Shown piece by piece: positions 1 through 64,000 of a DNA stretch of 64,000 nucleotides (positions are counted from its first letter, which is position 1; each line of letters begins with the position of its first letter). The stretch is from Chloranthus sessilifolius (taxonomy: Eukaryota; Streptophyta; Magnoliopsida; Chloranthales; Chloranthaceae), in the NCBI GenBank assembly GCA_021018995.1, contig CM037585.1, forward strand, positions 70,620,646 to 70,684,645. Direction: 5' to 3'. Below the pieces are notes generated by a model. The model had not been told where the DNA came from. It did no database searches and was given only the letters and a program-made list of their open reading frames with translations. The position numbers were made by a program, and so were the translations under genes.

Positions 1-598
1 ATTCCATACCTAACCTTGCTCTATTTCTTTGTAGCCATATTTCCCATATCAACACCCATGGAATTTGGTGAGCCATTGTATTAAACCACGAGTTTGAACC
101 ACGACTGTACCACTTGTCTATAGTTCCTTGCAAATTTTCCCTCACTAATTTTATGTGGAACAGAGAAACAAAGTAGTCCCTTACCTGAGCTGAAACACCA
201 CAATCCATGAAGAAATGTTGAAAAATCTCTTTAGCTCGATGACACAGATAACATCATGAGGGAAGAGGAATTTTTTAAGACTTCACTGCTTCATCTATTG
301 CATGTCCTTTGTGAAGAGTCACCATCGGAAAGTTTTGAACTTAATAGGAATTTTGGCTTTCTAGATTTTGTTCCAGCTATCATTGGAAGGGTGAAGGGTT
401 CTTATGCTTTCCCAAGCTGTTTTGAATGAAAAATTACCTTAGGTAGGTGGTACGCTTCCATAAAATCTTATCATGACCATCCGCTAGCAGGCACCCGATT
501 TTGTGCAATTAACTTGAAGATATCAACTACTAGTTTATCTTCTATAGCATCCCTATTCCAAATATCCTCAAATACCGCTTCTAAGATCAACATTTATA
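1..598 (-). mobile_element. LINE (L1-type) fragment, zf-RVT zinc-binding region, degenerate
   Basis: Read on the minus strand, this is the C-terminal reverse-transcriptase zinc-binding (zf-RVT) region of a plant L1-type LINE. In order from right to left I see WNRDAIEDKLVVDIFKLIAQ (about 560-500), DGHDKILWKR (about 480-450), a block around KAKIPIKFKTF (about 360-325), the zinc-binding block CYLCHRAKEIFQHFFMDC (about 253-200) and WVLIWEIWLQRNRAR (about 55-10). The last is the usual WxIWxxRN ending of the domain. At least three in-frame stops and one or two frame changes are visible, so it is dead. The RT and endonuclease domains would lie to the right on this strand and are absent; the 3' end is cut by the window edge. 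The family call is firm; the subfamily is not. Confidence 0.82.
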
Positions 599-752
599 TA
601 TGTATATATACACAAGCCAGTTAAAGAGGAATTTTTTTAAATCAGCAAGAGGTCCTGAGCCGAGCCAATTTTATATGATGGAGAAGAAAAGTTTCATTTC
701 CTTCTCTGGCATCCCACTTACAATTTTTGATAGTATGTTGAATCAAGGGACA

Positions 753-815
753 CAGTGTCATGACCCAGAATCCTTACCCGATCTCGAGGGCCTAGAATTC
801 CGTGTTATGACACTG
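753..815. repeat. Short inverted repeat (9-bp arms)
   Basis: CAGTGTCAT at 753-761 is repeated exactly as its reverse complement ATGACACTG at 807-815, with a 45-bp loop. The left arm includes TGTCATGACCC, which resembles the start of some plant LTRs. No matching LTR end or target duplication was found, so its nature is open. Confidence 0.5.
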
Positions 816-3120
816 CATGCTGGTTAAGGTGTTAAGCAGATATACACATAATCTATAAATTCACTTAGCATATGGATCGAGGCATTTAAGATAGCATTAA
901 ATGATAAATGGCTCATAAATTAGCAGCGAAAACCGTAGTTGACAATAAAAAGAAAATTTCTAATCATGCATCTAATATAAGAAATAAACCAAGCTTTACA
1001 TAGGGTAAAAGGGTCCCAAATGTAAACTCACAAAAGTATCAAAGACTAAAGAATGCTCAAGTCTCATAGAAATCAGCTGGATCTATGCTCTCATCCAAGT
1101 GTTAGACAATGTCTTCATCTAGATAAGCCACCTCCGAAATAGTAGCTCTCGTGTCATCATAAATAGGATAAACGAAGTCTTCACATGAAACTGTTAGATT
1201 TTAGAGGGGGTGAGTTTACTCAGTTGCGTAAACTTAGTGGGTTGCACAATCAATCCACCATAACTTACTCAGGTGATTGTGTGAGAAATCGCTTGAGTTG
1301 CGGGGCCTTTTGAATATAAAACCAACATTTTAATAAAACAACAAAACTATCCATAACTCATATCATATCATAATCAACTGAAAAGCATAAAATAAAATGA
1401 AGAGTACATGATGCTTCTATTTTCTTATCTCTTTTCTCCTTTGTCTCATTAACTTATCACACGTGATATATCAAAAGTCTTATTATTACTCTATACACCT
1501 GCACAACGTACTTTGTATCTTATCTTGTTTAAACGACCTGTGCCAAAGATCGCTGCTCGAGCCTATCATGCGAGGTCCATATATAGATAACCAACTAACC
1601 TCCATATCATAACATAAATCAACATTCAACTATATGAGGTTGCCGGCATAGTAACCATAATGTCCCCTTAGTCCGAGACAAAGCTATAATATCCTTAAGA
1701 TCCGTCTCGGTTGTAGACGTTGGGCCCTTATAGTGGCTAGTAAGGTATGGCACATGTAGAACTTAATTCATGTTTAGCTGGCCTTCACAGAATGTCTTAA
1801 CATATCATATTATTTGATTTTGGGCTTAGGTCCCCACCCCGATTTAATATTTGTGTGTGCTAAAGACTCCACTTTCTTAACATACATGTATCTTAACATA
1901 TTCATTTCTCGTCTTTACTTAAAACATAATTAGAATGGGCCACGGTGCGATAGGCTTCCCTAAACCACGCTTTCCAAAGGATGAGTTTCGTAGTAATAAG
2001 GATGAACTTCGTGTGGCATCCCATGCTACCATAGAGGGTTGCATCCGTATATTGACGCCTACATTTCATATTTCACGTGACTGTGAAAGAAACCCCACCG
2101 TGGTGAAGGCTTAAAAGTCATGTGGCGAATATCTTATTCCTTTTTAATCATGCATATACCCTATCATAATTTTCTATGTGATGCATGCCATAAGATGGAA
2201 TGAATTACCTGACTAAACAAACTATTTCATACACCTTATATTTTTTTGAGCATAATGTATTGATTAAAATTGGAACGAACAAGCGTTTCCTACCTAATTT
2301 TGAAGAATTTTTATGGGCATTAGATTACTTAGGGAGCGATTCGGCTTTCTGTTTTTAAAGTTTTCTTAGACTTAGGTGGTCTCGGTATTGGGACCTTTTA
2401 CTGGTTGGACCAAAGAGTGTGCCAATGAGGCGAGTCAAATAATAAATGTTCTATAAGGTTTTGAACTTGACATTAAAATTGAATTAATAAGTAGATCTAT
2501 GGGGACCTCACAGGTAAATCTATTCCACTAATGGTAAGTACTAGTTACAATAGTGGGGCTGGATCTGGATTCACATCCAAACACGGTCTTTTAGGCTTCT
2601 AATCAATAGGCCCACGTTTTCTAAGATCTATGGTCATGATGACACTTTGGACCTCTACCATATATTAACCCGACTGACAACAATTGAACTGGTGGATGGT
2701 CTTTAGACCCATTCTAAAGTGGATGATAAGGTCCTTGCCCTTATGGTCAGGAATTCGTCAATTTTAAAGGTCAAAGAGAAATGACCAAAGAGTGATCTCA
2801 AGGTCAGATTTGAACAATATAAACCGTTGGACTGATAGATCGAGTGTTTTTAAGTTGGGTCTATTTGTAGACTTTTCTCCGCTTGAACTCATAAGGGCTA
2901 GAAAATAATTTATTTATTTATTTATTATATATATATATATATATATACGGTCTTAGATTGGTCTCGTACGGAATCTCTAGTGCAATAAGCAACACCACAT
3001 CGAGGTCATTCACTATGTGATGTCTCACATACTCCACCTGCTGTGATATATGCCAGAGCAAATCATCGATATGCTCGACAAGTTCCCGGAGTTCATCCGG
3101 TACTAGTTTAGTTCACTAAG
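816..3120. other. Non-coding stretch, possible decayed LTR or non-autonomous repeat
   Basis: No reading frame of note and no protein motif was found on either strand. The texture (a gggtgagtttactcag block near 1205, pyrimidine-rich tracts, CCAC-rich blocks around 1990-2100) resembles the long non-coding LTRs of plant gypsy elements. I could not find paired ends, a primer-binding site or a polypurine tract, so this is only an impression. Confidence 0.25.
2909..2948. repeat. Microsatellite: (TTTA)n followed by (AT)n
   Basis: Four TTTA-like units run directly into about eleven AT dinucleotides. It is a simple repeat with no other content. Confidence 0.9.
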
Positions 3121-3679
3121 AGCGGATAGTGGGTGTTGTCATTGTTACCATTTAATTTAATGCGTAGAGATCATTCAACTAAGAGTAGGAATTTAACTAA
3201 TTGGCAGAGGCAATCACTGATGAAAATGGACATTAGCAATAGCCATGTGATGACGGGAATCATCCTTCCATCACTATCATCATTAAGAAAATGTGGACTT
3301 TTATGGAAAAGAAAGCAGAGCATATTGTGAACCAAACAAACTGAATTAGGGAGAAAATTAAATATTAAAAAAAATGAAAGAAACATTGCTAATTAATTGC
3401 ATAGACTCAGAACTAAGATATTGAAACACCATTTGACTGTTACTCTAGTCATTTCTTTTTTTTTATTATTATTATATTTAACACCGTATCAAAGCCCATC
3501 AAAAATTTTCTTTTTTTATTTTTTTGACCGACTCTGCCTCCCACAATTATATAGATTAGGGCCATGACAACATGCCTTTAAATCATTTGGCACACATTTC
3601 ACTCCATATAATCCAGCGGTAACAAGTCGCCGTATAAATCCATTTCAATCAAAAAGGGTAGGTTGAGTCTTCTCTTAGC
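3121..3679. other. Non-coding, nothing recognised
   Basis: AT-rich sequence with T-tracts near 3456-3470 and 3508-3520. The short open frames here look like chance: no domain motif and no supporting context. Confidence 0.5.
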
Positions 3680-3912
3680 TCTCTCTCTCTCTAAGTTTCT
3701 GCTAACACCATGGGTCTCTCTCTCTAAGTTTCTGCTAAAACCATGGGTCTCTCTCTAAGTTTCTACTGATACCATGGGCCTTCTCTCACTAAACATCTCT
3801 CTCTCTTTCTAAATATCTCCCTTATAAGTTGGGCCTCTCCCTCTTTCTGTCTCTAAATTTCTTTGTGTGAAGTTGGGTTTCTCTCTCTCTAAAATTTTTC
3901 TATTTCTCTCTC
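3680..3912 (+). repeat. CT-rich tract with three ~32-bp tandem units
   Basis: Three diverged units, each a run of CT dinucleotides followed by AAGTTTCTGCTAA and ACCATGGG, occupy about 3683-3778. A looser polypyrimidine tract with CTCTCTCTAAA steps follows to about 3912. It is a minisatellite grown out of a CT microsatellite. Confidence 0.8.
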
Positions 3913-4075
3913 TAAACACATCTCTTGTGGTTTATGTAGCAGGAATATGGGAGTTGTTACAGGTGCGTGGGAACAAAATAGTATGGCTGAAACAAGAACA
4001 TCACATGGAGAAGAACAAGCCACATGCAAAGTTTTCATTGTGCGCCACACGCCCACTTATCATATTATATAATTA

Positions 4076-4260
4076 TAAATAAATATATATATATATGTAA
4101 AATAGTACATATAAACTTTATATAACTATATATATATATATATATTCCCCTTTTTATTTTTGGCAAATCTCTATTACTGAGATCGTGTAGGAGAAGGAAA
4201 GGGGGGTTTGATTTGGTGTAGCACTCACACACACATACATATATATATATATTAGTAATA
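4076..4260. repeat. AT/CA microsatellite cluster
   Basis: Three separate AT dinucleotide runs (about 4081-4096, 4126-4145 and 4238-4252) lie with a short CA run near 4225. No gene is seen here. Confidence 0.85.
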
Positions 4261-4286
4261 TCATTAATATTATTATTGAGGAGCAC

Positions 4287-4827
4287 CTACCTGTTGGAGC
4301 ATGCTTGAAGGTAGTACTAAAATCCAATAAAGTGCCCAGTGCTTCTTGGAAGGTTATTCAGTATTTGGAAGTAAATTTGGAGTCTCGGTCCGAGACAATG
4401 CTGACTATGACCCCATGTAGTTTAGCAATTTCTTTCAGATATGTTTCTGTAAGCTTGTTCCCATCTGTGGTAGTCTTGAATGGTAAGAAATGAGTCGACT
4501 TAGTCAATCTGTCAACTATCACCCAGATGACATTATTCTTCTTCATCGTCTTTGGTAGACCTACGATGAACTCCATAGATATGTTTACCCACTTCCATTC
4601 TGTGATGGGTAAGGGTTGTATAAGTCCGGCCAATATTTATGTTCTGCCTTGACTTGTTGGCACACGAAGCACTTTGATCCATATTCGGCAATTTTACGCT
4701 TCATATTCAGCCACCAATACCAATTTCTCAGATTCTGATACATCTTAGTACTGCCTAGATGTACTGAGTACTCTTACTTGTGACCTTCATCAAGTATCTC
4801 CTTTTTCACTTAGGGGTCATTGGGTAC
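4287..4827 (-). mobile_element. Ty3/gypsy Tekay/Del chromovirus fossil, integrase fragment
   Basis: On the minus strand this reads as the integrase of a Tekay/Del-type chromovirus. The N-terminal zinc-binding half lies at about 4800-4640 (motifs HLGSTKMYQNLRNWYWW and CFVCQQVKAEH). The catalytic core follows, with WKWVNISMEFIVGLPKT (about 4600-4550), IWVIVDRLTKSTHFLPF, LHGVIVSIVSDRDSKF and a degenerate HPQTDGQ-like end near 4290. The rest of pol, gag and both LTRs are missing. Tat element A starts exactly where the homology stops on the right, so A appears to have landed in this older element. It is a broken relic. Confidence 0.85.
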
Positions 4828-5213
4828 TGTAGACACCCAAATTCGGCCCAAGGCCCGATCAGTCTGTACTCCGGGAGAAATGCACCCCTGTGCTTCTGAT
4901 GGCACCCCTGAACCCTTGGAAATCTATCTAGACCTTTAGGAATCACCTAAAACCAATTAGAACCATTCCCCCAACCCTTAGAGATCACCCCTAAACCCTA
5001 GGATCCCTTCCCAAACTCAATTTAAACCCTTCTGAGCATTTGATGGGAGGAGAGCTATAAATTTTTATATTGACCACTTCTGAGGATGACCCACATACCA
5101 TTGGAAAGAGGGATTCTCCAGCTTTTCAATGAGCCAAACATCACCCGATTTAGAGTTGTGGTTCAAAAGTTATGACCGTTTGAAGTTTCACATAAAATGA
5201 CAACTTTTGCTCA

Positions 5214-5429
5214 GGCGTATGTATTACATATGCCCAGCCAATTTGGCCCCAGATTGGTCAGGCGTATATATTATATATGCCTGGCATTTTTGGGCCAAAT
5301 TTTGCCCGGCGTATATAATATATACGCCCAGCATAGATGGCCAATAGTGCGGGCACCCATCTTCTCAGTTTCCCCCTGGTTTTCTTGATTTTTACTGTGC
5401 ATAAGCTGGGCATATGCAATATATACGCC
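5214..5429. promoter_or_regulatory. Palindrome array in element A U3 (4 copies of 21 bp)
   Basis: Copies lie at 5214-5234, 5261-5281, 5308-5328 and 5409-5429. The third is a perfect palindrome: arm GGCGTATATA, a central A, then the complement. The first three are 47 bp apart, start to start. They sit 280-500 bp upstream of the TATA box, an enhancer-like position. Function is inferred; the sequence shows only the pattern. Confidence 0.85.
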
Positions 5430-5708
5430 CAGTTTAGTTACAGTATCTGTCACTAAATGCTCAAATTTCCTGCATCTGGTTTGACCCTTTGACCATCCCC
5501 TTGGTTAAGGTGGGTGTCTTGAGGTTGGTTGCACCCCCTTTGAGCTTATTCGCAACGCTTAAGTCACCCATGGTCTCACCCCATCATCCACCATTAAAAC
5601 CAGTTTCCCAAAACCCTAGGACCTTGAAATCCTAGAAAACCTTAGATGGGGGATTACCTAATTGCTAAACCAATTAGCTCTTAAGTAAGACCTAACCCAT
5701 CCCTTCTC

Positions 5709-5717
5709 TATAAATAG
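5709..5717 (+). promoter_or_regulatory. LTR TATA box (TATAAATAG)
   Basis: TATAAATAG sits in CTCTATAAATAGAGAGG, and the same block is found in the related LTR near 51376 and, inverted, near 53515. It is the likely core promoter for the genomic RNA of element A. Confidence 0.75.
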
Positions 5718-6421
5718 AGAGGCCCCCCTCTTCCTAAGGGGTTGAATTTTTTTTTGTGAAAGATTAGAGAGCTCTTAAGAGAGAACCCTTGTGAGAGAAA
5801 ATGCCACTTATTTTCCAGAATTCCAGCAAGCTTAGTTCATCTTTTTCAATCCATTTCTACCATTAGATAACTCCTTTTAGCTAAAGTCTAGCCTTTGGCC
5901 TCACCCTACACTTCCTATTTTATTGAATCCTAGCATTAGAACCCATTTTCACACCATTTAAGCCATCAGCAGCACGCCAAAGCGAAGGACTTCCACGGTG
6001 CAACAAGCGCCTGTGAGCTCCGGCTCACCCCTCTCTTCCTCTACCTTCTTGGTGTCTCCTCCGTCCAAGGATTCAAGCCGTTACGCCGTCGAAATTTCGG
6101 TTTGGCTCAAAGCTTGATAGGACCGTATTGCCTTTGGGCAAGGGGAAACTCCACCCTTTTATTTTTATTTTTTTCCATAAATAGAGACCGTTATGTGCGG
6201 GTTGATCGGGTGCCTAAACCCTTCCCGATCGATAACCGAAGCCCCTACCTTAGAGCCTTTGGCAAAGACCGGTAAATCAGAGTCATATTTAGCACTTCGG
6301 TGCTCAAAATATTGATTTAAAGGTTTCCCGGGTCACCAAAAGCTCCGGGTGGTGACTCTACATTTCATTCTTAGCAAGCGCATCGCTGCGACGGGTTCGC
6401 AAGGATCCATGGTCGCACAGA

Positions 6422-6439
6422 TGGCGACTCTGCTGGGGA
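6422..6439 (+). other. Element A primer-binding site
   Basis: TGGCGACTCTGCTGGGGA starts with the obligate TGG (pairing with the tRNA CCA end) two bases after the LTR end. The tRNA donor is not assigned here. A site with the same first six bases occurs in element B at 42285-42302. Confidence 0.85.
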
Positions 6440-6574
6440 TATCACCCTAGCGCTTCCCCTCTTGTTGGCCTTTCTTTTTTTGTTACTAACCATTGTTTTT
6501 TTTTTCTTATTCTGTTATTTTTTCTATATTTTTGTTGTTTTTACTAACGTACTCACCCCTACGATTCAGTCCTT

Positions 6575-6810
6575 TAAGTGCCTTAGCCGATTGACGGGCC
6601 TACGTGTGCCTTTAAATTCTTGTTTTTCTGATTCTTATCATTTAAGCCACCTTAGCCATTTGGCGGGCCCGCTTGCATTTACTTTTACGTCATTTAAATT
6701 TCACTCATTTACGAGCCTTAGCCGTTTGGCGGGCCTACGTGCGCTTTTCATTTCAGTCATCATATCTCACCATTGAGCGCCGGCCCGTTGAGGCGGCACG
6801 GGCTTGTCAT
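6575..6810 (+). repeat. ~68-bp tandem repeat in element A leader
   Basis: Three diverged units contain CCTTAGCC followed by a TTGGCGGGCC-like block (about 6581, 6650 and 6716), with a degenerate fourth near 6780. The repeated GCCTTAGCC...GGCGGGCC is partly self-complementary. The role is unknown. Confidence 0.7.
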
Positions 6811-7265
6811 TCCCCGACCCGATTTTGGACTTAACTTTACTCCCCTTTAAAAATCTGTAATTAAAAGTGAACCAACAGTGTGGGGACATAATCAAATCTA
6901 TTTTTGCATATTTTGGGTAGTTTTTTGGGGGGTTTAGGTACAGATATAACTTACCCCGGTTCCCAGTAAGTTGACAGCCCTATGGTGATGATCCTAAAAG
7001 GAACCACCCCTTCCAGTACCTGAGAAAGCGCTTGCACCAGAGGTATATCGGTTGGGTTGCCAATTCCGATAAAGCTGTAAAACCCGCATTGGTGAGAGCG
7101 TAGACAGCCCCGAATTCAACCGTGTATCCCTAGGAAATAGAAAGGAGGGACCCGATAACATACACAGCAGTCCCCGGGAGCATTCCTCCCAGGAAACCAG
7201 TTCAAAGACCCATTTTCGGGCTCGCTGTTCACTGTCAAAATTAACTTACAAAGTTGTTATATCCA

Positions 7266-7380
7266 GGCGTATATAATATATACACCCAGCAAAAATCCTC
7301 AGATTTTAGCTAGGTGTATATAATATATACGCCCAGTTAAATCTGCCCCTTTTTGGTCGGGCATGCATAACATATACGCC
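7266..7380. promoter_or_regulatory. Palindrome array in element A leader (3 copies of 21 bp)
   Basis: Copies at 7266-7286, 7313-7333 and 7360-7380 have exact 47-bp spacing and 26-bp spacers. The first two are exact reverse complements of each other, including their one departure from the consensus, so the pair plus spacer is a 68-bp inverted repeat. Element E has three differently worded palindromes with the same spacing in its leader. Confidence 0.85.
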
Positions 7381-7946
7381 CAGTGTATATTGGGTCACAG
7401 CAAGCCGATCTGAGGCCCAATCCACCAACCCAATTCCCCGATTGGCGGTATTAGTGCCCGCAGTAGCCTCCCGCATTCTATAGCACCCAACATGCCCTCG
7501 CCCGGTCAAGAGAAGGCGACTTCTCGTTGATCTGCTCCAGGGGATCGGGTCGTTTGCGTGGATTCCCTCGCCTTCAATAGAACGAAAGGGTTCCCTTTCA
7601 CTTCTTCCGAAGTGTGTCGGACCCCACCGTGGGACCTACTAAAGGTACATATACCACTCGAGACGGGAATTGACCCTGGGCACCAGGTCATCATTCATCT
7701 AGGCAGAGGGGAGTTAATTTCCATCCGAAAGAAAAAAAATCATCTTAAAAAAAAAACAAAACCAAAAAAAAACAACAAGAAAAAACAAAAATCAACAAAA
7801 CAAAAAAGAGAGAGAGAAAATCAATAAAAAAAATATATTTTGGTGTAACCGTCACTACGGAAACCTCAAACCCGGCCCGTGGGAGGAGAACCAGGAAGGT
7901 ATATGGCCCTTATTCGAGACATCAATACAACACTTGTTAGCGGATC

Positions 7947-10900
7947 ATGTCAAGAGCCGATACATCCCCACCGTCATCCCCATTCCATTACCATGAAGGA
8001 GAAGACCCGATCTCCGACACCTTCACCCAAACCCGGTTCGATATCACGGGTCCCTTTGGGGCACCCGTGTGCACATCCACCCGACCCCCTCCCTCACGTT
8101 CTCCCAACATACCCCCTTTTCGTCCCCTTTTGAAACCCCTATTTTCCCAACCGATCCATACATCCCCATCTCCCATCCATACACCCTTACCGCACCCCCA
8201 TACTCCTAAAGACCCCATAGGGAGCCCCATCCCCCGCTTACTTCCCACATTCCATCCATCTCATCATCCATGCCCCCTACATCCCACATCCCATCCACCT
8301 CATCTCACATACCATTCCCACCACATGGCCCATCCACATCCCAATGTACCCCCCCATTTACCCAGGACATGCCCAACTTTTCCCAGGATACGGCCAAAAA
8401 CCCACCAACTTCCAAAGCCATACATCCATACCCCCAAGAACAATCATTCATACCCCCATACAGGTCATGCCCAATTTATCCGAACCCCCTCCATCCTTAA
8501 GTGAGCCATCACCCCCCAATCTCACACCTGAATCCATGCCCTCAATGGAGGACATGAGAGCGATGTACGCCCCTATTGGCTGCTTCTCGGAACCCTACAT
8601 CTCAAACCCCGCATCCAAATCTCCGAAACCTCCATACCCCATTCCCTCCTAACCATGCCCAACCACCCATCGTCCATACCTCCCAAAATCCCCCACCTCA
8701 ATTCTAGGCCCAAACCCATACCCAGGCCTAGGCCCAAAACCCTCAAAACTCATGGGCCCAAGCCCATCAGACCCAGGCCCAGTTCCAAGCCCCTCAGGGC
8801 CCTTGTATCCAAGCCTATCAAGCCAAAGCCCAGGGCCCATGGACCCAAACCCAACCCCCTCATGGCCCATTAGCCCAAACCCAACAAGACTCATTAGCCC
8901 AAAGTCATACTAACCCCCACACCCAGGCCCAAGGCCCATCAACCCAAGCCTTCCAAAACCATCATGCCCAAATCTCTCAAACCCAAGGCCCATCCACCCA
9001 CACTCATCAAGGCCCATTCACTAATCCCATACCCCCCACCAGTACCCTTCATTCACCTATACACCTTAAACCCCCATCCCGCCTCCAACAGAAAATCCAA
9101 TCCATCCCGTTCCTCAAACCCACAACATCCCACCACATCAACCACACCCCCATCACCCCCAGAATGTTCACCCAACTCAGCACATCATTTATCCACAAAC
9201 CGCTCATCCATTTATCCCTTCTCTTCTCCTATAAACCGTATGGCCCCACCAGGTCATCCAACCCCTCACCCCCCAAGTCCAAATAGCAGACCTCGCCCCT
9301 CACCAATACCATGACCAACAGTACGAAGAGGATGAGATCCGCAACAGTGGAGGAGTTGCCAGCTTCAACCCTCCTGAGCCCACCATCATCACACCTAGGG
9401 TCGAACAAAATCAGGGGGAAGCAGTCCCCGCTACAGCCTCAAAAGAACCAGAACAGTTGAAAGAACAAATAGATAGAATACAGAAGCAGCTGATGAAGAT
9501 GGGAGGAGTAGAACTGCATTCAACAGACTTTTCAAAGTTATGTCTATTCTCTGATGTCCCCCTGCCATAGAAATTCAAGATACCATCATTTGATAAGTAT
9601 AATGGCACTGGCAACCCCATCGCCCACTTAAAATCTTACTGTGGGGATATGTGCCAGTATGGCGGAGATGAACGACTCCTCATCAAAGTGTTCCAAAAGA
9701 GTCTAACAGGCCCAGCTCTGAGATGGTTCACATCCCTAGAATCATCCATGATAAAAAATTAGAAAGATCTGACACGCTTATTTCAAGGACAATATGTCTA
9801 TAACATGGACATAGAGCCAAGGAAGTTAGATTTGGCCCGTTTAAAGCAAAGACATGATGAAGCTTTCAATGCTTACTTGGGAAGGTGGAGGGCATTGGCC
9901 ACTCAGGTAACTCACCGAATTCCCGATGACGAATAGATTGAATTGATAACCAAGGGAGCCCTCCCGGTCATCGCAGATTTTTTAGTATATCAGCAGCCGT
10001 CTAGTTTTGCTGATTTGGTCAGAAATGCCAACCGTTGCAAAGATGCAATTAGAGAAGGCAGGCTAGGGAGAAACGTGGCCAGCGGGGCCACCGGGGTTCG
10101 AAAAGCTGCCGAACCAAGAATTGAAAGAAGATCAAGGACAGAGGTACAAAACATTGCTTACCCCCAGGCCAATACCAATGGCCCCCTGATACAGCTCCAG
10201 GTCCCACAACCACCCCCAGCCTGTTTCGAGCAAGCACCAAGGCCAAACAACGGACCAAGAGTCCCATTTACCCAAGAGCAGATGAAACCACGATTTGAAC
10301 AAGTGTTCAAGCCATTGGGGCAATCCTTAAGTGTCTTACTGCCAGTATTGCTACAGAAAGGTCTGATCAATCTGCTCCAGCCTCACCCACTACCCCATCC
10401 CATCCCAAGAAACTATGACCCAAATCTTCATTACAATTTCCACCAGGGACCAGGTCACCCTATGGACCGGTGCTTTCCCCTGAAGCACAGGATCCAAGAT
10501 TTAATAGAGGCAGTAAAAATTATTCCCCCGCCGCTTGCTCAAGGGCAGAACCAAAACATCCATCAAGCCCCTCTGCCACTGCACCTAGGAGGCCCCAGGC
10601 CTAACATCCATTGGATAGAGGAGGAGGAAGAAGAGTTTGACCCCTCAGATTATATCAGTAATCAAAGAGGAGTTTTCATTCCCCGGGATGAATGAAGGAG
10701 GACCATTCGTTGGGGTTATCGAGCCGTTGTATTTGGCTGATTATTTCCCCGTGCCGGCATACCAAGAGGAGCCCTTAGATTTAGGGCAATATTTTTCTAC
10801 TCCCGCTCCCACCTATAAAATCCAAACGGGCACAACCCCACCGAAATCATACACATATCCACCCTATGCCCAATTTACCCCAAACACCTGCCCGTCATAC

Positions 10901-11704
10901 CCGAATCACCCCATACCATACATAACTTCGCCATCCTCATATTATCCTACCCCATACACACCCTCAAATATCTCCACCCAATACACTACTCCGCCATCCC
11001 CAAATCACCCCGCTCCATGCACAACTCCATCATCCCCAATCTACCCCATTTCATCCATAAACCCATCATCACCCCACCATGCCACCCCCTATACAAATCC
11101 TTCATATCCCTATCACCCCGCTCCACCCGCACCTCAGACGTCTCCCCATCCCTCCATCCTAGTCACACTCCCACCATCCCTTCATTATTTTGGCCCCTAT
11201 CCAACTCCACCACCACCCAAGCAAGCAACCCTTCACCCAATCCCCTTACCACCCGCTCCCAATCACCACTGGTCTTACCAAGCCTAGGTAATACCTGTAC
11301 AAGCCCCCTCCTCACCCACAAATCTAACCTCTCCAATTACCGCCACTACCATTCCGCCCCCTATTGGAGTCAACTTGGTTGGACTCGAGAAACTGGCATG
11401 TCCAACCCAATCCTCCCCAGAATCACCATACACTCCTTTCTTCATCCCGAAACCTGCCTATGACCCACATCAGGTGTCGTTAAGCTATGAACAGACGGAC
11501 ATGAATGCTGGTTGCAACCAAGAGGAGGCTGTTGAATTTATTACCAGGTCAGGCCAGATTTCCACACAGTCGAAAGCATCAAGGGTCGTCAGAGGAGAAG
11601 AGAGGAAGAAACAACAGGCCGCATGGAATCCCTTTGAAAAAATGGACAGAGAACACATACTGGAGACACAGCTCAAGAGAACACCCGCACATATTACTGT
11701 GTAG
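7947..11704 (+). pseudogene. Element A gag (fossil)
   Basis: This is the capsid/nucleocapsid gene of element A. The first 1.3 kb (about 7947-9314) codes for an extreme proline/serine/histidine-rich low-complexity tail, unusual even for Tat. The capsid core (retrotrans_gag type) follows at about 9400-10080, with KYNGTGNPIAHLKSYCGD, FQKSLTGPALRWF and LARLKQRHDEAFNAYLGRW. Downstream is a region with HYNFHQGPGHPMDRCFPLKH, the Tat nucleocapsid-like block, at about 10430-10490. A second proline/tyrosine-rich stretch runs from 10800 to 11400. The same core and C-terminal blocks recur in element E (54400-56100), so A and E are close kin. The gene is broken in several places; the start at 7947 is only the first plausible ATG. 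Confidence 0.85.
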
Positions 11705-11707
11705 GAT

Positions 11708-12475
11708 TTGTTAATCACGTCCCCGCTCCACTTCCAAGCCTTAATTGGAGCACTCAAGGACACACATGTCTCCACCCACGTAACTCCAGATGAAGTAGGA
11801 GAAATAATAGGGCAAGTGTTGGCCCGAAATGCCATCTCATTCACTGATGCAGACCTACCGATCGAGGAGAATGACCACTCTAAGCCCCTGAATATAACAG
11901 TGGAAGTAGGAAACCTGGTGGTGCCGTTGGTCTTAATAGACAATGGGTCGGCGCTGAACGTGCGCCCTCTAAGGACGACAATCAAAATTGGTTCGAACCC
12001 CGACACCTTCCGGCCATCCATATCAAGCGTCAGGGGATTCGACAACACCAGAAGAGAAATCATAGGAGAAGTAGACCTCGACCTGATCCTTGGGCCGTAA
12101 ACCTTCACCACCTCCTTTCAGGTGATGGACATTAAGTCTACGTTCAATCTACTGTTGGGTCGGCCATGGATACATAAGCTCGGAGCAATACTATCAACTC
12201 TACACCAAAAGCTCCGATTTATTTCAGAGGGAAAGATCGTCACCATCTTGGGTGAGAGCAGAGAAGATAGGGAAAGAAGCACTCTGCATATTGAAAATCC
12301 GAAAGTGCTAAACATACCGCACACAGCAGATGACGTCGATCTCCACCGATTCGAGTATGACTTCTCGGCCTTTACACTCAGGCCAACTGAGAAAACTCCT
12401 AACAAAACTGGAGAGGAATGGATGCAGCTGTATTCATGCTCCACAAATGGGGCCACCAGAAAGGAAAGGGGCTAG
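11708..12475 (+). pseudogene. Element A aspartic protease (fossil)
   Basis: This is a retropepsin domain that would process the Gag-Pol polyprotein. The active-site block VPLVLIDNGSALNV is the Tat-type variant of the D-T/S-G motif (about 11920-11960). The flap and C-terminal part follow, with VMDIKSTFNLLLGRPWIHKL (about 12120-12180), the hydrophobic-hydrophobic-GR block typical of retroviral proteases. The region is broken. Confidence 0.8.
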
Positions 12476-13143
12476 GCCCATGCCTTCAAGGAAGAAGAGA
12501 CCCCGTCAAGGCCAAAGGGCAGCAAACAAAATTCGGCCTGGGCTACAGGCCCGTCGAAGGAGAAGTCGGAGAGGCCAAAGAGAAGATAAGAGCCGCAGTA
12601 GCCGCCAAGGCCAGAGGAATCATCTTCGAAGAAGAACCTCGCACTCGACCCCACATCCGTGAAACCTTTGTGAGCGTCGGGTAGTGAAAATTGATCTGAA
12701 TGGGGAGACGAGGGTAACCCCACATAAGCCTACTTCAATCCACCCCACCAATCCCTACATCATTCCCCCAAACATCGAGATGGACTTAGCCGTCCTTTCC
12801 TTATTTGAGGAAGAAGTTCCCCGGTCCACCCATCACTCCAGCACCATCCACTCTGGGCCCATCCTAACCCTGGAGGACAGGGTCCCAGAAGATCCCTCTA
12901 TAAATATGCTGAGGGAGGAACTGTAAGTGCCTACCGATGCCGCTACCAACCAAAGAGGTAAAGGCCAAGCCTCGCAGGTGAGTAACTGGGCATCCTTGCC
13001 CCAACTCCTGGGAGCCACCAAATACCGTGAAAACGGCACCGACTCTTTTAAAAAAATAACCTATAAAAAGAGAGGTTAGCCTCTGGACCACTCTGCCCTG
13101 TATATATAGAGATCCACCTCGCCAGGGGCTGACCTCTAAAAAA
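12476..13143 (+). other. Element A linker between protease and RT
   Basis: This Tat elements' stretch between protease and RT holds charged low-complexity coding remnants (EEE/RRR-rich, about 12480-12660). It continues with a short acidic frame to about 12926 and non-coding-looking sequence up to 13140. No domain was recognised. Confidence 0.5.
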
Positions 13144-14400
13144 ATGCAAAAAGCCATAAAAATAGAAAAAATACCAATTCCAAAAATATTATCCTTTAAA
13201 ATTCCCAATAAAATTAAAATTGATGTCGTGATACCCGTCCCACGTGAAGCCGACCCCTTTCCTGTAGAAATACAAGAAGAGGTAGGAGTCACGAGTCTAG
13301 ATGAGGAATGTCAAACCGATGAGCTCCCCAATGAGCTCCTCAAACAATTTGCCAATTTTGAGCATGGCCCTACCCCGATCGTCGAAGAGACGGAGGATGT
13401 TAATTTGGGCACCAGAGAGGCCCCTAGAATCACCAAAATTGGAACATCGCTGTCCCCTACGGAGAGGAAAGGTATGATAGACTTCCTTCGGTCATACCAG
13501 GACGTCTTCGCATGGTCGTATGAAGACATGCCCAGTTTGGATACCGATCTGGGTGAGCATGAGTTGCCACTCTACCCTGATTGCAAGCCTGTTAAACAGA
13601 AGCTGAGACGTCTCCGACCTGAATTGATGTTGAAAGTCAAGGACAAGGTCATTAAGCAGTACGACGCGGGTTTCCTCATGGTATCCAAGTACCCCCAGTG
13701 GCTGGCCAATATGGAAAGGTTCAAATGTGCATTGATTTTCGAAATCTCAACAAGGCGAGCCCTAAGGACGACTTTCCATTACCCCACATTGATATCTTGG
13801 TTGATAACACCGCTAAGCACGGAATGCTCTCATTTATGGATGGATTCTCAGGCTACAAGGTGATGCGTTCATCACTCCCTGGGGAACCTTCTACTATAAG
13901 GTGATGCCATTCGGGCTCAAAAACGCTGGGGCAACCTACCAGAGAGCAATGACGGCCCTATTCCACGACATGATGCATCAAGAGATCGAAGTGTATGTCG
14001 ACGACATGATTGCCAAATCACCAGAAAGGGACAACCACTTGGTAAATCTTCAAAAGCTGTTCGAGAGGTTGAGAAAGTACAAGTTGCGGTTGAACCCCCA
14101 GAAGTGCGCGTTCGGCGCTATGTCCGAAAAACTGTTGGGCTTTATCGTCAGTAGGAGAGGCATCGAGGTCGACCTGACCAAGATTAAGGCCATCACTGAA
14201 ATGCCACTACCGTCTATAGAGAAAGAGGTCAGAGGCTTTTTAGGTAGAATCCAGTACATCAGTCGGTTCATTGCACAGTTAACTCTGATATGCGCACCAA
14301 TCTTCAAACTACTGAGAAAGGACTCACCAGTTGAGTGGAATGATGACTGCCAAGCTGCATTTGACAAGATCAAGGGTTACCTCCTAAATCCTTCGGTATT
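13144..14400 (+). pseudogene. Element A reverse transcriptase (fossil)
   Basis: The RT copies the element's RNA into DNA in the virus-like particle. The N-terminal approach includes FAWSYEDMPSLD (about 13505-13545) and LPLYPDCKPVKQKLRRLRPE. The palm follows with the CIDFRNLNKASPKDDFPLP block (about 13725-13785), MPFGLKNAGATYQRAM (13904-13951) and the catalytic YVDD in VYVDDMIAKSPE (about 13991-14027). The thumb side has LRLNPQKCAFG and LGFIVSRRGIEVD. The family call is certain; the gene is broken. Confidence 0.9.
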
Positions 14401-14740
14401 GGTACCACCTATACCTGATAGACCCCTGATAATGTACCTGTCCACGACAGAGTTTTCCATGGGCTGTGTGTTAGGACAACATGATGAGACAGGAAGAAGA
14501 GAGCAGGCCATCTATTACCTAAGCAAGAAGTTCACTGACTATGAGACGCGCTATTCTCATCTGGAAAAAGCATGCATGGCACTCGTTTAGGCTACAGAAA
14601 GACTTCGACACTACCTGTTATCCCAAGCCATTCTACTTCTAGCACGGATGGATCCGTTGAAGTACCTATTCGAGAAACCTACTCTCACTGGTCGAACTGC
14701 ATGATGGCAACTACTCCTATCAGAATTTGACATTACTTAT
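14401..14740 (+). pseudogene. Element A gypsy-type RNase H (fossil)
   Basis: This is the usual Ty3/gypsy RNase H joined to the RT, here a degenerate form. Visible blocks are RPLIMYLSTTEFSMGCVLGQ (about 14420-14480), AIYYLSKKFTDYETRYSHLEKA (split around 14510-14575) and a C-terminal TLTGRTA-like stretch near 14690. In Tat elements this domain is thought to act as a connection because a second RNase H follows, as it does here. It is broken. Confidence 0.8.
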
Positions 14741-14869
14741 GTCACTCAGAAATTGATTAAGGAGCAGGCACTCGTTGATCATCTTGTTGAGAACCCTCTG
14801 CCGGACTATGAGCCTCTAAGGACTGAATTCCTCGATGAAGACATTCTGTTCATGACTGACGAGGATACT

Positions 14870-15345
14870 GAGGAAACAAAGGAGTCCTGGGTAATGCACT
14901 TTGATGGAGCATCCCATGTTGAAGGTCAAGGAGTTGGCGCCATTCTTATCTCGCCAAGAGGATCACATGTACCCATCTCAATCAAATTGAACTTCCCATG
15001 CACCAACAATATGGCCGAGTATGAGGCCTGTACAGCTGGTTTATAGGCAGCTCTTGATCTAAATATAACTCACCTCAGGGTCTTTGGAGATTCACAATTA
15101 ATTATATGCCAGACCAACGGAGATTGGAAGACCAAGGATGAGAAACTGATCCCATACCATGAACATCTGGAGGATCTGATAGTCTGCTTTGAAGAGGTCT
15201 CCTTCTCCTATGTACCACGAGCAAGGAATCGATTTGCTGACGCCCTGGCTACCCTGGCCTCTATGGTTGAGATTCCATACGGAGTTGTGATGAAGCCGAT
15301 CATGATAGAATAGAGGAACGAACCGGCTTTCTGTCACCTAATCGA
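14870..15345 (+). pseudogene. Element A second (archaeal-type) RNase H (fossil)
   Basis: WVMHFDGASHVEGQGVGA (about 14888-14941) carries the first catalytic Asp of RNase HI in the F-D-G-A-S form. NNMAEYEACTAGL (about 15005-15045) carries the catalytic Glu. LRVFGDSQLI-type sequence with the next Asp follows near 15080, and RNRFADALATLAS near 15225-15265 has the last Asp. Two tandem RNase H domains mark the Tat clade among plant gypsy elements (established knowledge). The domain is broken. Confidence 0.87.
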
Positions 15346-15449
15346 GGGACCTACAGAGGTAGATGATGAACCACGCTGGTTCTCAGACATCAAGAATTTC
15401 CTCTGGAGCCGAATTATCCCAGAAGGAACATCGAAGATAGACAGACGCA

Positions 15450-16640
15450 CCATCCAATGATTGGCAACGAACTACATCATCTGTGGCGATCTCCTGTACA
15501 GACGGTCTCACGATAATATTCTGCTCCGATGCCTAACCCAGAAAGAATTGGGTGAGATCATGAAGGAGATCCATGAAGGAGTCTGCGGGGCACACATCAG
15601 TGGACACATGCTTGCTAAGAAAATTCTAAGGCAAGGATACTTTTGGACCACATTGGAGACCGATTGCTGTAAACACGTGTAGAGGTGCTACAAATGCCAA
15701 GAGCACTCCAGTCTAATACATGCTCCGGCCATTGATCTACACAGCATGGCCACTCCTTGGTCTTTCGCCACCTGGGGTCTTGACGTCATCGACAAAATCA
15801 ATCCTAAGGCTTCCAACGGACATCAGTTCATCCTCGTCGCGGTAGAGTATTTTACGAAGTGGGTAGAGGTAGCCTCCTACATGAGCATTAAGGCTAGTCA
15901 TGTTGAGAAGTTCATCAAGAACAACATCATTTGTAGGTTCGGCGTACCCAAAGATATCATCACTGATAATGGCACTAATTTTGCCAATAGGCGCATCCGG
16001 GCCTTGTGTGAGCAATTTCAGATCAAGCAACACTAATCATCCCCATACAGGCCACAGACGAACGGAGCTATGGAAGCAGCCAACAAAACTCTGATCCGCA
16101 TCCTAGAGAAGATGGTAGTCACTTACAGATATTGGAGTGAGCAGTTATGCTTCGCACTTTGGGCCTATAGAACATCTATCCGTACCGTTACAGGGGCAAC
16201 GCCATTCTCCCTTGTGTACGGAACCGAGGCCGTGCTACTCGTTGAGGTCGAAGTACCGTCACTCCGTATCCTTTTGGAATCCCATCTACCCGAGGTTGAG
16301 AAGGAAAGAGCCCGTTTTGAGCAGTTGGATTTAATCGATGAGAAGAGACTCCTGGCCTTGTGCCACACCCAGATCTATCAGAGAAGAATTGCACGTGCTT
16401 ATAATAAACGTGTCCGCAATCGAGATCTGAAGGTAGGAGACACTGTGCTGAAGAAAATTTTCCCGTCTCTCCACACCGATCTGAGAGGGAAGTTTATGTC
16501 GAATTGGGAAGGACCCTACGTCGTCTGAGAGGTTTTGCTAGGATACGCCGTTCGCCTCACCACCATGGACGGAGACCACTTTCCTGAGCCCATCAACGCT
16601 GGAAACCTCCGCAGGTTCTACTCATAGGTTTTGAGACAAG
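15450..16640 (+). pseudogene. Element A integrase (fossil)
   Basis: This integrase would insert the element DNA. The zinc-binding HHCC half is seen as HEGVCGAHISGHMLAKKIL and then CYKCQEHS (about 15570-15710). The DDE core has FATWGLDVIDKINP (first Asp, about 15765-15805), FTKWVEVASY, and IITDNGTNFANRRI (second Asp, about 15955-15995). The Glu side is NGAMEAANKTLIRILEKM (about 16062-16115). The C-terminal half ends with KVGDTVLKK and NWEGPYVV (about 16503-16527), then the YLRRFY-type ending near 16620. It is broken. Confidence 0.9.
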
Positions 16641-17250
16641 GTAAGTTTTGATAAAAGTAGATGCGTGACCGCTTAAGGACCCCATAGAAGAGGCCATCAT
16701 TTCAAAGACAAGTAGCCCGAAAGAAATATTCCCTGAAAACCTTCACCCTTTTTGCTACACACGTCGGGCCAACAACCATTTCTTTCATATACCCCTCCCA
16801 AAATTCCAGAAAAAGAGAAAAGAGGAAAAATCCAAACCAAAAAGAAGAAAAAAGAGAGAAGAAGAAGAAAGCAAAACCCCCCCAAAAAAAAGGGGGGACC
16901 AAGAATAAAAAAGAAAAAGAGAAATGACTGGGGCATGTACCATAAAAAAGCCATTGGAAAGAAAGAGGAGTCACCGAATCTAGAATTCGCTCAAAACTTA
17001 GATCCAAATCCCCAGAAAAACCCAACCCGTTTGAACCCAGCCACATTACAACCCGGAAGAAAGCCCTCTTTAAGGTCCACAAGCGGTCATAGCATCTATA
17101 GCATCAGAACAAGCTGAGTTAACAAACCACACAGAACTTCATTCAGCCGGCTATGATGGAATCGATGTCCATGTCGTGGCCTTCTGGTTCTTGAAAAAAA
17201 AAAAGAAGAGGAAGAAAAGAAAAAAAAAAGAGTTAATTTGAGTTCAAAGG
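16641..17250 (+). other. Element A 3' non-coding sequence, A/G-rich
   Basis: Purine-rich on the plus strand, with long AAAAAG and AAGAAG tracts around 16800-16930 and 17190-17235. No domain was found on either strand; the open frames on the minus strand are products of the polypyrimidine composition. Confidence 0.6.
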
Positions 17251-17254
17251 AAGA

Positions 17255-17460
17255 TGGACGTGGTGAAAACCCACAAGGGCTCCACGGGTAAAAACAGCAA
17301 ACTCATGAGGACCAGGTGAAAACCTGAAAGGGCACCTTGGGTAAGAGAGCAAACCCATGGACATAGTGAAAATCTGAAAGGGCGCTACGGGTAAAAACAG
17401 GGATGACGGGCATAGCAAAAACCCGTCTTGGGCGCTATGAGCAAAAATGTCAAGAAGAGA
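17255..17460 (+). repeat. ~50-bp tandem repeat downstream of integrase
   Basis: Four diverged units contain GTGAAAACCTGAAAGGGCGC followed by an ACGGGTAAAAACAG-like block (starts near 17258, 17313, 17366 and 17413). The CCC/GGG pairs in each unit could form small hairpins. Confidence 0.75.
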
Positions 17461-17764
17461 GAGATTAGGAGAAGACCTGTTCTGGCCCTCCCATTTCAGT
17501 TTGAACCCCTTGAGCCCCTTTCTCCCCTTTGATGGGCCACTCATGTTAAAAATTAGATCGGATCCCGATCAAGTATGTCGTCTCTATCGCGACGTTTGAC
17601 GCATGACCAAAGGGAAAGATAAAAGACTAGACCAATCCCAGGGAAGCTGGCCTTCCCATGTTTAAAGGAAAAACCTGTACCTCATGAACAGGGTTCGACC
17701 ATGCTAAGAAAAAAGGGGGGGGACCCACTGGTTTGGCCAGTAATTACCGACATTGCAAAAAGAT

Positions 17765-18200
17765 TCAAAGGGAGAAAATTTCAAAAAAAGATAATAGATT
17801 TTTCTTTTCCATAAAAAGCTCCACACTGTGGAGGAGAAAATTTTAAAAAAAGATAATAGATTTTCCTTTTCCATAAAAAGCCCCTCACTGTGGAGGAGAA
17901 AATTTCAAAAAAGATAATAGATTTCCCTTTTCCATAAAAAGCCCACACTGTGGAGGAGAAAATTTTAAAAAAAGATAATAGATTTCCCTTTTCCATAAAA
18001 AGCCCCACACTGTGGAGGAGAAAATTTCAAAAAAGATAATAGATTTCCCTTTTCCATAAAAAGCCCCACACTGTGGAGGAGAAAATTAAAAAAAAAAAAG
18101 ATAATAGATTTCCCTTTTCCATCAAAAGCCCTACACTGTAGGAGAAAATTTTGAAAAAAGATATAATAGATTTTCCTCTTCCATGAAAAGCCTTACATTG
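17765..18200 (+). repeat. 60-bp tandem repeat, about seven copies
   Basis: Each unit reads GGAGAAAATTT, an A-run, GATAATAGATTT, CTTTTCCATAAAAAGCC and CCACACTGTGG. The period is 59-62 bp. The last block is a perfect 5+1+5 palindrome. The last two units are the most worn, which suggests growth from the left. The array lies between pol and the antisense genes of element A. Confidence 0.92.
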
Positions 18201-18659
18201 CGAGACGTACGAAAGAACAAGTCAAAAAATAAAAAATATATGTATGAATAGATTTCATTCCATTTTTTACAGTATTACGTGCGGAGTGTCACGTCCTAAA
18301 AAGATAACGACATGACACACTTTCTATTTTGCTGCCTTCTTTACAAGTAAAAACCAAAAAAAATATATATGTATATATATATAACAAAAAAAGAAAGTAA
18401 CCCAAAAAGAGATCTCTGTTATGGGGCATTCCTCCCCTCCGTGTATATGATCTATGGTATGTGCAGGAACAGGTCAAGGGCAGGGAGCACGCTTCAAAGC
18501 ACTGATCTCTGCAAGAAGAGAGTCCTCACGAGCATTTTGATCAGACATCCACGTACCGTGAAGACTCTTCTGCCATCTCCGTGAACTTCAACTGCATGAG
18601 ACTCAAATAAAGCCCACCAATCAAGAACCTCACTCTCAAGGCTCTCGCTCACAATAATC
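18201..18659 (-). other. Element A region downstream of the antisense genes
   Basis: AT-rich sequence with a (TA)n patch at 18363-18383. On the minus strand it lies after the end of the DUF7745-like gene and may hold its 3' untranslated region. No domain was seen. Confidence 0.4.
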
Positions 18660-19867
18660 TCACCCTACCCTTTCTTTCTCCAAAGCCTCGATGAAAGCCA
18701 GCCTCTCTACAGAAAGAGACTCGATCCTAGTCCAGAGAATCACCTCCTTATGTGGCCAAGGCCCCGTCTCTATCACGTGTATCGAAACTGGGCTAGGGGC
18801 AGGTAATTCCTCAGATGCCAGCCAAACCTCGTAATCAGGAGAGACGACGCCCCCCTGAACTAAGCTGCACATGTGCGTCGATTGGCGGGTCTCCCAGAGG
18901 GCGGCTATGCGGTCAAGATCACTAAGAGAACCCCGAGAGAATATCAGAGAGCACAAAGGTGGCATTACGGTACACGACACATGTTGGTCGTATCTGGATT
19001 GACGAAGCACCCGAGATGGAAAATAGAATGTGCTACCTGTCAAACCCAGAAGCGTGATACCCTCACAATCCCGAGAGCGAACAATTGGAAAGGTTCCATC
19101 CGACCAGGGAAGTTGCCAGATCAATGCCACATCTGACAGCCACGTGCTTAGCTCCTCGGCGCTCCCATGAGGCAATCTCGAGCACCAGATCAGAAAGCCC
19201 CGAGCCACATCCCCTCTTATCAAGCCCAGTCTCGGCACAGGCCCCATGATAGCCAAATGCTCTCCTAACAAGATCTAAACAAGGAGCGGGCTCTCGCTGG
19301 GAATCCCAACCCGGCCTGAGGCCGAGGCATCCATGCCCCGATACATCTCAGCGAGGACCAGGTGTACCAATGAACGACTTCCCTCCAATTCAGTCAAGAC
19401 ATCGCACAGCCCAAGGAAAAGGTCTCACCCCCAGTAAAGAAGAGGACTTCCGACAACAAATAAAGGGCAAAGGCCTTTACATTGAAGGGATCTCGAATAG
19501 GCAACTTTCGAAGACTCGAGTCACCAAAAAGTTCTATTAGAAATTTCACCGAACACCTGGTGGACCCTCCAGCGAAGCATTTCTCATACCCACCCTTTTT
19601 TAAACCGAGAACCGCGCGGACCGCCCTTGCATACCCCGGTTTGGGCACTACTTTGGCAAGGCCTCGATGCATCTTCAAGCCAGTAATAGAGGCCAACTCT
19701 TCCAAGGTTGGGGTCAGCTCCCTAGAGCCAAATCTAAAGACATGGGCCCTATGGTCCCACGACACCAAAGGCGCCCGCAGCAGGTTGGGCAATAGAGGAA
19801 TAGCAAGGAGGGAGGAAAGGCGGGACAACCTGAGGCAATCCAGAACAGTGAGCTCGCTCTCAGCCAA
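18660..19867 (-). pseudogene. Antisense cargo gene 2: DUF7745-like protein (fossil, element A)
   Basis: This gene runs opposite to gag-pol. The upstream block (about 19867-19394) has LRLSRLSSLLAIPLLPNLL and then WDHRAHVFRFGSRELTPTLE followed by ELASITGLK. That matches the opening pattern of the plant DUF7745 family, which has a large hydrophobic half and then W-x(5)-CFxFGxxELxPTxEEY. The downstream block (19271-18660) has SDVALIWQLPWSD and GITLLGLTGSTFYFPSRVLRQ, matching the DUF7745 block around the N-x-PLIG-x-G-x-inYNP-x-LxLRQ motif. The biochemical function of DUF7745 is not known to me. Its likely promoter side (right) carries three 21-bp palindromes at 20168-20283. It is broken; the family call rests on my reading of motif patterns. 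Confidence 0.65.
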
Positions 19868-21391
19868 GCTATCATGCCATTTTCATAAAAAAACTGGGCC
19901 CCGGGCCCAAACAGGGAAGTATACTAGCCCCAGCCCCCGTATGAGAACTTGGGCCCCTTGTCGAAGGCGGGTCCATGGACGTACAAAGATGTTCTTTATG
20001 AAAATCAATCAATGTATGGGGATGAACCCCCTAGAAAAAATAGAAGGGAGAGAAGGAAAAAGAGGAGCAAAAAAGGCAAAGCCTGAGTAAATAGCGAAGC
20101 AAAGAGGGCTGGGCGCGGGTTATAGGGAACCCGTCGGGCATCAGTCATAGGAGGCATAGTCATAGGAGGCATATATAATATATACGCCCAGCCAAAAATT
20201 CAAATTTTTAGCCAGGCGTGTATATTATATACGCCAGGGTAATGTGGTAGTTATGTTTGCCTAGCGTATGTAATATATACGCCCAGTTAAAAGCAAGGAA
20301 GTTAAGGCTTCCCTCACTTTGGTCCTTTTTTGTTCCCCAAGGAGGAACATTTTTGCTTAGCCCACTTTTTCATCTCGGGGCAGCCCACAGGCAGGCATGC
20401 TCGCGCACCCATGGGGAACCTTCGGATGACACACCGTCTGTAGGTTATATATAGAGAACCACCTGCAAGATCAACCCCATCATTGGAGGGTTGCCGGCTC
20501 GTTTCAGGCAAAAGAAAAGGAAACCAGCAAAGCAAAGAGATAATCAAACGGAACATTCACATAAAACATGAAAATTATAAAACCATCCAAGAAAAATGTG
20601 TGCTATTTTAATAGTTTATTACATATCCCCCAAATAAACCAAAAGTCTAAATTGTTTCTTTGTGTCATATTTTTAGAGAATGAACTAGTCCTGGGCAGCC
20701 CCCTTCGACTTCTTCCGGCGCCGGCTCGCGCTTTGGAAAGTACGAGTCTACCCCACCCAAGTCCACGCCTGAGAAATACAACTGAGCAGAGAACGCGACT
20801 CCTTTTCACGAGCACGCTGCAGGAGCACACCAAAGGCCATCAGGTAGAGAAACAGGCGGAAAGTAAATAAGAAAATGATTAGGTTGGGTCAGTATTCACT
20901 CACCACTTCGGTCTCCCTAAGCCTAACAATGTTACGATAATATTCGGCTTGACTCACTGCCAACTCATAATCCTGGCCAGTAAGAAAAGGTGTTAGTCAC
21001 ACAGGCCATCAGCATAATTCAAAGGGAAAGAGAGCAAAGCAACAACGTAGAGATTACCCCAGGGATCAGCTCAGGAGGTGGGACCTGGATAGCTTCAGCA
21101 GAGATACGTGCCTTCTCGGCCACGTCGGCACACACGCTCAATAAGAAAGCATCGTCCAAAAGCTTGAAAGTCCCCTGGACCTTGACGGGCGAACTACCAG
21201 AAGCACCAACACCAGAAGGGTCAGAGGGTCCAGCACCTGAGGCCGCACCAGAGCACCGAAAGGGTCGGAGGGTCCAGCACTTGTAGCATCATAAGGAGCA
21301 GCCGCCTCATCCCCCTCATCTGAGTCGCCGCCCTGCTCGAACTATAGAGAGAAAAATTTTGTTGTTTAAAATGGTAGGTCAATCAAAGTAA
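19868..21391. other. Element A spacer between the two antisense genes
   Basis: It contains the palindrome cluster (20168-20283) and a TATA-like TATATATA on both strands near 20444-20451. Simple GC-rich coding-like stretches at about 20690-20870 and 21060-21330 (minus strand, rich in Ser, Gly and Ala) may be the worn 3' end of the PMD gene. No domain could be named. Confidence 0.4.
20168..20283. promoter_or_regulatory. Palindrome array upstream of antisense gene 2 (3 copies)
   Basis: Copies at 20168-20188, 20215-20235 and 20263-20283 have 47- and 48-bp spacing. The spacer between the first two is itself nearly self-complementary (GCCAAAAATT then AATTTTTAGCC), so the first two copies and spacer form one 68-bp inverted repeat. 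It lies about 300 bp upstream of the DUF7745-like frame on the minus strand. Confidence 0.82.
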
Positions 21392-23102
21392 TCACAAGGA
21401 GGCTGCTAAATAAAAAGAGAAAAGGGCATTACCTGAGATCGGTCCGCCAAAAGCTAAAAAGTTAGCACTAGGCACAAAACGGGGCAGCAAGAAATGATAG
21501 GGCAGAGAATCGTACCATGTCTGATACCCCCCAGGCAAAAGAAGGTCGTTAATAGGAATCCCATGGTGAAGGAAGCGAGCAGTAAGCTCGTCAATAGAGC
21601 CTTCCGGAGCCAACACATCGGCTGGAGGAGCTTAGGGCACGACAAAGAGAGGATGATACTGATGAACCACTCTCTCTCCTAAATAGTAGGCCCTAGTCCA
21701 GGACCCGTAGAGGAAGATAATGAGACGGTCCAACAAAAAGCGAGAAGGACCCACTTAAGCAAAGTTCCAGAAGGGAAACCCTATGTAGGGGTCGAGGATG
21801 ATCTGCAAAAGAAGAGAAAATGGAGGAAGGATGCACACATTTGGTCAAAACCCATAGCACACAAGTGCTATCAAATTTATAAAAAGGGAATTGTTATACC
21901 TGCTCTGGGATCAGCAGGTCGAACTGAGAGCGCAGCCCTAGCTCCAAATGCTTCATACCTACGTCCCGATAGCGGCTCACATGCCAGTTACTCATGAGGG
22001 GGAACGTAGCAACTTCAGACTGAAGCAGAGGGCGACCCGGCTGGAAATTGAGATACGCCCAAACCTGAGAAAGCAAGCAGATAAAAACAGGTATGCCATA
22101 AAAAAAAAATTGGATAAACTAAAACCAAGGATAAAGTACCTCAATTGCAGGTCAGAAACCCACAATGGAGCTAGACTCCCCAAGAACGGCTCGCTTTAGG
22201 CTGGACATGAGCACCACATAGCCAGTGCCGCCCCAATCGAATCGATGCACATTGTCCCAGTTCACCATGAAACTGAGAAGGGACAACAAGACCCGCCCTC
22301 CGCTGGTATTTGAGAGAAGAGTTTTACCTAAGAGGAACAGCAGAGAAATACGGGCTAGCATATGTGCGCGTGCGGGCTCGAGGTAAATGGCCATGTTAGG
22401 CTGGCCCTAGTCCACTAACTCATGAGTCTCAAACTGATCAACCAGCTAGGATAGCTTGACCTCAGAACCTCAAATATTCCCAGAGGTCGGGTAGGCCCCT
22501 ATCAGTCGAATCACCTCCTCCTTATTCGGTGTATGGGTAGGTACCACAGGCACCCCTCCAATACGGACCCCAGTAATCATAGACCAATCCGCAGGTGTAA
22601 AGGCCATCTCTGCCACGGCCATGTGAAATGTCATGGTCTTGGGGAGAAAACGCTCTATCAAGGCTTTCAAATAGGCCATATCGGCCCTCACGGCGGGGCA
22701 TAAAATGAAATCCCCGAAACCGGCATCGGTAAGCAGGTCCTTCACCGCTGGGGGAAGGTAAAGCACGAGACGCTGGAGGTCAAACCAGCCACCCCGAAAC
22801 ATGATATGGGGAGGAGGCTACAAACAGAAGGCATCAGTCAGATAGGGGCAAGGTGGTATAATGAAGGCATCAAAGGAAAATAAAAGTAGAAAAAGGGGGG
22901 GGGCTCATCTGTTTACCTCACCGGTGATCCCAAAGTTGGACATGTGGGTATGCTGACAGTAGAAGAGGCCGGTATGGGCAACCTCGCCTTGCATTTCATA
23001 CCAAGGCTGGGAAGAGCGCTGAGACATGATGAACTGCTCCCCATGGGTACCGTAGGCCATCTCCGGCCCTTCTTGCTGATCATGCCTTTCGTCGCCGGAC
23101 AT
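21392..23102 (-). pseudogene. Antisense cargo gene 1: plant mobile domain (PMD) protein (fossil, element A)
   Basis: This gene runs opposite to gag-pol. From a start at 23102 (SGDERHDQQEGPEM) it shows the PMD/aminotransferase-like pattern. The blocks are FDLQRLVLYLPPAVKDLL, AGFGDFI, LKALIERFLPKTMTFHMAVA and then WSMITGVRIGGVPVV (about 22780-22540). Next come ARISLLFLLGKTLLSNTSGG and FDWGGTGYVVLMSSL (about 22360-22205), then VWAYLNFQPGRPLL (about 22063-22020). Intron-like gaps with GT/AG borders separate the blocks at about 22917-22823, 22141-22064 and 21897-21800. PMD is found in plant MAIN/MAIL proteins, linked to transposon silencing, and in several transposon classes. Antisense ORFs in this position are known for Tat elements. 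The copy is broken; the family call is strong. Confidence 0.78.
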
Positions 23103-23800
23103 CCTGAAAATATGAGACCCATCGGCATATGAAAAGGGTGCCAAAAAAAAAAGAAAAAGAAAAATATGCACTAATCCAAAAAATCTCCAAAAAAAATGTG
23201 TGTGTGTACTAATCCATCAAACAAAAAAAAGAGGGGAGAAAACAAAAAAAGAGGGGGAATAAGACCAAAGAAAAATTTGTACTAACCCATCAACAAAAAA
23301 AATGTGTGTGCGTGCTAATCCGTCCAAAAAAAGGGGGAGAATGCATAAAACCAAAAAAAAATTCACTAAAACAAAAAAAATGATAAATAATATATATATG
23401 CACTAATCCAAAAAAAATAATAATAAAAAATGCACCAATCCATCAAATAAAATGCACTAATCCATCAAAAATAAAAAAAAAAGAGAAGAAGAAATAAAAT
23501 GAAATGAATGAATGATAAATAAAAAATAGGCCTAAGAAATCAAGCATTTCAACAAAGAAAGAAGAGAGGAAAGAAAAGGAATATAAGCATCACATATGCT
23601 TAGAGAAAAATCAATAAGCATTTCACCACAAAGAAGAAGAGCATCAAACAACAACATTATCAAAATTCAAAGGAAAAGGGAGGGAAGGGTAATGATTACC
23701 TTCAATGGAAGAGGAAATAGGTCCAAAATCGGCGGAGGATAAACATCTTTTGATCAACACCCGCAACCCCCGGTAATAGAACTCAAAGAAAATCAAATGC
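23103..23800 (-). other. 5' side of the antisense PMD gene: A-rich with repeated motif
   Basis: From about 23165 to 23480 the motif TGCACTAATCCATCAAA occurs about eight times in varied form, separated by A-runs. On the minus strand this is a GATTAGTGCA repeat just upstream of the PMD start. No coding sequence was seen. Confidence 0.65.
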
Positions 23801-23883
23801 CAAAACCCTAAGGGGTTGTCTCAGACTTGAGAAAGGAGGGAGGAAGATGGAGTTTGAAAGAGGGGACCCCTTTTGTGCTCGGG

Positions 23884-24019
23884 CTCGGACAGTTTTAAAA
23901 ACTGCCAATTCTGGTCAGGTGTATGTAATATATGCGCCCAGCCATTTTTCACTGCATTTTGGTCAGGCGTATATGTTATATACACCCGACCAGAAATGGC
24001 AGTTTTTAAAACTGCCCGG
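23884..24019. promoter_or_regulatory. Composite ~135-bp inverted repeat with two 21-bp palindromes
   Basis: Palindromes lie at 23918-23938 and 23966-23986. They are flanked by longer arms: ACAGTTTTAAAAACTGCC then ATTCTGGTC on the left, answered by GACCAGAAAT then GGCAGTTTTTAAAACTGCC on the right. The whole stretch is one imperfect inverted repeat centred near 23952. It lies about 800 bp upstream of the antisense PMD start. Confidence 0.82.
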
Positions 24020-25977
24020 CCATTTTTTGACTTTGAGGCCTGACGAACCCCCTTGCATGTTATGGACCACGGCCCGGTCCCCCTTGGAAGCCTGCGTACC
24101 GTCAAGCGATGGTGCATGCATCCCCAAATGGCCCTTCGAGCTCTCTTCGACTGGCTCAAAGGAACCGTTCCACAATAAACGGATCTAGATCTGTAACCAC
24201 TCGCTAAGTGCTCCATAAAATCATAAGATCCAAAACAAAAAAGAAAAAAAAGAAGAAAGAGAATTGCTGAAAATGACAATAGTTCTCAAAAGAGCATCGC
24301 AATGACCATTTGTGCCACTCCGAGAACCGTGTTAAATCAATTCGGATTGACCGGGTTCACCCAAAAGTTCTCAAACCCCGTCTTGCACAAGGCCTTTTTT
24401 TTCCCTGATCCGGCAGGCAAATGAACTTCATCCATCACCGGTCACTCCTGGGAGCATACACCTAGCCCAAGATCTTCCCCAGCAAAAGTCAAGACCTGAT
24501 CCGGCAGGCAAACCAAGGACCTATCACCGAAACGCACACGTCCTTAAGGTATATCAACATGGCAAGTTGACCTGCCTAAGGATACATGCAAAAATAAAAA
24601 TAGTTTGAGCATGCTCAAAATCTCGAACTAACATGTGCACAAAAAAGAGAGAAGAAAAAAAAAAGAAAAAGAAGAAGGTTCGGAATAACAACCTGTTTGT
24701 TAAGTAGATAAAATCTTGAGTAGGTTGACCCCACCTTCCATGTTTTGGTTCTGACCATCCACCCGCTGATCCATGATTGACCAAGGGTGCACCCGACTTC
24801 AGACCATTCGAAAAGTCTATTGTCAGTTGAAACTGACCTGTCAAAAATGAAATTACCACCAACCAAACTATGTGCAAACATACAGACCGACGGGCTCATT
24901 CCCTTTTATTTCCTTTTACACGGGCTTAAAACCTGTATAGGCATGGTGTCCTTGTTGAATGTACGCACTTGCATCCGGGTATCCGCAGGATGGTCGTTTG
25001 TCCTCGTAAATTGTACCTTAGGGTCGAGGATTCCATTCGCACCTATTTGCTGCTTATCGCCCCTGAGGGGTGTCTGTCTGTGCATAGTTAGTAAGATGTG
25101 ATTTCATTAAGGATGGAGGCTAGAATTGACCATCTCTTTCGATGGATGTTTGGTTCTAGCCTGATCTTTTTTAACTTTGTCTCGAGTTAAGACATTCCGA
25201 TTCATGTGAATCAGGAGCACCTCGCCACCAGAATGAGCACATCCCCAAGGTGTACCCATCCCCGACAGCGCACACGCATTCTTAAAGCGTATCAACTGAC
25301 ATTTGATCCGCTTAAAGAGTTGTGAATAAAATTGCCAGAGGTCTTTGAGCTTCGCTTAGAGGCCTCGAAACAAAAGAAAATTCAAAACAAAACACAAAAA
25401 ATTACTCTGAAAATGGGCATACATTTCCAAGAAGTGTTGCGACATCAACATTCGCTCCACTCGGGTAAATCATCCTAAAGCAACCTCGAGGTTGATGGGT
25501 TCGCCCAAAGACTCCGAGCCTTACCTGGGTAAGGGCACCCGTGGCTAATCCAGTGGAGCTATCAATATCCCACAAGATTGGGCACAAGTTTGTAGGCCTT
25601 CGCTTTGTATGCTTCGCATCAATTCCGAAGCATAGATCGATCATCCCGTTTCATGGAGCTGTCTGGTTCAGATTAATACTCAACATCACAAATCTATAAT
25701 TTCCCTCGAGAAGTGGACGATATCCCGGCTAGCGGGCTTACACTTTTTGTGATCATCACGGTTATGCCTAGTAATGTCGCAATGCGCTTGGGGGCTATTA
25801 GCTTTGAGGTACGGATGATATCCCGAAATGAGAGGGCTTACGTACACTCACCATCACCATGAATGTTTGATAATTGAGTTGAACCAGGCGGACCCATCAA
25901 ATGTGCCTTGAACCTCTTCGGATGTCTCTTATCTTTGGCATCCAATCATTAGTGATCGAATACTAAAGAGGGGCATC
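24020..25977 (+). other. Element A 3' untranslated region with a diverged internal duplication
   Basis: No domain was found. Two segments echo each other: about 24260-24600 and 25400-25520 share GGGTTCACCCAAAAGTTCTC-like sequence, and 24530-24590 and 25265-25320 share CGCACACG...TTAAG...TATCAAC. The stretch ends in a purine tract (AAAGAGGGGC, 25964-25974) directly before the second LTR, as expected for a polypurine tract. Confidence 0.55.
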
Positions 25978-27022
25978 TGTAGACACCCAAATTCGGCCCA
26001 AGGCCCGATCAGTCTATACTCCGGGAGAAATGCACCCCTGTGTTTCTGATGGCACCCCTGAACCCTTGGAAATCTATCTAGACCTTTAGGAATTATCTAA
26101 AACTCATTAGAACCATTCCCCCAACCCTTAGAGATCGCCCCTAAACCCTAGGATCCCTTCCCAAACTTAATTTAAACCCTTCTGAGCATTTGATGGGAGG
26201 AGAGATACAAATATTTATACTAACCACTTCTGAGGATGATTCACATACCATTGGAAAGAGGGCTTCTCCAGCTTTCCAACGAGCCAAAGATCACCCGATT
26301 TGGAGTTGTGGTTCAAAAGTTATGACTGTTTGAAGTTTAACATAAAATGATAACTTTTGCTCAGGCGTATGTATTACATATGCCCAGCCAATTTGGCCCA
26401 AAATTGGTCAGGCGTATATATTATATACGCCTGGCATTTTTGGGACAAGTTTGGCCTGGCGTATATAATATATACGCCCAGCATAGATGGCCAACAACGC
26501 GGGCACCCATCTTCTCAGTTTTCCCCTTGTTTTCTTGATTTTTACTGTGCATAAGCTAGGCGTATGTAATATATATGCCCAGTTTAGCTATAGTATCTAT
26601 CATCAAATGCTCGAATTTCCTCCATCTGGTTTGACCCTTTGACCATCCCCTTGGTTAAGGTTGGTGTCTTGAGGCTGGTTTCACCCCCTTTGAGCTTATT
26701 GGTAACCCTTAAGTCACCCATGGTCTCACTCCATCATCCGCCATTAAAACCAGTTTCCCAAAACCCTAGGACCTTGAAAACCTAGAAAACCTAAGATGGG
26801 GGATTACCTAATTGCTAAACCAATTAGCTCTTCCCAAGGGGTTGAATTTTTTTTGGTGAAAGATTAGAGAGCTCTTAAGAGAGAACCCTAGTGAGAGAAA
26901 ATGCCACTTATTTTCCAGAATTCCAGCAAGCTTAGTTCATCTTTTTCAATCCATTTCCACCATTAGATCACTCCTTTTAGCTAAAGTCTAGCCTTTGGCC
27001 TCACCCTACACTTCCTATTTTA
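25978..27022 (+). repeat. Element A 3' LTR, truncated
   Basis: It starts with the same TGTAGACACCCAAATTCGG as the 5' LTR and follows it, about 6% diverged, until homology stops at 27022. The remaining third is missing. It keeps the four palindromes at 26364, 26411, 26458 and 26559, with the same 47/47/101 spacing as the 5' copy. Confidence 0.92.
26364..26579. promoter_or_regulatory. Palindrome array in element A 3' LTR
   Basis: Four 21-bp copies lie at 26364-26384, 26411-26431, 26458-26478 and 26559-26579. Compared with the 5' LTR, the second copy is closer to a perfect palindrome here. Confidence 0.85.
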
Positions 27023-27309
27023 GTTTCGCTTCAAATGAATGGATGATGGGGGGCATTCTTTTGGTATTAGATTTTTTTGGTTTGGTATTAATTGTAGTGC
27101 ATAGGTGATGTTGGGGGATTTTTGGTTTCAGTTTGGTGCATTTTCTTTTAGTTATCGGGGTGGATATTCCTTTGGACTTGGAATGTTTTGGATCGAGTTT
27201 GCCAGGGCATGGTTTAGTCTAATGATTAGTGTCAGAGATTACTAATTCAGGGTTGTGAGCATGCTGCCCTAGGCTTTTTTCTTTTTTCTCTTTTTTTTTT
27301 TTTGTGTTT

Positions 27310-27688
27310 TTGGGGGATTGCGCACTTCACTCTGAGTGCATAAATTAATTGCACGCCCGAGGGAGTGCGTGCAATCCGAGCGTCAGAAGATAATTACGTG
27401 CCATTTCCAAGTCGTTTACCCGAATTTAACGTAGGGTACTGGGCACGCAATTAAGGCGGTGGCTGGTCGCTGTATGGGCGATCATTGGCATTCGTGCGCC
27501 ACTATATGGGTGCCTGAAATGATTACGTGCCCAACAGGATGTGCTCAACCAGATGGTCGGATTAGTCTGGGCGGGCGATGATTAGATTACGCGCTCAAGG
27601 TCGGTCGAGTAATCCGAATTATGCGTAGATATTGTGACGCGGGATTTGTTTGAGCGTGGGAATTTAAGCGCGTGATTTTGGCGTGTCT
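27310..27688 (+). promoter_or_regulatory. Upstream region of the plus-strand PMD gene, ATTACGCGC-type motif array
   Basis: About nine varied copies of ATTACGYGC / AATTGCACGC occur in both orientations (for example near 27316, 27347, 27393, 27440, 27521, 27585 and 27668). One exact inverted pair is TTGCACGC and GCGTGCAA around 27349-27375. Similar motifs cluster in element B's own LTR at 44041-44460, but the two regions do not align end to end. Confidence 0.55.
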
Positions 27689-27697
27689 TATAAATAG
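27689..27697 (+). promoter_or_regulatory. TATA box of the plus-strand PMD gene
   Basis: TATAAATAG lies 179 bp upstream of the ATG at 27868 and directly downstream of the motif array. The identical TATA word is used in the LTR of element A. Confidence 0.6.
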
Positions 27698-27867
27698 TTT
27701 AAAATTTTTCATTTTCGTCGTACGATCCATGTTAGTCTTTGATTCTCTAGTTTACTTGTTTCTTAGTGCTCTAGTTTTCATGTTCTCATGATATTTCAAG
27801 ATTCGGTCATCCGTTTCAGGCACCGTTTCTTCCGTTCTCTTCAATTTTTTGAGCTCTTCGTCCTAGG

Positions 27868-30800
27868 ATGGAGTTTAAGGGTGTTGGTGGGTGCAATATT
27901 ACCCTTTCTAATTTAGTGAGGATATTAGGGGCAGAGATAGGTGAGACTTTTGAGGTTCTAATTGATGTTGCCAGGGAGGCAGATGTCAGGGAGGTAGTTG
28001 GAGAGGAGGTATTGGAGGTTGACTAGTTGGGGGTCAGCGAGGAGGCGCTCGAGATTGAGCAGGGGGGCGCTGAGGATGACGGTGAGAGGTTTGAGGGTGC
28101 GATTCCTGAGGATGAGAGAGATGAGGGTGCGGCTGAGAGTGTGACTGAGGAGCATCGAGATCATAGACACTTCTCGATGGTGGATTTCTTCACTCGAGGC
28201 CGGGTAAGCACTCATGAGCAAGAGTTCTTCCATTTTCTTAGCCACTTAGGTTATGACATAAGCTTATTAGGATCTTGCAACCCTTCTAATTTATGTCGAA
28301 CTTGCATTAATGATCGATTGTGTGCACACTCATGCATTATGATGGCATCTAGAGGTAGGTCATGTTTCTATTTAGTTGTTCTCATCATGTTTTGTGTTTG
28401 TTGTAAATTGTTATCATGTTTGGGGCACATTTGACTTGCTTTTAGTTTTAAATTTGTTTGTCTTTTGTCGTAGGTATGTGTTAGCTTTATTATTATTGTT
28501 TATGTTTCTCTTGATAGGAGCCCCCGCAGCTGGCTATCAGCTCGGCATGGGCTGAGTCTCGTACTTGGTACCGTGCCTTGTCAAAGTTTTAGCAGGCATG
28601 ATTGGTGTCTTTTGGTTTCGAACCGATCCTGGAGCTGGAGCCCTTTCATGTTGATTGTGGCCTAATTGCGGCGATCTTGGAGAGGTGGAGGGATGAGCAT
28701 CAAGCGCTTCTCTTTCCAGTTGGCATGATGTTACCGACTCCAGAGGACTGGGTCCGCATCACCGGTTTTCATTTTGAGGGAGAGCTGATCATGGGGCGGA
28801 TGGAGGGGCATTATCTAGAGGTGAGTGAGGATATCTGGGGTGTGCCATATAGGTCAAGCAGCTCGAGGCCAGGTGTAGGTCCGATCACTTGGTTTTTTGA
28901 TATGTTTGCTAGTGGCTTCGTCCCCCCGAGGGGCCATTCGGAGGTGAAGGTGACCTATGAGGCGTATTGTGCAGAAGTAGCGGGTCGGGAGCCCGTGGTT
29001 GAGCCAGGGTTAGCTGCGGATGGGTGAGCTCTGAGCGTTCGTGATGCACTTCCTTGGTGCTGTACTTTTCTCTTCTTCGACTCAGGGATGCTTCATAGGG
29101 TTATTTTTTATGGTTCTTGGAGATTTTGATCGAGTCCCCACCTATGTGTGGGGTGTAGCCATGTTGGCACATCTCTATGAGCAGCTTTACCATCGAGGAC
29201 AGGGCATCACATCGATCAGAGGTTTCCTTCCATTCATCTAGGTGAGTCTTGATTAATTAATGTCATGATGTCTTTAGTTTGGTTAATTTTAGGTCATTTA
29301 ATGGTAAACGTTTCTCCTTGTGTGTCATTGTTGTTATTGTTATTTTCCTTTCAGTTTTTAGCGTATGATCATTTCGCTTTTCTTTGTCCGAGAATTTCGT
29401 TGGAGGTGACATCCACCTTTCCACGAATGCACGTGTGGAGAGAGGCATTGAGGGGCCACCGTTGGTCTTCAAATCTTCAGACTGCACGTGGTCTCTTTGA
29501 GGATATGCACGCGGGGTAGGTATAGATTGTCAGGGTGTGTTCTTTTTTCATTTCGGTCTTTTAGGATCTGGGTCTTCATTGCAGAGCCGGCTTGTTTGTT
29601 TGGTTGTAGGTGATTTAGAGGCCTTATGCGGATGAGGAGGATGCGGATGTACCAATGATTCAGTCTGGTCGGCCCTTCTTTGACGTGGGCATATTGGTCC
29701 ATTATTTTAAGAGGGTAGAGAGGATCCACACTTCTCAAGTAGTGCGGCAACTGGGGCTTGCTCAGGGAGTCCCTTAAGAGATTCTCCACAAAGTGGCGAA
29801 GAGGATGACCAACCCTCCTGGCCAAAATTTTATAGAGTGGATGGTGCTTCAGGTAGCAGATTTTAGAGCCGGGGGGACCAGGGTTAGGGGGGCACGTGAC
29901 AAGGCAGATGCCCGTGAGTATGTGCGGTGATTTAGTGCATTGGGTGGCGGGCGCCTCTTCACACGTCCCTTCCATGGGAGTGGCTCTTTTGCGATCGGTG
30001 GGCTGGAGTTGGCATCGGCTTTGAGGGAGAGGTTGGTTGCGTTGGAGCAGGGTCATCTCACCGCGAGCATACAAGGGCCATTAGATGCTCTCCATAGGGT
30101 GATGGAGCGGATGGGGTGTGCTCCTCATCCAGATGAGGAGATGCTGCATTTTTTAGCCTCCTCAGTTGCTCTGGCCAGGGGAGAGGAGGATGAGTTGGGG
30201 GCTCAACTAGCGGAGACTCGACGGCTCCTGGTGAGTTAATTTATATATTTTTTTTGGATTTAGTTTTTTGGTCGTTCTGATATGGTTGTGGTGTCTCATT
30301 TTATTTTATTTTGGACAGTCTACGAGGGAGGATGAGGTTGCTTGTTAGACGGGTGATGATCGGGTTGTTACGCAGTTAGCAACAGGCCGGTCGAGAGGTG
30401 GAGGCTAGCTTATGATCTGAGATTAATCGATTGGTAAGTGTCCTTATAATTTAGCATTGTTAGCATCGTGAGCTTGTCAACTAAGATGTTTATCGTTGTT
30501 CATAGAGAGATAAGCTGGCCGCCGAAGGTTCTGTTTTGACATTTGATACATCTTCAGTTGCTTCCTCTAGTCAGGAGGATTCGGCGATGGCTCTGCTTTG
30601 GGTCTAGCTAGATCATTAGGTAAGTTCCATTCAATCTTGTTTACATCATTGCCTTAGTTTGTTGGATGTCATTATTTTTCTTTCTTAGTAGTTTACTAAT
30701 ATCATGTGGTATTACAATGTCAGGTTGCCGAGGGTCTTCAGACAGGTTACCGAGGGAGGAGACTGCCGCCTCTCTATGCCCAGAGAACCAGGTAAAGTTT

Positions 30801-31760
30801 TCAGTTTGGTGTGATTAAGTTTAGGTTATTTTATCTTTATTTTGGTTCTGACATATCTTGTGTTGGTTTGTTTGGTTCTTTGTGCAGGCAGTTCCAAACT
30901 TTGCTCCCGAGGCTCCCCCTCAGGAGTCTATTCCTATCCCTACTCCGATATGTTTTAGTTATTGTGTTCATGGTTTATTTGTCATTATAGTATTTTTGAT
31001 ATATTTGTTTGTTCTTGTTGCAGCCGCCAACATTTGTTATTCCTTCTGTGCCTCCTGCTGATCCAGTGACTGCTGAGATGGTCGAGCGACTTTTGGATGA
31101 GAGGCAGGCCCTAGTATAATTCTTTCCTTTTCAAAGCCCCTTTTTTTTATTTTGTTCTTATATATATTAGTTTTCTTTTGACTTGGTGCGGTTATGCAGG
31201 TTCGATAGCTAGAGGAGGCGCGTCTAGAGGTGGCGTGAGCTCGAGCCACTACCGAGGCGAGACGAGTCCTTGGGGAGATGCAGAGTAGGGAGGATTTGGT
31301 CATTGGGATGATGGTTGCACAGAGCACTTAGACGAGGTGTTAGAGGTAGTGCGTTGGATGACACAGGCAAAGATGCAGGTGTCCCTAGATTAGTTGTAGT
31401 ATCGTCTGCTGAGGAGTGAGCGAGAGATATATAGGCTAGCTCATCAGCTTGGTGGATCGGATTCTAGGGCTGCGGGCTCCTTGATCGAGCAGTCTTGTCA
31501 CATGTCACATGATCGTGCCAGGGGTGATGCTCATGAGGATCCCGTCGTTCGTGAGGTTCTTGCAAGGTATCCTCCTTGTTCTCGAACAAGGCAGTCTACT
31601 AGTAAGGTGAGTGAGGGAGGATTTGTAGCAGGGCCCCGTCGTTTAGAGGCTTCGCCGACTCCAAATGTTGGGATTGTATTCTCAAAGGATCAGTCTACAG
31701 ACCTCGAGATGATGATACTGGGGATAGCAGTGCTCGACCGTCCCAGCGGCAGTGTAGGGA
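27868..31760 (+). pseudogene. Antisense cargo gene of element B: PMD protein with intron-like gaps (fossil)
   Basis: This gene lies opposite to element B's gag-pol. The first block (from ATG 27868) is an acidic leader, EVLIDVAREADVREVV. A later block (about 28600-28850) carries LIAAILERWRDEHQALLFPV and then EDWVRITGFHFEGELIMG. A third (about 29041-29210) has HFLGAVLFSSSTQG then YVWGVAMLAHLYEQLYHRG. This is the standard PMD order, also seen in element A. GT/AG-bordered gaps include 28204-28517, 29242-29354, about 29518-29608 and about 30232-30319, with smaller ones to about 30880. The 3' part (30000-31740) encodes a helical Glu/Arg/Leu-rich region. The copy is broken; the PMD call is strong, the exon borders are my reading. 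Confidence 0.78.
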
Positions 31761-31762
31761 GT

Positions 31763-31840
31763 AGGTGTGTGTGTGTGTGTGTTTATGTATCTAGAGGGTG
31801 TGTGTGTTTTTGTATCCATAGTGTGTGTGTGTTGTATATA
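31763..31840 (+). repeat. (GT)n microsatellite
   Basis: Two GTGTGTGTGT runs are separated by TTTATGTATCTAGAGGG-like sequence. It marks the 3' side of the cargo gene. Confidence 0.9.
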
Positions 31841-33422
31841 TGGGGGGATGGTCCCGGTGATAAGTGTAAAAGAAACAAAAGATTTTGACATAATATAAAG
31901 AGATTTTTTGTTTTAGATGTACCTGTTTGGATCCTTTTCTTTTAGTTACCTCTCATGTCTACTTTTACTTCTTTTTAGTTGCTTTAGCGCCATTGACTAT
32001 CATTCAGACTTGGATGCTTCCTGAGCTAGCCTAGTGACGGTTGATGGCTACTTCATATCTGCACATGTGAGAGTAATGCTGTCCGTAGTTTTGTCTGACC
32101 CCTTGCTAGTTGTCAAGGGGGTAAGGGTCTTAGACCGGAGTTGGTAGCAAAAGATGAATATGCGCTCTCTTTTTTTCTTCTTTTTTCTCCTTTTTTTTTA
32201 AAAAATAAAATTAAAATTAAAATAATGCAACAGGAAAAGCAAATAGCTAAGACAAAAATAATGACAAAACAATAAAAATAAAAATGCCCCAGTGTAGGAG
32301 CGTGATAGGATTGGCAGTATGGTATCTTTGATAGCACTTTCCGTATGGTAACTTCATCATTTCTTATCTTCTTTGTGGACAAGCTGGCGCTTCTGAAATG
32401 ACTCTTCTTCTAATCCAAAGAAAAAAATGCTCTAGCGCCAAGATGCAATGAATCTTTTCTGGGTTTTGAGATGAACGCTTTGGGTCTATAAGCAGTCATG
32501 GGTATTTGGTAAGTTAGTTTTGAAGAAAAAGGTTGATCGGTACTGTCACCAAACTGGAGAGGTCTCTTTGTTTAGGTCAGTTGTATATAGGGGTTTATTC
32601 GAGGGTGGTGGTCATTCTATTCGGTGGTTATTAGGGAAAAGTATGGGAGGTATAGTAGGTGATTGCATCAGTGATCATTCATCGGTTTTCAGTTTCATTT
32701 CTAAGAGTACCCTGCAAGGCTTCTGATTTATCATCCAAAATAAAAATAGCAGAGGGCGGTAAGGTTCAATGATATGGGGGGATAGTTTGTATCTAATGCT
32801 TTCCAAGAAGGGTAGGTAACAATCTTTTTCTCAGAGGGGATACGGGATGCCATGATCAAGCTCTTCGTCATGCTTTGACACCATCAAAATCTCATATTCT
32901 ATGGTTAGTAGGAGTTTATTCTCCTCCCACCACCTTACGACGACATCTAGTAGTATGGGGACATCGGGAGTGCCCTCACAGCTTGCTTATACACTTCTAG
33001 TGAAATTACCAGAGATGTCCTCACCACCTGCTTATGTTTCCCTGAGCACATTGACTTGTTCACTCGTCGTAATGCTCCCACTCGATTTTTGATCTGTAAA
33101 CGCATATTTCTTAGAGCATCCTGCTAGCGTAAGAATGATGAGTTTTGATTGAACCTAACATCTTTATTTTTTTTACTCTAACATCTCCTCCAATGGCGGG
33201 GGAAGGGAAGCGAGGATCAGGTCTTACTTATGTTCTTGAAGGGGGTTAGATAGGTCAGTAGTCCTTTAATCAAATTACCCGAGTGAGAAAAAAAAGGGTG
33301 GGTGATAAATCGGGTCTTAAGGGTATTCCAAGAATTGAAGGCGTACGACGAATGAATGGGTTGTGATGACTATGGGGGTGATAAGTATAAGTTTTTAACC
33401 ACGGGATGTTACGATCACAAGG
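31841..33422 (-). other. Element B spacer between cargo gene and integrase
   Basis: No domain was found on either strand. It contains an A/T-rich patch (about 32160-32290) and unremarkable sequence. It may hold the 3' untranslated regions of both convergent genes. Confidence 0.5.
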
Positions 33423-34830
33423 CTAAGGGTAATATTTTCTAAGGTACATGGCTTTCCAAGGGCAAGGGAGTTCTTCCCCATCTTGGTTTGCCAGTTTATA
33501 GACATTTCCAGAGTATGCGACTGTTCTGACATAAGGGCCTTCCCAGTTCGGTTTCAGTTTTCCTTTCGGGTGGGCATGCTTGGAATGCATGATTTTCTTC
33601 AAGACTAATTCTCTAACATTAAAGGTTCCTTCAAGGACTTTTTTATCGTAAGCCCTAGCCACTCTCCTCTGATATACCTGAGTGTGATCAACTATCCTTA
33701 GACGTGTTTCATTAAGCTGTTTAGCTGCATGAGTAGGGAAATTCTCCTCTCATCTAAGGATAGCTTATCATTGAGTTGAATGCATAAAGACGGTACTTGT
33801 ATCTCATATGATAGGACTGCCTCCATCTCGTAGGTAAGGAGGTAGGGTGTTTGGCTAGTTGTTATACCAATAGAGGTCCTATAGGTCTAAAGTGCTTCTT
33901 TCTACTATGTTTTTTGAGATTTGAATTAGCATTTTATTCGTAGCATCCGCCTGTCCATTGCCTTGAGGGTAGAAGGGTGATGAGTGGCGTAGATCGATGT
34001 TGTACTTCTTGCATAACTTCTTCGTCTTCTCAGTGATAAACTGTGATTCATTGTCAGTGACAAACATCCTGGGTACTCCAAATCTGGTGATGATATTCTA
34101 AATAATAAACCATACGAGTGTTGAAGAGATGATTCTGAGGTAGGATTTAGCTTCTACCCATTTGGTGTAGTATTTGATTGCTGTAAGGATAAATGCGTGC
34201 TTGTGAGTGTTTCCAACTGTGTCGGTGAAAGGTCTAATCACATCGAAGGCCCACATCAAAAATGGCCATGGCAAAATCATGGTATTCAATGCAACTGATG
34301 GAGCTTTGATGAGCACGGTGTCTTAGTATTGCTTGCAGGATTGAATGTAGAGGTGGCAATCTCTGATCATCGTCGGTCAGAAGTAGCCTTGTCGTGTGAC
34401 TTGATCGGCGAGTCTCTGTCTACCGGAGTGGGCGCCGTAAGCACTAGCGTCTGCTTCTTAGATGATGTATTATCCTTTGACGGTTGTAACACATCGTGGT
34501 AGTACCCCTTTGGTGAAGGCTTCCTTGTATAATGTTTCGTCGAGTATGTAGAATCGGGCGCATCGGTTCCTTATAGTCTTCCGTTCGATCTTCGTGGCAT
34601 ATGGAGGAACATGTTGATACTTTAAAAAGTTCCAGATGTCGAAATACCATGGTTGTCCATCATTGGTCGGTAATTTTTCATATCTGAACATAGCGACTTC
34701 GATTTTCGTCTTGACATGCTTTTCCGGGGTGATTGCTTCTTTCAATCCTGTACTTGTGGGGAGGACGGGTAATTCTCTCTTGACGGTCCATGCTACCTCG
34801 GAGTGGGCACTGGTAGTTTTTTAATGAAGA
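33423..34830 (-). pseudogene. Element B integrase (fossil)
   Basis: On the minus strand the N-terminal zinc-binding half lies at about 34745-34330. The core shows FLMWAFDVIRPF (first Asp, about 34270-34235) and YYTKWVEAKSY. FVTDNESQFITEKTKKLC carries the second Asp (34065-34010), with HSSPFYPQGNGQADATNKML (about 33985-33925) on the Glu side. The C-terminal end is RELVLKKIM then LKPNWEGPYV and MYLRKYYP (about 33610-33425). The spacing matches the Tat integrase. It is broken. Confidence 0.87.
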
Positions 34831-34879
34831 AGGTTTTGGTATTTTGTCCGACGAGTATTTGGATGATCGAGGCTAGCAT

Positions 34880-35325
34880 GGCTAAGGAATCTACGAGCTC
34901 ATTTTCTAATCTAGGGATATGTGTAAAAGAGATTCATTCAAATTTCTTTACTAAATATTGAGCGGTTTGTAGGATGCTATTAGTCTCCTTTCCTTAGTTT
35001 TCCGTTCTCCTATGACTTATGAGATTACGAGTTTGGAGTCACCGATGGTTTTTAACTGTGTAACACCTAATTGAAGTTTCGCTCGTAGTCCAGCTATAAA
35101 GGCTTCGTACTCTACGATATTATCAGTGATAGGAAAATCTAATTGAAAAGCTTTAGGTATGACAGCTCCTTCTGGGCTTAGGAGGACTATCCCGATGCCT
35201 TTTCCTTTATGATTTAGAGCGCCGTCGAAATAAAGGGTCCATGAGGTCTTATCAGGCTCTTCGTTATAAATCGTGAATAGGTCCTCATCGGAGAAATCCA
35301 CGTGTATAGGTTCATCTCTCAGGAG
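34880..35325 (-). pseudogene. Element B second (archaeal-type) RNase H (fossil)
   Basis: SWTLYFDGALNHKGKGIGIV carries the first catalytic Asp and NIVEYEAFIAGLRAKL the Glu. LKTIGDSKLVIS carries the next Asp (all 35245-35017). It confirms that element B belongs to Tat. Confidence 0.87.
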
Positions 35326-35880
35326 TGGGAGGTCTGTGAGGTAATTAGCGATTGCCTGCCCTTTGATTGACTTCTACGTGACATAAGTGATATCGAATTC
35401 TTTCAATAGCATATGCCAGCAGGCGATCTTTCCTAATATTATGGACTTTTCAAATACATAGTTCAGAGGGTCCATTCGGGCTAGTACTAGTATTATATAT
35501 GCTCCGAAGTAGTGTCATAATTTGGTAAAGGCCCACACCAATGTGAGGCAAGTATTCTCCATTGAAGTGTATTTTCATTCGTATTCGACCATCGTCCTAC
35601 TGAGGTAGTAGATAGCCTTCTCTCTCTTCTCGTCTTCTTCATATTGTCCCGAATTACTCCCATGGCTTTGTCGTTCGCTGAGAGGTATAGAATCAGAGGT
35701 CTCACGGGGGCTGGTGGCAATAGTAGTGATTGGTTGAGGAGGTACTTCTTGATGTTGTCAAAGGCTTGCTGACACTGGTCATCCCATTTGTACTCAATTC
35801 CTCCTTTAAGTAGTCTGTAGAAAGGATCGCATCTGTCCGAATGCTGGGAGATAAATCTTATGATGAATTATAATCTTCTT
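35326..35880 (-). pseudogene. Element B gypsy-type RNase H (fossil)
   Basis: This degenerate domain carries PVRPLILYLSANDKAMG (about 35710-35660) and a YYLS-like, TRYS-like continuation down to about 35400. It lies directly after the RT and before the second RNase H, the Tat order. Confidence 0.75.
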
Positions 35881-36800
35881 ATCAGGCCTTGTAATTCTTT
35901 GATATTACTAAGAGGCGGCATCTCGAGAATGACTCTGACTTTTGCAGGGTCAACCTCGATCCCTTGCTTGCTAACTATAAAATCGAGTAATTTTTTGGAA
36001 GTGACCCTGAAGACACATTTCTTTGGGTTCATTTTTAGCTAATATTTCTTAGATCTTTGTAAAACTAGTTGGAGCACTTCAACATGTCCTACTCACGTTT
36101 GGGACTTTACTAATATGTCATCGACGTAAAATTCTACACACTTATGCATCATGTCGTGAAAGATAACCATCATGGCGGGTTGATACGTGGTTCCTGCATT
36201 CTTGAGCCCAAAAGGCATGACGACGTAACAGTAAGTCCCCCATGGTGTGGTGAAGGAAGTCTTCTCTTGGTCGGAGTCTGCCAATTTCATCTGATTATAT
36301 CCAAAGAAATCATCCATAAAGGATAACATCTCATGTCCAGCGGTATTGTCAACTAGAGTGTCAATGTGTGGGAGTGGGAAGTCATCTTTTGGGCATGTCT
36401 GATTGAGGTTTCGGAAGTCGATACAAACCTGTAGTCTACCATCTTTCTTGGCAACAGGTACTATGTTGGCGACCCACTTAGGGTAAAGAACGACTCAGAT
36501 AAATTTGGCTTTGTGTAACTTGTCAACTTCCTTTTTAACTTGAAGGGCGGTTTGTGGGTGCATCCTACAGAGTTTCTGTTTAACAGGCTTCACATTGGGT
36601 TCTAAGATGAGACGATGTTCTACTAAACTTAGGTCTAAACCAGGCATGTCCTCGTAGGACCATGCAAAGGAATCGAGGTGTTCTTGCAGGACTTGTGCAA
36701 TTTGTTGGCGTTCCTTGGAGTTAAGCGTTGTGCTAATCAGTAGCTTCTTGGGTTTCTCCTCAGTGCCAAAGTTAAGTTCTTTCATGGGTTCTGCGGTAGC
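35881..36800 (-). pseudogene. Element B reverse transcriptase (fossil)
   Basis: FAWSYEDMPGLDLSLVEHRL (about 36670-36610) leads into VKPVKQKLCRMHP. LSFMDDFFGYNQMKLA (about 36326-36280), TPWGTYCYVVMPFGLKNAG and the catalytic YVDD in FYVDDILVKSQT (about 36130-36093) follow. Its closest in-window relative is the RT of element A. It is broken. Confidence 0.9.
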
Positions 36801-38548
36801 TTGTGTTTGCTTATCAAAATGCTTGATAACCCGTTGGAAGTCCAGTGCCTCATTGGCAACTGGTGCTTTTTCTTCATCCTCGGTAAGTTCGTATACTATA
36901 AAATTACTACATTGGGGATCTGAGTTTGCGAAAGGTGACCCTTCATCGGCACAATTTATGACTAAGAGATCTTTGGTAAGGTGAAGGTCAAGACTATTGA
37001 TCCTTCTCTTAAAAGTAACGAAGTATCTCGTCCAGTATGATCACTGGCTTATAGTTTAGCCGAGACGCTTTATGTCCTTGTGCGGGGAATGAGATAGAAA
37101 CCTTAGGAGAAAAGTCTCCTTATCGGACACAAATTTAGTTTTGGACGAAGAGTTCCCTTTCTTTTATAGGTTTTTCTAATTTTTTTGGATTTTGTATTTC
37201 CAAATTTTTAGGGCTTTCTATTTTTTCTATTTTTTATATTTTTGATAACAAATATGGTACAGGGTCGGTAGCCTCAAGGGGCACCGGGAGAATTGCTTCC
37301 TCTAGTTGAGGGAGCGAGACTACTGGTGGGGCCGTTCGGGTGATTCCTCAGGAAATGGGGACTTGTTGTGAATTTGGCATTTTTTTTGGAGTCCTCAGCT
37401 AATGAGACCTTTTGAATGAGTGACGCAGGCGATAGTGGCACCGATGCTCAGATTTCCTCTATCACGTTAGTGGCCTCTTCATCGAAGAAACTATGGAGAT
37501 CATAGTTGATCAAACTACCTGCTTCTAAGTCATAATATGGTTGTTCTACCCACTAAGGGGGATCTCCCAAAGGATCCTTAGGGGTAACAAGTTCTTTCCC
37601 TTGATCTTCATGATATGTTAAGATGAGGGTGCATGCTCGGCAGCGAGGTCGATAATGGTGAAGAATGCAAGGGGATTCCCAAGGGCATTCCCATCCTTCT
37701 AAGTTAGAGTCAATGACAATATCAAACTCACTTTCTTGATCTGATAATGCATGAAGTCCTAAATTGGCTTGCTCTGCTAACTCGAGCGCAGGGAGATCTA
37801 TCCAGTAGTCTTCGTCATCACTCGGGGGAGGTTGTCATTCTTCTTCGAGAGACTTCTAAAATATTTAGAGCTGCAATGAATCTAGGGATGTTGAAGTGTC
37901 TAGTTTGAGTTCCTCTTCAAACTCTATGAGGGCAGTGTGAATGTTTCCCCCTGAGTCAACCAAATGACCGTCGGGTTTTTTTGCTTCTCATGTCGGTAGA
38001 TGAGTTGGTATGTCATTGCTGGTTTCTGTCGTCACAGGGTTGGAATGGTTCGATTCCTCTATCGTAGAATGCTGGGTCCACTTGATGAAATGTTCTAATA
38101 TACTAGTGCATGCCCCACAGTGGGGCTGGTAAGGGTGAACGATACAAGGGAAATCCCATGGGCATTCCTACCCTCCAAGGCTGAAGCCAAGGCGAATGCT
38201 ATACGGGTTCAGATTCTCTTCCAGGGTGTCATCCTCTCCCCATGTTGAGCGCAGGTGCTCCTCATCATCTTGTAAGGCTGCTATGTGAAAATCTTCATTG
38301 TCAGTGGATTCCCAATTTTCTAGTTGGGGTCGAGTTTTAGAGGTTCTTCTCTCCTCTCTTCTGTAAACTCCTTGGTGTCAAATATGGGCTTGACTCCTTC
38401 TAGCGGTTCATCAATATCGTCGTTGAGACTTGTCAAATCATTGAATGCTTTGGCCATTCGTTCAATTTTTATTTCTTGGGATTTGGCGAAGGACACTTCC
38501 TTCTATCTCGGTACATTCACTTTCTCAGTGGTCCCATAGACGAAGTGG
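36801..38548 (-). other. Element B region between protease and RT
   Basis: This long stretch encodes acidic, low-complexity remnants on the minus strand and no named domain. Related wording repeats at about 37600-37720 and 38095-38190 (both contain a block around GGGCATTCC and CACTTTCTTG-like text), so part of it is a diverged internal duplication. Confidence 0.45.
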
Positions 38549-39327
38549 TCATATAGAGACCCTTTCGGTGAGGTAGGGCATAAGTCGGCTTGTGGGCCGT
38601 CCGATTGATAACCTAACCCTATATGTTTGCATATTTTCATCGACCTTGCTTATTGGGACGTACCCAAGTTGGTACATAAGGTCCCACCCTTTCATCGCGG
38701 TGGGGTTAATGTCATAAAGTTTGGCGAGGATTGGACCGACCTCTCTCCTCACTAATTTTGTTGACGCATTAAGGGAGAATTAGGACGGTCAGGGGGAGAG
38801 ATTCCCGTGATGGTTGCCTCTCCTGGATTTTGGATCTTTTGAATGTGACCTGTATTTAATACGGAATCATGGGCTATCGGGATGCTTGTTGCGTAATCAG
38901 TATCCATTTCTTGGAGGGGTGCATTGGCGTATATACGGACGATAGAGTCCTCATATGAGACTTTGAAGCATTGATGATATGTGGATGCGACAGCCTTCAT
39001 CGACTCTAGCCATTTCCTTCCTAAGATAAGAGTATACGTACTAGCAGAATCAGAAATATAGAAAGTAACATCTTTCGTCACAGGTCCGAGGCGAACTTGG
39101 AGTTTAATAGTCCCTTTCACGAAATGACGTGAGCCATCATAGGCTATAAGTGACAGTGCAGAGGGCCTGACATCTTTCTCTGTGTATTCGAGAGTCTTTA
39201 ACATTGTGAGAGAGCAAATATTGAGTCCCTCTCCCGTATCAACCAATGCATGGGGTACAAAGAATCTACTAATTATGACTGTGAGATATATGGGGGCCAC
39301 ACTTCCGTGGAGTGACTCTTTAAACAT
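38549..39327 (-). pseudogene. Element B aspartic protease region (fossil)
   Basis: This is a retropepsin: HALVDTGEGLNICSLTMLK contains the catalytic D-T-G (about 39245-39190). TYTLILGRKWLESMKAV is the hydrophobic-hydrophobic-GR block (about 39035-38985). The frame over 38752-39327 is open for about 190 codons, the best-kept piece of element B. Whether this reflects chance or recent decay cannot be told from one copy. Confidence 0.85.
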
Positions 39328-40399
39328 GTCTGCATCTGTAAATGTGAGCGCCGGAGGTTACGCCATGACCGAAGCGATTTGATGAAGCTCATCTATGGTC
39401 ATGTCCTCAACCACTTGCATGTCTTTCAGTGTCCTTATCAACAACTGGTGATTATTAAGAGATTTTTGATGAGTTCTAGTATGGATGTCTGGGTCAGGAT
39501 CTTTTGGAGGTGTCGCAGAAGGTCATATTCTTGTCCTGGCTCGAGTGTCACTTCTTTGCCTAGCCAGTGAGCCTTGGGTGTAGGTGGTTGGAGTGATTGC
39601 GGTGTAGGGATTGGTGGGGGGATGATATGAGGCGGGGGAGGTAAGTTAGCTTCTCTTTCTCTCATATTTCCTTCTGGTGGTTGTGCGCTTGTGAAATCCG
39701 TACTCCGATGGAAGGGAGGAGGTGGATAATTGGTTCCTGATTTAAGAATCGGGCAAGTCGATTGTTAACCAAACCCGAGATGACTCGATGTTGATGTGTT
39801 TGTGAAGCGAGTGAAATTAGAGGTCGGAGTGTGTGCTTGCACGACACTATTCCAAGGTGGGAGATACTGTGTGTAATCCCTCTCTTCTATGAAAGCAAAG
39901 ACCAATGTCTTGCAATGGGTCGAGGTGTTTTTCTGGCTCACTTTCTCCTACGTTCAATAAACACTTTGTTTTTATTTCACTCTCTTGGTCTGGAGTCTTA
40001 CGGGTGACACTTTCTACGCATGCAGTAATTTGGGTTGCAGTCTGGAGAACGTGATCTCCATACTCGGGTTCAGAATCAGACAAAGGGAGTGGTAAGGGTG
40101 TTGGTTCAGGATTTAGTGGGGTTGAAGGTTTCGGTGGGTGACGATGGAGGAATGGTGTCCTGGCCCTAAAGGAATGGACTTGTATCTTAGTGAACTTTGG
40201 ATATAGAGGCGGGCTCGGTGGGGCGATACGAGTGATCAGGACCGAGGGATGTAGCAGTGAGGAAGTTCTTGCTGGTGTGGCAGAAGTGGCAGAGGGGTGG
40301 ATGCGAGTGATTAAAGTAGAGGGCTAGAAGGAAGGTTGACTGGGGAGATCCACGGTAGTGACCTGGGCCGGTGTCCCTTGGTTGTGGTTGGGCATGGGG
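39328..40399 (-). other. Element B gag-protease linker
   Basis: Proline-rich and charged remnants (for example PPPPHIIPPPIPTPQSLQPP, about 39645-39580) are seen on the minus strand. No domain is recognised. Such a tail between gag and protease is usual in Tat elements. Confidence 0.5.
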
Positions 40400-42161
40400 T
40401 TATTTATGATCCCTAAATTTTGTTGGGGTTGGTTATTATTAGGGTTGGGATTTCTAAGCGCTTCCCAATCGATTTAATTTTGATCGTTCATATCATAGAT
40501 CACATCCCTGAGGACCCAACAATCTTCTAAGTCGTGTCCCGCATATCGATGGAAAGCACAGTATTTACTATCGTCTAGATTTGCAGGCCATGGGTGAGAT
40601 TTTTCTTGCGGGAATTGAAGGAGATTTTGAGTGTTAAGAAGATGAAAAATATTGGGAATCGTATTCGGTAAAGGGGGATAGTGTTCCCGCCTTGGATGGT
40701 AAGGGCCTCTAGCTAGGTTGAAGTTCTATGGTGGGGGTACGTTATTATAATTCGGCACGTAGGCCGGTTGACTCCGTGTTGTGTTTTGATTTTGATAGGC
40801 GTTAGGGTACTGATTCCTATTCTAGTATTGGCCATGACTTTGATTCTAGCCTTGGTTTTGATTCGCGTATCACTGCTGACTAGCACCTTGATTTTGGTTG
40901 GTATACCATTGTTGGTTTTGACTATGTCTGAAATTTCACGGTTGGAAGTTTTCGCTACCCGAGTTTTATCCTTGGTTGACAATGACATTAACTTACTCAG
41001 TTCCTGAGACTTTCTTATTATTTTTTTATTTCGATTCACTGAAAGAGCCTATTTTTGACGTGACTTTGAATAACGTGAGATCTCCGCCTTTAATGTGCCG
41101 CGCTAGTCAGGATGATCGAGAGTGGAGTGCAGTGAAGTCGGGGCAATCACTTATGACAAGTGCGCTCTTTAACGGTTCCCTAGTGTTGTCGATGATAATG
41201 TCTATTGAACCCTTCTCTTTCATTGAAGTGTTGGTCCTGGCAGTGAGTTTTCTCCATCTAGAGACGAAATCGATAAATTCTTCATCAGGTCCTTGCTTGG
41301 CTACCATTAGGTCGCTGAGACTAACCGTCTCTTGAATCAAATGTTTGTACTGGTCTAGGAATTGACCAACTAATTCATCAAAGGTTTTGATCTTATAAAA
41401 TGGGAGTCCCGTAAACCAATCTAAAGCTTCTCCTTCTAATGAGCATTAGAAATAGTGAATGAGAAGTCCTTGATTATCACGTATGGGTCGACAATCATTA
41501 CAAAAGAGAGCCAAGTGATGATTCGGATTTCTTGTGCCATTATATTTGGTAAACTTTGGTGGCTTAAATCCTATTGGTAAATTAAACTCGACGTCTCGGC
41601 AAAATTTATCTAATACGAATGAGTGACCGTGACGGTCTCTCTTGGCCATGTACTCATTGAGCATTTTAGGGAGATCTTCGCTTTTAATGGTGCTATCTTG
41701 TGAAACGGCCCGTGAGCAAACCTTGTCCGGAGGGTCATCATTGAAGAATGTGTGGATAGGCTACCTCAATGAGGTGGCGCAGGCTAACACTGTGCTCGGG
41801 GTAGGCGGTGGCCTCTCTTGTCGCTCTTGTTCTTCTGAAAATTATCATGACCTAATGGTTTCGTATGCGGCGGGCAACCCTTGAAGCAATTTTTCGGAGT
41901 CGTCGTCTCCTCTTTGTATTCTTTGAATACTGAGTTCTACGATTTGTTGGGCAGTAAGGTTTTATCTGATGACACCATCTCTCTCCCATCATGATTGTTC
42001 CCAGCGTGTGGGGTAGAGAAGGGATTCTCTTGCTCACTAGCCATATTAATCTCAGGTTGTCGTAGGCTAGAATCGTGAAGTGGTTCTTCTCCGTACATGG
42101 GGTTGTCATGATATCTCCACAATGGTGGGTCTCCTAAACTCACTCTTCGTATACCAGACAT
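40400..42161 (-). pseudogene. Element B gag (fossil)
   Basis: The most plausible start is the ATG at 42161 (MSGIRRVSLGDPPLWRYHDN). The capsid core lies at about 41660-41100, with FTKYNGTRNPNHHLALF, GPDEEFIDFVSRWRKLTA and a DIIIDNTREPLKSAL block. It ends in a Q/N-rich stretch (about 40945-40770) and a HAHPWPANLDDSKYCAFH-like block near 40610-40540, the Tat nucleocapsid-type ending. The sequence differs strongly from gag of A and E apart from the KYNGT core. It is broken. Confidence 0.8.
40770..40945 (-). repeat. Gln/Asn-rich coding repeat in element B gag
   Basis: In the gag frame, runs such as NQNQG and HSQNQQWYTNQNQG repeat every 10-15 codons. At the DNA level this is a CAAAACCAAGG-type repeat. 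It encodes a low-complexity tract just after the capsid core. Confidence 0.7.
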
Positions 42162-42284
42162 CTCGAGTCTTTGGTGAAGACTCATATATATATATATAAA
42201 AGAGAATCTAAATGACACGATGGGAAGAAGGAAATAGGGAGATAGGATGGAAGCTAACTATCTAAAAAAAAAGTTTGCAAAAGT

Positions 42285-42302
42285 GTCCCATCGCGATCGC
42301 CA
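42285..42302 (-). other. Element B primer-binding site
   Basis: On the minus strand TGGCGATCGCGATGGGAC starts three bases after the LTR end and about 120 bp upstream of the gag start. A look-alike (TGGCGATCGCAAC) occurs inside the LTR near 42450, so the LTR end is slightly uncertain. Confidence 0.7.
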
Positions 42303-42659
42303 GTCTGTTGGTGCGCACTTTTCCTGGTTTCCTTTCGGTTCTCGTTGAATCAGTGGCTTCCAATTCTGCCCTAATGGACTCTAGCAATGCGGCATCTGGA
42401 ATGTTAAAAGTAAAGGGGGATTTCTAGGAGGATTCCTAGTTTGTTGCGATCGCCAGCTGCAGATATTTATCGACGCTGCAACACGTCAATGATCACACTT
42501 AAGAGCGGGTATGGGTTACTTCTATACTAAATCGTCCACCTGCGAACGTCAACGGCCGTCTTTTCCTTAGTTTAGATAGTGTAGTTTCCCTTTTATTTCC
42601 CTTTATAGCTATAGTTCTGGTAAGTTTAGACTTCCCTGGTTCTATGGTAAGTTTATTTG

Positions 42660-43270
42660 TGAATTTGTTAGAGTGAGTAGATCTATTCTAATACTATAAT
42701 TCTATCAGGACTCTGATTAATTTAGCTTCCTAATCTTATTAGAATTCTAATTAATTTACTGTCCTAATGCTACTAGGAGTCCACATGTAATAGTTCTAGT
42801 GAAACTGTAATTAATTCAAGCATGTAACTGTATTAGAATTCTAATTAAAACATGTATAAAAATTCTATTGAAATTTTAATTAAAGCAATTATAACAGTCC
42901 TATTAGGATTCTAATTAAAGGAGAAAACTAATTTTACTGAAACTCTAATTTAAGCAAAGGAATGAATGTTATTGAAATCTAATTAAAAACGAATAAACTG
43001 ATTTTTGCCAAAATCTAATTAAAGTAGATAAACTAATTTTATAAAAATTCTAATTAAAGTAGTGAATTAACTATGCTAAAAGTTTAATTAAGGTAATGAA
43101 ATTAATCATATTGAATTATAGTTGAAGCAAGGAATTGATCAATTAAATTCAGATTTAAAGAGATTAATCAGCCATACTAAGATTTAAGACAATTAATTAA
43201 ACATGCTGAAATAAAATAAACCTACTAATCAATCATACTAAAAGGATAAAACTAAGGCAATTAATTAATT
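42660..43270. repeat. AATTCTAATTAAA-type diverged tandem repeat in element B LTR
   Basis: At least a dozen variants of TTCTAATTAAAG plus 10-25 bp of filler occur in a row, with no fixed period. The core TTAATTAA is self-complementary. Confidence 0.7.
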
Positions 43271-44490
43271 CTAAAATTCCTAAAAATGGGGCGTTTGGGT
43301 TCGCTATGCTAAGGAGGATTGGCCTCGTTCCCGAGTACCCTCCGTAAGCTCCCTTGGGCAAATCGGGTGGCTAAGATTAAAGGTAAATTGGATTTTAAAC
43401 CGTGAAATAATATTTTTAGGCTTTTTAGAGTTGATTTCGGAGTAATAATTATGAATTGAATTGTAAACTAGAATTATAAAAGCTAGAGTTAATATTTCAG
43501 ATTTTTGGAGTTATTAAACTAAGAAATTAAAATTAAAAAAACTAAATTTTTAGGACTGAATCCGGGTCCGAAATCAGAAAATCAGGCCGTATGATTAAGG
43601 ACTAGTTCTGAATCAAAGGATTATAACCAGAAATTAATCCTAGGACTATAAATTGAGATTTTAGAACAAAATTAGAGCCTAGGGTCGGTGTATTGGACCG
43701 TCAAATTAAGGACTGGTTCTAGGAATAAAGAACTAGAACCAGATATAGAGAATTACGGTCCGAAAAGGGTGCTACGGTCTAAGACTGAAGCTAAATTCCT
43801 AAACCTAGAGATTATAAGCTATGGTAGGAAACCAAAAAATAAATTATTACCTAAGGGCCAGGGCTGCGGAGAGAAATCTCAAAGATTGCAAGCTTGAATC
43901 TCGAAACCATGATTAGGGTGCTCTATGGGTTTGTCCTTGGAGTTCTCTGGTTTCGGAATCCTAAAAAAAAAATTTGTTCTCTCTCCAAAATTTGCCAGCC
44001 TCCCGTGTTGTCTAAGAAAAAAATCTTTTATAGGTTTTCCTTCAATTACACGCCCTGTTTTAGGCATTCAATTGAATTACGCGCAAGTTTCCTCGTGCTT
44101 AATCACTTTGAGTCGGTCACCGACTCAGTGAGCGACTGACTAGCTTGCTCAGCAAGTTTCCCAGTCCTAATAAAGTTGAACTAATTGCGTGCTTGGTAGT
44201 ATGTGCATAATCTAATTGAGTGATTCTTCAGAAGTGGTCAATCAAGGAAATTTCGGGGTTAAGGACAGTGAGGCTAAGCCGGGCGTAGGGCAATTGCACG
44301 CTAGTTGTGTGGCGCTCAATCCAATCGAGCGTCTACTTTCAGGCACGCGATCGAGTCTCAAGATGGTCTGAGAAAGAAAGTTTGGTCTAAAAGGGGGACT
44401 GATTGTGCATTTGTGGTTTGGCATGCAATCAAATTACGCGCGAGTTTTCAGACGCTTAATTCAGAGTTGTTCGGGTCTGGTCCCTAGTCT

Positions 44491-44630
44491 GAAATACAAG
44501 ACTATTGTTTTAGTCTGCATTTCATCTATATACTATTGTTTCAGTATATAGTATCCCTACTTCGGGATCTGAGCTACAGAGCTATCATTTCAGCCTGTGT
44601 TCAGCCATGTACTATTATTTCAGTGCATGG
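44491..44630. promoter_or_regulatory. Four-hairpin array with conserved loop in element B U3
   Basis: Hairpins lie at 44491-44523, 44526-44551, 44569-44604 and 44605-44630. Loops on the plus strand are ATTGTTTT, ATTGTTTC, ATCATTTC and ATTATTTC. The stems differ from one to the next (for example CTATATACT/AGTATATAG and CCATGTACT/AGTGCATGG) yet each is self-complementary over about 9-13 bp. They lie 80-220 bp from the LTR start. Confidence 0.8.
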
Positions 44631-44710
44631 TTCCTATATCAAGGTTTAAAAGGTCAAAGGTTGATCGAATAAAAAGTATATTTTGAGAAGGCAAAATGGG
44701 GGTGTCTACA

Positions 44711-45522
44711 CTATCCTTCAAGCACCTGTTTTTTCTTTGCCATTCGAACTGATGTGTGATGCATCAGATTTTACTATTGGTGCAGTCTTGGAACAAAGGA
44801 AGGATAAGGCCCCTTGTGTGATTGCTTATGCAAGTAAAACCATGATTGATGCTTAGTTAAATTACATCACAACTGAGAAGGAATTATTGGAAATTGTCTA
44901 TGCTTTAGAGAAATTTAGGTCTTATGTGTTGGGATCTAGGATAGTGGTGTTCACTAACCACTTAGCCCTGATGTACATTTTATCAAAAAAGGATGCTAAG
45001 CCAAGATTAATCAGATGGATCCTCCTATTATAGGAGTTTGATCTTGAAATTATGGACAAGAAAGGGGTTGAAAATATGGTTGCAGACCACTTATTCAGGA
45101 TCCTAACTGAGGAGTTTAATAGGTTGCCTATCAATGATTCTTTCCCTGATGAATAGCTGTTCACTATCAGCACCCCTACACCTTGGTTTGCAAACATTGT
45201 GAATTACTTGCCTATGGGTAGGATCCCCCCACATTGTAATAAAATGGACAAGGAGTTGTTCTTTTCATAGATTAGATATTACATGTGGGAGGATCCATAC
45301 CTGTTCAAGCATTGTGCAGACCAAGTTGTGAGGAGATGTGTACTTCATGAGGACTTCCACAGCATACTAACCATGTGTCATGAACAGGCTTGTGGAGGCC
45401 ATTTCAGTGGCAACAAGACTGCTGCCAAGGTGCTCCAAAGTGGATTTTATTGGCCAACTCTCTTCAAGAATGCATGGCAGCATTGTCAAGCTTCTGACAA
45501 ATGCCAAAAAATGAGAAGTATC
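44711..45522 (+). mobile_element. Ty3/gypsy Athila fossil, RNase H to integrase fragment
   Basis: On the plus strand it shows the RNase H region with FELMCDASDFTIGAVLEQRK, AYASKTM, NYITTEKELLEIVYALEKF and the RIVVFTNHLALMYIL block. The integrase zinc-binding half follows, with HEQACGGHFSGNKTAAKVLQ and GFYWPTLFKNAWQHC. This wording is Athila-specific. The left side is cut by element B's LTR and the right side by an Athila LTR at 45523. It is broken. Confidence 0.87.
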
Positions 45523-48220
45523 TGTTATTCACTGAAAAGTATCACTTTTCACCTTTTAACCTAGCCTTTGTTGGACCTTGAACCTGACTAATAACTCCTT
45601 TTTAGCTTGTTTTGTAGTTAGTAATAAATTGTGCAGCTTAACACAAAGTGCTTACCTTTGATGCCAAGAAGAGAGAGAATTCAAGCAAAAGATGACAACT
45701 GAACTAGAAAGTGATGGAACAACATGTGGTACACACCATGGTGACTATTTTACATGTCATAATGGACCAAGAAAGTCTAGCAGATGAAAGAGGTATAGGT
45801 GAGAGTGGAGTAAGCTATAATAGAAGCATGTGCATAGCAGCAGAGGAGCTAATGAACTATCTCGCACTGTTGAGGTGCTGCTTCACGCTGTTCAATTCAC
45901 TGGCAAAGCTCTCTCGCACAGCTAAGACATGCAACATATTCGAGCTCGTGAAGAAGTCACACAACTCAATGAAGGGGTTATCACAAAGCAACTTCTCACA
46001 CAGCAGTTGCGTACTTCAGCCGCAATCAACATGTGAAGAAACTCGCAAAGCTCTGATGCACTAAGCCTTCAGAAATACAGCTCGTGAAGTTCTCGTGAGG
46101 ATCAAGCCTTAATGCAGTCGCGTGCACTACGTCATGAGACCAATTGGCACGAACAATAGCAAAGACCTCACAAAGTTCTTGTGTGGCTCTGAAAGAGAGA
46201 GACGCCCAAAAGTTCTCTCGCACAGCTCTCGCATGCCTAGAAGCTTAACCCTGAATCGAGCAAGATGTAAAGCCATTTGTGCAAGTACCTCACGAAAGAA
46301 AACTTTTGAAGCTCTACTACGCGAGCAAGCTAAGCAGTGAAAGTCCTTCTGTGTGAGTGCATTCAAAGCTAAAGCAGCTGCGCGATCATCCAAAGTCCTA
46401 CTACGCAAGACATCAATATTCAAAGCAAAACTCTATCCTGCGAACACTCTGCAGCTGCGCGACAAAAGTGATATGCAGGAGCCAACCTCGCGAAGGTCGA
46501 GCTCTCCACTTCTCAATCTTAACTTAAGGACCTTTTGGGGATTTCCCTATGTCTAGGGCATGCACGCCGAGGCACGAAGTTTGATGCATGCATCCCAAGA
46601 CATCCAAGGGTTGTAATAGTACCACATCTGTTTGAAAAATTAGGGTTTACTCTTCTCTTAGCCACAACATTAGGACTAAGTATAGGAGTTGTGCTTGTAA
46701 CTTAGAAATTATCAATCACCCTTTCCTTCAACCTCTGTCGACTGAGAGCTCAAGCAGATTAGGGTAAGGGTTAGGGTTTGATCACTTCTTTTTCCATTTT
46801 TTCTTATCTCTTAGCCCAGCACTTGCTGGCTAAATCTTTGGTAAGCAATGTAGGTGTAGTTTTATTTAGTTTTATAATAGGTCATTTAGACATTGGGATT
46901 TTTGTGAAGAGCTATTGTGCACAAGGCTGCTGCCTTGAGAAATTTCATTGTTGGTAACTTAGATCAATGGAATTTGTGCTATAAATGATCACTTAATCTG
47001 TTATTTTCCTATTTACTCGTAGTTTTGTTCAGGCTATAGCATGCATTTAGGATTTTAGTTTATTGAAAGGCCCAGGGAAGCTTGAGCTTGTATCCCTGAG
47101 ACCATGGTGGCAGCAACAGTTTACATATTCTATCTCATCATTTGTTGGTAAGGGAGCCTTTGTGGATCGCCTGTGACCATTAGAGTTGACAGACTATAGC
47201 CCTAGGGCAATCTTGGTCACAGATCTGAGATGGATTATTTTTCTCTGCATTTGAGCTTATAGCCTAGTGAGAGATTGTGCAGGAACAAGCTCTACTTTGT
47301 CTTACTTGACCATTATTAGATGTTAGATCTGGCTTCTCTGTAGTGATTGCAACATTGGGGGTTGAGTCATTGCAAGCCTTTTATAGCAATGACCTGCTGA
47401 ATCTAAGTCCTTATTAAACCTGTTGCTTTTCTTATGTGTCAGCTCATTGTGTTGATGGCCTTTGACACACCCATAGGATTTTATGGGTTGGAACTCTTAT
47501 GAATGTCTGCCAGATCTGTAAGCAGACCGGAGAGCTTATAGCCTGACAAACATAGTATCTGCAATGGTATTCATGGCCTTATTTTATTCATTAGATTAAG
47601 TTAGATCAACCCATTACTTTGGATTAGGTTAGCTTTTCTTACTCTATCAATGGGATTTGACAGACTCTATTGGATAGTTTGTGGCCATTTAAGTGGATAT
47701 ATTATAGCCTTAAGAGTAGTCTAAATGGCATGGGTTATGTTGGATTCTTCTACCTTACTAAGGTTATTGATAGCACTTCAGTATGGATTTGTTGCAGAGA
47801 TAACCCTAAATCTGAGTTACATAATTGAATGAACTTTAGCCTAAACTGCTTACTTCCCATCCTTTTATCTTTATTTTCACACACCATTACCACCTTCTTC
47901 ATAACCCTTTCTTAGGATAGGACTGCACTTTATTTCTTTTCTTTTTAATAGGTAATTTAGCATAGTTGTGACACCCAACTCTCTTTTTTTGGATTGTCAG
48001 ATCTGTAGCCAGATCTGGAGGTCTACTATTATAGCTCATTTTGGATTGTATATCAATTTTTATGTGGGACAAACTCTTACTTATCAAAACTTGCTATAAA
48101 AGCCCTGTATCTTGTAGGCTTAGGATTATTTTAGTTGTGTTATTTCCATCTTTTATTTTACTTTGATTTTTAATTTGTTCTCAGCAAACAATTAAATCAG
48201 CACACTGGGATCCGACAAAC
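45523..48220 (+). repeat. Athila LTR (fossil), plus orientation
   Basis: It begins TGTTATTCACTGAAAAGTAT inside the older Athila pol fragment and ends near 48220, just before an Athila-type primer-binding site. The first kilobase (about 45900-46520) is filled with CTCGCAAAGCTC-like motifs. No partner LTR is seen in the window. Confidence 0.7.
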
Positions 48221-48227
48221 AAGTTTT

Positions 48228-48245
48228 TAGCACCGCTGTCAGGGA
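48228..48245 (+). other. Athila-type primer-binding site (diverged)
   Basis: TAGCACCGCTGTCAGGGA resembles the Athila site TGGCGCCGTTGCCGGGGA known from many plants. It fixes the orientation of the LTR on its left. Confidence 0.7.
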
Positions 48246-50417
48246 TATTGATCTTTTTAGTAGACCTACGTTGTATTATATTTCATTGTAGAAAATTCTT
48301 TCTAGCTGTGCCATAGTAGAATAAAAGTACTACTAATTCTTTTTGGAATCTTGCAGAATTGGACAACAGCAAAAGGGAAAAGCTAGAGCTACAGCTAGAG
48401 TTTAGCTAGCTCTGTTTGCACTTCTTTTATCCTAAACCTAGTCCTTTAATGTTTAATTCCCTGTAATTAGTCTAGTTGTAAATTTGTTTAGTTTCCTTCT
48501 TTTACATTCTAAATTCTTAGAAATTGTAAGGGTTAAGGATAGAAAGTTTTGGGCAATACATATGGTTAAGGGTTTATAAAATCTGAAACAAAGAAATTTA
48601 GTCTTTAGGCTTCTAATATGGGTTCAAATGGTAAAATATTATGAAAGTTTAGCTTTTTGGCTCTGGTTTAACAGAAGATGGCCTTTAGTCATTTTCACGA
48701 TTTACTAATATGGATATCTTATTGCTTTAATATATTCATTAGACTATTTAAAATAAATAAATTATCATAATTATAGAATATATTAATTCTAAATTCAGCA
48801 TTTTGAGATTTCAGATAGTAGAGAAGTTCAAGGAAATTTAGTATGAATAAAAATAGTCTCTCTTTCTCAGAATAAAGAGGAAATAGCTCTAGAGCTTACT
48901 AGTTATATAATTTTGAAACTATAATCTAAAATATTTTACAGTTCAGATCAATCGTAGTTTCAAACATTCTCTAATACAGTATTCTAGAGATGCTTTACTT
49001 TGAATTGTAACTATTTTTATTTTTATTTTTGAACTACTACTATGATGGTTTGCTAAGAAATTCGAATTTTTATATTCTTTTCATAAATTGCATATAATGA
49101 TTCACTAAAAAAAAAATTTTTTTTTTTTTGTAAAGAAATTTTCAATAAAAAACTAAGCTAAAAATTAACAAAAAGTAAACTAAACTAACAAAAGTTTGTA
49201 TCCCCCCCAAACTTAAATGAGACAATGTCCTCATTGTGCAAAACAGGGGACATACAGAAAAAAAAAATACCTATTTTATTGCTATGTTAGTAATTGGGTA
49301 TATAATCCGCAAAAACAATCAAAAGTCTTTCCCCCAAACTTAGGAGAAAAATACTTCCGGTTGGAATAGAAATGTTAGATAATAAAAAATTGTTAGTAAC
49401 ACACACTTTAAAAAAAATTGCAGAGTTAGTAAAGAAAATTTAATATCTATAAGAATATTTACAATGGAAAGAAGGGAAAATAAAAAGTAAAATCTACTAT
49501 AAGAACTAATTATATAAAAAAGTATAAACCTAGGAAAAATCTAGACACACACTAAACTAAGACTCTGGCAGCAACATCCCGAAGGAACTCTTCAATCAAG
49601 ATCGGTCCTTTGGCTTTTAACTACCTTCAATCAAAGTCTTAAATCCCTACAACAAAAGGAGCTCCATCCTTTGGAGGGTTGCTACTCCAAGAGCTGTCGA
49701 ATCACTCCCTACTGCCCTTCCAACTCCCTCCATGATTCATCGACTGCACCGTTAATGCAGTTACAGGAAGAATTTGAGGAGAGTTGGAAGATGACAAATC
49801 TCAACCCCCCCATTCAGCTTATACTGCTCCCATGCAAAAATTTTATTTAGAGTTTGTAGCGTAAGCTAAGGGAGAAGATGAGCAATGGAGAGGGGTGGTG
49901 AGGAGATCAGGGATGGGATGGGAAATGACACTGGAAATTACAACCCATTCTTATTATATAGGAAGTTGCATTCGGGGTGGGATGTGATGGTGTAAAGTTT
50001 AGGAAGTGGGGGAAGAAGGTTCCTGGTATATGGTTTCAGATTTGGATTAGGTTTAGGGTCAAGGGTAGTGTTGGTGGATGATTCAGTATCTTGAGTGGGT
50101 TGTTGGTGCTTCAGATCTTTTACTCTATGTCCTGCAGCCAAGAGCTCAGCTCTATATTTTTCTAAAAAAATTTGAGTCTTTTATTGAAGTCGTTCTGGTT
50201 ATATTCTTCCGTCATGGGGTGTAGGGTTACAGGCGGAGGAAGAAGAAAGGTTATAAATTGGTTTTAGTCTATGGATGTGTATGGATTTTATAGGGGAAAA
50301 TCTTGAACCATCACTTCGAGTAAATGTTGATGTGTAGATTCCTAGGTAAGGGTGGTTGGGATATGGTAGTCTTGAATGCAAAGCTTGTCTGTTTCTTATA
50401 CAGTTTTAAATGGGTTT
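48246..50417. mobile_element. Athila-like non-coding sequence, partly minus strand (fossil)
   Basis: The left part (to about 48600) reads as an Athila leader on the plus strand. From about 49190 the minus strand carries the Athila 3' signature, CAATGAGGACATTGTCTC followed by ATTTAAGTTTGGGGGGG (RC of 49200-49240), and a second purine tract at 49325-49345. The two orientations meet somewhere in 48600-49190. No coding domain is recognised; element E is inserted at the right edge. Confidence 0.55.
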
Positions 50418-52010
50418 TGTAGACACCCAAACTTGGCCCAAGGACCGATCGAGAAACATTTTGAGAGAGGCGCATCTCCAAGCTTTTGATGGCATGTATG
50501 GAACCTTTAAGAACCCTTCTGAAACCTTAGGAGCAACTCTAAAACCTTAAGAATCACCCTAGATCCCTTAGGAACCTTATCGAACCCTTCGAAACCCATC
50601 CCGACCCTTAGAAACCTTTTGAAATCTTAGGAGACACTCTAAAACCTTAGGAATCACCCTAGATCCCTTAGGAACCTTCCCGAACCCTTAGACCATCCCG
50701 ACCATTAAAACCCATTTCGGACTTGAACCTAGCTTTCTCAAGCAATGGATAAAGAGTGGTGCACCAAGACTAGTTATGACCTTCTATTGTGATCGAATCT
50801 CATACCATTGAAAAGTAGAAGTCCTCATTTTTCTGACAAGCCAAGAATCACCCCAATCGGAGCTGTGTGCGAGAAGATATCGCATTCCGAAAAGTAAGGG
50901 CAAAATGGTAAATATACTGTAAACCCCCCTAAGGATTTGGCACAAGTATTACTTGTGCCAAGCCATTTCTCCATATAAATGGCTTAGTTACGCCACATAT
51001 AAGGTGGGCCCCATCACGAGGAGCCAATTTCTAGGCCACTGAGGAACATTGTTTTACTGTTCCTAAGCCTGGCGCAACAATTAGTTGCGCCAGGCTTATG
51101 AACAGTAACCCGAGGTTTTTGCCTCGAATTTCGAGATTGGGATTTCACTTGTTGACCATATTATCCTTTGGAGTGTGTTTTACTAGTTCTGTTGCACCCA
51201 TTTACTACCTATGTACAACCCCTTAAGTGGTTTAAAGCCCCAACCTATCATCCACCATTGGAGCAACTCTTCACACTTTTCAAGGCTCCAAAAACCTGAG
51301 GAAACCTTAGATTACCAATTACCTAATTGCTAACCCTAATTAGCTTTTAAATACCCTCCTACCCTCTCTTTTTCCTATAAATAGAGAGGCAGCGCTCCCT
51401 TTACAAAGGCTTAAAAAAATTTGCAATTAAGAGATTAAGGAATCCCTTCTCTCTCTCCTTTAGTGCACCACTCCCGTAAAAATTCCAGAACTTTAAAACT
51501 TCCTTAGACCTTAGCATTGCACCCAAAAGCTCTAGGTTAGGTGTGTGTTACCCCCTAGCCTTCCCTCTCTACCTCTTATCTATTAAGCCCTATGAGTTAG
51601 AACCCCATTTCTCATCATACAAGCCTTCAAAAGCTCACCGAAGCAAGCCAACGCAAGGCTCCACAGTGGTGCAACAAGGCTCGAGAGCTCTAGCTCTCTC
51701 CTCTATTCCTCTACCTTGTCAGTTATTCGTCTATCCTCCCATTTGTGTTGTTACGCCGCCGAGTTTTCGATAGAAACGGAGGGGCACAAATAAGATTTTA
51801 AGACCCTTTGGGCAAGAGGAAGCCTTTTTCTTTTCTTTTATATTATTTTTGTTTTGGCCATAAGTAGCTACTGCATTAAGCAGTTTGATTGGGTGCCTAA
51901 CATCTTCCCAATCGATAACCGAAGCCCCTACCCAAGAGCCTTTGGCGTAGACCGGATTCAGAATCATATTTGTGGCACTTCGGTGCTTATAAAATCTGGA
52001 GACCCATTTT
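50418..52010 (+). repeat. Element E 5' LTR
   Basis: It starts TGTAGACACCCAAACTTGG and has a TATA box in CTATAAATAGAGAGG near 51376. It follows the inverted copy at 52799-54349 until about 52010, where homology stops before the expected LTR end. Two 21-bp palindromes lie at 50939-50959 and 51071-51091. Confidence 0.82.
50939..51091. promoter_or_regulatory. Palindromes in element E LTR
   Basis: 50939-50959 is a perfect 10+1+10 palindrome (arm GGCACAAGTA). It is followed by AAGCCATTT and its exact reverse complement AAATGGCTT. 51071-51091 has arm GGCGCAAC, and its flanks TAAGCCT and AGGCTTA extend the inverted repeat to 15-bp arms. Confidence 0.85.
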
Positions 52011-52057
52011 GAATTGGGACTACTGCTGTCAAACAATCTGGAGAACCATTTTACTTT

Positions 52058-52172
52058 GGAGCCACTATTAGTTGCGCCAATGCAAAATGTCCTAAAAGAA
52101 CACTGGCGCAACTATTAGTTGTGCCAGCTTTATTCTGGGAACTTTTGCTGTGGCGCCACTATTAGTTGTGCC
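52058..52172. promoter_or_regulatory. Palindrome array in element E leader (3 copies)
   Basis: Copies at 52058-52078, 52105-52125 and 52152-52172 are exactly 47 bp apart, with 26-bp spacers. The wording is GGCGCAAC, TATTA, GTTGTGCC. This is the same count, length and spacing as in the leader of element A, with a different sequence. Confidence 0.85.
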
Positions 52173-52542
52173 AGGTTGGTTCTGAGCAGCATCAGTTCAG
52201 ATTTGTGGCCTATTTCACACCTGAACTCCCTGATCAGTGCCTTTAGTGCCTTTGTTTAGGCCACGCAACTTCCGACACCCAATACGCCCTCACCAGTCAA
52301 AAGAAGGTGACTTCTTTTTTATTCTTTTCAGGGGATCAGGTTATTTGCATTGGTTTCTATGCCTTTAATAGATCAAGGGGTTTCCCTTTGATTCTTCCAA
52401 AGCGCTTCAGAACCTTTGCCGTCGGACCTATTTAGATTACGAGAGCCACCCAAGAAGGGAATTCAAAAGGACCCCGGAATCCTCATTTCTTTTCACTTTT
52501 AAAAAATAAAAAATAAATAAATAAATAAACCAAAATAGAGTC

Positions 52543-52798
52543 TTGGTTGGTGCCAGCGCAACCGCATCATCATGCCCTTCGTCATCCCGTAGGGGAAGGA
52601 GGAAGCTTTACGGGCCCCATCCAAGGCACCCATACCCGACCCTCACTGCACCTTATGTAGACCAGCAGTATAAAGAGGACGATATTAGAAATAGTTGGGC
52701 CTATGTTGGGGCACTAGCCAGTCTAAACCCTCCTCCTATAATCGCCCATCCCCTGGTAGCCCAGAGTGAAGTCCAACCGACTGCCGAGAAAGTGGCTC
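52543..52798 (+). pseudogene. Element E gag, N-terminal part (fossil)
   Basis: It codes for SSRRGRRKLYGPHPRHPYP and YVDQQYKEDDIRNS, matching the DQQYEEDEIRNS block of element A at 9315-9350. It lacks most of the proline-rich tail found in A. It is interrupted on the right by an inverted solo LTR. Confidence 0.75.
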
Positions 52799-54349
52799 TG
52801 TATAACTGTGAGATTTTTGACAATCCCGTCACGACGATGTACTCCCAAATGAAATATTTAGAGTCGCCACCTGAAGCTTTTGGTGTCTCAGGAAACCTAG
52901 ATCAATTTTATAAGCATCGAAGTATCACAAAAATGACCCTAAATCCGGTCCACACCAAAGGCTCATTGGTAGGGGCTTCTGTTATCGATTGGGAATGTGT
53001 TAGGCACCCAATCTACCCACTAAATGCGGTCTCTACTTATAGCCAAAATAAGAATAATAAAAAAGAAATGAAAAAGACTTCCTCTTACCCAAAGGATCTT
53101 AAAATCCTATTTATGCCCTCCATTCCTACCGAAAATTCGGTAGCGTAATGACACAAATGGGAGGATAAAGGAATAACTGAGAAGGTAGTGGACTAGAGGG
53201 GAGAGCCAGAGCTCTCAGGCCCTTGTTGTAATGCTGTGGAGCCTTGTGTTGGCATGCTTCGGTGAGCTTTTGAAGGCTTGTATGGTGAGAAATCAAGTTC
53301 TAACTCCTAGGACTTGATAGCTATGAGGTAGAGAGGGAAGGCTAGGGGGCGGCACACACCTAACCTAAACCTTTTGGGTGAAATCCTAAGGTATAAAGGA
53401 AATTTTTGAGTTATGGAATTTGTATGGGAATGGTGCACCCTAGGAGAGAGAGAAGGGATTCCTTAATCTCTTAATTGTAAATTTTTTCAAGCCTTTATAA
53501 AGGAAGGGGTGCCTCTTTATTTATAGGAAAAAGAGAGGTTTGGAGGGTATTTAAAAACTAATTTGGATTAGCAATTACGTAATGGGCAATCTAAGGTTTC
53601 GTAGGGTTTTTGGAGCCTTAAAAAATATGAAGAGTTGCTCCAATGGTGGATGATAGGGTGGGGCTTTAAACCACTTAAGAGGTTACACATAGATAATAAA
53701 TGGGTGCAACAAAACTAGCAAAACACACCCCAAAGGTCAAGATGGTCAACAAGTCAAACCCTAATCTCAAAATTTGAGGTAAAAACCTACAGTTACTATT
53801 CATATGCCTGGCGCAACTATTAATTGCACCAACCATATATACAGTAAAATAGTTCTTGAATAGTGTTCAGGAAGTTGGCTGGCCACAGGAGGCCTACCTT
53901 AATGCTGGCGCAACTATTAGTTGCGCCAAATCCCTAGGGGTCTCCACACTTTTTACCATTTTACCCTTTCTCTTCGGAACGTGACATCTTCTTGTGTACA
54001 ACTCTGATTAGGGTGATTTTTAGCCCGTTGGAAAGCTGAGGACTTCTACTTTTCAATGGTATAAGATTTGATCATAGTAGAAGGTCACAGATAGTACCCA
54101 TACACCACTCTTCATCTAGTGGTCGAGAAAGCTAGGTTTAGGTCTGGAATGGGTTCTAAGGGTCGGGATTGGTTTTTAAGGGTTCGAGAAGGTTCCTAAG
54201 AGATCTAGGGGGATTCCTAAGGGTTTGGAATGGTTCTTAAGATTTTGGAAAGGTTCCTAAGGGTTCCATACATGCCATCAAATGCTCAGAGGTGTGCCTC
54301 TCTCGAAATGTGTCTCGATCGGGCCTTAGGCCAAATTTGGGTGTCTACA
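52799..54349 (-). mobile_element. Solo LTR of the A/E family inserted in element E gag (fossil)
   Basis: On the minus strand it runs from TGTAGACACCC (54349) to CA (52799) and aligns with the LTRs at 50418 and 4828. Flanks GGCTC (52794-52798) and GGCCC (54350-54354) fit a 5-bp target duplication with one change. With the 5' LTR of E it makes an inverted pair about 0.8 kb apart. Confidence 0.85.
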
Positions 54350-54354
54350 GGCCC

Positions 54355-56102
54355 CCATATCCAAGGAGGAACAGTTGAAAGAATAGTTAGACAAAATTTA
54401 GAAATAGTTGTTGAAGATGGGTGGTGCTAAAATCCATGCCACAGACTTCTCAGATTTGTATTTGTTCGCTGAGGTCCCCTTGCCACCCAAATTTAAAATG
54501 TCGACTTTTGACAAATACAATGGCACCGGCAATCCCATAGCACACCTTAAGTCTTATTGTGGGGACAGGTGCTAATATAGAGGGGACGAAAGACTATTGA
54601 TAAAGGTCTTTCAGAAAAAGTTTGACCAGTCCAGCCTTGAGATGGTTTACATCTTTAGAATCATCTATGATGAAAACTTGGAAGGACTTGCTGAACTTGT
54701 TTCAGGAATAATATGTCTACAATATAAACATTGAATCGTATAAGTCAGATTTGGCTTGTTTGAAGTAGAACTCGAATGAGACCTTTAGTGATTATTTAGG
54801 GCGTTGGAGAGCGTTGGCAGCTCAGGTTAGAAACAGGATACCTGATGATGAACATATAAAATTGATTTCCAAAAATACTCTACCTATAATCTCAAACTTT
54901 TTAGTGTACCAGTAGCAGTCCAGCTTTGGTGATTTGGTAAGGAATGCCAATCGCTGTTAAGATGTTATTAGGGAAGGTCGCTTGAACAAGAATGCATTGA
55001 GTGGAGCCAGTGGGGTTAGAAGGTTTTTAGAATAGAGGAACGAGAAGAGGATAGGGGCCGATGTCTAGAACATTGCCAACATCAGGCCCAATAATAATAT
55101 AACCCCATTCTAATTTCAAGCAGCCCAACCATCACCAGTCAAAACTGAGCAGATGTAGAGAGCAGGGAATGGGAAAGGAATGCAGATGACTCCGAAGCAG
55201 AGGAGAGCTCGCTACCACTGAGTGTTTACACCCCTGGGGCAATCTTTAAGTGTACTTTTGCCTTTACTAATAGAAAAGGGATTAGTTACTGTTCGTGAAC
55301 CGCAACCTCCTCCTCACCCAATCCCAAAGAATTATGACCCTAATACTCACTGTAATTTCCAATAGGGTTTGGGTCACGCGACTGATCGCTTCTTCCCATT
55401 GAAGCACACAATCCAAGATTTTATTGATGTCAAGAAAATTATTCCACCTGCACCTTCTCAAGTAAACTAGCACGTGAATATTCATCAGGTGTCATTACCT
55501 CCACATCCTACCGGAGGAGCAGGTCCTAGACCCACCATCGAGATGATAGAAGAATGTGAGGAGTTTAAATTTGATCCATCACATTATATCAGTGATCGGG
55601 AGAGCTCTGTGGCACCATTGCCGAGAAATTGTGAAGAAAGAAATATCGGGGTGATTGAACCCCTGAATTTGTCAGATTATTTTCCCAACCCAACACCATG
55701 AATCGAACCCTTAGATTTTAGGGCTTATTTTCCATCACCCACACCTGTCAATTATGTCCATATAAATGCCTATCAACCATATACTACCACTCCCATCAAT
55801 TACCCGATAGCCCATCAGGCCCCCAATCCCCCGCCAGCACCTATCAGCTACCAATGGCCTACTCCTACCCTTTTTCCCCTAGTGCAACCACCCACAAGCT
55901 TCACCACCACCATCTGGTCCAATTTTGCCACCCAACCATCTATCACCGAAGTAAATCAAGTGTTACCCACACCTCTAGAGCTCACAGTGGAAGTGCATCC
56001 GATATCGGCAACTATACCATTTCAGATTTTGGGACCAACCTATAATCCACATCAGGCCCCACTGAGTTATGAACAAATATATATCAATGCTGGCAGCAAT
56101 AG
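54355..56102 (+). pseudogene. Element E gag, capsid core and C-terminal part (fossil)
   Basis: It resumes after the solo LTR with KMGGAKIHATDFSDLYLF and KYNGTGNPIAHLKSYCGD (about 54415-54560). RIPDDEHIKLISKNTLP-type sequence follows near 54840, then the YDPNTHCNFQ / GLGHATDRFFPLKH block at about 55330-55400. Further blocks are RPTIEMIEECEEFKFDPSHY (55540-55600) and a proline/tyrosine-rich tail. Each block has its counterpart in element A in the same order. It is broken in many places. Confidence 0.82.
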
Positions 56103-58141
56103 ATGTTGTCGCTCCAAGTGTGCCATAATTGTGTGCATTATGAATCAAAAATTAAAGAATTAAAGAATGCTAGGTTATATGGATGTTAACTTATGAAAGG
56201 GATATCAGCACATTGGGGCTAACACTGGCCTGCAAGATCAGGGCCAATTGTAGCAAGTTTTAAATGTAAGTGAGTAAAAGATCGTCCACAGGGAATTGAT
56301 TTAAAATTTAAGGTAAACCTCCAGATCTGTGCTACCAGATCTGGCTCTATAATTATCTAAAAAAAGAATAGATAAAAGAGAGTGTTGGATTGTGTCACAT
56401 TTAACTATAAGCAAATAGAGAAAAGAACTAACTACATGATCCAGATCCGAGTTGGGGAGGTGTTTAAAATAAGACAAATGCAGAAATAATAGCTTCATGT
56501 ACTTTAGCCTCTGAATTTTAATGGAGAATCTGTAGTTCAACAGAGCAGATTCAATCTTCATCTGGCTACCAGCACAGATGTAAGAGAAATAAATCCAATT
56601 AAGGAATAGGTTTAGACTTATGGTCGTGATCATCACTTAAATGGTCACAGACACTTAGCTAGCCGTGGCCTATTCTTTAGTTCAGAACATGAACATCACT
56701 GTAAATGCTGCTAGAATTAGGTTACCAACGCTAATTCGCACAGGGGTGATGAATTAAGGGAAGTTGCATGCGGATGAGTGAATCTAAAGAAGTCTAATGC
56801 ACTAAGGTGATCATTCAGAACCCTCGACATGACTCCAATGGAGAAGACACAAATTCTGACAAGAACCTTTAAAATCCAAAATTACAATTCTGAGCACGGC
56901 TTCTTAGAGAGCCCTCGGACTTACGATACGAGCTTCTCGAGAGAGCCCTCGGACTTCTGATCTTGAATCCGAACTTGGAAGTACAAATCACTCACAATGG
57001 CTCTCAAAGGTAAACTACAAGAAGGGATTACAGGGGGTTCAGATAAGCTATCTGACCGGAATGAGGGAAACAGAGATGAAAACTCTAAAATCTGGATACC
57101 CAAATTGGGCAAATGGTTCGTCTATTTATAGTTTTCCCTAAGTCCAGCTCAGATGTGTATCAACCAATAGGAGTCGTGCACCAGGATCCGGATCTGATTA
57201 CGCCAATGGCGCTTGATCCGGTTCATTAATCGAGGAAGCGAGGCATCAATTACATTATGCATTTTGAAATTGTTTGAGCTTACGGAAGTTCCCTGTGTAA
57301 TTTAACTTTGGGCGCTCACATGGGTTGGAATATGCCTTCGGATCTTGATTAGAACCTTCCGGAATGTTCCTGGTCTTCTGATTGCATTGGGCGTGCAAAG
57401 TTTCTGAAATACCCTTGGACGGTCAAATCCCGAATGCCATTTCACATAGTTTAAGGGCTTTTTCAAAAGTAGTTAGAGTTTCTAGAAGTTCCCGCCAAGT
57501 AATTTCATCTTTGGGTGTTCACATGGGGTGGAATATGCCTTTGGTTCGTGCTCGAATCTTGGAATGTCTCGGGCTTTTCAATGCATTGGGGCTCGTCGTG
57601 ATTACTAAATTGCCCTTGTTAAAGCTGCGAATCTCGAATACCTTTTCGCAGAGTTCAGGGCCTTTTGAAAGTTCAATGACTTCAAGCTCGTTCGCAGTTC
57701 AATCTTCTTTTCGAGGAGTGTTTTCTTCTTTCGCAAAGTTCAAGGTTCTTTCTGAAAAGTGCAAGTTCTTCTTGAATAGTAGAAGTTCTTTGCGAATTGA
57801 ACTCTAGGCTCCCATTCTTCTTTGCGAATAGTAGAAGTTCTTTGCGAATTGAACTCTAGGCTCCCATTCTTCTTTGCGAATAGTAGGAGTTCTTTGCGAA
57901 TGGCTTTCTCTCTTGCTTCAGGTCTTTGTCTGCTCTTTTAGTCCCTCTTTTGCCATTGTTTTCTTCCTCCTTCTTTAAACTTGACATGATCGACTTTTGA
58001 TCTTTTTGGGATGCTTTTCGGATTTGGACCTGTCTGATTGGTTAGCTGTAAAATGCACACTAAAGCACTTATTTAGTCTTCTCAAGGGTCTTTCAAGGCT
58101 CATGTTTAGGGGTGAAAAATGGTATTTTTCACTACTTAACA
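56103..58141 (-). repeat. Element D 3' LTR
   Basis: On the minus strand it starts TGTTAAGTAGTGAAAAATAC at 58141, just after a polypurine tract. The left end is placed at 56103, where homology of element E's gag to element A's gag stops; it is approximate. It contains CTTTGCGAATTGAAC-type motif repeats (57430-57905). Confidence 0.75.
57777..57903. repeat. 52-bp tandem repeat in element D LTR, 2.4 copies
   Basis: Units start at 57777, 57829 and 57881, each TAGTAGAAGTTCTTTGCGAA, TTGAACTCTAGGCTCCCATT and CTTCTTTGCGAA. The first two are identical, so the duplication is recent. Confidence 0.93.
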
Positions 58142-58157
58142 CACCCCCAAACCTAAG
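58142..58157 (-). other. Element D polypurine tract
   Basis: On the minus strand CTTAGGTTTGGGGGTG sits directly before the LTR start, the standard plus-strand primer position of Athila. A second copy of the GGTTTGGGG word occurs at 59707-59728. Confidence 0.85.
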
Positions 58158-61100
58158 CTTTGCTAGTCCCTGAGCAAAAGCGTAAAAGCAAAATAAAGAG
58201 CCACTTTTGTAGGAAGCAGGTGCATTTAGCATATGCAACAAGCCTTTTAAACCCCTAGGTGATCCCTAGAGGAGGAGTGAAGTCTCCGAGGGTTTCGGTG
58301 AAGGTACCTAAACTTCTCCATGGGACAGGTTGGCATTAGTGCTTTGTCATCCCATGAGCAATTAAAGATCAAAATTAGTTACTCTTGAATCAATGTTTAA
58401 ACAGAAATTTAGGTTTATTGTTTGCAAGGGGATTTCAACATTTATAAACCTTATGAATGTTTCACTCTTTCCAATCTGTTAGCAGCCATAGAAATCATGC
58501 AAATGTGTCGTTGAGAGTTCATCATTTGAATAAAAATTAGGTTATAAGTCATACTTAATGTGCTCAAGTTCCAACCCAAACACTTACAAGGGTGTACTCT
58601 CATCAAGATTTTTGTTGAAGGGTTCATTTTCACTCAAGCTCAAGAGCAGTTACATCTCCCAAATGGATTTGTAAGCATGAGCATAGGCATGATTCTCGGC
58701 ATCCTTGACATCTCCTCACCATAGATTGGGAAGCTGCTTATCTCCACATGACAGTTCACTCAACTTTGGATCACAAGGACTTTTAAATTTGGGTTTGTTG
58801 TATGGCTCGTGGAGTGAGGTTTCGAGGATAGGAAGGTTGAGCAGTGTTTGGATTTTTGAGAAGTCGGAGAATTGAAGGAGGTGGTTCATGACTCCACCTT
58901 CTTGAGTTTAGCTTCTTTGAGATTCTGTTCAAAGTACTCAGTTCTTCTTCCTTTGATCTTGAATTTTCAACATAAAGTTCCCCTTTTGCCTTTTTTGCTT
59001 GCTTCTTTTTCACATTGTTTTCTTTTACTTTCTCGGTCACCATCGCCCATTTTGAGGTATTTCTTCTTCATTTATTTTGATATTTGCCCGTAAATGTTCC
59101 ATCTTTACTTCTTTCTCCTTTAACTCACGAATTCTCAAGGTGAGGGAAGGTGAATTGGTTCCATTGGTTCAGAAAAATGGGTGTTTTTGATGAAGCATTG
59201 TAGGATTTATAGCTCAATTGGGGTACAAACAAGGCGAGATCTTTCTTGGTTGGTTACTCATTAAGCTCAAGTCTGTCCAAAGAAGGCCTTGATCTTTCCT
59301 CGATTTCATGAATCTTTGTTGCTTGTTTTGATTTGGAGTTTCCTAATTTCTAGTGGATCTAATGCCTCAAATCCTTTGAACCGAGAAAAGGGTTGCCTCA
59401 GTCACTCTTCAACAGAGATGTAAAACATATAGGCTCAATTCTCACTGGTTATGGTTTTTCCTTGAGCTTTTAAGTATATCTTTACCTTTTTCTCTTCCTG
59501 TGGACTTGCTATGTGCTAATACAAGTGTATTTTCCTGGTGTTAACATCATGGAAATGTGGAATATTGTAGGGTTTAGAATGTCTAAATTCTTGCAAAGAA
59601 AATTTTAAAATTTCCACATTGTCATGATTCTTAAGTAAATTGATTCATTTCCTGATTACTTTGGTGATTGTGATGCCCTTATGCTAATTATCCCATATAA
59701 GGACACATTTGCCATACCCCAAACCTAAGATGAACATTGTCCTCAATGTTCTAGACAATGAGAGACTGGGAGCGAGGTAAAAGAAGAAAGAAAAACTAAG
59801 AACAGAAAAATCTAAACTATATGCAGCAGAAAATAAAAATGTAAAACTGAAGATATGAGCAAGGAAATGGAAAACAGGATATACAAATGCAAGAAAAATC
59901 AACAAAACAATGCTAGAACTGCTAAATAAAATCTAACAAATAGAAGGATTACTACGCAAATGAAAGGAAACTAATGCTAATAACAGAGAAATAGTAAAAG
60001 CAAGGTAAGGGACTGAATACAAAGTTAAAAAAAAGAAAAAGAAAAGTGTTGATACAAAACTGAATTTGTGAATACAAAATAGGAAAACAAAGTTATAAAC
60101 TAACTATACTCACGTAAAAATGACGAAAATCAAGAAAACGAGGACACATTAACCTAAGAAAGAAAAAAAAATCAGCGATCTAAAAACAGAATTTGAAACT
60201 AAAATTCCTAAAACAGAAAATCTAATGCCAAATGATGTATCCTAAGCCCAAAGAAACAAACCCAAAAGCACGAGATACTTATGAATCTAAGTGATTATAA
60301 AAATGATTAGCAGAATACGTGAAAAGCAAGATTCATAAGATTGACCCTTTGTTGATGATGTGTATGAAAAAAAAATGAAGCATGGGAGCACATATTAAAA
60401 GCAGGGGTTCACACACAATTTGAGACCCATTTATGATGAAGAAATCTCAAGGAAAATAAAATCGGTGGGTCCATTGAATATTCAAAAACGACCTATGATC
60501 CACTACTCATTATCCTACATGATTCCTAAAAAAAATGATCTCAAAGAGTCCAGATGGGAAAAGTGGATGCAAATGGAGAAAAAGCATTATCGGGAAGATA
60601 TCTATATTGTTTTATAATTTTCTATTTTATTTTTTTTTCTTGTTTTGGATCAGCCGGGCTCAACAAGAGCCCTTATTTACTACTTGCTAAAAATAATGAG
60701 AAACAACTCAGATTTTCTATTTGTGTTTTCGACTTCTTTTATTTTGTATTTGGTTTGTAAAAAATAAAAAATAAAAAATCAAAGCATGCCTAAAAAGGCA
60801 GTAAATTATAATCAAAACAAACATTAAACACAGAATTGCTGGTTCTCAAGAATTTAAAATAGAAAATGAATACAAAGGAGAAGGATGCAAACTCAAGCAG
60901 ATCTGCTCCACTTTGGTCAGATGTTCCTTGTTGGAGCTCGGATCTGCAAACATCCAAAAAATGCGATCTAGGGTTTCCTCCTGTTTGGGTTTCTTTACTT
61001 TAACAGATCGCTGGGCTCTACCCTTTTGATTTCTGACAAGAGAAAAAGCGCAGAAGATTAGAATAGATGGTGGTTATTCGTGTGGAGCTCGTGAGAGAAG

Positions 61101-61400
61101 AGGGTGAGCTAGGGTTTTGAAAAGGGGTTTTGCTTGGGAGAGTTTAGAAAATCTTGAGAAAGTGTAGTTCGCAAAGAACTGAGCTTCAGTATGTCTATTC
61201 GAAATGGATTTGGCTCCAGAAAGATCTTTTCGCAAAGGACTTCTCCCCAGATTGCCTATTCGAAAAGGAAACTTTAACTATTCGAACAGAACATGGTTCT
61301 TTTCGAGTAGTTCATTACAGCTCCAGAATCAATTCGAATAGAACTTTGGACTTTTCGAAAAGTACTTTTTACTTTGCGATTTGAACTTTGAAGTGTATTT
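58158..61400 (-). other. Element D 3' non-coding region
   Basis: No domain was recognised. The Athila signature ACATTGAGGACAATGTTC then ATCTTAGGTTTGGGG is at 59755-59712. AT-rich, A-tract sequence fills 59760-60400. A cluster of TTCGCAAAGAAC / TTCGAAAAGTAC-like motifs lies at 61165-61395. Any envelope-like frame is too worn to see. Confidence 0.6.
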
Positions 61401-61403
61401 ACA

Positions 61404-62700
61404 CTATGCGTACAAGAAAAATAGACAGAAACAGCAAAAATCAGAAAAACAATGTTGTACAAACATATTATACACTTTTCTACCATCAGATTTTTGGAGA
61501 TTCATGATGATAGGTGGGCAGCAAGGGCTCTGGGTGTTTTCAATGCATGGTTTGAGCCTCGACCATTTACCTTGAGTATTCTTCCATCCTTGGGATCTGA
61601 AATATCCTGACTCTCCGAGGGAGGCCTTGATGATGATGTATCGCCCTTCCCATCCGGATCTCAATTTGCAGGAAAGAATTTAAGTTTAGAGTTGAATAAC
61701 CATACCTTGGACCACGGTATGAACTCTTTTCTCATGAGGCTCCTATCATGGAATGATTTAACCTTTTCTTTGTACAATCTGGAGCGAGTGTAGGCGTGCA
61801 TCCTCAGTGCTTCCAGTGCAGTGAGTTGAAGCGGCCTGTGGTTACCAGCAGCAGGTAGATCCATATTAAAAGTTTTGATTGCCCACAAGGCCTTATATTC
61901 TAATTCTCTTGGTAGATGGCATGCCTTGCCATAAACCGATTTGAAAGGACATCCCTATAGGAGTCTTGTAGGCGATTACGTATGCCCACAAAGCATCATT
62001 AAGCTTAAAGGACCAGTCCTTTGGCCTTCTTCAGTTTTTCAAAATGTGTTTGATCTCTCTATTTGAAATCTCCACCGTCCGTTTGTGGATGATAGGGAGT
62101 GGCTACTGTGAGTGACGAGTACTTTTAATAGAGAGTCAAACTACTGTTGCAAAAGTGGCTTCCCCATCACTAATGATGGCCTGGGAATCCAAATATGGAA
62201 AAAATGTGGTCTTTGAGGAATCTTAAAACCACTTTGTGATCATTGGATTTGGTAGCTATGGCCTCAATCCACTTGGAGACATAATCCACTACCAAGATGA
62301 AATTGTTTCCATTAGAAGGAAAGGGCCCATAAAATCTATGCCCCAAACATCAAACAACTCAACTACCGAGGATTGGTATAGGGCATTGAGTTTCTTTTGG
62401 AAATCTTGCCAGTTTTTGGCGATTCTGGCAAGATTCTGATCTTTGTAAGGCATCTTTAAAGATTGTGGGCCAATAGAAACCACTGCAGAATTTTTGCATT
62501 TGTTTTATTGCCACCGAAATGGCCTCCACAGTTCGCTCATGACACATTGACAATATGCCGTGGAATTCATGGTCAGGACACACTTTCGATCACTTGGTGC
62601 GCACAATTCTTGAATAGATAAGGATCTTCCCAAATGAAATGTTTAACTTGTGAGAAGAAAAGATCTTTATCCATTCTATTCCAATGTTGAGGAATCATCC
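61404..62700 (-). pseudogene. Element D integrase (fossil)
   Basis: On the minus strand: HEFHGILSMCHERTVEAISV and GFYWPTIFKDAL (zinc-binding half, about 62565-62450), [10 protein letters not shown] (first Asp, about 62340-62310) and a [11 protein letters not shown] block near 62270-62240. The C-terminal part has [15 protein letters not shown] (61888-61845) and [20 protein letters not shown] followed by [11 protein letters not shown]. This is the Athila order; it is broken. Confidence 0.82.
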
Positions 62701-64000
62701 AATAGCCAAGAAGTTGACTATGTTTGCAAACCAAGGAATGGGTATTGATGGCAAAAGTTGCTCATCGAAATGATTCATTAATGGGTAAGCTATCATCCTC
62801 GGTATTGAGAATTACGGATAAGTGATCGTACCACCACATTCTCCACTCCTTTCTTATCCTTAATCGTAGATCAAACTCCACCGTAATAGGAGGATCCACA
62901 CGATTAATCTGGGCTTAGTATCCTTCTTAGACGCGGAAGGTACTTTAGGGCGAGTGGTCGATAAACACCACAATTTGTGAACCTAAAACATAAGGCACAA
63001 TTTTCCAATGCAAACACAATGGCCGAGCTCTTTCTCGATTGTTGTGTAGTTGAGCTGGGCATCTATCATGGATCTGTGGCATAAGCTATGACATGGGGAA
63101 GCTTATCCTTTCTCGCCCTAGGACAGCTCCTAGGGCATAGTCTGATGCATCACACATCGACTCAAAGGGCTTTGAATAGTCGGGGACTGCAAGATGGGAG
63201 CTGAAATCGGACATTTCTTAAGGACCTCAAAGGCATCATGCATTCATTAGTAAACACAAAAGGAACATCTTGACACGATAAATGACAGAGTGGCTTGGAA
63301 ATTTTACTAAAATCTTTGATGAACCTCCTATAAAATCTGCATGCCCTAGAAACTTGATTTGTACTTGATTACGGGAGGAGGCAAATGTGCAATTAGATCA
63401 ATTTTGCTTGGTCCACCTCTATGCCTTTATGGGAGACCACATGTCCTAGGACAATGCCTTGGGTGACCATAAAATGACTCTTTCGACTTAGAACCAAATT
63501 GGTTTCTTCACATCTTTCAACACCAACTTGAGGTGGTGTAAGCATTGGGAAAAACTGTCTCCATAAATTGAAAAGTCATCCATGAAGATCTCCATGAATT
63601 GATCAATCATGTCGGAAAAGATGGCATACATGCATCTTTGAAAAGTAGCAGGGCATTGCAAAGACCAAAGGGCATCCTCCTATAGGCAAAAGTGCCAAAG
63701 GCGGTGAAGGTGGTCTTTTCTTGGTCACAAATGGGTACCTGAGGATCTGGTTGTAACAGTACCCATCAAGGAAGCGATAGTAAGCTTTGCTGCAAGCTTA
63801 TCAAGGATTTAGTCAATGAAGGGAGGAAATGGTCTTTCCTTGTCATGGTATTTAATTTTACGTAGTCTATGCAAACCCTCCATCCAGTTGTTTGTCTGGT
63901 GGACATAAGTTTACAGTTAATTTGCTACTGATGATGCTGCAGATTTCTTAGGCACCACACGTGGGTGCTAGCGAGAATCTGAAATGGGGTAAATGACTGA
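62701..64000 (-). pseudogene. Element D RNase H and RT (fossil, cut by window edge)
   Basis: On the minus strand the RT shows EKTTFTAFGTFAYRRMPFGL (about 63725-63665) and the FMDDFSIYG-type catalytic block (about 63590-63560). A degenerate CDASDYALGAVL-type RNase H opening is seen near 63150-63115. The region is heavily worn. Confidence 0.75.

What the first reader, a model, noticed from the sequence alone, without database searches (positions are those of the whole stretch)
50939..52172. Related element E keeps the 21-bp length and 47-bp spacing but has a different, still palindromic, sequence
Element E's leader has three copies at 52058, 52105 and 52152, exactly 47 bp apart, the same number and place as in element A's leader. 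The arm is GGCGCAAC instead of GGCGTATATA. Both arms have changed together while GGC...GCC ends, length and spacing stayed. Geometry conserved over changing sequence argues that the palindromic form itself matters, for RNA or cruciform structure or for a co-evolving binding protein, rather than simple descent.
Basis: partly seen in the sequence, partly recalled or inferred. Interest (0 to 1): 0.88.

Follow-up and report, generated by a model that had tools for sequence, protein, structure and literature searches.

The report
Retrotransposon's shared palindromic promoter sites
A family of giant plant jumping genes carries the same short mirror-image DNA signal beside its main promoter and beside the likely promoters of its own extra genes, and the signal changes as a matched set from family to family, which suggests each family uses its own DNA-binding switch protein.

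Summary
Observation confirmed. Elements A and E are related Tat/Ogre-like LTR retrotransposons in a 2.17-Gb plant genome. Each leader has three 21-bp palindromes exactly 47 bp apart, at homologous places. The A and E types differ at three of ten base pairs, all compensated. The wider pattern is stronger. In A the same palindrome also lies in the U3 promoter and upstream of two antisense genes of the plant-mobile-domain (PMD) kind. I predicted E-type palindromes there in E copies. Of ten copies fetched, four show gene aORF2 and all four have E-type sites upstream; none has A-type. A distant element, C, has another motif, GCRYGYAATT, whose eight exact matches in the window lie in its U3 or its antisense PMD promoter; two U3 sites form 21-bp dyads. 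Best reading: family-specific binding sites of a dimeric regulator shared by an element's promoters; the self-encoded PMD protein is the leading, unproven candidate, resembling VANC or foamy-virus Tas. Against: leaders also fold strongly as RNA, E leader sites 1 and 3 keep an uncompensated mismatch, only one of four copies with aORF1 hits has the site there, another PMD lineage (10 loci) lacks such palindromes, and binding was not tested.

The parts
52058..52078 (.). E leader palindrome 1
   Evidence: E-type, 2 mismatched pairs
52105..52125 (.). E leader palindrome 2, 47 bp on
   Evidence: 1 mismatched pair
52152..52172 (.). E leader palindrome 3, 47 bp on
   Evidence: 2 mismatched pairs
50939..50959 (.). 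E U3 palindrome (GGCACAAG variant; perfect)
   Evidence: two compensated pair differences from the E type
51071..51091 (.). E U3 palindrome, centre 295 bp before the TATA box at 51376
53907..53927 (.). U3 palindrome of the inverted E-family LTR (perfect E type)
   Evidence: opposite A 5308 in the alignment
53810..53830 (.). second U3 palindrome of the inverted E-family LTR
   Evidence: opposite A 5409 in the alignment
50418..51995 (+). E-family LTR, 3' end missing (starts TGTAGACACC)
52861..54349 (-). inverted E-family LTR lying inside E (lower end placed by the GGCGACTC word)
54369..56160 (+). E gag-like region, similar to A 9451 onwards
4828..6421 (+). element A 5' LTR (3' end placed by the PBS-like TGGCGACTC at 6422)
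5214..5429 (.). A U3 array: 5214, 5261, 5308 (47/47) and 5409
7266..7380 (.). A leader array: 7266, 7313, 7360 (47/47)
13817..14587 (+). A reverse transcriptase / RNase H
   Evidence: RVT_1 4e-18, RT_RNaseH_2 1.1e-19
18663..19882 (-). A antisense gene aORF2, PMD-like, two open stretches in different frames
   Evidence: sub-threshold in A; E-family homologue L012 is PMD at 1.9e-9, over the cut-off
20168..20283 (.). A array P2 upstream of aORF2: 20168, 20215, 20263 (47/48)
21022..23216 (-). A antisense gene aORF1, plant mobile domain, apparently several exons
   Evidence: PF10536 7.8e-9, over the cut-off, at 22473-22817
23918..23986 (.). A array P1 upstream of aORF1: 23918, 23966 (48)
25978..27022 (+). 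A 3' LTR (truncated) with U3 sites 26364, 26411, 26458, 26559
44044..44441 (.). element C U3: five exact GCRYGYAATT sites, two of them in 21-bp dyads (44064-44084, 44421-44441)
27347..27677 (.). element C antisense PMD promoter region: seven GCRYGYAATT sites at <=1 mismatch (3 exact), TATA-like box at 27688
28602..29024 (+). element C antisense PMD exon
   Evidence: PF10536 4e-8, 33.3 bits, just under the 34.9 cut-off

Best explanation
The palindromes are double-stranded-DNA binding sites (two 10-bp half-sites about one central base) for a dimeric, family-specific regulator that controls the promoters of a Tat/Ogre-like retrotransposon: the U3 promoter of the genomic RNA, perhaps the leader, and the promoters of its antisense PMD genes. 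Shown here: shared sites across regions within an element; family-specific sequence; compensated arm changes; a prediction met at aORF2 in E copies. Inferred: that these regions are promoters, that a protein binds, that it is a dimer, that it activates or lifts silencing (rather than represses), and that it is the element's own PMD protein, giving a feedback loop like VANC/VANDAL or foamy-virus Tas. I put about 0.7 on 'protein-binding regulatory sites' and about 0.4 on 'bound by the self-encoded PMD protein'.
For: (1) A-type sites lie in U3, leader, P1 and P2 of A, and at <=3 mismatches nowhere else in the window. (2) Within an element the cores agree across regions (mean identity 0.82 in A, 0.83 in E) while 13-bp flanks do not (0.46 and 0.36; random 0.30); between A and E at the same region cores agree only 0.62. 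(3) A and E cores differ at three pairs, all compensated; covariation score 0.398 against 0.196 shuffled (0 of 500) and <=0.170 slid. (4) Prediction (noted) met: 4 of 10 E copies have aORF2 in the fetched 3' window, and all 4 have two or more E-type sites (<=4 mismatches) 215-447 bp upstream of the hit; L020 also has an E-type pair 48 bp apart upstream of its aORF1; no A-type at <=4 mismatches in any of the 20 windows. (5) Element C: the 8 exact GCRYGYAATT matches of the 64-kb window all lie in its U3 (5) or before its antisense PMD exon (3) (chance 0.52); 7 sites at <=1 mismatch in that 391-bp region against a maximum of 4 in 2000 shuffles and of 1 in 1234 other (overlapping) windows; two U3 sites form 10+1+10 dyads. 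Six other C-family copies: 34 sites at <=1 mismatch in the zone before the PMD gene (6, 6, 5, 7, 6, 4), 22 in a second zone (6, 2, 7, 0, 6, 1), 0 in the 2.1 kb between. (6) In C the clusters end just before TATA-like boxes.
Against: No binding data, and PMD is not a known DNA-binding domain. E leader sites 1 and 3 keep an uncompensated mismatch. The leaders also fold well as RNA (z -7.4 and -6.2). In A the spacers of different arrays are partly alike, so spread by copying 47-bp units can explain part of the within-A sharing. At aORF1 the prediction is weakly supported: of four E copies with any aORF1 hit and its upstream in view (L010, L014, L016, L020; L014 and L016 hold only one short piece each), only L020 has sites there; L024's upstream was cut off. 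Five of the ten E copies (L016, L018, L022, L026, L028) have no E-type site at all in the 3' window. Ten stop-free PMD loci of another lineage have no such palindromes (0 of 10). The C motif was first noticed while reading U3 and promoter region together; at <=1 mismatch 11 of its 25 matches in the window lie elsewhere; C copies share descent and the zones were drawn after looking.
Confidence: 0.6

Rival explanations
1. The sites bind a host transcription factor that drives every promoter of the element; families differ because they use different host factors or tissues, as plant LTR enhancers do.
For: C clusters lie just before TATA-like boxes, and U3 sites of A and E lie 290-295 bp (centre) before theirs; host-factor enhancer repeats in U3 are known for plant retrotransposons (recalled: Tnt1, Tto1).
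Against: Three half-site types differ within one genome while the dyad geometry recurs; one host factor would hardly tolerate compensated changes at three pairs. In the window full A-type sites (<=3 mismatches) and exact C words occur only in their own element, although one exact A half-site lies at 38926 inside C.
Confidence: 0.21
2. The palindromes act as RNA hairpins in the genomic RNA (packaging, dimerisation, splicing or export), selected as stems.
For: Leader arrays fold far better than shuffles (z -7.4 for A, -6.2 for E); the two E leader spacers pair with each other (0.65 inverted identity).
Against: No G.U excess in the sense strand (leader 4 G.U, 4 C.A, 3 other). Sites also lie upstream of antisense genes and in U3. 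Element C shares half-sites singly, not only as stems. Palindromes fold as hairpins whatever their function.
Confidence: 0.12
3. No function in the form: short palindromes are kept symmetric by template switching during reverse transcription or replication, and spread by unit copying and recombination.
For: Spacers and whole arrays are partly dyadic (133-bp inverted repeat at P1); an extra stretch with its own inverted repeat sits beside 50939 in the E LTR.
Against: Does not explain why the same family-specific core recurs in four distinct noncoding places with different flanks, or element C's dispersed half-sites before TATA-like boxes.
Confidence: 0.13

Closest known systems
VANC/VANDAL sequence-specific anti-silencing (Hosaka et al. 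2017, PMC5735166; PMC10398659; passages)
   Same: A transposon family has its own short motif, repeated in noncoding regions, changing together between subfamilies; there the element's own protein binds it.
   Different: VANDALs are DNA transposons (Mutator-like; recalled) and the motifs are short and arrayed in one orientation (YAGTATTAY); here an LTR retrotransposon, 21-bp dyads on a 47-bp lattice, PMD genes, and no binding shown.
Foamy virus Tas with LTR and internal promoter (PMC8670036, PMC4929722; starts of abstracts in a listing)
   Same: One self-encoded factor acts on both the LTR promoter and an internal promoter.
   Different: Different element and protein; here the internal promoters would be antisense and binding is untested.
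Tat/Ogre elements with PMD extra ORFs (Neumann et al. 2019, PMC6317226; Ikeda et al. 2017, PMC5418596; passages)
   Same: Tat-type coding region, extra ORFs with plant mobile domain (reported in 57% of Ogre elements), Gypsy-encoded PMD clades.
   Different: The passages seen report no palindromes or motif shared by LTR and PMD promoters.
Retand antisense TRP28 ORFs (Vicient 2025, PMC11963269; abstract and passages)
   Same: Antisense ORFs between pol and 3' LTR, suggested to bind DNA and regulate; tandem repeats nearby.
   Different: Another domain (Transposase_28); no shared cis motif described in the passages seen.

Membership tests
Tat/Ogre-type Ty3-gypsy LTR retrotransposon (element A) | Ty3-gypsy-type RT, RNase H and integrase | tested here: met
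   RVT_1 and RT_RNaseH_2; integrase core at 15683-16033
Tat/Ogre-type Ty3-gypsy LTR retrotransposon (element A) | two LTRs in direct orientation with a PBS-like sequence after the 5' LTR | tested here: met
   4827-5922 matches 25977-27022 at 90%; TGGCGACTC at 6422. Which tRNA it fits was not tested.
Tat/Ogre-type Ty3-gypsy LTR retrotransposon (element A) | second RNase H (aRH) between RH and INT | not tested
   not searched for; Ogre versus Retand therefore not decided
Tat/Ogre-type Ty3-gypsy LTR retrotransposon (element A) | extra ORF with plant mobile domain | tested here: met
   PF10536 7.8e-9, 35.6 bits against cut-off 34.9
VANC-like self-encoded anti-silencing system | family-specific motif repeated in noncoding regions of the element | tested here: met
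VANC-like self-encoded anti-silencing system | element-encoded protein binds the motif | not testable with these tools
   needs EMSA or DAP-seq
VANC-like self-encoded anti-silencing system | binding removes silent chromatin marks | not testable with these tools
   needs transgenic plants
VANC-like self-encoded anti-silencing system | carried by a VANDAL DNA transposon | tested here: not met
   A and C have RT; E has LTRs and a gag like A's; so it may work like VANC but is not a member

The most novel reading that the evidence does not exclude
Plant-mobile-domain proteins of Tat/Ogre retrotransposons are sequence-specific dimeric regulators. Each element family encodes its own PMD protein and its own matching 21-bp dyad, placed at the sense promoter, leader and the PMD promoters, and protein and dyad co-evolve: a retrotransposon counterpart of VANC, and a first molecular role for the PMD.
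Probability: 0.38. Interest if true: 0.88.

Novelty: new variant of a known kind. Interest (0 to 1): 0.72.

Why it matters
PMD genes are common in giant plant retrotransposons and share ancestry with host silencing proteins (MAIN/MAIL1), but what the domain does is not known (Ikeda et al. 2017, PMC5418596, passages). A family-specific motif shared by the LTR promoter and the regions before the PMD genes gives a concrete target to test, and would explain how related families in one genome keep their control systems apart. I saw no report of it in the top listings of the paper searches aimed at it (10 to 20 papers listed of up to 593 found); the held library misses most subscription papers.

Tried and rejected
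Rfam scan of the window: no match. Viral-contig scans for both palindromes: 0. Homologues of A's PMD exon in the protein collection: 20 candidates, none at E <= 0.001. Idea that sense-strand wobble shows RNA selection: not borne out. Idea that all PMD genes in the genome have 21-bp dyad arrays: rejected. I took ten of the 128 matches listed: the stop-free ones that begin near the start of the profile, without the three top, host-like hits and without C-terminal pieces, chosen before their upstream DNA was seen. None of the ten had a 21-bp palindrome at <=1 mismatched pair or an A/E-type site at <=5 mismatches in 1.7 kb (0 of 10). Nine of the ten are one related set; eight have at least one copy of the 14-mer AGTACCTTTAAATC at <=2 mismatches upstream, often in inverted pairs, but I could not tie them to an LTR. 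Twelve further E copies, 2-kb windows at the expected offset: no aORF hit (0 of 12); one, L038, had an E-type pair 48 bp apart. L014's E-type pair is 99 bp apart, the U3 spacing, and was not counted as a P2 site. The second antisense stretch of the C family was not identified: only open stretches were listed, no domain search was made there. Rows left out of alignment A1: 26364 and 26458, identical to 5214 and 5308. No structure was predicted.

Full report
What was claimed and what is there. The finding says that element E has three 21-bp palindromes in its leader, exactly 47 bp apart, at the place where element A has three of another sequence. That is right. E: 52058, 52105, 52152. A: 7266, 7313, 7360. 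Both sets are spaced 47/47. The leaders align at 70% over 483 columns. Such palindromes do not arise by chance here. In ten further E copies from the same genome the three leader sites are at exact 47/47 spacing in 10 of 10; they were found by similarity to this stretch.

What the elements are. The window is plant DNA from a 2.17-Gb assembly (size; 'plant' from the PMD and the element type). A is a roughly 22-kb Ty3-gypsy element: LTRs 4828 to about 6420 and 25978 to 27022 (truncated), a PBS-like TGGCGACTC at 6422, RT/RNase H at 13817-14587 and integrase at 15683-16033. It carries two antisense genes between pol and the 3' LTR. aORF1 (about 21.0-23.2 kb) has a plant mobile domain over Pfam's cut-off (7.8e-9). 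aORF2 (18.7-19.9 kb) is sub-threshold in A, but its E-family homologue L012 is PMD at 1.9e-9, over the cut-off. This is the Tat/Ogre kind; whether Ogre or Retand in the strict sense was not tested. E is a relative (coding segments 41-76% identical in translation, the larger ones 54-76%). The copy in the window is damaged: last U3 site to first leader site is 987 bp, against 1829-1971 bp in other copies, and an inverted LTR lies inside. C (44710 down to about 27.0 kb, minus strand) is a more distant relative, 50% identical to A over 220 residues of RT, with its own antisense PMD exon at 28602-29024 (4e-8, 33.3 bits, just under the cut-off).

The palindromes are not only in leaders. A-type sites lie in A's U3 (5214, 5261, 5308, 5409), leader, 20168/20215/20263 (P2, upstream of aORF2), 23918/23966 (P1, upstream of aORF1) and the 3' LTR. 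E-type sites lie in U3 of two E-family LTRs and in the leader. Aligning U3 of A with that of the inverted E LTR puts A 5308 opposite 53907 and A 5409 opposite 53810. The centre of the last U3 site lies 290-295 bp from the TATA box in all three LTRs (TATA 5709, 51376, 53525).

Sequence change. The A and E cores differ at pairs 5/17, 7/15 and 8/14, all compensated. 50939 shows two further compensated pairs relative to the E type; its exact counterpart in the other LTR is uncertain because of a 35-bp gap there. On 21 distinct sites, 93.8% of pair cells are standard, with 23 double-changed cells against 8.7 shuffled, and a covariation score of 0.398 against 0.196 (0 of 500) and at most 0.170 for slid registers; the number of pairs with double change (4) is not above shuffles (382 of 500). 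There are only two families, so independent events are few. Not every change is compensated: E leader sites 1 and 3 have C at position 6 opposite T in 10 of 11 and 11 of 11 copies.

Within an element, cores agree across regions although flanks do not (0.82-0.83 against 0.36-0.46, random 0.30), while A and E at the same region agree only 0.62 in the core. In A the spacers of different arrays are partly alike, so copying of 47-bp units is part of the history.

A prediction and its test. If all sites of an element serve one factor, E elements should have E-type sites before their antisense genes (noted). The window lacks that part of E. I fetched 9.9-kb 3' windows of ten E copies (ranks 2-11 of the 40 scored of 1482 candidates). 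Four contain aORF2 (L010, L012, L020, L024) and all four have two or more E-type sites at <=4 mismatches 215-447 bp upstream. For aORF1 the support is thin: of four copies with any aORF1 hit and upstream in view, L020 (PMD 8e-6, 25.7 bits, under the cut-off) has an E-type pair 48 bp apart upstream; L010 has none; L014 and L016 hold only one short piece of aORF1 and have none upstream; L024's upstream was cut off. Five copies show no E-type site in the 3' window. No A-type site was seen in any of the 20 windows at <=4 mismatches. Twelve further 2-kb windows gave no aORF hit and one E-type pair. On the antisense strand a CTTATAT box follows the P2 palindrome closely in L010, L012 and L024 but not in L020 (read by eye).

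A third motif. C has no A/E palindrome. Reading its U3 and the region before its PMD gene, I saw a repeated word and wrote it from the U3 copies as GCRYGYAATT. The 8 exact matches in the window all lie in C's U3 (5) or before its PMD exon (3) (chance 0.52); at <=1 mismatch there are 25, of which 14 lie there. The 391-bp promoter region has 7 at <=1 mismatch; 2000 shuffles reached at most 4, and 1234 other, overlapping windows at most 1. I had read both regions before writing the word, so this is not fully blind. Two U3 sites have an inverted partner one base away, giving 10+1+10 = 21 bp, the geometry of A and E. I then took the first six stop-free C-PMD hits after the window's own (of 150 listed). 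In these copies there are 34 sites at <=1 mismatch in the zone before the PMD gene, 22 in a second zone (in 5 of 6 copies; 21 of the 22 in the four copies whose zone ends at a TATA-like box), and 0 in the 2.1 kb between; zones were drawn after looking and the copies share descent. The gene that the second zone would serve was not identified.

Mechanism. The simplest account is a DNA-binding dimer whose half-site differs by family and whose sites mark the promoters of the element. A self-encoded factor explains why sites in U3, leader and before the antisense genes change as a set; PMD genes are the obvious candidates because they are what those regions would drive. That PMD proteins bind DNA is not shown. 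The sign of the effect is also unknown; by analogy with VANC and foamy-virus Tas I favour activation or anti-silencing. Ikeda et al. (PMC5418596, passages) speculate on an anti-silencing use for PMDs captured by MULEs.

RNA. The leaders fold well as RNA (z -7.4 and -6.2), as palindromes must. Mismatch types give no sign of selection on the sense RNA. I keep this as a minor rival.

Limits. Ten stop-free PMD loci of another lineage have no 21-bp arrays (0 of 10), so this is not a rule for all PMD genes. Papers: PMC5735166, PMC10398659, PMC11963269, PMC7264820, PMC6317226, PMC9289625, PMC5418596 and PMC7156037 were read as passages, PMC11963269 also as outline and abstract; the foamy-virus papers only as starts of abstracts in a listing. 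Tnt1/Tto1 enhancer repeats are recalled.

Noticed in passing
23886-24018: The P1 array of A is one 133-bp inverted repeat (80%); a second palindrome, GGCAGTTTTTAAAACTGCC and a variant, flanks the pair on both sides at 31-bp offsets.
   Followed up: partly
17771-18192: 61-bp tandem array (6.8 copies) between A's pol and its antisense genes; tandem repeats there are reported for Retand elements.
   Followed up: no
42697-43106: AT-rich repeats of about 35 bp in the leader or LTR end of element C.
   Followed up: no
52320-52335 and 7530-7545: A stretch ending CAG|GGGATC lies after the leader triple in both E and A, pyrimidine-rich in E, possibly a conserved splice acceptor (by eye).
   Followed up: no
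L041-L050: Another PMD lineage in this genome has a repeated 14-mer (AGTACCTTTAAATC), often in inverted pairs, upstream of PMD in eight of ten loci; element type not established.
   Followed up: partly
57774-57901: 52-bp tandem repeat (98% matches, 2.5 copies) downstream of E gag.
   Followed up: no
50956-50995: E LTR has a 35-bp stretch absent from the other E LTR, with its own inverted repeat (AAGCCATTT...AAATGGCTT), beside palindrome 50939; it may come from template switching at a palindrome.
   Followed up: partly
38926-38935: One exact A-type half-site (GGCGTATATA) lies alone inside element C.
   Followed up: no
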